A stretch of DNA of 37,118 nt, taken from NCBI GenBank assembly GCA_903926385.1, contig CAIYIS010000078.1:1-37118 (forward strand), in the 5' to 3' direction. Positions 1-37,118 of this stretch are shown here, piece after piece. Within the stretch, counting starts at the first letter, position 1. Each line of letters opens with the position of its first letter. The position numbers and the translations under genes were made by a program. The DNA is from an uncultured Bacteroidota bacterium. GTDB taxonomy: Bacteria; Bacteroidota; Bacteroidia; 2-12-FULL-35-15. Below the pieces are notes generated by a model. That model was not told where the DNA came from, made no database searches, and saw only the letters and a list, made by a program, of their open reading frames with translations.

Positions 1-131
1 GTTAATTTTGTAAGCTTTGCTTACATACCTCAATCCTCCTTTCCACTCCCAATTCTAAAATTCTACAAATTTCACCTCTAAAATTAAGTTTTTCCCAATC
101 GTCCTTTCTCATCCCAACCGTCACCTTCTGG

Positions 132-168
132 CCCCCCTCTCTTGTGGAGAGGGGTCGGGGGTGAGGTG
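132..168 (+). repeat. Palindromic C/G-rich element, copy 1
   Basis: Stem CCCCTCTC (134-141), loop TTGTG, stem GAGAGGGG (147-154), then a G-run and GAGGTG. The same arrangement recurs at 192-226, 14201-14239 and, inverted, 14076-14117. It behaves like a dispersed REP-type element; no transposase is nearby. Confidence 0.75.
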
Positions 169-191
169 CAACCCCCTACCGTCCCGTTTCT

Positions 192-226
192 CCCCCTCTC
201 TTGTGGAGAGGGGCAGGGGAGAGGTG
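192..226 (+). repeat. Palindromic C/G-rich element, copy 2
   Basis: Stem CCCCTCTC (193-200), loop TTGTG, stem GAGAGGGG (206-213), then CAGGGGAGAGGTG. Same orientation as copy 1 and only 24 bp from it, so the two form a small cluster. Confidence 0.75.
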
Positions 227-287
227 CTACCCCTTAACTTACTATAAATCTGCAATATCGCCTCACTACCCCCCCCATATCATATTC

Positions 288-594
288 CGTTCCCTCTCAT
301 CCCATATAGCGTAAACTCTCATACCACCCTCCGTGAGGGTCATCCCATATTCCGTAAAGTCTCATCCCATATTCCGTAAAGTCTCATACCATATTCCGTA
401 AAGTGTTATCCCAGGTGGCGTGGAGCGTCATCCCAGATGGCGTAAAGCGTCATCCCGGGTGGCGTAAAGTGTCATCCCAGATGGCGTAAAGTGTCATCCT
501 GGGAGGCGTGAAGTGTCATCCCACATGGCGTAAAGTGTTATCCCAGATTCCGTGTACTCTTCTACTGGATACCGTAAAATGGCATATCGAATAC
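288..594. repeat. Minisatellite A: about 14 copies of a 22-bp unit
   Basis: Contiguous units begin with CGT; the central copies read CGTAAAGTGTCATCCC followed by AGATGG. Nearly all are exactly 22 bp (one is 21), with substitutions concentrated in the last six bases (ATATTC on the left, AGATGG, GGGTGG or ACATGG in the middle) and decay at both ends. There are no spacers, so it is not a CRISPR array. The unit shares a TAAAGTG...CAGATGG layout with arrays B (12891-13137) and C (36862-36944). Confidence 0.9.
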
Positions 595-975
595 CGTAAT
601 ATCACAATTCTTACCCCAAAAAAGCTAATTTCCCCTCCCGTTTTCCCATTTTCCCATTTTCCCATTTCACCCTTTCCCCTTCCCCCAATCAACAACCACC
701 AATCAACAATCCCTCTCCCCCTATTCGTAAATTCGTATTTCGTAAAGCCCCCCCAATCACCTATCACCAATGCCAAATCCCCCTCCGTGTTACTCTGTGT
801 CACCACAAAAGAAAGCGATAATAATTACGCCCAAAAAATAATTAGATATTAGATTTAAGTATTGAGACATGAGATTTGAGATTGCTTCGATGAGATGGCA
901 ATGACAAAATGAAATCAACCTTTAAAAAGCGAGTAAGAACAAAAACATGGCATATATGCAATGTTTTCTCTCACT

Positions 976-1004
976 TTTGTATGAAAAAATCTTTACTAAA
1001 TTTG
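976..1004 (+). promoter_or_regulatory. Candidate Bacteroidota promoter (-33 TTTG, -7 TAAATTTG)
   Basis: TAAATTTG at 997-1004 matches the Bacteroidota -7 consensus TAnnTTTG, and TTTG at 976-979 lies 17 bp upstream, slightly shorter than the usual 19-21. Transcription would begin near 1010, which is the ATG preferred here for the first membrane protein, so the mRNA could be leaderless or nearly so. Inferred from pattern only. Confidence 0.4.
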
Positions 1005-1009
1005 CACAA

Positions 1010-2881
1010 ATGACAAGTAAAGCCCTTTTTCGTTTCTCTTCGCGCAGGCAGCTAATGCTGCTCCTTCTATTAGCTGTTGGGCTTAATCTGAACACGCTTT
1101 TTAACCAATATGCCGTAGACGATATTTATGTGATGACGCAAAACACAGTGGTTCAAAAAGGACTTTCGGGCATTCCGGAACTCCTTACCACCGATATGCT
1201 GCATGGCTACAGCGGCACAGGAGCGGCACTTAGTCAGGCTCGGTATCGGCCTCTGGCCTTAATTACTTTTGCGCTGGAGTATCAGTTTTTCGGTGCTCAT
1301 CCTTTGGTTTCTCATCTTATCAATGTATTACTTTTTGGGGTGCTCATCGCCCTTTTGTATATCTTATTAAGTAGGTATTTGTTTAAAGAAAACGATGAGG
1401 CGATAGAAGAAGATTTGCCAGGCGAGGCCGCACCAAGCCCGTGGACAAAGGCCGGAGGGGAGCTGGCCTTTATTACCTGTTTGCTGTTTGTGGTGCATCC
1501 TATACATGCCGAAGTGGTGGCCAATGTAAAAAGCAGAGACGAACTATTAACTTTTATTTTCCTGATAGCTTCGCTTATTTCGCTTATTAAATTCAGCGCA
1601 AACCGCACTCGCAAAGGGTTTATCTATTCGATGGTATTTTTCTTCTTTGCATTGCTTACCCGCGAAAGCGCCATTACTTTTATTGCTACTGTCCCACTGG
1701 TGTTTTATTTTTTCTTTCAACAAAAAATAAAACAATCGGTTTTGTACACCTTACCACTTGTGTTTATAACGGTTTGTTATCTGGTTATTCGTTATCTGGT
1801 GGTGCGTAATGTGCATTCGGCACAAGTGCCGGACATACTCAACTCTCCTTACCTCTTTGCTTCGGGCACTCAGGCATTCGCTACCAAAACATTTGTATTG
1901 TTTAAAAACATCCAATTGCTTGCGTTTCCTCATCCTCTGTCGTGGGACTATGGCATCAATCAAATTCCTTACATCGATTTTAATTCCCTGTCTTTTCTTT
2001 ACTCCTTGGTTATTCTTGTTGCTTTGCTTGTATGGGCGCTCTTTGCGGCCCGCAAAAAATCTCTGCTATCGTTTTCTATTCTTTATTTTTTCGTCACCAT
2101 TTCGCTAGCCACCAATTTTATTACCGACATAGGCACTCCTCTTTCGGAGCGATTGTTGTTTCAACCTTCGCTGGCTTTCTGTTTGGTGATGGCAGGGCTT
2201 TTTGTATTCCTCAACAAAAAAGCTAATCTGGTTTCTAATTTGGTTTTACTGCTGCTTTTGGCTGCACTCTCTTTCAAAACTATTATTCGAAATTCAAATT
2301 GGAAAAATGATGAAACACTTTACACTACCGATGTGGTTACATCTCCCCAAAGTTTGAAAACAAATATTAGCCTAACTAAACTTTACATTACAAAGGCCGA
2401 GAATCAGGCGGCCTCTCCAACCAAAAACACACTTTATAAACAGGCGGTGTATTATGCTCAAAATGCCGAAAACATTTTGAATTCATTTCCTCATCCTCCG
2501 CTGTCTGACCAGCCCTTTCAATACAACGACCTGCTTACGGCTCACATTGCCTTGTTGTCCACTTATCCTTCGGTAGCACTTTGGCTGAGCGATAATAATT
2601 ATAATCCGGCATCGCCCCAAACCAAACAATTGATGGATTTAATGAGTAATTCCATTTATGCACAAGGCAACGCTTATTATGAAAAAGACAACACCGATGC
2701 AGCCATTCAGTGCTATCTCAAGTCGGTTGAATTGAACAATCGTCACACCGAAGCATGGTATAATCTGGGAGGTAATTATTATCTGAAAGGCGATACCATC
2801 AACGCAAACAAGGCATGGGAAGAAGTGAAAAGAATAGCTCCCGACCATAAAATAGACAAGAAGGAATTTGTAAGTAATTAA
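1010..2881 (+). CDS. TMTC-like GT-C membrane glycosyltransferase with C-terminal TPRs, paralog 1
   Basis: Probable polytopic inner-membrane glycosyltransferase with the catalytic face in the periplasm. From the 1010 start it has 623 aa; TM1 (about residues 15-25) is followed by NTLFNQYAVDD, with the Asp pair (37-38) that GT-C enzymes use in the first external loop. Family signatures follow: RYRPLALITFALEY, VHPIHAEVVANVKSRDEL, LTRESAITF, SERLLFQPSLAFC, RNSNWKNDETLY. They parallel the TMTC (GT105) motifs HPIHTE and AERVLYLPS. Two or more TPRs close the protein (AWYNLGGNYY). It differs from its four neighbours by an acidic/proline loop of about 26 residues near 126-152. The frame opens at 947, but 1010 gives the N-terminus length of the paralogs and lies just after a candidate promoter. 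Acceptor and sugar are unknown. Confidence 0.8.
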   Translation: MTSKALFRFSSRRQLMLLLLLAVGLNLNTLFNQYAVDDIYVMTQNTVVQKGLSGIPELLTTDMLHGYSGTGAALSQARYRPLALITFALEYQFFGAHPLVSHLINVLLFGVLIALLYILLSRYLFKENDEAIEEDLPGEAAPSPWTKAGGELAFITCLLFVVHPIHAEVVANVKSRDELLTFIFLIASLISLIKFSANRTRKGFIYSMVFFFFALLTRESAITFIATVPLVFYFFFQQKIKQSVLYTLPLVFITVCYLVIRYLVVRNVHSAQVPDILNSPYLFASGTQAFATKTFVLFKNIQLLAFPHPLSWDYGINQIPYIDFNSLSFLYSLVILVALLVWALFAARKKSLLSFSILYFFVTISLATNFITDIGTPLSERLLFQPSLAFCLVMAGLFVFLNKKANLVSNLVLLLLLAALSFKTIIRNSNWKNDETLYTTDVVTSPQSLKTNISLTKLYITKAENQAASPTKNTLYKQAVYYAQNAENILNSFPHPPLSDQPFQYNDLLTAHIALLSTYPSVALWLSDNNYNPASPQTKQLMDLMSNSIYAQGNAYYEKDNTDAAIQCYLKSVELNNRHTEAWYNLGGNYYLKGDTINANKAWEEVKRIAPDHKIDKKEFVSN

Positions 2882-2915
2882 ATGATGAAGGTAAGTTTCT
2901 ATTATTTTTAATTGA

Positions 2916-4703
2916 ATGACAACAAAAAAAACATTTTCATTTTCGCCCTTTCAACAGCTGATGATAATTATTCTGCTTGCTGTAGGATTAAATGTAAATA
3001 CGCTTTTTAATGATTACACGCTTGACGATGGGTTAATAATGACTGCCAACACCCTTGTGGAGCAAGGCATCAAAGCCATTCCGGAAATCCTAACCACCGA
3101 TTTATTTCACGGATTTAAAGACACACCTTCTGCACTTTCGGAAGCACGTTATCGCCCATTCACACTCGTTGTAAACGCAATCGAACATCAGTTTTTCGGT
3201 GCGAATCCATTCGTTTCTCACTTGATTAATATTTTACTTTTTGCACTCATCTGCGCACTTCTGTTCAAGTTACTGCATAATTATATTTTTAAACAACAGC
3301 ATTATTTATTTGCATTTATCACTTGTCTGCTATTTGCTGTTCATCCCATCCACACAGAAGTTATTGCTAATGTAAAAAGCAGAGACGAACTGATTACGTT
3401 TTTACTTATAATCGTCACGTTGCTATACGCCATTAAATATAATCTTCGCCCTAAATTGCACTATGCCATCGTTGGGTTGATTTGTTTCTTTCTGGCCATT
3501 CTTACCCGCGAAAGTGCGATTACATTTATTGCAATTGTTCCCCTTGTTCTTTATTTCTTCTTTGATAAAACAATCAAACAATCTATTCTCTATGCTTTGC
3601 CTTTAGCCTTGGTAACGATTGTTTACTTATACATTCGTCATACCATTATTGGAGGAATTCACTCCACCACTCAACTGGATGTGCTCAACTCTCCTTACCT
3701 TTATGCCACAGCCAGTGAAGCTTTTTCAACTAAGGTTTATATTCTTTTGAAGTATGTTGTGTTGTTGTTTGTTCCCCATCCTCTTTCTTTCGATTACGGG
3801 TATAATCAGATTCCATACATCACTCCTGTTTCGGTTCAGTTTATTTTGGCAGTTATTGTTTGGCTCGGACTTATTGCCTTTGCAATAATAACATTCAAAC
3901 GCAAATCATTGTTTTCATTTTGCATTTTATACTTCATCATTACTATTTCTCTGGTAAGTAATTTTCTAGTAGATGTGGGCACACCTCTCTCCGAACGTTT
4001 CTTGTTTCAACCATCACTTGCTTTCTGCTTGGCACTGGCTGCTCTCTATATTCAATTCCGAAACCGTTTTGCTATGTATGCAAATGTTATTCTCGGCATT
4101 GTTGTAATTCTCTTTTCTGTAAAAACCATCCATAGAAATTCTGTCTGGAAAAATAACGTCACCCTCGACCTTACGGATGTGGTTTCTTCTCCAAATAGTT
4201 TTCGTGCCAATTTGTATGCACTCGAAATATGTATTCTGAAAGGAAATGAAAATACCAACCCGGAAGAGAAAAAAGCAAATCTTAAACTGGCCGTGAAATA
4301 CGGAGAACAGAGCAACCGTATTTTCTCTGAAAGCCCGAGGGCACATTCCGATTTGCTTATTGCTTATCATAACTTGTTTGAATGTTACTCCTCCACTGAT
4401 TTGTTTTTAAAAGAAAATAATTTAGACCCTACCAATACGGATGCAATTAATTTTATGAAGACGCTGAGCGAAGATTTTTACAAACAAGGAAATGGTTTTG
4501 CCGAACAGAACAACGCTGCTGGTGCCGTTCAAGCCTATTTAAAATGTCTTCAGTTAAACAATAAACATGTGGAAGCATGGTATAATCTGGGAGGTAATTA
4601 TTACTTACTGAAAGATTCGGTGAAAGCTTCGAATGCATGGGATAGTGTAAAGAAGCTTTCTCCGGAACACTTATTTAATAAAGATGATTTTTATGCAAAT
4701 TAA
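2916..4703 (+). CDS. TMTC-like GT-C membrane glycosyltransferase with C-terminal TPRs, paralog 2
   Basis: 595 aa. Same architecture as its neighbours: a short cytoplasmic N-terminus, about ten or more membrane segments, and a soluble TPR tail from about residue 430. Visible motifs are DYTLDD (Asp pair 37-38), HPIHTE (143-148), NVKSRDEL (152-159), LTRESAITF (about 196-204), SERFLFQPSLAFC (about 359-371), and AWYNLGGNYY near the C-terminus. It starts 34 bp after paralog 1 stops, so co-transcription is likely. About 30 nt around AWYNLGGNYY is identical to paralog 1 (near 2751 and 4571), suggesting recent duplication or gene conversion. Known of the family: eukaryotic TMTCs O-mannosylate cadherins. 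That this bacterial protein glycosylates proteins is inference. Confidence 0.8.
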   Translation: MTTKKTFSFSPFQQLMIIILLAVGLNVNTLFNDYTLDDGLIMTANTLVEQGIKAIPEILTTDLFHGFKDTPSALSEARYRPFTLVVNAIEHQFFGANPFVSHLINILLFALICALLFKLLHNYIFKQQHYLFAFITCLLFAVHPIHTEVIANVKSRDELITFLLIIVTLLYAIKYNLRPKLHYAIVGLICFFLAILTRESAITFIAIVPLVLYFFFDKTIKQSILYALPLALVTIVYLYIRHTIIGGIHSTTQLDVLNSPYLYATASEAFSTKVYILLKYVVLLFVPHPLSFDYGYNQIPYITPVSVQFILAVIVWLGLIAFAIITFKRKSLFSFCILYFIITISLVSNFLVDVGTPLSERFLFQPSLAFCLALAALYIQFRNRFAMYANVILGIVVILFSVKTIHRNSVWKNNVTLDLTDVVSSPNSFRANLYALEICILKGNENTNPEEKKANLKLAVKYGEQSNRIFSESPRAHSDLLIAYHNLFECYSSTDLFLKENNLDPTNTDAINFMKTLSEDFYKQGNGFAEQNNAAGAVQAYLKCLQLNNKHVEAWYNLGGNYYLLKDSVKASNAWDSVKKLSPEHLFNKDDFYAN

Positions 4704-6477
4704 AAACATCATCCTTACTTCTTCAAAGCAGCTCATCCTGCTGCTACTGCTTGCAGTTGGTCTTAACATCAACACCGTTTTTAATCAATACGCAGTGGAT
4801 GATGCAGTGGTGTTAACCGAAAACAGACTGGTGGAACAAGGCATAAAAGGCATTCCCGAAATCATTGCTCACGATATTTATTACGGAACCAAACAAACCA
4901 TTGACAAAGGTTTATCCGGAGGGCGCTACCGTCCTTTCGCCATGGTTGTGTTTGCACTAGAATATCAGTTCTTTGGTGCCAACCCCGTGGTATCTCACCT
5001 TATTAATATTTTACTTTTTGCATTTCTGATTGGGTTGCTGTATCATTTTCTTCATAAGTATATTTTCAAAAATCAAAATACGTTAGCGGCATTTATCACT
5101 TGTCTCTTGTTCGTTGTTCACCCCATCCACACCGAAGTTATTGCCAATGTTAAGAGTAGAGATGAATTGATTGCCTTTATCCTTTTAATTACATCCGTTT
5201 TATCCTACCTTCGCTACATCGAAAAGAAACAAGTACTTTTTCTTCTTGCCTCTTTATTGAGTTTCTTCATAGCGCTGCTCACTCGCGAAAGCGCAATCAC
5301 ATTTCTTGTGGTCATTCCTCTTTTATTGTATTACTTCTTTAATCAAACCTTGAAACAATCTATGTTTCGTGCTTTGCCATTTACAATCGTTCTGGCGGGT
5401 TATCTCGCACTTCGTTTTTCAATCATTGGTTTTAAAACACCGACTGTGAATTACATTATGGATGCTCCCTTTTTGTTTGCTACAGGGGCTCAGGCATTCG
5501 CCACAAAAATATTTATCCTCACCAAATATATCTGGTTACTTATTTTTCCTCACCCCTTGTCATCCGATTATTCCTACAATCAAATTCCGTACATCAATCT
5601 TTTTTCTTTTCAGTTTATTCTTTCTGCCCTTAGTTTATTTGTACTTGTTGGTTTTGCATTTATTAATTTCAAAAGAAAATCGCTTAGCTCATTTTGCATT
5701 CTGTATTTCTTTGTAACCATTTCCATCGTGGCTAATTTTGTTGTAGAAATAGGAGCTCCAATGGGCGAACGTTTTTTATTTCAACCTTCCCTCGCCTTTT
5801 GTATGATTGTAGCAACGGGCTATGTGCAGATAGTGCCCCGTTTTCGAATGCTGACAAATATTGTTTTTATTACCATTATTCTATTGTTTTCGATAAAAAC
5901 AATAGCAAGAAACAGAGATTGGAAAAACAACGAAACACTTTACCTAGCCGATGTTGTTTCAGCTCCCAATAGTGTACGCACTAATCAATATGCTTTGGAA
6001 ATATGTATACTGAAAGCGAATGCAGAAACAAATGCAGAATTAAAAAACCAATATTTTAATAAGGCAATTGATTACGGGACAAAAGCACATGAACTTTATC
6101 CTGACAACCCTATTACCTCAATGGAATTAGGATCTGCCTATTTTGGCTTAACAGATTACTTCAAAGCTTCCGACTTGTGGATTCAGGCATACCAGCTTAT
6201 TCCAGATGATCCGCAGGCAAAGTATTATGTGGAACTGCTAAGCACCATCTTGTATAAAAAAGGAAATGCATTTCATGAGCATCATAATTTTAAGGATGCC
6301 ATTAAATGTTACAAAAGAGCTACCGAACTTAACTTTAACAATACCGAAGCCTGGTATAATCTGGGTGGAAATTATTTTTTGATAAATGATTCGAAAAACG
6401 CTATGCAGGCTTGGCAAAATGTCTTAAAATTGCAACCTTATCACAAGTTTGATAAAGATGAATTTACTAAAGAATAA
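4684..6477 (+). CDS. TMTC-like GT-C membrane glycosyltransferase with C-terminal TPRs, paralog 3
   Basis: 597 aa. The first ATG lies inside the last codons of paralog 2 (20-nt overlap, other frame), which suggests translational coupling; an in-frame ATG at 4693 is an alternative. The Asp pair of NQYAVDD is at 39-40. GGRYRPFAMVVFALEYQFFG, HPIHTEVIANVKSRDEL, LTRESAITF, FPHPLSSDYSYNQIPY and GERFLFQPSLAFC are all present. The C-terminal third contains TPR-type helices (ELYPDNPITSMELGSAYFGL, AIKCYKRATELN, AWYNLGGNYF). No catalytic-looking motif is lost, so it is probably an active paralog. It could be specialised by acceptor, judging by the divergence of the TPR region relative to the membrane domain. 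Confidence 0.8.
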   Translation: MIFMQIKNIILTSSKQLILLLLLAVGLNINTVFNQYAVDDAVVLTENRLVEQGIKGIPEIIAHDIYYGTKQTIDKGLSGGRYRPFAMVVFALEYQFFGANPVVSHLINILLFAFLIGLLYHFLHKYIFKNQNTLAAFITCLLFVVHPIHTEVIANVKSRDELIAFILLITSVLSYLRYIEKKQVLFLLASLLSFFIALLTRESAITFLVVIPLLLYYFFNQTLKQSMFRALPFTIVLAGYLALRFSIIGFKTPTVNYIMDAPFLFATGAQAFATKIFILTKYIWLLIFPHPLSSDYSYNQIPYINLFSFQFILSALSLFVLVGFAFINFKRKSLSSFCILYFFVTISIVANFVVEIGAPMGERFLFQPSLAFCMIVATGYVQIVPRFRMLTNIVFITIILLFSIKTIARNRDWKNNETLYLADVVSAPNSVRTNQYALEICILKANAETNAELKNQYFNKAIDYGTKAHELYPDNPITSMELGSAYFGLTDYFKASDLWIQAYQLIPDDPQAKYYVELLSTILYKKGNAFHEHHNFKDAIKCYKRATELNFNNTEAWYNLGGNYFLINDSKNAMQAWQNVLKLQPYHKFDKDEFTKE

Positions 6478-8239
6478 CAAACAACTTTTCATTCTCCTTT
6501 TACTGGTGCTTGGTTTAAACGCCAACACCCTGTGGAATCAGTACGCTGTAGATGATGAAATAGTGATGTTGGGAAACACCTACGTTCAAAAAGGCATTCT
6601 TGGCATTCCCGATATTCTTTCTCACGATTTCTTTTCTGGTGTAAAGGGCATCGATCAGATTGGTTTGTCGGGAGGGCGTTACCGACCTTTTGCTCTTGTT
6701 GTATTTGCATTCGAATATCAATTATTCGGAGCCAATCCTTTTGTTTCGCACCTCATTAATATTTTACTTTTCGCCTTACTTATTACCTTGCTGTTTCACG
6801 TTCTTAAAAATTACATTTTTAAAGAACAACATTATTTGTTTGCCTTCATCACTTGCCTGCTCTTTGTGGTTCATCCCATACATACAGAAGTGGTGGCCAA
6901 TGTGAAAAGCCGAGACGAACTTCTTTCGTTTATTCTTATTCTTGTCTCCCTCCTTGCTGTGATTCGAAACATCGAAAAACGTTCGATTGCGTTTCTAATC
7001 TCTGGTTTAGTTTGCTTTTTTCTTGCCTTACTCACACGCGAAACAGCAGTAACCTTCATTGTTATTCTTCCAATGTTGCTGTTTTATTTTCTGAAGCAGA
7101 ATATAAAAAAGTCGATTTTATACACACTGCCATTGGTCGCTGTATTTATTGTTTATCTATTCATTCGTTTTTCGGTTATTGGGTTTAAAACATACAGCAT
7201 CGAAACCGATGTTCTGAACGACCCATATTTATTCGCCACCGCATCTCAGGCATTTGCTACTAAAATATTTGTGCTGCTTAAATACCTCATTCTTCTTTTT
7301 ATTCCTCATCCTCTTTCGTCTGATTATTCGTTTAATCAAATTCCTTATGTCAATGTTTCTTCTATCCAGTTCATGCTTTCAGTTATAGTATTAACAGCTC
7401 TTTTGATAATAGCCGCAATTCAATTTAAAAAGAAAACCATCCTATCGTTTTCTGTTTTCTATTTCCTAATTACCATTTTTCTGGTTGCAAACTTTGTGGT
7501 TAATATTGGGGCACCTCTTGCCGAACGCTTGTTGTTTCAACCTTCTCTGGCTTTCTGTTTGGTTATGGCTTCGGGTTATATTCTGCTTCAATTTCGGTTA
7601 CGCTGGCTTGCGAACAGTCTGCTGGTAACACTTCTGATTTTGTTCTCAGTTAAAACCATAGTCAGAAACAGTGAGTGGAAAAACAACGAAACACTTTATC
7701 TGGCCGATGTTATTTCTGCTCCCAACAGTGTACGCACTAATTTATATGCCGGCAAGCAATACATCAACAAAGCGCAACATGAAAATGACATTCAATTGAA
7801 GAATCAATATCTTGATAATGCTATTCAATGTGATAAAAAGCTTCTGGAAATATATCCTCACTATCAGGATGTGGATGTATATGAAGATTTGGGTTTGGCT
7901 TATTATTGCAAACTCGATTATTTCACTGCCGGAGATTACTGGGCTCAGGCTTTTCGAACCGACCCGAATATGCAAGGCTCTATAGAAACGGTGAGCAATC
8001 TGCTTTTTGATGAAGGCAACAAACAATACAATGCAGGAAATATTAACGAAGCCATTCGACAATATAAAAAAGCTGCAGAGGTAAATATGAACAATGCGGA
8101 GGCTTGGTATAGATTAGGCGGAAATTATTTTCTTGTAAATGATACTAAGAATGCATTTGAAGCATGGCAAATGGTGGCGAGAATTAATCCTCAGCACCCT
8201 TTCAACAAAGATGAATTCAAAAAAATAACTACACCGTAA
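6458..8239 (+). CDS. TMTC-like GT-C membrane glycosyltransferase with C-terminal TPRs, paralog 4
   Basis: 593 aa from the ATG at 6458; a TTG at 6449 in the same frame is less likely because the ATG matches the position of paralog 3's start. It overlaps paralog 3 by 20 nt. The N-terminus is very short (MNLLKNNKQ) before TM1. The Asp pair of NQYAVDD is at 32-33; GGRYRPFALVVFAFEYQLFG, HPIHTEVVANVKSRDEL, LTRETAVTF (Ser replaced by Thr), FIPHPLSSDYSFNQIPY and AERLLFQPSLAFC follow. TPR helices fill the tail (AIRQYKKAAEVN, AWYRLGGNYF). Same predicted role as the other copies: lipid-linked sugar transfer to a periplasmic acceptor. Confidence 0.8.
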   Translation: MNLLKNNKQLFILLLLVLGLNANTLWNQYAVDDEIVMLGNTYVQKGILGIPDILSHDFFSGVKGIDQIGLSGGRYRPFALVVFAFEYQLFGANPFVSHLINILLFALLITLLFHVLKNYIFKEQHYLFAFITCLLFVVHPIHTEVVANVKSRDELLSFILILVSLLAVIRNIEKRSIAFLISGLVCFFLALLTRETAVTFIVILPMLLFYFLKQNIKKSILYTLPLVAVFIVYLFIRFSVIGFKTYSIETDVLNDPYLFATASQAFATKIFVLLKYLILLFIPHPLSSDYSFNQIPYVNVSSIQFMLSVIVLTALLIIAAIQFKKKTILSFSVFYFLITIFLVANFVVNIGAPLAERLLFQPSLAFCLVMASGYILLQFRLRWLANSLLVTLLILFSVKTIVRNSEWKNNETLYLADVISAPNSVRTNLYAGKQYINKAQHENDIQLKNQYLDNAIQCDKKLLEIYPHYQDVDVYEDLGLAYYCKLDYFTAGDYWAQAFRTDPNMQGSIETVSNLLFDEGNKQYNAGNINEAIRQYKKAAEVNMNNAEAWYRLGGNYFLVNDTKNAFEAWQMVARINPQHPFNKDEFKKITTP

Positions 8240-8243
8240 AATC

Positions 8244-10034
8244 ATGAATATGCTCTCCGGAACTATTGTAATCAATAAAAAGCGTCAGCTCCTTATTCTT
8301 TTGCTGATAGCGTTTGGACTTAATGTAAATACACTTTTCAACGAATATGCTATGGACGATGTGGTGGTACTCACCAATAATTCTTTGGTTCAAAAAGGTG
8401 TTAAAGGTATTCCTCAGATTCTCACTACCGACTTTTTTTTCGGAATAGAAAATAAAAAGAGCGACCTGTCGGGCGGGCGCTATCGTCCCGTTGCATTGGT
8501 TACGTTTGCCCTCGAATACCAGCTTTTCGGGGCCAATCCTTTTGTTTCTCATTTAATAAGTGTTTTACTTTTTTTACTTCTCGTAGCACTTTTATTCAAA
8601 TTTCTCAATAACTATATTTTTAAAGACCCCGATACTTTCCCCACCACGGTTCCCTTGGCATTCATTACCTGTCTTATTTTTATTGTTCATCCTATCCATA
8701 CCGAAGTAATAGCCAATGTAAAAAGTCGAGACGAATTAATCACATTTATTCTGCTATTGGTTTCAGCTTTTTCATTTATTCGATACACCGAAAATCGAAA
8801 AGCAATTCAAATCATCATTAGTTTGTTTAGTTTCTTTATTGCTCTCCTAACCCGCGAAAGCGCTGTTCCTTTCATAGCCCTTGTTCCGTTGATGGCTTAT
8901 TTCTTTTTCAACCAAACGATAAAAAAATCTCTCCTATTATCTGTTCCGTTTGCCATAGTGTTTGCAGGGTATATGGCACTTCGATTGGCAATGGTTGGTT
9001 TTACCAAAGCATCCAACCTGGATATTGGTAATGCTCCCTTTTTATATGCCACTCCTTCCGAAGCATTCGCCACCAAAGTTTTTATACTTTTTAAATATGT
9101 AGGATTGCTTATCTTTCCTTATCCGCTCTCCAGCGATTACGGCTACAATCAGATTCCTTACATTGGATTTACGTCTGTTACTTTCATACTTTCTGCTTTG
9201 TTTTATACAGTACTTATTATTTTTGCTATTTACACTTTTCGAAAAAAATCCATTTATTCGTTCTGCATATTTTTCTTTCTTATCACCATTATACTCTTTG
9301 CAAATTTTATTATTGAGATAGGTGCTCCACTTGCCGAGCGACTGTTGTTTCAACCTTCGCTTGCCTTTTGTATTCTTTTAGCTCTGCTTTATTCAAAAGC
9401 AGCGAAGCAATTTTCACTACCTGCAAAAATCATAATGCTTATGGTTCTGCTTCTGTTTTCGGCAAAAACAATCTTGCGAAACAAGGATTGGAAAAATAAC
9501 GAAACACTATATTTCACTGATGTATTGGCTTCGCCTAACAGCATTCGCCCCAATTTGTATGCAGCCAATCAGTATATCAAAAAAGCATTGAGCGAACCCA
9601 ATGAAGAATTGAAAAAAGAATATTACTCCAAAGCCATTTTGTATGACGAACGTATTGCCTCCATTCACCCCGATTTCAGGCTTCATGCCGATTTGGGCTT
9701 GGCTTACTTCGGAATAAAAGATTATTTTAATGCGGCCAGCCATTGGCTGCTTGCTTATCAGATGTCTCCTGATGATACCGACACAAGGCAGCGGGTGATG
9801 ATGTTAAGCGAAATTCTTTTTAACGAAGGAAATAATTTTTCGAAAACAGGAAACGCAACAGAAGCCATCCGAAATTATAAAAAAGCTGTGGAGCTAAACG
9901 AAAACAATGTGGATGCATGGTATAATTTATCGCGTACTTATGCGTTTATTAAAGACGAAGCCAATGCCCGAGAGGCTTGGTATCAGATGCAAAAACATAC
10001 TACCAACCCCCAACCTTATCCCGAACAGAAATAA
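8244..10034 (+). CDS. TMTC-like GT-C membrane glycosyltransferase with C-terminal TPRs, paralog 5
   Basis: 596 aa, starting 4 bp after paralog 4 stops; a second in-frame ATG lies at 8250. The Asp pair of NEYAMDD is at 38-39. GGRYRPVALVTFALEYQLFG, HPIHTEVIANVKSRDEL, LTRESAVPF, FPYPLSSDYGYNQIPY (His of FPHP replaced by Tyr) and AERLLFQPSLAFC are present. The loop before HPIHTE is a few residues longer than in paralogs 2-4 (DPDTFPTTVP). The TPR tail lacks the GGNYF and KDEF ending of the others and stops in NPQPYPEQK, so it is the most divergent at its end. It is the last gene of the apparent operon; a hairpin terminator lies 53 bp downstream. Confidence 0.8.
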   Translation: MNMLSGTIVINKKRQLLILLLIAFGLNVNTLFNEYAMDDVVVLTNNSLVQKGVKGIPQILTTDFFFGIENKKSDLSGGRYRPVALVTFALEYQLFGANPFVSHLISVLLFLLLVALLFKFLNNYIFKDPDTFPTTVPLAFITCLIFIVHPIHTEVIANVKSRDELITFILLLVSAFSFIRYTENRKAIQIIISLFSFFIALLTRESAVPFIALVPLMAYFFFNQTIKKSLLLSVPFAIVFAGYMALRLAMVGFTKASNLDIGNAPFLYATPSEAFATKVFILFKYVGLLIFPYPLSSDYGYNQIPYIGFTSVTFILSALFYTVLIIFAIYTFRKKSIYSFCIFFFLITIILFANFIIEIGAPLAERLLFQPSLAFCILLALLYSKAAKQFSLPAKIIMLMVLLLFSAKTILRNKDWKNNETLYFTDVLASPNSIRPNLYAANQYIKKALSEPNEELKKEYYSKAILYDERIASIHPDFRLHADLGLAYFGIKDYFNAASHWLLAYQMSPDDTDTRQRVMMLSEILFNEGNNFSKTGNATEAIRNYKKAVELNENNVDAWYNLSRTYAFIKDEANAREAWYQMQKHTTNPQPYPEQK

Positions 10035-10087
10035 ACCGGTGGAAATGTAGAATTAAGAATGTAGAATTCACAATTGAGTTAAATTAA

Positions 10088-10121
10088 AAATTCCTCCGAA
10101 CGAAATTGTTCGCAGGAATTT
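10088..10121. terminator. Bidirectional hairpin terminator between convergent blocks
   Basis: AAATTCCTCCGAAC (10088-10101), a 6-nt loop, then GTTCGCAGGAATTT (10108-10121): 13 of 14 pairs. The minus-strand reading runs straight into a T-rich stretch; the plus-strand reading has TTTTGG. It suits termination of both the five-gene array (+) and the gene at 10216 (-). Confidence 0.75.
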
Positions 10122-10215
10122 TGGTTTGCAATTTGTTATTAGTTTTAGTGGTAGGTTTACTTCTTGATTATTTATCGAATCAACTAGTCTTTAACTTTAT
10201 TATTCTCCGTTTTAT

Positions 10216-11946
10216 TTAATCAAACTTTACCTTGGAGAACCTGTCTTTACCTTTTTGGTGCGTGTAAACAAAAACTCCATCCTTGTTGTACAAAAAGGGC
10301 ATTTCGAATTCAATTGGGTAATTAAATACTTTTATATGATGATAGGTATCGAGGAATATTTGTTGTTCAGAATACAGAGTATAAGGAGAAGCCGCAAAAC
10401 AAAAAGGTTTGTTTTGAAAAATTAAATTGTGGGCCATTTTACCATCATCAATTGAAATGGATGAATAAACAAAATTAGTCCCAGGAATATCTGTTGAATA
10501 TCTCAAATCACCGGGTTTGTATTTGGGATTTGCTATTATTTTCAAATTGTCTTTTTGCTCATTATTTAAAATATATATTTTATCATCTGTTGCAAATGCG
10601 ACATATTCTTTTATTTCGTCCTGTCCAATATTTTTTATTCCTGCAAAAGGTGGCAAACCTAAACCAGAATAAAACAAATTATCTCCTACCGTATTATAAA
10701 CGTTAGTCTTTAACGGCAAGCTTTTAATCCATTCAAATCTTCCAGCTACATTATATTTCGCAATTACTACGTCTCTGTAATGCTGTGTTGTTTTTCGAGT
10801 GGTTGCTACTTGGCCTCCGGAGGGTCCAGCTACTGGTACTACTGTATAATCCTGTGCTATTCCATACATCTCGCCAACAATAAAAACATTTCCCCCTCTC
10901 AAAAATGAATAATCTACTTTGTATCTGGCTTCTTTGGCTTTGTCCATACAAGAATTCATCGCTTTCATTAAATGTTCATCAAAATCAGTAGAAACATTCG
11001 CTGTTATTTTCCGAGTTTTTGCATTGATTGTATATCCGAAAACGCCATGCTGCATCTCGTCCGGGCCTGACTTTTTGATTGCTTCCTGAAAAAAACCTGC
11101 AAAAACAACCTCATTATTATTATTAGGAGTAATACTAATATCCTGCACTTTATAACTCATTTCAAAACCTATCTCTACTATTCCTGGCTTCTCTTCATTT
11201 GTAGGACAAACGATAATTTTATAATTATTCGGCTTTACCTTGGTTTGAGGGTTTCTATCAATGTAGTTGAATCCATAATAAATGGTATTATTTTTATCCA
11301 TACACAATCCCCAAAACTTTGTCCTTTTATAGCACTTATCAAAGTTTTCTTTTTCTGTATAATTATATCCAAGGTCACCCTCTTTAATTGTTTTTGTGCT
11401 TTCCTTTAAAAATGATATGGCATTTATAACCATAAAATCAATTTGAAATTTCCCTGTACGTTTGTTTATGTATGACGCTCTGACTCCAAACTTTGTTTTC
11501 TCTTCGTTTTGTATAATCTCTACCTCTTTCAATTCAATATCATCCGTAGATGTTTCTGCAACAAGTCCTTTATCGGGCATCAATTTCCCGTCTGCTGAAA
11601 CTTCTTTAAAATACAGAACTGAGGCACTACCGCTAAAGTAATGATAAAAAAAGTATAATTTATTGCCAACCGAAAAAATATTATTCAAATCAACCTCATT
11701 GTCTGCAATGTTTTCTGAGTATAGTACATTCATTGTAGCTTTATCATATTTCTCAATTTTAAGATAACGAACGCCATCTACAATATTCAACCGATAAGTA
11801 AAAAAACAAGTACTATCCCCATCAAGAATTTTGGTTAACAATCGGTCCTCTTTATTTTCTATTTCCGGCCCATGCGTAATTACTTGCGAACAAACATAGC
11901 TATTTATTGAGGTAATAAGTAGTGCTATAAAAAGAAGTTTTTTCAT
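10216..11946 (-). CDS. Secreted protein of unknown function (576 aa)
   Basis: I do not recognise a named family. The N-terminus MKKLLFIALLITSINSYVCS is a typical signal peptide, with cleavage likely after the VCS; the residues before the Cys (SYV) do not make a good lipobox, so a periplasmic, outer-membrane-associated or secreted protein is likelier than a lipoprotein. The rest is beta-rich with recurring hydrophobic/aromatic strands, such as NKLYFFYHYFSG, NTIYYGFNYIDR, NEVVFAGFFQEA and VFIVGEMYGI, each followed by polar loops. This looks like propeller or sandwich repeats but is not a clear WD40 or Kelch signature. No T9SS sorting domain is visible at the C-terminus. It is flanked by terminators on both sides, so it is probably monocistronic. 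Confidence 0.7.
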   Translation of the reverse strand: MKKLLFIALLITSINSYVCSQVITHGPEIENKEDRLLTKILDGDSTCFFTYRLNIVDGVRYLKIEKYDKATMNVLYSENIADNEVDLNNIFSVGNKLYFFYHYFSGSASVLYFKEVSADGKLMPDKGLVAETSTDDIELKEVEIIQNEEKTKFGVRASYINKRTGKFQIDFMVINAISFLKESTKTIKEGDLGYNYTEKENFDKCYKRTKFWGLCMDKNNTIYYGFNYIDRNPQTKVKPNNYKIIVCPTNEEKPGIVEIGFEMSYKVQDISITPNNNNEVVFAGFFQEAIKKSGPDEMQHGVFGYTINAKTRKITANVSTDFDEHLMKAMNSCMDKAKEARYKVDYSFLRGGNVFIVGEMYGIAQDYTVVPVAGPSGGQVATTRKTTQHYRDVVIAKYNVAGRFEWIKSLPLKTNVYNTVGDNLFYSGLGLPPFAGIKNIGQDEIKEYVAFATDDKIYILNNEQKDNLKIIANPKYKPGDLRYSTDIPGTNFVYSSISIDDGKMAHNLIFQNKPFCFAASPYTLYSEQQIFLDTYHHIKVFNYPIEFEMPFLYNKDGVFVYTHQKGKDRFSKVKFD

Positions 11947-11997
11947 ATTTCCAATTTTCCGTAAAATTAATTTTTATTTCTATTCCTCTCTAAAAAA

Positions 11998-12031
11998 AAC
12001 AATCCCGCTCAACTGCTCGAGCAGGATTGTT
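11998..12031 (-). terminator. Intrinsic terminator of the gene at 12095-12811
   Basis: AACAATCCCGCTC (11998-12010) pairs with GAGCAGGATTGTT (12019-12031). The single non-Watson-Crick position is a G-U wobble only in the minus-strand RNA. On that strand the hairpin is followed by eight T (plus-strand A run at 11992-11999), a textbook intrinsic terminator for the leftward gene. Confidence 0.85.
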
Positions 12032-12094
12032 TTTGGTTTTATTCGTAAATTCGTTTTTATTCGTATTTCGTAAAAATCTATTTACCATCTTATG

Positions 12095-12811
12095 CTATAC
12101 AGTGCCGTAAACGGTAATGGTAGCTTCATCGCTCCAGGTGCCTACAGTTTTGTTATGCATTACATATATCATTTTGTATTTCCAGATGGCACTTGCGCCT
12201 ACTGCCGGCAAAGCCGAATTGTCTAAATATGGCGAACTGATGGCTCTTTCTTCTTTTTCGTAGCCTTTGCCCTTGTCCACCCATATTTCTACGGCATCAA
12301 ACCCTCCTTTTACCCATTTAATAACCGGATGCCCGCTGTCCATAAAAACTTTGAAAGTGGGTTTGCCTGTTGATGGGTCGAATGGAGAAGAAACCGGAAC
12401 AATTTGCAAAGCCTCGCCTTTGGTGGCATTATATGCTGGCGAGCTTTTGGCCTTAGCAGCATTTTGGCGAAAACGAGCTTCGATATTGGCCGCCACCAAT
12501 GCCGAAGGTGTTTCGGTTGGAAACACATCAAAAGTTCCTAATACTTGCGTGCCGTTGCCGTGCCTAGCCAAGTTTTTATACTTGGTAACACCCGATGCAA
12601 ATGTTTGCGCATCTATCTGAGCTTTTACACAAAATGTCATATACTTGGCATCATCGCTGGCTGCCGAAATTTCTGCGGGTGTAAACCCTAAACCTGCCAA
12701 AATTACATCTTCGCTTGCGAATTTGGTAAGCTGCGCTGCAAATCCTGCATCGTCATTTACTACAAAATCGTTAGTAGTTACGGTCATTGTTAAAATAATT
12801 GCTTTTTTCAT
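12095..12811 (-). CDS. Small hypothetical protein with Fn3-like C-terminal module (238 aa)
   Basis: The function is unknown. There is no clear signal peptide: the start MKKAIILTMTVTTNDF has too short a hydrophobic stretch. Residues about 15-125 are helical and Ala-rich. The C-terminal part, about 145-238, reads as one beta sandwich of the fibronectin-III type: KPTFKVFMDSGHPVIKWVKGG, then VEIWVDKGKGYEKEE, and IWKYKMIYVMHNKTVGTWSDEATITVYG. This resembles a C-terminal module common in small uncharacterised Bacteroidota proteins, where a value described as a measurement- or label-like domain is seldom assigned any role. It has its own terminator at 11998-12031; upstream lies a 627-bp repeat-rich spacer, so its promoter probably sits next to minisatellite B. 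Confidence 0.65.
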   Translation of the reverse strand: MKKAIILTMTVTTNDFVVNDDAGFAAQLTKFASEDVILAGLGFTPAEISAASDDAKYMTFCVKAQIDAQTFASGVTKYKNLARHGNGTQVLGTFDVFPTETPSALVAANIEARFRQNAAKAKSSPAYNATKGEALQIVPVSSPFDPSTGKPTFKVFMDSGHPVIKWVKGGFDAVEIWVDKGKGYEKEERAISSPYLDNSALPAVGASAIWKYKMIYVMHNKTVGTWSDEATITVYGTV

Positions 12812-12890
12812 TTTTTTGTTTGTTTTTTAGTTAATACTCGGTTTTATTTATGTTAATTTACTTAATTTACGATACTTATATTATTTTCAG

Positions 12891-13137
12891 CAGTTGGTAA
12901 AATGGTTCGGACAGTTGGTAAAATGGTCTGGACAGTTGGTAAAATGATTCGGACAGTTGGTAAAATGGTTCGGACAGTTGGTAAAATGATTCGGACAGTA
13001 GGTAAAATGATTCGGACAGTTGGCAAAATGGTTCGGACAGTTGGTAAAATGGCTCGGACAGTAGGTAAAATGGTCTGGACAGTTGGTAAAATGGCTCGGA
13101 CAGTTGGCAAAATGGTCTGGACAGTTGGTAAAATGAT
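12891..13137. repeat. Minisatellite B: 12 copies of a 21-bp unit
   Basis: Perfect 21-bp periodicity; the unit reads CAGTTGGTAAAATGGTTCGG plus A. Variation is limited to a few sites (GTTGG/GTAGG, GGT/GGC, ATGGTTC/ATGATTC/ATGGTCT/ATGGCTC). Copy 12 breaks off after AAAATGATTTT. The units are contiguous, so it is a minisatellite and not CRISPR. The low divergence points to recent expansion or active homogenisation. Confidence 0.93.
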
Positions 13138-13189
13138 TTTACCTACCCAATTTTGGGGTGTTAGTTTTAAAAACCAAACTCCAAAACTA

Positions 13190-13225
13190 AAAATCCGGTT
13201 GCGAAAAGTTTCGTAACCGGATTTT
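13190..13225 (-). terminator. Strong hairpin, probable terminator for the TPR gene at 13439
   Basis: AAAATCCGGTT-G-CGAAA (13190-13206) pairs with TTTCG-T-AACCGGATTTT (13209-13225), with one internal G/T position. The minus-strand reading ends in TTTTT. It lies about 210 bp beyond the stop of the TPR gene with only the GT tract between, so it would end that transcript; the plus-strand orientation is also possible. Confidence 0.65.
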
Positions 13226-13261
13226 AAAATATTTAAAAAAGAAAAATGTCTTTTATGATTT

Positions 13262-13297
<36 letters not shown>

Positions 13298-13438
13298 AAA
13301 CAGGGCGTTTCGGAGGCATTGGCCTTTTAAAACAAATAAGGTTATATGCTGTTTGTAAATTCATACCACAAAGTAAATAAATTAGAATTTAAAAAGCAAA
13401 TTATTTTTTAGAAAATTACACATTTTCATTCTCAATTC

Positions 13439-14170
13439 TTACTTACAATTTTTCTTAATAATTTCATATATTTTCATGTCGCCCAGTTCGCCTGCTTTGC
13501 TCCAGTCTTTGCAGGCCCCTTGGGTGTCTCCGCTCTGAAATCGAGCTGTGCCTCGCTGTTCGTAGGCCTGAAAATCTTTTTTATTAATCTGTATCACCCG
13601 CGAATAATCTTCTATACTTGCCTTGTAGTTTTTGAGCAATAAGTATGACGAAGCTCTGTTGAAATACGCATCGGAATATAACTTATCAATTTTTACGGCC
13701 GTTGTAAAATCGTCAATGGAACCATGATAGTCTTCTAACCGTGCTTTAAGCTTACCTCTGCCTTTGTAGGCTTTTGCATTAAGGGTATCCAGGTCGATGG
13801 ATTTGGTATAATTCTCCATCGCTTTTTTATCCTCTTTCTGTAAAAAATAAACTTCGCCCATATAATACCAGGCATCTGCGTTCTTAGGATTAATTTCCGA
13901 AGCCTTGCTAAACTCCATTATCGCCACATCGTAGTTGCCTTCGTTCATCTTGGCAATACCGTTTTTTATGTTTTGCGAATCTTGAGCAAAAGCAAACACT
14001 GGAAAATGAAATAATAAAAGAAGAAGAAAATTAACCCTTCCTCCTACTCTGCTTTTTTGGAGAAAGCTGAAGGTACACCTCCCCCCCATCCCCTCTCCTT
14101 GAAAAAGGAGAGGAGTGAAGCTTCCTGACTGTTGTAATGAATAAGGTTGATTTGCTTTTACTGAACTCAT
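13439..14170 (-). CDS. Secreted TPR protein with a repeat-derived N-terminus (243 aa)
   Basis: A protein-interaction scaffold of about four or five tetratricopeptide repeats. The consensus TPR positions are clear from about residue 65: GNYDVAIMEFSKASEINPKN, ADAWYYMGEVYFLQ, AKAYKGRGKLKA, SDAYFNRASSYLL, FQAYEQRGTARF, ending in GACKDWSKAGELG. A hydrophobic stretch LLLLLFHFPVFAFA (about 49-62) ending in AFA-QD is a good signal-peptide core with cleavage. It is preceded by an abnormally long 48-residue leader, of which about 18-32 is encoded by a palindromic repeat (14076-14117). An ATG at residue 28 is the other possible start, but it also lies within the repeat. The gene lies 73 bp downstream of the giant gene and could be its distal cistron. 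A role as an envelope adaptor is inferred from the fold only. Confidence 0.8.
   Translation of the reverse strand: MSSVKANQPYSLQQSGSFTPLLFQGEGMGGRCTFSFLQKSRVGGRVNFLLLLLFHFPVFAFAQDSQNIKNGIAKMNEGNYDVAIMEFSKASEINPKNADAWYYMGEVYFLQKEDKKAMENYTKSIDLDTLNAKAYKGRGKLKARLEDYHGSIDDFTTAVKIDKLYSDAYFNRASSYLLLKNYKASIEDYSRVIQINKKDFQAYEQRGTARFQSGDTQGACKDWSKAGELGDMKIYEIIKKNCK
14076..14117 (-). repeat. Palindromic C/G-rich element, copy 3, inside the TPR gene
   Basis: Minus-strand orientation: stem CTCTCCTT/AAGGAGAG (14093-14100 and 14105-14112), followed on the minus strand by GGGATGGGGGGGAGGTG. It is 42 bp (14 codons), in frame, and encodes roughly residues 18-32 of the TPR protein. Confidence 0.7.
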
Positions 14171-14200
14171 ATTTGTTTTTATTTTAGTTTCTCACCAGCA

Positions 14201-14239
14201 CCCCCCTCTCTTGCGGAGAGGGGATTAAGGGGAGAGGTG
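14201..14239 (+). repeat. Palindromic C/G-rich element, copy 4, just after the giant gene
   Basis: CCCCTCTC (14203-14210), loop TTGCG, GAGAGGGG (14216-14223), then ATTAAGGGGAGAGGTG. It lies 5 bp beyond the stop of the 19.3-kb gene and fills the 73-bp gap to the TPR gene. Besides being a dispersed repeat, the hairpin could slow transcription or protect the 3' end of the long mRNA. Confidence 0.75.
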
Positions 14240-14243
14240 TGTG

Positions 14244-17200
14244 TTATTTTATTAACACCAATCTTCTGCTCAGGCTTCCCTGATCGGTTACTATTTCTAC
14301 CATATACACTCCTGCATCAAGCGTACTCGAGTCGAATGTAAATTTATGTTTCTTCATGCCTGCACCATTCTTTTCTTCAGTTCGTGCATCTCTTACACTT
14401 TGTCCAAGCGTGTTGAACAAATAAATATTGATAGGCGTTTCTACCGAAGTACTGAACTCAATAGTGAATTCGTTGATTGCAGGGTTAGGATAAATAAGCA
14501 CATCTTCCAGCGCAGCTGTTATCTCGTCAATGCCGGTATGTGTTACATGCACATTGATTACCGTATCCGAACTGCAACCCTGAGCATTGGTTCCGGTAAC
14601 TGTATACGAAGTGCTGACAGCAGGCGAAGCAATTACTGTAGGGCCTGTGGTTACGTTCAGTCCTGTAGGCGGAGCCCATGAATACGACACCGCATTATAA
14701 GCAGTCAATGTAACCGAGCCTCCAAACACACACCCTACAGAATATGTATTGGCAGTAATCAGAGGAGCAGGGTTAATAGTCAACATAGCTGTATCCGGCA
14801 CAGAGTTTCCGCACAATAAATTATTATCGGCTACATAATACATATACGTTCCGGCAACAGTTACCCCCGGAGCAAACGAATTACCACTTGCCAAATAATT
14901 CAGCAAAGTAACATCGCTATACCATTGAGGATTGGCACCGGTAGAAGTAAGCACACCCGAACCTCCTGCACACAATGTAGTGTCGTGAGCCACTGGTTTG
15001 GCAGCCGACTGGTTTATGGTGAGCATAACAGAATCTGCACCCATGCTCGTACAACCCGCCACATTATCGGTTACATAATATACATACGAGCCGGACGCTG
15101 TTTGTCCCGTAGCGTAGGTGTTTCCAGTTCCCACCTGTGTGGTGAGTGTGGCATTGCTATACCAACTCACATTCGTTCCGGTGGATGATAAACTCGGAAT
15201 AACAGTGCCCGTACATGCCGAAACATTATTGGCCACAGGAACCGAAGGCACAGGCAAAATAACCAGTTGAGAGGTATCTGCTGTACTTCTGCAACCCGAA
15301 GTAGTGTCTATTTGTGTTACAAAATACGTATACGTTCCCGGCAATGTTTGTCCCGTAGCAAACGAATTTCCGTTAAACACTATAACATGAGCTGTATCGT
15401 ACCATTGAACATTTGCTCCAAGCACAGTAAGATTAGGAATTACAGACGATGCACATACAGTAGTGTCGAGAGCAACTGGTTTTGCCGGCAAGAAATCAAT
15501 TATCATATTTACCGAATCAACCGGGCTCACACATCCTGTTATCGTGTCGGTTTGTGTTACATAATATGGATAAATACCCGGCAATATATGTCCGGTATTA
15601 TACACATCTCCTGTATGAACAAGGTTCATGGAAGTGTTGTACCACCGCACATCTTGTCCGTGGTAAATTAAAATGGCAAGCGCACTGCGGAAACAGATTG
15701 CAGTATCGTTCACACTCGGTATAGCAGGAGTCTGATGTATGGTCAACGAAACTGTATCCGTTAATCCGGCAGGACATCCCGCTACATTATCATTCACATA
15801 ATAAGTGTACACACCAGCCGTTGTTTGTCCGGTTGGGAAATTAAATCCGGTGTTCACCAATGTTGTCAGCGCTGTGTCGCTATACCAGTTTACAATATTT
15901 CCGGTAGTAGCTACTAAATCCGGTATTGCACCTCCGCTACACACTACTACATTAGCCACTGCAGGCGCTGTGGTTGGTTGTGTATTGATGGTGAGAGTGG
16001 CAGTATCTACCGGACTTGCCAAACATCCCGGCAAACTATCTGTGATGTAATACGTATAAGTACCTGCCATTGTTTGACCGGTAGCAAATGTAGGGCCTAC
16101 ATTAACAAGTGAAGTTAATCCAGCATCGCTGTACCAATGAATAATAGTACCTGCCGAGGCAACCATATCAGGCACTGTAACACTTGTACACGAAACCACA
16201 TTAGCTACCACAGGAGGATTATTCGGTTGAACACTGATAACTAAAGAAGCCGTATCTGCATAACTCGAACAACCGGTTACTGTATCTACATCTATTACCT
16301 GATACACATAAGTTCCCGGTGTATTGATTCCGGTAGCAAACGGACTTCCTGTTCCAACAAGAGTTGCACTTGCATCGTACCATTGTAAATTAGTTCCGGT
16401 AGCAGTAAAGTCGCTTACAGGACTTCCGAAACAAACAGAAACATTAGCTGCAACCGGTGTTGCCGGAAGTGCATGTATGGTTAAATTAACCGAATCGTAT
16501 GCACTTTCGCAACCGTTCACGGTTACAGTTACTGTGTAATTATACACACCCGGCAATGTTTGTCCGGTAGCAAATGTATCCAATGTAGAAACTACCACCA
16601 TGGCTGTATCGTACCAATTGATGTTAGAACCTTGAACTATCAAATCAGGTGTGGATGTACCAAAACAAACACTGTGACTGGAAGCCACAGGCGCTGTCGG
16701 TACTGCTTTTATAGTAAGTGTATCAATTGCTAACGGACTTTGAATTCCGTTTACAGTTTGTGTAGCGTAATAGATATACGTTCCCGGAAGTGTTTGTCCG
16801 GTTGCAAATGGATTACCTGAGAAAACATTTGTGGTTAGCAATGAATCTGCATACCAGTTAATGTTTGTTCCAACTGCTGATAAATCAGGAACTGCATTTC
16901 CGGCACATACCACCTGACTCGTAACCGCAGGTGCTCCCGGATAAATAACCAGAACTACTGTATCCGGTGCACTTTCGCAACCATTTAAATTTTGAGTTAC
17001 ATAATAAGTATAACTGCCCACCGCAGTCTGACCGGTAGCAAATGTATCAGAAGTAGAAACTACTACCATTGCTGTGTCGTACCAGGTAATGTTTGTTCCG
17101 GATGTGATCAAATCAGGAGTAGGTAAACTGTATGCCACCGAAACATTGTTAGCTACCACAGGAGGAGTAAAGTTTATGGTATATACTAATGATGAAACCG

Positions 17201-20200
17201 GGCTTGTACATCCGTTTACCGAATCAGTAACATAATATGAATACGTTCCGGCTGCCGTTACTGATGGTGTAAACGGACTGCCCGTATGCACCAATGCCGT
17301 AAGCAATGAATCACCATACCAGTTAACATTTGTTCCGGTTGCTGTTAATGCAGGATTGATGTTACCAAAACAATTGGCCACATTACCGGATGTTACTGGA
17401 GCAAGCGGAATAGCATTGATGGTAAGGGTAACTGTGTCGGCAGGACTTGTACAACCATTTATGGTTGACGAAACCGTGTATGTATAAATACCCGCATTCG
17501 TTTGACCGGTAGCAAATGTATCAGTGTTAGACACGGCTACCATAGCTGTATCGTACCAAGTAATGTTTGTTCCTGATGTAATCAAGTCAGGAACTGCACT
17601 TCCATAACATACCGTCTGATTAGCTGCAACCGGTGTTGCCGGAATTGCATTGATAGTTAAAGTAACCAGCGTAGCCGCACTTGTAATATTATTTTCAGTT
17701 TGATTTACATAATATGTATAAGTGCCAACGGCAGTATTTCCTGTAGCAAACGGACTTCCTGAATACACAAGATTGGTTAATAATGAATCGCTGTACCAAT
17801 TAACATTTAAACCAGTTGCTGTTAGATCTGGAACCAATGTTCCGAAACAGATAGTCTGGCTTGGTGCTGTTGGAGCCACCGGATAAATAGTGAGAACAAC
17901 TGTATCCAATGTACTTTCACAACTATTCATTGTCTGACTTACATAATACGTATATGCACCCACTGCTGTGAGGCCCGTTGCAAAAGTATCGTTAGTCGAA
18001 ACGTTTACCATAGCAGTATCGTACCAAGTAATAGTTGTTCCCGCAGCAATCAAATCTGGAGTTGGAGAACCAAATACCGAAGAAACATTATTTACCGAAA
18101 CAGGAGGAGTGAAATTAATAGTAAACACCACTGTTGCCATAGGGCTTGTACAGCCGTTCAAGGAATCGGTAACATAATAAGGATACGAACCTGCTGCTGT
18201 TTGCGATGGTGTAAACGGACTGCCCGTGTGAACAAGTGTTGTCAACAAAGAATCACTATACCACTGCACGTTTGTTCCAGTGGCAGTAAATGCAGGAGTG
18301 GCACTACCCAAACAGATTGCACTATTGCCGGAAGTTGTCGGTGTAAGTGGAATTGCATTAATAGTCAACACAGCTGTATCAGCAGGGCTCTCGCAACCAT
18401 TCACAGTTTGAGTTACCGTATAGGTGTAGACACCCGGGTTAGTTTGTCCTGTGGCGAATGAATCGTTTACCGAAACGGAAACCATAGCTGTATCATACCA
18501 AGTAATATTTGTTCCGCTTGTAATCAAATCAGGAATAATACTTCCAAAACATACTGTCTGGTTGCCTGCCACAGGTGTTGCAGGTATAGCATTTATTGTT
18601 AATGTAACCACGGTTGCAGCACTTATAATATTATTTTTAGTTTGGTTTACATAATACGTATAAGTACCAACGGCAGTATTTCCTGTTGCAAAAGGACTTC
18701 CGGAATAAACAAGATTTGTTAATAATGAATCGTTGTACCATTTAATATTTAAACCTGTCGCTGTTAAATCAGGAACAGAAGTGCCGAAACATAAAGTCTG
18801 GCTTGGTGCAGTTGGAGCCACCGGATAAATGGTCACCACTGCTGTATCCAATGTACTTTCGCATCCATTCAAAGTCTGACTTACATAATAGGTATAAGCC
18901 CCTACCGCGGTTTGACCTGTTGCAAAAATATTTGCTGAAGAAACAACAGCCATTGCAGTATCGTACCATGTAATATTGGTTCCCGCAGCGTTCAAGTCCG
19001 GTGTTGGACTTCCGAACACAGAAGACACATCGCTCACCGAAACAGGTGGTGTTAAATGGATGGTGAATACAACCGTTGTATAAGGACTGTTACATCCGTT
19101 TACACTTTGAGTAATATAGTAGGTATATACTCCCGGAGCTGATACTGTTGGAGTAAACGAAGCTCCCGTAGCTACCAATGTAGTCAGTGTTGAATCGCTA
19201 TACCATTGAAGATTTGTTCCTGTTGCGGTAAATACAGGATTCGACTGCCCGAAGCAGATATCGGCATTACCAGATGCAAGAGGCATTGCAGGTATAGGAT
19301 AAATGGTTAATGAAATCGAATCAGCCGGACCTTCGCAACCGAATGTTGTTTGTGTTACGTAATAAGTATATGTTCCAACTGCGGTTTGTCCTGAGTTAAA
19401 CGAAGCTCCTGCAAACAATAAAGTTGTTAGAGTAGAATCAGAATACCAATGCAAATTGCTTCCGACTGCTGTAAGCGGAGTAATCGGCTGTCCGAAACAA
19501 GCAGTAGCATTAGTAGTAACCGGTGCCAATGGAACTGGATTAATAGATAACACTACCGAATCAGGCGTGCTTGAACATCCGGTAATAGGGTCGGTTTGTG
19601 TTACAAAATAAAGATAAGAACCTATTGCCGTTTGTCCGGTATTGAATGAACTGCCCGTATGAACAAGTGTCATCGATGCATCATACCACTGAATATTGTT
19701 TCCGGTTGCGGTTAATGAAGGAATAGAATACAACGCACATACAAACACATCAGGAGCCACCGGGGGTGGTGTGAAATGTATTGTTAAGTTAACTGTATCT
19801 GCCTGACTTTCGCATCCTGTTATCGTATTGGTTTGTGTTACATAAAAAGTATGTACCCCCGGAGCCGTTATTCCAGTTGCAAAAGGACTGCCTGTACCTG
19901 CCAACACTAATGCTGTATCATACCATTTAATATTAACACCTGATGCAATCAAGTCTGGAGTAGAACTTCCGAAACAGATAGCCGTATCGGTTGAAACAGG
20001 TGTTGCAGGCAGTGCATTTATCGTAAGTGTAACCGCCGTTTGAGGACTCTCGCAACCGTTTACAGTCTGAGTAACCGAGTATGAATAAACTCCCGCTAAT
20101 GTATTTCCTGTTGCAAATGGACTGCCTGTATGCACCAACAACGATGCGTCATACCATTGAAGCGCTGTACCTGTAGCTGACAAATCTGGTATCGTTCCGC

Positions 20201-23200
20201 CAAAGCAGGCGTTTTGATTTGCAGAAACAGGTGCCGATGGAATAGCATTTATTGTTAATGTTACCACGGTTGCCAAACTCTGAATATTATTCACGGTTTG
20301 TGTTACATAATATGTATAGACTCCTGGTGCTGTTTGCAACGTAGCAAATGGATTTCCTGAATACACCAAAGAAGTGAGTGTGGAATCACTGTACCATCTC
20401 AAATTAGCTCCTGTTGCAGATAAGTCCGGAATTGTGGTTCCGAAGCAGGCTGTTTGATTCGAAGCAACAGGGTAAATCGGATAAATAGTCACAGTAACAG
20501 TATCAAGTGTACTTTCGCAACCATTCATAGTTTGCGAAACATAATATGTATACTGTCCGATGGATGTTAGTCCTGTTGCAAATGTATCATTAGTTGAAAC
20601 TACAACCATTGCAGTATCATACCAAGTAATGTTAGTTCCTGAAGCAATTAAATCAGGAGCAGGAGAACCCGATGGTATGGAAATATTGCTCACCGAAATC
20701 GCAGGTGTGAAATAAATAGTGAATACCATTGCCACAGCAGGACTTGCACAACCATTCACATTTTGTGTTACATAATAAGTATATACACCTGGATCCGTTT
20801 GAGACGGTGTGAACGTGTTTCCTGAATTAACAAGTGTGGTTAACGACAAATCGCTATACCAGTTAACATTTGTGCCAGTTGCCGTCCACAACGGATTGGA
20901 CTGACCAAAGCAGATAGAAGCATTTCCTGAAAGAACCGGTGCTGCCGGTATCGGATAAATAGTAAGCAATACAGTATCGGCAGGCCCCTGACATCCTCCG
21001 GCAGTTTGAGTAGTCAGATAGGTGTAAGTTCCAACAGCGGTCTGTCCTGTTGCAAATATATTGCCGCTCGACAACAAAGTCATGGACATATCATACCATT
21101 GAACTCCTGTGCCGGCAGCTGTTAGTGAAGGAACAGAGAATCCGAAACAAGCACTCGCATCTGCGGCCACCGGTGCAAGCGGAATTGCATTGATGGTTAG
21201 TGTTATTGGGTCAGGAACACTTTCGCATGATGTTGTACCGTCTGTTTGTGTCACAAAATAAGAGTAAGTACCAACCGCTGTTTGTCCGGTATTATAAGAA
21301 TTTCCACTGACCAGATTTACCATAGATGAACTATACCACTGAACATTTGTTCCTGTCGCGGTTAGTGCCGGTATGGTTAAATTAGAACAAATAGCCACAT
21401 CAGAATTTACAGGAGGAGGTGTAAAGTTAATGGTTAACGAAGCTGTATCCCATAAACTCTGACATCCTGTTAATGTATTCGTTTGTGTAGCGAAGTAATT
21501 ATAGGTTCCCGGTGCGGTAACTCCTGTTGAATATGGACTGCCTGTACCAATTAAGTTACCAAGAGAATTAAACCAATTTATATTATTCCCCGTTGCAACC
21601 AAAGATGGTGTTGCGGTTCCAAAACATGAACTTGTATCTGAAGCTAGAGGCGTTGACGGTAGTGCGTTAATAGTAAGATTTACATTAGTGTGCGGCCCTT
21701 CGCAGCCATTCACGGTTTGAGTTACCGTGTAATTGTATACACCAACTGCTGTATTTCCGGTAGCAAACGGACTACCCGAGTGAACTACAAAGGTAGTATC
21801 ATACCATTGAACATTTGTACCAGTTGCTGTTAAATTTGGTATAGTTCCACCTACACATGCACTCTGGCTTACTGAAACAGGCGCAAGAGGGATTGCGTTA
21901 ATGGTTAACGTTACTATAGTAGCCGGACTCGGAATGTTATTTACGGTTTGGGTTACGTAATACGTATAAACTCCAACTGCCGTCTGACCCGTTGGGAATG
22001 TACTTCCCGTATGAACAAGTGTAGTCAGTAAAGCATTGCTATACCAATTAATATTAGCACCTGTTGCAGTTAAATCAGGAACTGTATTACCAAAACAAAC
22101 CACCTGATTGCTTGCAACAGGAGCAAGTGGATGTATCGTCAATGTTACAGTATCCGGTGTACCTTCGCAACCATTCATGGTTTGAGTAACGTAATAAGTG
22201 TATGCTCCGATTGCTGTTTGCCCCGTAGCAAATGAATTACTAGTTGACACAAGAACCATTGCGGTATCGTACCAATGAATATTGGTACCGGCAGCAATTA
22301 AATTAGGAGTGGCTGAACCAAAAGCGACTGACACGTTATTCACTACAACCGGAGGTGTATAGTAAATGGTAAACACAACTGTTGCAGCCGGACTACTACA
22401 TCCGTTCAAAGTTTGAGTAACATAGAAAGTATAAACCCCTGCGGCAGTTTGCACCGGTGTGAACGAATTACCGGTATGCACCAAATTAGTCAAACCGGCA
22501 TTGCTGTACCAGTTTAAATTAGTTCCCGATGCAGTGAATGTTGGATTGGACTGACCAAAACAAATCGATGCATTACCTGAAGTGGATGGGGCAACAGGAA
22601 TTGGGTATATATTAAGTACCGCTGTATCGGCTGTACTGGAAGAACAACCTGCTGTACTATCTTTCACGTAGAATGTATAAGACCCTACTGCTGTAATGCC
22701 TGTATTATATATTCCTCCCATATGAACCAGATTGGTCAGTAAGCTATCGTTATACCATTGTATAATAGTTCCGGTGGATGTTAATGCAGGAACAGACTGA
22801 CCAAAACAAGCATTTACATCACTCGCGGTTGGTTGAGTAGGCGTAGAGTTTATATTTAAATGCACCGTATCGCTTTGGCTTACACAACCACTTGCACTGT
22901 CTTTCTGAATTACATAATAAGTATAATTACCAATCGCTGTTTGACCAGTTGTGAAAGGATTACCAGCAAACATAAGCGAAGTTAAGTTTGCATTAGCATA
23001 CCATTTTACCGAATCGGAACCTGAAGAAGCAGCTACTAAATCAGGCACAGCATATCCAAAACAAGCATTCTGATCGGCTGATAATGGGCGTGCCGGCAAT
23101 GGTCCTATAGTTAAATGAACAGTATCCGCATGACTAGCACAACCCAATGCGGACTGAGTTACATAATATATGTAATTACCTACCGCTGTCAATCCTGTAT

Positions 23201-26200
23201 TGTATGGACTTCCGCTATGAACAAGAGTGGTCAATGCTGCATTACTGTACCACTGAATATTCGTTCCTGTTGTGGTCAGCAATGGTGTTGCTTGTCCGAA
23301 ACATATTAAATGATCAGGAGCCACCGGTGTAGATGGAATCGGATTAATGGTAAGAATAACCATTTTGGCTGTACTTTCGCAACCATTTAGTGTTTGTGTT
23401 ACATAGAATGTATCCACACCAACTGCTGTCAGTCCTGTGTTGTATGGATTTCCTGAATACTGTAATGTCATGGATGAATTATACCATTTCAAATTCGTTC
23501 CTGTACCTGTTAATACAGCAGGTGCACCTCCAAAACAAGCTGTTTGATTGCTTGCTGCCGGTTGAGGAGTAAAATGTATTGTCAATGTAGCAGTATCTCT
23601 CGGACTAATACAACCCAATAGCGAATCGGTTTGTGTTACATAAAAATTATAAACACCAGGAGAGGTTAAGCCCGTAACCAATGGGTTTCCATTTTGCAGG
23701 AACACCAAAGCCGAATTGTACCATTTTATAGTATCACTTCCTGTGCCTGTTGCCGATAACGAAGGTGTAGTAGAACCAAAGCAAGAAGATAAATCAGTAG
23801 CTACAGGTTTACTTGGCAATGCATGAATAGTTAATACCGCTGTGTCGGCAGGGCTCTTCGGACAACCTGTTGTACTATCCGACACATAGTATGTATATGT
23901 TCCTGCAGCTGTTAAGCCCGTATTATAAGGACTTCCCACATGCACCTGATTAGTTAAAGCAACATCTGAATACCACAATTGTATTGTTCCTGTTGAGGTC
24001 AATGCAGGTACTGCATTTCCAAAACAAACGGATTGATTACTTGCCGTTGGCATCACAGGGGCATTATTAATATGTAAGGTTACCGTGTCCTTGCGACTTT
24101 CGCAGCCATTTATGGAATCAGTAGCGGTTACATAAAAAGTGTAAGTACCGGCTGCTGTTATTCCGGTATTATATGGAGAACCTACATGCTGAAGCACCAT
24201 TGCCGAATTGTACCATTTAATAGTATCGCCCTGATTGGCTGAAGCTGTGAAAGCCGGAATTGGATTTCCTTCACATTCGCTCACATCGCTTGATGTAGGA
24301 GGAGTTGGAGGAATAGAATCAATTGTCATTGTAACTGGAATAGTATCAACAGCATTTAACGGATCGTTAGAGTTCAAATAAATTGAAAAATTATGCACAC
24401 CAGGGCTTTGTCCGGCTTTATAAAACATTGCTGTAACATTTGTACTACCACCTGCAACTGTAGTTCCTGACTGAGGATTGAATACAACAGTGTTTGAATA
24501 AACAGGAGCATTAGGTGGTGTAATAACAGTGTTGCCATTCAGAGTTCCATTATTTCCGAAAGAAGTAAGATCTTGAGCTGTGCCATTATTAAAATTCCAA
24601 TACCCTTTTAATCCTGCCTCGTTACCCACAGCCTGATTGTGCATTGAATTAATAATTTGAGATTGTGTTAATGCATAATTATACACTTTCACCTCATCAA
24701 TCCTTCCATTAAAAAATCTGCCAGGATAGTCAGTTGCACCTATGGCAAGGTTTTGAGATACCACCGTTGGAGTAATACCTAAGGTACCGCTTACCGGAAC
24801 TCCATTCATATAAAGTGTAACCGAAGTTCCATTTAACACACAAGCTATGTGATTCCATTGATTTAATACGGCTGCAGGTCCTGTACTCGGAACGAAGTCA
24901 TTGCACCATGTAGCCATACTTGGCAATCCGTTACTTTGAATTGAAAGTAAGAAAGACTGTCCGGCTCCCCAGCCCCACCATCCGCAGCTTCTGTTACCCC
25001 ACGATACAATTCCGTTGTATGTAGCATCAGGATAGGAAACAGGATAAATCCATGCTTCAGCAGTCATCACGCTGCCTGTAGGAAGGTTGACAGAATTATT
25101 ACTAATGTAATCTCCGTTTCCATCAAATGAGGCACTCATACCATTAGTAGTACTTAAATCCCAGTCCAGGTTACTACCTCCATTGGTGTTACAAACGTTT
25201 ATTTGTTTTGCGATCGAATCTTGACAAATGGTAAAGTGTACATTTAGTGAATTTGGACTATGACATTGCTCCGGCTTCGGATAAGCAATGCCATGCAAAC
25301 ATACATGCTGCACAATACTATTACTTATGAATGTGAGTGTATCAACAAAAGTTCCTGCAGTTAAAGGAGCAAATGTAACTTGAAGACTGGCAGAATCGCC
25401 CGGAATTATTGTATAGGTTGTATGATTAACAGAATAAACGCTCAGTTGATTGGTGATATTGGTTATTCTTAAGGTATCGCAACCCGAATTGTGTATCATC
25501 AGGGAATGAACACTAGTAGAATAAGTCATAATCGAATCCATGTTCAGACAATTAGCTGAAAGATTCATAACAGGAGTTCCGTTAACATGCAATGTTAAAG
25601 GAATAGTGTCTAACGGACTTAATGGGTCGTTTGAAGTAACATAAATACTTGCATTGTATGTTCCAACAGCAAGTCCGGTTGAATTAAATCCTACCAACAC
25701 ATTTGAAGAGCCCCCTGCTGATGTGGTGTCGGCATGAGGATTCAGAGTCATCCAAGGAACACCTGTATTAGCACTATAGAAAAGAGCATTCGCCATTAAA
25801 GTCGCTCCATCGGTTGAAGCAACCCACCATCCTGATGAAACACTGCTTGAAGGAGGGAACATTCCTAAATCGACAACTCTTGACGAACCAAATGTTTTGG
25901 TTGCTACTAAAGGTCGTCCGTCCGTCCAGTCTGCAATTCTTGTGGCACCAGCATCTACTGTAAAAGAGTTTGCTCTGAATGATGAAGAACCACCATTAAA
26001 GGTGTTCACATTTTGCATAATCGGATGGCCAGTTTGATAAACCGTTCCAAGACTTTGCGGGCCTCCACTAGTGGTACTTGAAGAATTACTGATACACCAA
26101 TAATGACCGGTACTATACCTGCCGGAAATCGGTGTAGTTCCTCCAACAGCAAACACCCCGGTAACTAAACCTCCTCCAGCATCCACATAATCTGCCAAAT

Positions 26201-29200
26201 TATTTCCCAGTAAAGTCGAGTTTGCAAAGTTATAATCACCCCACACTAACACAGCATCGTATTGCATTAGTTGAACTAGAGTAGGTGTTACATTCTGACC
26301 AAAATAAGTATCCACAAGAGTGAACCTACCGGTAGCAAGAAGCTTACTTTTTACATCATTTACTTCAGCGGTATTATCCGCACCTATCAGTGCTACTTTG
26401 ATTTGAGAACTTCCGTTCCCGGACAACTGAGCATAGAGGTTGGAACCTCCGGTATTACTAATATGCAGAGTATCTATTATAGAATCGGCACAGGTAAGGG
26501 TTACATCAAATGAAGTAGGATTAAAATTAATTATTGGTCTTGCATAGCCTTTACCGGTTAAACAAATTTTCTTTGTTACATCACTATTGAAAATTGTAAT
26601 TGTGTCAGTAAATGTTCCAACTGCAACAGGATTGAAGGATACATACAACAAGGCTGAATCTCCGGGAGCGATAGAAGATACTGCGTAATTAACCGTATAA
26701 AGTGTGGTTTGTGTTGTGATATTGGTAATATTCAATACATCACAACCCGTGTTTTTCATATAAACTGAATCGAGGCTAGATGTAAATTGCATAATAGAAT
26801 CGAGGTTCAGGCAATTTTGTGAAACCGCAATATGCCCCACCCCAACAACAGTCATTGTTGCCGGCACAGTAATACTTGGATGAAGTGGATCATTAGAAGT
26901 AATTATTATAGGATAATTGTAAACTCCATTGTTCAAACCCAAACTATTAAAATTTAATTGAACTGTCTGATTTGACGAAGAATTAACTGTACCAGAGTTA
27001 CTACTTAGTGATAAACCCGGCGACCCCACACTTACCAAATAATCTTCTTCTTCACCATACCAACCGCTAAGACCTCCACAAGGAGCAGGAGCAGAGCCAT
27101 TGGTCCAGTCTATAATTCTCATTCTTGTCATTCCAAGTGCTGCCGACATTGGAACGTTAATCGTGAAATTTGTCAAATTATTTGAAGTATAAACATTATT
27201 GACCATTCGTTCTGCCGCATCAAACACTCCGTTTCTGTTCCAATCTACCCAAACTGAAATGTATGAAAAACCTCCACTTCCCTGCGACTGTATAGTGAGT
27301 GTGTAAGAGGCGCCAGGTGACTGAGAAACTATTGCAGCAGGATAATAATTTACCCCTGCTCCCACATTACTTGTGAATCCGGCATCTACAGGGGCCAAAA
27401 CATTTACATATCCACCAGAAGTGGTTACACTATTAATGTAAGAATATCCATTAGATGGATACATCGTGGGTAAGCAATAGCCCGAAGGAGGAGAACTAGA
27501 GCCTGTTCCACCATTAGCGCTCCAGTTGAGCACACTTCCACCTGTATTGTTTATAACAAGAGGATAGGAAAGTGAGTCGCCACAAGCAATGGTAACATTA
27601 ATAGAATCAGGATTAGTTGAAATGGTCGGCATAGCCCACGATTTTCCGGAAAGACAAATTCTGACCGTGGTATCATTGTTCAGAATTGTTAATGTATCAA
27701 CAAAAGAGCCCACTGTTGTTGGAGCAAAGGTTGCAATTAATTTAACAGAATCACCGGGAAGGATATTGAATGAAGTTTGATTTACCGAAAATTCACTCAA
27801 CTGATGAGTAATATTGGTAATATGTAACGTATCGCAACCTGTATTTTTTACATAAAGTGAATCTTTGTGAGTGGTATATTGCATGATTGAATCAAGATTC
27901 ATACATGTTTTAGTAACTGCAATATGACCAACACCCACCACATTCATGGTAACAGGAACGGTAATGAATGGATTAAGTGGGTCGTTGGAAGAAATTGCAA
28001 TCGGATAACTGTATACTCCGTTATTCAACCCTAGACTATTCAGATTAACTACTACAGTTTGAGAACTATTCGCATTTAGTGTACCACTTGTTGGGTTCAT
28101 ACTAAAGCCTGTAGAATTGATTGTAATATCGTATTCTTCTGTTTCACCATAGGTGTAACCTGTGCAATAATTACCTGCACCAAGTGTAGATGCATAGACA
28201 CATCTAACCCTTACTCTTGTTTTACCCAATGGGGCATTAGCTGGAATCGTAACAGTGGTGCTGAATAAAGCGGTACTGGCACTTGGGGAAGCATAAACAA
28301 ATTCTCCAGCATCAGCATAACTGCCATTATGGTTGTAATCAATCCAAACACCAAAACCTTGAGCGTATGACGAACCCGACTGCATAGTCATAGTATATGT
28401 ACCGCCTTTGTTTACAGTGGTGGTTGTACTCAGATCATAAATATAATTATTTGCCTGACCATTGCATCCGGAATTAATTTTGCTGAGGGTATTAAATGTA
28501 AACCGATTTATATAATCTGCTGAACCACATCCCGAACTGTATGTCGGTATACAGTACCCTGTAGGGGAATTACTATTAACAGCAAGCCAGTTTAGTACAC
28601 CTTGCCCGGTATTGTTGACAGTGAAGGAAGCAGTAGTAGAATCTCCGCAAGCAAGGGTTACATTTATTGAAGTTGGATTGGTTGATATTGTCGGCATTGC
28701 AAAAGCTTTACCTCTCAAACATACACGTTTTGTAACATCGTTATTAAGAATGGTAAGTGTATCAATAAAAGTTCCAACTGTAGTAGGAGCAAACGTTACT
28801 CTCAGTTTTGCCGAATCGCCAGGAGCTATGTTGAATACTGTTTGGTTTACCGAATACGCACTCAGCACATGTGTAATGTTAGAAATATGTAATGTATCAC
28901 ATCCTGTATTCCTTATGTAAAGCGAATCTTTACGGGTAGTGTTTTGCATAATCGAGTCCGGATTCATACAATATTTCGACAACACGATTGTTCCATGTCC
29001 GGAAACAGTAATAGAATAAGGCACCTGGTAAGGATTATTAACAGGGTCGTTAGAAGCAAAGGTAAGATTACCCGTATAAACACCCGCTGTTAAGCCTGCT
29101 GAAGAAAAACGAACTGTAACTGTTGTCGAATTTCCGGCACCGATAGTACCAGCATACGAAGATAATGTAACCGCACCTGATATTTTAACCGTATAATCTT

Positions 29201-32200
29201 CGAACTGTCCATACGAAACATTATTGCAGGGCTGGGGAGCTGAATAACCTGAATACTCCGAACCTACACGCATTCTTAGGGCTTTGTTAACTAGAGCATT
29301 GGCGGGAATGGTAACATTAACAATATGCAACCTGTTTGGCAAAGTATTTAAATTACCATTCATTACTCTTTCACCTACCTGAAATATTCCATCATCATTG
29401 TAATCTATCCATGCACTCACATATTCGGCATAGGATGTTCCGGTTTGAATGGACAATGAATATGTTTGTCCGGGATTAACAAAAGTACTTTGTGTGGCTG
29501 TATAATTCTGATATCCTTGAGTAGCATTTCCTGTTGTATTATTTATCGTTCCAAAAGTAACATTATAGATTCCCATGTTGCAGCAAGTTGCCGTAGTTAT
29601 GGGTGAACAGGAGGCTGCTCGTGGCAAGCCGGTTGTGAAGTTTGGATTTTGAACAGTAGTTGTATAATTCAATGCACTTCCCCCGGTGTTAACGATCATT
29701 AATGGTAAAGAAAGAGAATCGGCACAAGCCAATGTTACGTTAAACGATGTGGGCGATGAGGTTATTGTTGGTGCAGAATAGGCTTTTCCGATTAAACAAA
29801 TTGTTGTGTCCAACACATTGGTGTGAATAGTAAACGAACCATTATAAGTTCCTGCAAAAGTTGGAGCAAACTGCACTACCACACGTCCGGAACCCCCTGG
29901 AATAATTGATGTTGGTGCCGATACTACGGTAAACTGAGAAGGTGTGATGTTGGTACTAGTAATATGTAATGTATCGCAACCTGTATTGGTAATTAATAAT
30001 GAGTCTCTGCTGGTGGTGTAAGTCATTATCGAATCCAGATTCAAACAAGGCAGAGATGTATTGTACAAAGAGAATTGCATGTGAGCCAAGCCTGCTACTG
30101 TCATTGTTGCATTATAAGTTACAACAGGATTTAGAGGATCATTGGTGGTTATATTAATTGGATAATTATAAACACCGGCATTGAGTCCGGCACTGTTAAA
30201 ATTAAGTTGAACTGTTTGTGTGTTGGAAGAGGTAACGCTGCCCGATGTCGGTACGATTGATAAGCCTGGTGAACCTATCTGAACAAGGAAATCCTCTTCT
30301 TCTCCATAATATCCACTCAAATTATCACAAGCATTGATAACGGCACTGTTCGCCCAATCAATTACTCTCATTCGTGTGAGTCCAGGAGAAGCGGAAACAG
30401 GCACATTGATTACAAAATTCTGCATAGCGTTACCGGAATTAAAACTAGTAACCATTCTTTCTCCAACTTCGAAAGTTCCGTTTCTGTTCCAATCAACCCA
30501 GATGGAGAAATAAGCTATACCACATGAGCCTTGCGCCTGGGTATGTACCGTGAATGAAGAACCCGGTGCCTGAGCAACGATGGCAGAAGGATAATAGTTT
30601 AGTCCCGAACCTGCATTGCTTCCAAAACCTCCATCAACAACAGAAACTATATTTGTAGTACCGCCGGTGGTGGTAAGTGTATTGATATATGAACAACTGT
30701 TGGAATAATACATATTTGGTAAGCAATAACCTGAAGGAGGACTGCTGAAATTTGCACCAGAAGTAGCAGTCCAGTTAAGTGTTCCTCCGCCAGTATTTGT
30801 TATCATCAAATTGGCAGACCCTGTTCCACCACAAGCAACCGTAACGCTGGTGGAGAGGGGACTTAATGAAATAGTTGGTGCAGCGTATGCTTTTCCGATT
30901 AAACAAATGGTCGTATCCACATTATTTGTATAAATGTTCAGATTAGCATTGAATGTACCTGCAGCAAGTGGTGAAAAGGAAACAAAAACATAGTCGCTTC
31001 CTCCGGGAACAAGGTAAGCCGGGGAGGACACCACTGAAAACAAAGTTGAAGATATTTGAACGCTATCCATAAAAAGCGTATCGCATCCACTGTTTGAAAC
31101 AATTAATGTATCCATACTAGAAGTATTCGTCATTATTGAATCCAGATTCATACAAGAAGAGGAGGAGTTGAATAAAGAAACCTCCAGATGCGGATATCCT
31201 GTAACTGTTAAATTGCAATTAACAGGAATGGAGGGATTGGCAGGGTCGTTAGAGTTCAAGTACACTGTGGAGGTATATGTCCCAGGTAACATTCCGGTTG
31301 AATTAAAATGAATTGGAACATTTACAGAACCCGATGCATTCAAACTTCCACTTACAGGGGGCCCAGTTGCAAGCCAAACGGGAGTTCCATTGATGGCGTC
31401 CAAAAATGCATTCATAATATTTAGTGTATTTGCATCATTTATGTACCCTCCATTGTCAGAAGCATACAACAAGTAATAAATTCTTGTGTTAGTATTTAAT
31501 CCTGCAATATCATCCCAATCATTATCGGTATTGGTGTCGTAAGTATGATTAAGCGAAGAGTTGTCCTGAACAATGATAAGGTGATTGATGGAAGGATCTC
31601 CAGCATTGTACACTCTCTTCACAAAACCTTTGTAAGTGTTGCCACATCTAGAAACAGTGAGTAGGGTGGCATCCATATTACCACCTCCATCTGCTCCATT
31701 GTTTCCACTGATATTAAAATCACCAACGTTATTAATATCGGCTGCCATGACAAATAACCCCGGATATTTTACTGTAAAGTACTGCCCTCCTATACCAAAT
31801 GCGGCATCAGATACTATCGCATTATTGGAATAATTCAAATTAGTTCCCAGATTAGTTCCCAAATAGTTTCCGCCATCGTACATATCATTTCCGCCATCAT
31901 TAATATTATTCGAAAAATCCCCGTCAGTAAAATCATATCGATTTGGTATCACACCATTCACTGCTGAATAATTTTGATTGATATTGGCAAGCACGACTGA
32001 CAGAGGCCCTGTAACTGTGCAGGGAGAAATACTATAGGAGAGCGAACCGGGACCTCCGTTTTGAATAGACAATTGCTGCACGGCAGAGTCGTTACAAACC
32101 AAAGTTTGGTTAAACGTTTGTGGAGAAGCGGTGATGGATGGAGCCAATGCGCTTACGCCCGTTAAGCAGATTGTTGTGTCGGCAATATTGCTGTAAACTG

Positions 32201-33569
32201 TGAGTGTAGACGAAATAGAACCAACAGCAGTTGGTGTAAATGCAACTGTAAATTGTTTTGTTGAAAAAGGAGCAATACTATCAACTGCAGGTGTAACTGT
32301 AAAATCAGAATTTGAACTAACGATATTAGAAATATATAAAATTGCACAACCACTATTAGCTATCGTAAAATTTTTGTGTGAAGTAACATTGACTACAGTA
32401 GTATCTGCAGTTACACAATAAGATGGAACAGCCGCAATGGGGAAAGCAGAACAACAATCTCTAACCTGCACCGGAGATAAGTGACTTGTATTGGTAGCGT
32501 CACCCAATTGTCCATAATAATTATAACCCATTGTCCAGAAAGTGCCATCATTCTTCAGAGCGATGGTATGCGAATAGCCTCCGGCAATTTTTGTAATACC
32601 CGATAATGCAGTAATCTGAACCGGGGAATATCGCCATGTGTTAGTGCCGTCACCCAGCTGACCGTAATTATTATACCCCCAAGCCCAAGCGGTACCAGTG
32701 CTTTTTACTGCTAATGAATAAAAACCTCCGGCACTAATAGAACTAATACCACTAAAAGCGGGAACCTGAGAAGGAGTGGGATGATCGTTTGACGTTCCAT
32801 CGCCTAACTGCCCGTAATAATTGTAACCCCACGTCCACACCGTACCATTATTTTTTAACGCCATGGAATGGTAGCGTCCTGCTGCAATGGATGTAATGCC
32901 AGAAAGCGTGTTTATTTGAGAAAATATGTTTCTATTGGTATATCCTCCATCCCCTAATTGACCATAACCATTATAACCTGTAGTCCAAACGGTGCCGTTA
33001 TTTTTAAGTGCAATGGCATGATTATATCCTGCCTGAACAGCTACTATTCCGGTTAAGCCAATAGCCTGAACCGGACTTGGAGAAGCGTTACTCAAACCAA
33101 TACCTAATTGACCATCCCAATTAGAGCCCCACCCCCAAACAGTGCCATTGCTTTTCACAACAAGGCAGTTATAAGAACCTGCGGTAACAGATACAACTCC
33201 GGTTAACGAAGGCACCTGAACGGGAACAGTACTGTTGTTGTATGTTCCGTCACCTAATTCTCCGTCTCCGTTGTACCCCCAGGTCCAAACGGTGCCGTCA
33301 TTTTTTAGGGCGATTGTATGATAGGCTCCTGCGCTTATCGCAATAATACCTGTTAAACCATTCACTTCAACCGGAGTATTTTGGTAGTTGAAGTTACCTA
33401 AACCCAACTGACCGTCACCATTGTTACCAAACGTTTTCAGGGCACCGCCATTGCAGACCAATACACTATGATAATCTCCGGCTGCTATTAGTTGTGCATT
33501 CGAATTTTTGGTAATAAATGTTAGAAGAGAAAAAATAATTACCGAACGGAAGAGTATATTTATTTTCAT
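14244..33569 (-). CDS. Giant T9SS-secreted multidomain surface protein (6441 aa): RCC1, ASH/GEVED, LamG, 40 Ig-like domains
   Basis: Predicted cell-surface adhesin or fibre. In order: signal peptide (1-25, cleavage after NSNA); seven RCC1 repeats (about 26-370; motifs such as GTVWTWGYN and GQLGDGT), enough for one closed seven-bladed propeller; ASH/choice-of-anchor-D domains (about 380-475, 790-897, 1157-1267, 1524-1627, 1877-1984, 2244-2350, 2664-2767; motif NTGCDTLHI and ICLxGK). Between these are an unidentified insert (about 523-733), four GEVED domains (about 940-1102, 1311-1460, 1667-1820, 2027-2184; VWVDWNRNG and YGEEEDYLV), a ThuA/GATase-like domain without a nucleophilic Cys (about 2387-2597) and a LamG domain (about 2804-3012). 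Forty Ig-like domains of about 79 aa follow (about 3090-6265; CFG...WYD...NGCE), then a PKD-like module and a type A T9SS sorting domain (about 6353-6441; YPNP, GVYMVEI). No protease or glycanase motif is seen. The frame is unbroken over 19.3 kb. Confidence 0.93.
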   Translation of the reverse strand: MKINILFRSVIIFSLLTFITKNSNAQLIAAGDYHSVLVCNGGALKTFGNNGDGQLGLGNFNYQNTPVEVNGLTGIIAISAGAYHTIALKNDGTVWTWGYNGDGELGDGTYNNSTVPVQVPSLTGVVSVTAGSYNCLVVKSNGTVWGWGSNWDGQLGIGLSNASPSPVQAIGLTGIVAVQAGYNHAIALKNNGTVWTTGYNGYGQLGDGGYTNRNIFSQINTLSGITSIAAGRYHSMALKNNGTVWTWGYNYYGQLGDGTSNDHPTPSQVPAFSGISSISAGGFYSLAVKSTGTAWAWGYNNYGQLGDGTNTWRYSPVQITALSGITKIAGGYSHTIALKNDGTFWTMGYNYYGQLGDATNTSHLSPVQVRDCCSAFPIAAVPSYCVTADTTVVNVTSHKNFTIANSGCAILYISNIVSSNSDFTVTPAVDSIAPFSTKQFTVAFTPTAVGSISSTLTVYSNIADTTICLTGVSALAPSITASPQTFNQTLVCNDSAVQQLSIQNGGPGSLSYSISPCTVTGPLSVVLANINQNYSAVNGVIPNRYDFTDGDFSNNINDGGNDMYDGGNYLGTNLGTNLNYSNNAIVSDAAFGIGGQYFTVKYPGLFVMAADINNVGDFNISGNNGADGGGNMDATLLTVSRCGNTYKGFVKRVYNAGDPSINHLIIVQDNSSLNHTYDTNTDNDWDDIAGLNTNTRIYYLLYASDNGGYINDANTLNIMNAFLDAINGTPVWLATGPPVSGSLNASGSVNVPIHFNSTGMLPGTYTSTVYLNSNDPANPSIPVNCNLTVTGYPHLEVSLFNSSSSCMNLDSIMTNTSSMDTLIVSNSGCDTLFMDSVQISSTLFSVVSSPAYLVPGGSDYVFVSFSPLAAGTFNANLNIYTNNVDTTICLIGKAYAAPTISLSPLSTSVTVACGGTGSANLMITNTGGGTLNWTATSGANFSSPPSGYCLPNMYYSNSCSYINTLTTTGGTTNIVSVVDGGFGSNAGSGLNYYPSAIVAQAPGSSFTVHTQAQGSCGIAYFSIWVDWNRNGTFEVGERMVTSFNSGNAMQNFVINVPVSASPGLTRMRVIDWANSAVINACDNLSGYYGEEEDFLVQIGSPGLSIVPTSGSVTSSNTQTVQLNFNSAGLNAGVYNYPINITTNDPLNPVVTYNATMTVAGLAHMQFSLYNTSLPCLNLDSIMTYTTSRDSLLITNTGCDTLHITSTNITPSQFTVVSAPTSIIPGGSGRVVVQFAPTFAGTYNGSFTIHTNVLDTTICLIGKAYSAPTITSSPTSFNVTLACADSLSLPLMIVNTGGSALNYTTTVQNPNFTTGLPRAASCSPITTATCCNMGIYNVTFGTINNTTGNATQGYQNYTATQSTFVNPGQTYSLSIQTGTSYAEYVSAWIDYNDDGIFQVGERVMNGNLNTLPNRLHIVNVTIPANALVNKALRMRVGSEYSGYSAPQPCNNVSYGQFEDYTVKISGAVTLSSYAGTIGAGNSTTVTVRFSSAGLTAGVYTGNLTFASNDPVNNPYQVPYSITVSGHGTIVLSKYCMNPDSIMQNTTRKDSLYIRNTGCDTLHISNITHVLSAYSVNQTVFNIAPGDSAKLRVTFAPTTVGTFIDTLTILNNDVTKRVCLRGKAFAMPTISTNPTSINVTLACGDSTTASFTVNNTGQGVLNWLAVNSNSPTGYCIPTYSSGCGSADYINRFTFNTLSKINSGCNGQANNYIYDLSTTTTVNKGGTYTMTMQSGSSYAQGFGVWIDYNHNGSYADAGEFVYASPSASTALFSTTVTIPANAPLGKTRVRVRCVYASTLGAGNYCTGYTYGETEEYDITINSTGFSMNPTSGTLNANSSQTVVVNLNSLGLNNGVYSYPIAISSNDPLNPFITVPVTMNVVGVGHIAVTKTCMNLDSIMQYTTHKDSLYVKNTGCDTLHITNITHQLSEFSVNQTSFNILPGDSVKLIATFAPTTVGSFVDTLTILNNDTTVRICLSGKSWAMPTISTNPDSINVTIACGDSLSYPLVINNTGGSVLNWSANGGTGSSSPPSGYCLPTMYPSNGYSYINSVTTSGGYVNVLAPVDAGFTSNVGAGVNYYPAAIVSQSPGASYTLTIQSQGSGGFSYISVWVDWNRNGVFDAAERMVNNVYTSNNLTNFTINVPMSAALGMTRMRIIDWTNGSAPAPCGGLSGWYGEEEDYLVSVGSPGLSLSSNSGTVNSSSNQTVQLNFNSLGLNNGVYNYPIIITSNDPLHPSITVPATMTVVGVGHIAVSQNCLNLDSIMQFTSSLDSVYMKNTGCDVLNITNITTQTTLYTVNYAVSSIAPGDSALLYVSFNPVAVGTFTDTITIFNSDVTKKICLTGKGYARPIINFNPTSFDVTLTCADSIIDTLHISNTGGSNLYAQLSGNGSSQIKVALIGADNTAEVNDVKSKLLATGRFTLVDTYFGQNVTPTLVQLMQYDAVLVWGDYNFANSTLLGNNLADYVDAGGGLVTGVFAVGGTTPISGRYSTGHYWCISNSSSTTSGGPQSLGTVYQTGHPIMQNVNTFNGGSSSFRANSFTVDAGATRIADWTDGRPLVATKTFGSSRVVDLGMFPPSSSVSSGWWVASTDGATLMANALFYSANTGVPWMTLNPHADTTSAGGSSNVLVGFNSTGLAVGTYNASIYVTSNDPLSPLDTIPLTLHVNGTPVMNLSANCLNMDSIMTYSTSVHSLMIHNSGCDTLRITNITNQLSVYSVNHTTYTIIPGDSASLQVTFAPLTAGTFVDTLTFISNSIVQHVCLHGIAYPKPEQCHSPNSLNVHFTICQDSIAKQINVCNTNGGSNLDWDLSTTNGMSASFDGNGDYISNNSVNLPTGSVMTAEAWIYPVSYPDATYNGIVSWGNRSCGWWGWGAGQSFLLSIQSNGLPSMATWCNDFVPSTGPAAVLNQWNHIACVLNGTSVTLYMNGVPVSGTLGITPTVVSQNLAIGATDYPGRFFNGRIDEVKVYNYALTQSQIINSMHNQAVGNEAGLKGYWNFNNGTAQDLTSFGNNGTLNGNTVITPPNAPVYSNTVVFNPQSGTTVAGGSTNVTAMFYKAGQSPGVHNFSIYLNSNDPLNAVDTIPVTMTIDSIPPTPPTSSDVSECEGNPIPAFTASANQGDTIKWYNSAMVLQHVGSPYNTGITAAGTYTFYVTATDSINGCESRKDTVTLHINNAPVMPTASNQSVCFGNAVPALTSTGTIQLWYSDVALTNQVHVGSPYNTGLTAAGTYTYYVSDSTTGCPKSPADTAVLTIHALPSKPVATDLSSCFGSTTPSLSATGTGSDTIKWYNSALVFLQNGNPLVTGLTSPGVYNFYVTQTDSLLGCISPRDTATLTIHFTPQPAASNQTACFGGAPAVLTGTGTNLKWYNSSMTLQYSGNPYNTGLTAVGVDTFYVTQTLNGCESTAKMVILTINPIPSTPVAPDHLICFGQATPLLTTTGTNIQWYSNAALTTLVHSGSPYNTGLTAVGNYIYYVTQSALGCASHADTVHLTIGPLPARPLSADQNACFGYAVPDLVAASSGSDSVKWYANANLTSLMFAGNPFTTGQTAIGNYTYYVIQKDSASGCVSQSDTVHLNINSTPTQPTASDVNACFGQSVPALTSTGTIIQWYNDSLLTNLVHMGGIYNTGITAVGSYTFYVKDSTAGCSSSTADTAVLNIYPIPVAPSTSGNASICFGQSNPTFTASGTNLNWYSNAGLTNLVHTGNSFTPVQTAAGVYTFYVTQTLNGCSSPAATVVFTIYYTPPVVVNNVSVAFGSATPNLIAAGTNIHWYDTAMVLVSTSNSFATGQTAIGAYTYYVTQTMNGCEGTPDTVTLTIHPLAPVASNQVVCFGNTVPDLTATGANINWYSNALLTTLVHTGSTFPTGQTAVGVYTYYVTQTVNNIPSPATIVTLTINAIPLAPVSVSQSACVGGTIPNLTATGTNVQWYDTTFVVHSGSPFATGNTAVGVYNYTVTQTVNGCEGPHTNVNLTINALPSTPLASDTSSCFGTATPSLVATGNNINWFNSLGNLIGTGSPYSTGVTAPGTYNYFATQTNTLTGCQSLWDTASLTINFTPPPVNSDVAICSNLTIPALTATGTNVQWYSSSMVNLVSGNSYNTGQTAVGTYSYFVTQTDGTTSCESVPDPITLTINAIPLAPVAADASACFGFSVPSLTAAGTGVQWYDMSMTLLSSGNIFATGQTAVGTYTYLTTQTAGGCQGPADTVLLTIYPIPAAPVLSGNASICFGQSNPLWTATGTNVNWYSDLSLTTLVNSGNTFTPSQTDPGVYTYYVTQNVNGCASPAVAMVFTIYFTPAISVSNISIPSGSPAPDLIASGTNITWYDTAMVVVSTNDTFATGLTSIGQYTYYVSQTMNGCESTLDTVTVTIYPIYPVASNQTACFGTTIPDLSATGANLRWYSDSTLTSLVYSGNPFATLQTAPGVYTYYVTQTVNNIQSLATVVTLTINAIPSAPVSANQNACFGGTIPDLSATGTALQWYDASLLVHTGSPFATGNTLAGVYSYSVTQTVNGCESPQTAVTLTINALPATPVSTDTAICFGSSTPDLIASGVNIKWYDTALVLAGTGSPFATGITAPGVHTFYVTQTNTITGCESQADTVNLTIHFTPPPVAPDVFVCALYSIPSLTATGNNIQWYDASMTLVHTGSSFNTGQTAIGSYLYFVTQTDPITGCSSTPDSVVLSINPVPLAPVTTNATACFGQPITPLTAVGSNLHWYSDSTLTTLLFAGASFNSGQTAVGTYTYYVTQTTFGCEGPADSISLTIYPIPAMPLASGNADICFGQSNPVFTATGTNLQWYSDSTLTTLVATGASFTPTVSAPGVYTYYITQSVNGCNSPYTTVVFTIHLTPPVSVSDVSSVFGSPTPDLNAAGTNITWYDTAMAVVSSANIFATGQTAVGAYTYYVSQTLNGCESTLDTAVVTIYPVAPTAPSQTLCFGTSVPDLTATGLNIKWYNDSLLTNLVYSGSPFATGNTAVGTYTYYVNQTKNNIISAATVVTLTINAIPATPVAGNQTVCFGSIIPDLITSGTNITWYDTAMVSVSVNDSFATGQTNPGVYTYTVTQTVNGCESPADTAVLTINAIPLTPTTSGNSAICLGSATPAFTATGTNVQWYSDSLLTTLVHTGSPFTPSQTAAGSYPYYVTDSLNGCTSPMATVVFTINFTPPVSVNNVSSVFGSPTPDLIAAGTTITWYDTAMVNVSTNDTFATGLTAVGAYTYYVSQTMNSCESTLDTVVLTIYPVAPTAPSQTICFGTLVPDLTATGLNVNWYSDSLLTNLVYSGSPFATGNTAVGTYTYYVNQTENNITSAATLVTLTINAIPATPVAANQTVCYGSAVPDLITSGTNITWYDTAMVAVSNTDTFATGQTNAGIYTYTVSSTINGCTSPADTVTLTINAIPLAPVTSGNVANCFGNINPALTATGTNVNWYGDSLLTALVHTGSPFTPSVTAAGTYSYYVTDSVNGCTSPVSSLVYTINFTPPVVANNVSVAYSLPTPDLITSGTNITWYDTAMVVVSTSDTFATGQTAVGSYTYYVTQNLNGCESAPDTVVLVIYPGAPAVTSQVVCAGNAVPDLSAVGTNINWYADSLLTTNVFSGNPFATGQTLPGTYIYYATQTVNGIQSPLAIDTLTIKAVPTAPVASSHSVCFGTSTPDLIVQGSNINWYDTAMVVVSTLDTFATGQTLPGVYNYTVTVTVNGCESAYDSVNLTIHALPATPVAANVSVCFGSPVSDFTATGTNLQWYDASATLVGTGSPFATGINTPGTYVYQVIDVDTVTGCSSYADTASLVISVQPNNPPVVANVVSCTSVTVPDMVASAGTIIHWYSDAGLTSLVNVGPTFATGQTMAGTYTYYITDSLPGCLASPVDTATLTINTQPTTAPAVANVVVCSGGAIPDLVATTGNIVNWYSDTALTTLVNTGFNFPTGQTTAGVYTYYVNDNVAGCPAGLTDTVSLTIHQTPAIPSVNDTAICFRSALAILIYHGQDVRWYNTSMNLVHTGDVYNTGHILPGIYPYYVTQTDTITGCVSPVDSVNMIIDFLPAKPVALDTTVCASSVIPNLTVLGANVQWYDTAHVIVFNGNSFATGQTLPGTYTYFVTQIDTTSGCRSTADTSQLVILPVPSVPVANNVSACTGTVIPSLSSTGTNVSWYSNATLTTQVGTGNTYATGQTASGSYVYYVTDNVAGCTSMGADSVMLTINQSAAKPVAHDTTLCAGGSGVLTSTGANPQWYSDVTLLNYLASGNSFAPGVTVAGTYMYYVADNNLLCGNSVPDTAMLTINPAPLITANTYSVGCVFGGSVTLTAYNAVSYSWAPPTGLNVTTGPTVIASPAVSTSYTVTGTNAQGCSSDTVINVHVTHTGIDEITAALEDVLIYPNPAINEFTIEFSTSVETPINIYLFNTLGQSVRDARTEEKNGAGMKKHKFTFDSSTLDAGVYMVEIVTDQGSLSRRLVLIK
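14770..24300 (-). repeat. Array of 40 Ig-like domain repeats (about 237 bp each) with higher-order units
   Basis: Each unit encodes about 79 residues with CFG near the start, WYD/WYS in the middle, GVYTYYVTQT and NGCES near the end. Counting by the CFG position gives 40. Using the SGN..ICFG-type domain as a marker (codons ending at 22580, 20930, 19274, 18332, 17390), higher-order periods are 1650, 1656, 942 and 942 bp: two 7-domain blocks (domains 8-14, 15-21) followed by 4-domain blocks (22-25, 26-29, 30-33). The 4-domain blocks lack the last three domain types of the 7-domain block. Confidence 0.85.
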
Positions 33570-33723
33570 ATTAAAAAGATATTTTGGGAGTACATTAAAT
33601 ACGGTGCTAAATTATAAAAATCTTTGAGAGTAAAAAAAGATTTTTAATAGAAAATATAATTTATTACTTTAGCCGCATATTTTTTTACAGAAACGCTCAA
33701 ATTTTAACTCTAATTTTTATACT
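33570..33723. promoter_or_regulatory. Divergent promoter region between the giant gene and the TPR/PD40 gene
   Basis: An AT-rich 154-bp spacer that must serve both genes. A near-consensus box occurs for each direction: TACTTTAGC for the rightward gene (about 33664-33672) and, on the minus strand, TAATTTAGC for the giant gene (about 33608-33616). Both deviate from TAnnTTTG in the same way, TTTAGC. No clear -33 TTTG was found at standard spacing, and neither start has a strong Shine-Dalgarno, as is usual in the phylum. Confidence 0.4.
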
Positions 33724-36564
33724 ATGGAAAAGCACTACTCCTCCGCCTTTTTTTTAGCCATCTTTTCTCTGTTATCTGTTTTTAGTGGATTTGCGACAGA
33801 CAACAAAAGCAATACCGCATCAGCACCCGAGATGGTAGAAGAAGGAAATTCGTTACTAAAAAAAGGCCAGTTCAGCGCTGCCATGACAGTGTGGCAAAAA
33901 GTACTGGATGGCGATAAAAATAATGCGAATGCCAACTTTAAAATGGGCCTGTGTTATTACAACTCGCTCGACAATCAGCCCAAAGCCATAGCTTACCTCA
34001 AAAAAGCAAGTTTAAACCTTTCGGACAACTACAGTTTTTATGACAAAAACGAGACAACAGCACCTTTTGATGCCTTGTATTTCTTAGGCCAGTCTTACCT
34101 TTCGAACAATCAACCCGACAGTGCGCTGATTGCATTATTTCAGTATGACGACAAGTATAACGGCAACCCTCCTATTCCGGTTGATAAAATGATTCGCAAT
34201 TGCATCAACGCCAAAAATGCAGTGAAAGCACCTCGCGATGTGACCATGAAAAACCCGGGAAAAAATATTAATTCTAATTATTCGGAAACAAATCCGGTAC
34301 TCACTTTGGACAACTCCGTTATGTTCTTTGCATCGCGCAGAGAGCCTAAAGACGGGCATAAGGAGAAAAGCAATGTAACCGGCCAACTGGACGAAGATAT
34401 TTATTTCAGTCAGAAAGACCCTTCGGGAAAATGGGAAACTGCTGTGCCGTTTAAATGGAACACTAACAGCGATGAAGCTCCGCTTTGCTTGTCGGCAGAT
34501 GGATTGACACTGTATCTTCGCAAAGAAGTAAAAGGACAAACAGATGTTTTTAAAAGCAATTATGTGGACAAAGTTTGGAGCGAACCTAAACCGGTAACAG
34601 AAATAAATACCTCGGCAAACGAGACCGGAGTAAGCATTTCGGCAGATGGCAAGTATCTTTATTTTTGTAGCGACAAAGAAGGAGGTACAGGCAGATTCGA
34701 TATTTATCAGTGTATAAAAACAGGAGATAAATGGGGAAAACCTAAAAACCTTGGTAACGTAATTAACACCAGCGCCAGCGAAATTTCTCCATTCATCAAT
34801 CCTAATGGAAAAACATTATTCTTTAGTTCGAACGGATATGCTGATGGTATAGGAGGTTTCGATATTTTTTATTCAGAAATGAAAGATGACGGAAGCTGGG
34901 GAACACCGCAAGCAATGGGCTTTCCGATAAACACTACGCGTGATGATATTAACTATTACATCATCGGAGGAGGAACTCGTTACTACTCCACTGTGCGCGA
35001 AGAAAACACAGGATGGGATATTTTTAAAATTGAAGGAGGAGGTTTTTCGATTGAAAACATTGATGGCGGAGGACAAGTGGTAACACTTACCAAAGAGATG
35101 AGTGTGTCGGATGTGGTGGAAGTTAACAAAACAGTGGAGAAAGAAGTGGAAGTGGTAGAAACCATCGAAACTACTGTGGAAGTAATAAAAGAGGTGGACA
35201 GAGTGGATGTGGAGAAAGAAAAAATGAAAATGGATTCGATGCGTACATTGGCTCGCAGCGAGGTGATGGCCGACAAACTGAAAATGGAAACAGAAAAAGT
35301 GGTAGCCGAAACAGAGCGAGTAAAAGCTGAAGCAGCAATAAAAACAGCAGAAGCTACCAAGGCTGCAGCCGATGCCGAAAGTAAAAAAGCCGATGCTCAG
35401 AAAGCAGTGGCCGATGCCGACAAAGCAAAATCGGATGCTGCACGAGCGGCATCAGAAGCTACGAAAGCAAAAGCAGACGCTGTGATAGCTGCTGCACAAA
35501 AAGCAAAAGATGATTTGGCAAAAGCTAAACTGGATGCTGATGCGAATAAAGCTGCAGCATTAACAGCACAAGCCAATGCTGCAAAAGCTAAAGCCGATGC
35601 GGATAAAGCAAAGAGCGAAGAAGTGAAAGCTAAAGCCGAGGCTGATAAAACTACTGCTGCTGCCGAAAAAGCAAAAGCAGACGAATCGGCATTGCAGTTA
35701 AAAAACCAATTAGCAATAACCGAAAAACCAAAATACGAAGCACAGAAAGCACAAGCCGAAAGCGACAAATTAAAATCGCAGGAAGCCATTGCTGTGGCTA
35801 ATCAGGTGAAAGACGATGCTGCTAAAGCCAAAGCACTGGCTGATGCAGCAAAAGCTAATGCTGCTATAGAAACTGCTAAAGCCGCTGCGGATGCTAAAAA
35901 AGCGGATGCTGATAAACTAAAAGCACAAGCCGACATAGCCAATGCTGAGAAAGCAAAATCGGATGCTGAAAAAGCTGCTGCTGCTGCAGAAACAGCTAAA
36001 GCCACTGCAGAAACTAAAAAAGCAGATGCAGATAAATTAAAAGCACAAGCCGATATGGCCAATGCCGAAAAAGCAAAAGCAGATGCTGCTAAAGCTACAG
36101 CTATAGCCGATGCTGCCAAAGCCGCTGCCGACACTAAAAAAGCAGATACTGACAAATTAAAAGCACAAGCTGATATAGCCAATGCAGCGAAAGCAAAAGC
36201 TGATGCCGACAAAGCTACTGCCATAGCTGATGCTGCAAAAGCCGCTGCCGACAGTAAAAAAGCAGATACTGATAAACTGAAAGCACAAGCCGACATAGCT
36301 AACAGCACAAAAGCAAAAGCTGATGCTGATAAAATAGCTGCCGCTGCAGTGAAAGCTCAGGCTGATGCTGACAAGGCAAAAGCTGATGCAGATATTAAGA
36401 AAGCACAAGCAGAAATAGCTGTTGCCGAAAAAGCAAAAGCTGATGCCACCCGAGCCGAAGCTCAGGCAGAGAAAGCGAAAGCCGATGCCGAAGCTAAAAA
36501 AGCTCAACTGGAAATTTTGAAATTACAGCCTCCTAAACCGAAACCGGCTGCTCCTAAAAAATAA
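33724..36564 (+). CDS. PorE-like envelope protein: TPR, PD40 propeller, long TolA-like Ala/Lys helix (946 aa)
   Basis: Predicted exported envelope protein. The signal peptide (about 1-24, ending FSGFA) has no lipobox Cys. TPR-like helices occupy about 35-150 (EGNSLLKKGQFSAAMTVWQK, ANFKMGLCYYN, DALYFLGQSYL). A PD40/WD40-like propeller follows, about 185-431, with four or more blades such as DNSVMFFASRR, ADGLTLYLRKE, ADGKYLYFCSD and NGKTLFFSSNGY, each followed by DIY/DIF. From about 455 a coiled coil begins (VEKEVEVVETIETTVEVIKE) and runs as Ala/Lys/Asp-rich helix to about 930, ending in QPPKPKPAAPKK. The family order TPR-PD40-(CarboxypepD_reg)-OmpA is familiar from the T9SS component PorE; here the OmpA peptidoglycan-binding domain is missing and the helix takes its place. 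It is divergent from the giant T9SS cargo gene, so a role in its export or anchoring is plausible but unproven. Confidence 0.8.
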   Translation: MEKHYSSAFFLAIFSLLSVFSGFATDNKSNTASAPEMVEEGNSLLKKGQFSAAMTVWQKVLDGDKNNANANFKMGLCYYNSLDNQPKAIAYLKKASLNLSDNYSFYDKNETTAPFDALYFLGQSYLSNNQPDSALIALFQYDDKYNGNPPIPVDKMIRNCINAKNAVKAPRDVTMKNPGKNINSNYSETNPVLTLDNSVMFFASRREPKDGHKEKSNVTGQLDEDIYFSQKDPSGKWETAVPFKWNTNSDEAPLCLSADGLTLYLRKEVKGQTDVFKSNYVDKVWSEPKPVTEINTSANETGVSISADGKYLYFCSDKEGGTGRFDIYQCIKTGDKWGKPKNLGNVINTSASEISPFINPNGKTLFFSSNGYADGIGGFDIFYSEMKDDGSWGTPQAMGFPINTTRDDINYYIIGGGTRYYSTVREENTGWDIFKIEGGGFSIENIDGGGQVVTLTKEMSVSDVVEVNKTVEKEVEVVETIETTVEVIKEVDRVDVEKEKMKMDSMRTLARSEVMADKLKMETEKVVAETERVKAEAAIKTAEATKAAADAESKKADAQKAVADADKAKSDAARAASEATKAKADAVIAAAQKAKDDLAKAKLDADANKAAALTAQANAAKAKADADKAKSEEVKAKAEADKTTAAAEKAKADESALQLKNQLAITEKPKYEAQKAQAESDKLKSQEAIAVANQVKDDAAKAKALADAAKANAAIETAKAAADAKKADADKLKAQADIANAEKAKSDAEKAAAAAETAKATAETKKADADKLKAQADMANAEKAKADAAKATAIADAAKAAADTKKADTDKLKAQADIANAAKAKADADKATAIADAAKAAADSKKADTDKLKAQADIANSTKAKADADKIAAAAVKAQADADKAKADADIKKAQAEIAVAEKAKADATRAEAQAEKAKADAEAKKAQLEILKLQPPKPKPAAPKK
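35896..36375 (+). repeat. Four tandem 120-bp (40-aa) repeats in the helical stalk
   Basis: Units start at 35896, 36016, 36136 and 36256, each with KKADADKLKAQAD or KKADTDKLKAQAD, followed by NAEKAKADA-type sequence. The first three are closely alike; the fourth diverges in its last third. Forty residues fit three hendecads plus one heptad, consistent with a continuous coiled coil. Confidence 0.8.
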
Positions 36565-36666
36565 AAAGGAAAAGTATAGCACACCCGAAAGCATTGTAAA
36601 ATGAAACAATCGGAGCACCACCATTACTCAGTAAGCAAATAGATTCTTACTTTTGATAACAAAAAG

Positions 36667-36692
36667 AACTGCCTCGCAAGGGCAGTTTTTTT
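36667..36692 (+). terminator. Intrinsic terminator after the TPR/PD40 gene
   Basis: AACTGCC (36667-36673), loop TCGCAAG, GGCAGTT (36681-36687), then a T run. It lies about 100 bp after the stop codon. Confidence 0.88.
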
Positions 36693-36861
36693 ATTTACAT
36701 CTGTTTGCTTTTTTATTCATTTCTTTTTCAAATATGTCATTTTTTATACAAAAACAGACACTGACATTTTGACAGCACAAGACTCCGCCATCTCCCCTAC
36801 TCTTCTTTATTGACAAGGCTTTGGACGGAAAATGACAGTAGTTTTTAAAAAATAAAGCAAT

Positions 36862-36944
36862 TACCGTTCACAGGCTAAAACTACCATTCACAATGCCAAA
36901 AGTACCATTCACAATGCCAAAAGTGCCGTTCGCCATATTGGCAG
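36862..36944. repeat. Minisatellite C: 4 copies of a 20-21-bp unit
   Basis: The units begin TACC(G/A)TTCACA; the two middle copies are identical (TACCATTCACAATGCC then AAAAG), and the outer two diverge. The last copy ends in CCATATTGGCAG. The period and the AATGCC-AAAAGTG core resemble arrays A and B. Confidence 0.85.
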
Positions 36945-36966
36945 AAAAAATTATTTTTTTATGCTA

Positions 36967-36974
36967 TATTTTTG
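36967..36974 (+). promoter_or_regulatory. Possible -7 promoter box (TATTTTTG)
   Basis: Matches TAnnTTTG and lies just after minisatellite C. The nearest TTG upstream is too far (about 26 bp) for a good -33 box, so support is weak. It would drive a gene to the right of the window. Confidence 0.25.
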
Positions 36975-37118
36975 TAACCACAAATAGTTCATCACGGAGT
37001 GTTGCCGAAAATCCAAGTAAAGAGTAGGCCATAAACAAGGAGCGTGCAAAGGCTGAGGCACGTTAATCATAGAAAAGCAAAAACTGAAATTACATAGTAA
37101 TAAATAGTATTCATTAAA

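Follow-up and report, generated by a model that had tools for sequence, protein, structure and literature searches.

A putative disulfide staple between neighbouring Ig_7 domains, and a candidate second joint type, in a giant secreted protein of Bacteroidota

The closest solved relative of the array analysed here is GhpA (Grappling hook protein A) of Aureispira sp. CCB-QB1, a heptameric hook protein with tandem Ig-like domains (PDB 9flp, 9fls, 9flu–9fly and 9g8b; Lien et al. 2024, as cited in PMC13319060). The domain of the array is Ig_7 (PF19081, 'Ig-like domain CHU_C associated'); Pfam describes it by a single-domain model, whereas the Cys pair considered below is a property of neighbours. 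According to the parts of the cited texts available to us, the interface of the adjoining V-set and C2 Ig domains of Siglecs is made by a disulfide that links them (PMC10122656), the giant Ig-repeat adhesin of Mobiluncus mulieris is a surface adhesin with many Ig-like repeats and covalent cross-links (PMC10619420), cytophagalysin has one predicted disulfide, joining its catalytic domain to an Ig-like domain (PMC11674741), and a survey of isopeptide bonds mentions accompanying disulfides (PMC12617251). By word count, neither disulfide nor cysteine occurs in PMC8286594. Among the titles and abstract openings listed, a sample covering few subscription papers, we saw none describing disulfides that join domains in arrays of Ig_7 or of GhpA.

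The giant protein and its cysteine census

The window, i.e. the whole stretch of 37,118 nucleotides that was analysed, carries the following features:

14244..33569, minus strand: giant secreted protein, one ORF, 6441 aa; it comprises an RCC1-like propeller, Ig domains of the HYDIN/ASH type together with GEVED and laminin-G domains, 40 Ig_7 domains, a PKD-like cap and a T9SS C-terminal signal
25224..25226, minus strand: C2782 codon, within the final HYDIN-type domain ahead of the array
14757..24314, minus strand: array of 40 tandem Ig_7 (PF19081) domains, 39 junctions
about 14541..14768, minus strand: PKD/Ig-like cap domain (by reading)
14256..14495, minus strand: Por_Secre_tail (PF18962), type IX secretion C-terminal signal

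The array matches Ig_7 with 608.4 bits at 16245–24332 and 153.3 bits at 14247–16244 (curated cut-off 27.3), and the C-terminal signal matches PF18962 with 44.6 bits (cut-off 27), as in type IX secreted surface proteins. Ig_7 matches were found in all 36 genomes searched from the window's taxonomic family (the order-level search gave the same 36) and in 94 of 296 genomes sampled across its phylum.

Hereafter, C1 and C2 are the first and the last conserved Cys of an Ig_7 domain, and d and d+1 are consecutive domains. A previous sequence-only reading had counted both Cys in 30 of the 40 domains, a figure that proved exact on recount: C1 is missing only in domains 9, 16, 23, 27 and 31, which keep C2, and C2 only in domains 10, 17, 24, 28 and 32, which keep C1; the 24-residue spacing quoted for C3801/C3825 is likewise correct. 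The array continues past domain 40 into the cap, where C2 is present. At 39 of 39 junctions, C1(d) and C2(d+1) are present or absent together: both are present at 34 junctions, which we call stapled, and both absent at five, which we call unstapled:

21897..22361, minus strand: unstapled junction 1, domains 9 and 10; Ala replacing C1, Ile replacing C2, spacing 24 residues
20247..20711, minus strand: unstapled junction 2, domains 16 and 17; Pro replacing C1, Ile replacing C2, spacing 24 residues
18591..19055, minus strand: unstapled junction 3, domains 23 and 24; Val replacing C1, Ile replacing C2, spacing 24 residues
17649..18113, minus strand: unstapled junction 4, domains 27 and 28; Val replacing C1, Ile replacing C2, spacing 24 residues
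16707..17171, minus strand: unstapled junction 5, domains 31 and 32; Ala replacing C1, Ile replacing C2, spacing 24 residues

Coupling between cysteines of neighbouring domains

The sequence-only reading had proposed that C1 and C2 of a domain bond to each other by default and that a C2(d)–C1(d+1) bond would rigidify or bend the fibre at the five sites, an arrangement in which, on paper, every Cys of the 40 domains finds a partner. We compared these pairings across Ig arrays, with near-duplicate frames removed ahead of the profile rounds (1857 reduced to 1810) and short or overlapping domain matches discarded (1488 reduced to 1473). The state of the Cys places is known at 995 of the resulting 1003 junctions, the other eight being dropped. 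C1 tracks C2 of the next domain: both are present at 908 junctions, C1(d) only at 8, C2(d+1) only at 34 and neither at 45 (phi 0.68, Fisher 6.9e-48). On the same junctions, phi is 0.11 for C1 and C2 of one domain, contrary to an intradomain default, and 0.11 for C2(d)~C1(d+1), so that the idea of Cys pairing across the domain boundary is supported while the particular bond put forward is not. Over the score cut-offs, phi ranges from 0.68 to 0.96 for C1(d)~C2(d+1), from 0.10 to 0.18 for C2(d)~C1(d+1) and from -0.08 to 0.17 for the intradomain pair. The presence or absence together of a Cys pair across the boundary, as in an Ig tandem with interdomain disulfides, has 42 exceptions among the 995 junctions.

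Judged by reading, many of these 42 junctions, though not every one, have a PKD-like, split or partial domain in them.

Since the seed of the profile came from the window, high-scoring subsets lean to the window's array family; at 45 bits or more, the counts are 327/0/2/23 (phi 0.96), with 19 of the 23 'neither' junctions coming from that family. When each 50%-identity cluster is represented by a single junction, phi is 0.42 (p 4.2e-10). Without the family, the coupling of C1(d) to C2(d+1) is still found (734/8/34/26, phi 0.55, p 1.7e-25), with phi 0.72, 0.67, 0.64 and 0.81 at 15, 25, 35 and 45 bits. The C2(d)~C1(d+1) pair does show coupling in some subsets: at the cluster level at 25 bits, its phi is 0.36 (p 1.8e-3) versus 0.56 for C1(d)~C2(d+1), and without the window's array family it reaches 0.51, 0.66 and 0.65 at 25, 35 and 45 bits, so that at 35 bits it is about level with C1(d)~C2(d+1) (0.66 and 0.64). 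The coupling without that family comes from two loci, L061 and L062, whose two-domain modules read 'C- -C' (each domain written as C1 then C2, a dash marking a missing Cys). When both are also removed, phi drops to 0.20, -0.01 and -0.01, whereas C1(d)~C2(d+1) stays at 0.67, 0.64 and 0.81. The two Cys lost in L061/L062 are those of the C2(d)–C1(d+1) bond; the Cys retained in the module are C1(d) and C2(d+1), the very pair that a two-domain chain with a C1(d)–C2(d+1) bond should keep. The intradomain pair reaches up to 0.37 without the window's array family and 0.45 when L061/L062 are removed as well (15 bits).

Mean-field coupling analysis of column pairs (842 of the 1003 junctions, with at least 10 bits and less than 30% gaps) placed C1(d)–C2(d+1) first of 11,026 pairs (z 12.6), second without the window's array family, second again without L061/L062 (z 7.1) and first to third in four further subsets; after partner shuffling, it fell to ranks 4103–9548 in three of three shuffles. 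C2(d)–C1(d+1) ranked 96, 42 and 2987 of 11,026, and 3, 255, 5 and 600 in the four further subsets, each time under C1(d)–C2(d+1). Averaged over blocks around both Cys with the Cys columns omitted, C1(d)–C2(d+1) has a mean z of 0.17 versus -0.01, -0.06 and -0.11; the flanks alone favour this pairing only slightly and would not have decided it. In the ladders of coevolving strands, C1 falls at the A–B turn and C2 at the F–G turn, i.e. at opposite poles of the domain, and the strand positions agree; the parallel A–G ladder gave a weak signal and was left unused. Since C1 and C2 lie at opposite poles, the two Cys of a C2(d)–C1(d+1) bond would be about two domain lengths apart. We therefore rejected intradomain default bonds combined with that bond, on junction coupling, column-pair ranks and the effect of removing L061/L062; even counting the '-C C-' runs of two found at seven loci, which fit it, this arrangement is very improbable.

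Our preferred explanation, which we regard as probable, is that a C1(d)–C2(d+1) disulfide staples Ig_7 junctions and that the five sites represent one ancestral unstapled junction, since multiplied, of a second joint type. The two conserved Cys of a domain would not bond to each other; C1, in the A–B turn at the C-terminal pole of domain d, would instead meet C2, in the F–G turn at the N-terminal pole of domain d+1, and their oxidation would staple the junction. The five sites would then be junctions without the cross-domain bond, missing on both sides, and not places where a C2(d)–C1(d+1) bond rigidifies or bends the fibre.

Coupling is blind to which chain a Cys belongs to, and with GhpA, the closest solved relative, being a heptamer, C1(d) could bond C2(d+1) of a neighbouring chain in a multimeric fibre like the GhpA hook. 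The next strongest cross-domain pair, direct linker neighbours set aside, is d:14–e:1, which adjoins the covalent linker, and the Cys pair is kept in two-domain modules; both points speak for a bond within one chain while being compatible with one between chains, which we judge very unlikely.

The five unstapled junctions

In a FastTree tree, the five domains lacking C1 group together (support 0.98), as do the five lacking C2 (0.97), and the 19 unstapled junctions of the window and its orthologues form one clade (SH-aLRT 93), which rules out five independent co-losses. The five pairs counted by the sequence-only reading are therefore all there, but as copies of one ancestral pair and not as independent cases. 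Orthologous arrays hold one (L042, L043), two (L041) or four (L038, L040) unstapled copies versus five in the window; L039 has two, its array being cut by a contig end. Were the five events independent, the chance of the pattern would be about 1 in 658,008 (40 choose 5), but as a single event it is only about 1 in 39; because the five pairs share one origin, significance must come from other arrays. There, matched absence recurs, 26 of the 45 'neither' junctions lying outside the window's array family. Counting against the explanation, a tree of 33 unstapled junctions (at least 20 bits) and 185 of 486 stapled ones (at least 25 bits) needs six changes, of which three are forced by well supported branches, so that independent losses are few.

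In the window's array family, the C1 place of unstapled junctions holds Ala, Val or Pro in 17 of 19 and the C2 place Ile or Val in 19 of 19. The spacing between the two Cys places is 24 residues or less in 19/19 unstapled versus 0/159 stapled junctions of the family; outside it, among junctions with the needed columns, the figures are 5/9 versus 2/280 at 25 bits or more and 5/12 versus 7/368 at 15 bits or more. Judging from these sequences, the unstapled sites are a conserved second joint type, with small or hydrophobic residues in place of the Cys pair and a linker shorter by about two residues.

Alternatively, all bonds could be intradomain, each of the five sites having two free thiols in a decayed copy that repeat expansion has multiplied. 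The shared origin of the five copies fits this account, as do an intradomain coupling of 0.24–0.45 in some subsets without the window's array family and the 136 of 188 domains found alone that have both Cys, a count that goes against the staple rule. Decay is nevertheless very improbable given the matched loss at 45 junctions, the location of C1 and C2 at opposite poles, and the short linker and Ile/Val kept in 19/19 copies across arrays that are 57–81% identical.

The unstapled joints may act as bends or hinges of the rod, spaced 7, 7, 4 and 4 domains apart. They could instead be kinks, tight and fixed, that hydrophobic packing holds in place with a short linker, a proposal that is compatible with the staple. 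The Ile/Val at the C2 place and the shorter linker would suit such kinks; AlphaFold confidence near an unstapled joint is as high as elsewhere, but per-residue confidence says nothing on flexibility. We consider fixed kinks a real possibility, if somewhat doubtful.

Array ends and relation to known systems

For C1 of domain 40, the proposed partner is C2 of the cap: in the orthologous caps among those listed (L038, L040, L042, L043), C2 is present and C1 absent in 4/4, although the window's cap has one extra Cys that these four lack. For C2 of domain 1, the candidate partner is C2782, the Cys of its motif being present in 6/6 orthologues read. Consistent with the rule, 38 of 152 runs of at least three domains end 'CC -C', and 11 runs of two, across seven loci, read 'C- -C'; against it, eight runs of two read '-C C-' and nine '-C CC', so that these runs and the two-Cys lone domains require partners in neighbours missed by the profile. 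The end effect is mixed: C1 is missing in 76 and C2 in 31 of 262 last domains (21 and 19 of 92 at 25 bits), C2 in 25 but C1 in 49 of 270 first domains, and C1 in 30 and C2 in 22 of 721 internal domains.

GhpA matches the four-domain profile (E 4.5e-282) and has both Cys in consecutive domains within one stretch of its sequence. In fold comparisons, its eight entries top the lists for both AlphaFold models (pTM 0.77–0.78), so that the arrays are homologous in sequence and fold. The model of domains 18–21, all stapled, fits all eight cryo-EM entries better (8.4–9.6 Å) than that of domains 8–11, which contains one unstapled joint (11.8–13.0 Å), a difference in favour of the preferred explanation. 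This likeness concerns the arrays only; from homologous stalk domains it does not follow that a heptameric hooked filament is formed here. Judging from the parts of those papers available to us, the Siglec disulfide differs in occupying one junction of an animal receptor and not being repeated along an array (PMC10122656), and in the Mobiluncus adhesin the ester, isopeptide and disulfide bonds lie within domains, the interdomain linker being called flexible (PMC10619420).

Ig_7 arrays of Bacteroidota might form a continuous covalent ladder, its stiff and bendable stretches being encoded by a second joint type of more than one origin, copied and spaced by repeat expansion, a generalisation to which we give slightly less than an even chance. 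Two conserved Cys that resemble an ordinary intradomain disulfide would then reflect a rule about neighbouring domains, and sequence would tell locked from unlocked joints in a very long bacterial fibre. Given the spread of Ig_7 in the window's taxonomic family and phylum, such a rule may have a broad reach. Should the ladder extend to GhpA, it would count as a design principle for bacterial grappling hooks.

The giant protein and its Ig_7 array

The cysteines considered here belong to a single giant protein of 6441 residues, which lies beside a group of shorter frames:

14244–33569, minus strand: ORF of the giant protein
24333–33569, minus strand: HYDIN-type domains, 5′ of the Ig_7 array
947–10034, plus strand: five neighbouring frames of 595–644 residues

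The protein comprises an RCC1-like propeller, HYDIN/ASH-type Ig, GEVED and laminin-G domains, 40 tandem Ig_7 domains (PF19081), a PKD-like cap (identified by reading and profile search) and a type IX secretion tail. When the array was cut at the conserved Trp, giving domains of 75–85 residues, our recount of the first (C1) and last (C2) conserved cysteines matched the census of the sequence-only reading exactly. Three of the five neighbouring frames were scanned: TPR repeats lie towards the C-terminal end of each, and two show below-cut-off matches to the TMTC O-mannosyl-transferase family; judged from sequence, the frames are possible glycosyltransferases.

The five window domains lacking C1 form one clade, and the five lacking C2 another. 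The paired loss recurs in the orthologous arrays (57–81% identical to a four-domain query over the best segment), where each such pair lacks both cysteines: one pair each in L042 and L043, two in L041 and L039 and four in L038 and L040, for five in the window. These 19 'unstapled' junctions form a single clade. By their sequences, the five sites are one old pair multiplied along with the higher-order repeat, and count as one event inside the window. On a tree of 218 junctions, the unstapled state requires six changes, three of them forced by well supported branches; the small number of independent losses counts against the pairing rule described below.

Cysteine coupling across domain boundaries

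A genome scan supplied arrays from 77 loci, and genomes of the window's family and phylum supplied more. Reading them with an iterated profile that took the window as its seed (C1, column 13; C2, column 65) gave 1473 domains in 204 frames and 1003 junctions in 161 frames. C1 of a domain (d) is coupled to C2 of the following one (d+1): both are present at 908 junctions, C1 only at 8, C2 only at 34, and both are lost at 45. The opposite bond, C2(d)–C1(d+1), which the sequence-only reading had proposed at the five sites, couples no better than the intradomain pair over all junctions.

Phi coefficients of cysteine presence (all junctions; then at 15, 25, 35 and 45 bits)
All arrays
C1(d)–C2(d+1): 0.68; 0.83, 0.85, 0.87, 0.96
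C1(d)–C2(d): 0.11; 0.17, 0.08, −0.01, −0.08
C2(d)–C1(d+1): 0.11; 0.13, 0.18, 0.16, 0.10
Without the window's family
C1(d)–C2(d+1): 0.55; 0.72, 0.67, 0.64, 0.81
C1(d)–C2(d): 0.20; 0.37, 0.27, 0.14, −0.04
C2(d)–C1(d+1): 0.20; 0.28, 0.51, 0.66, 0.65
Without the window's family and L061/L062
C1(d)–C2(d+1): unchanged
C1(d)–C2(d): 0.24; 0.45, 0.37, 0.27, −0.02
C2(d)–C1(d+1): 0.10; 0.10, 0.20, −0.01, −0.01

When junctions of like pattern were clustered at 50% identity and each cluster was counted once, phi was 0.42 for C1(d)–C2(d+1) (p 4.2e-10), 0.03 for C1(d)–C2(d) and 0.20 for C2(d)–C1(d+1), and 0.56, 0.02 and 0.36, respectively, at 25 bits. The C1(d)–C2(d+1) rule is broken at 42 of 995 junctions, several of them because inserted sequence apparently splits the Ig_7 domains of four loci (L055, L056, L059 and L066).

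The window's own family contributes 19 of the 23 junctions that have lost both cysteines at 45 bits; over all scores, 26 such junctions lie outside it. The coupling of C2(d)–C1(d+1) outside this family is due to two loci, L061 and L062, which together hold six two-domain modules reading 'C- -C': the first domain has C1 but no C2, the second C2 but no C1. For an isolated pair, this pattern is what a C1(d)–C2(d+1) chain would be expected to leave, the inner bond being kept and the outer cysteines gone. The modules sit between other kinds of sequence.

In a coupling analysis of a two-domain alignment (842 rows, effective 549), C1(d)–C2(d+1) was the strongest of 11,026 column pairs (z 12.6; next pair, z 7.7). 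It ranked second without the window's family (z 7.1), and second again when L061/L062 were left out too; shuffling partners abolished it in three of three trials. The two intradomain pairs ranked 6978 and 2199, and C2(d)–C1(d+1) ranked 96, 42 and 2987 in the three unshuffled data sets. In four smaller subsets without the window's family, C1(d)–C2(d+1) ranked 1, 1, 3 and 3, and C2(d)–C1(d+1) ranked 3 and 5 with L061/L062 but 255 and 600 without them.

Antiparallel ladders coevolve at 4/26, 14/50, 23/65 and 53/74, which we read as strand pairs A–B, B–E, C–F and F–G; they place C1 in the A–B turn and C2 in the F–G turn. The strands of the AlphaFold model fit this placement: in domain 8, strand 12–15 ends at C15, and C69 lies between strands 56–63 and 74–81. 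The two cysteines are therefore at opposite poles of the domain. From strand rise, they would be roughly 20–35 Å apart, with C1(d) facing C2(d+1) and C2(d)–C1(d+1) about two domain lengths apart.

Array ends and short runs

The rule predicts last domains without C1 and first domains without C2. C1 and C2 are missing, respectively, from 76 and 31 of 262 last domains, 49 and 25 of 270 first domains, and 30 and 22 of 721 internal domains; at 25 bits the end excess is unspecific (last, 21 and 19 of 92; first, 21 and 18 of 138). Among 152 runs of at least three domains, 38 end 'CC -C', some of these ends being PKD-like caps in orthologues of the window and in other arrays; 3 begin 'C- CC' but 16, contrary to the prediction, '-C CC'. 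Runs of two either fit the rule (20 'CC -C', 11 'C- -C', 1 'C- CC') or run contrary to it (9 '-C CC', 8 '-C C-', 5 'CC C-'). Of 188 domains found singly, 136 carry both cysteines. Putative neighbours missed by the search would have to lie behind many of these exceptions. In eight loci (L136, L137, L139, L140, L142, L143, L144 and L147), short 'CC CC -C' runs, whose last domain lacks C1, recur along one protein.

C2782, in a HYDIN-type domain 5′ of the window's array, could be a partner for domain 1; a Cys is present there in six of six orthologues read. Cross-domain pairing may continue into these HYDIN-type domains. Among them, a three-Cys type and a type with one Cys near the A–B turn apparently alternate. 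At the other end, an extra Cys beside the cap's C1 place (C6280, codon 14730–14732, minus strand) counts against the rule; it has no match in the four orthologous caps compared.

The unstapled joint and a proposed segmented rod

Within the window's family, 17 of the 19 unstapled junctions have Ala, Val or Pro in place of C1 (the other two have Ser and Gln), and all 19 have Ile or Val in place of C2. Counted from the C2 place in domain d, the C1 place in d+1 lies 24 residues on in all 19, against 25–29 residues in the 159 stapled junctions, where both cysteines are present. In other arrays at 25 bits, a spacing of at most 24 was seen in 5 of 9 unstapled junctions versus 2 of 280 stapled ones; at 15 bits the figures are 5 of 12 versus 7 of 368. 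Those five are L084, L090, L095, L100 and L059. Thus, the 24-residue spacing noticed by the sequence-only reading marks the unstapled joint.

AlphaFold models of domains 18–21 (all stapled; pLDDT 97.6) and 8–11 (one unstapled joint; pLDDT 97.4) both best matched eight cryo-EM entries of GhpA, the grappling hook protein A of Aureispira. The stapled model was closer to all eight (8.4–9.6 versus 11.8–13.0 Å rmsd), which, with one model each at pTM 0.77–0.78, hints at a different angle of the unstapled joint.

The coupling and its direction, the substituted residues and the spacing are observed; we infer oxidation, stiffness and bending as follows: the exported chain would most likely be oxidised, each domain being bonded to the next; the bonded chain would form a stiff rod; and this rod would be broken, and could bend, at bondless joints spaced at intervals of 7, 7, 4 and 4 domains.

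Among the matches listed in the open-access literature, outside which the GhpA structure paper lies, none described a bond at nearly all junctions of a long array together with a second, unbonded joint type. Disulfides between Ig domains are already known, e.g. in Siglecs (PMC10122656), as are giant Ig adhesins of bacteria whose bonds are intradomain (PMC10619420). The Siglec bond occurs singly, whereas the one proposed here would recur at almost all junctions along an array; and in contrast to the bonds of those adhesins, it would cross domain boundaries.
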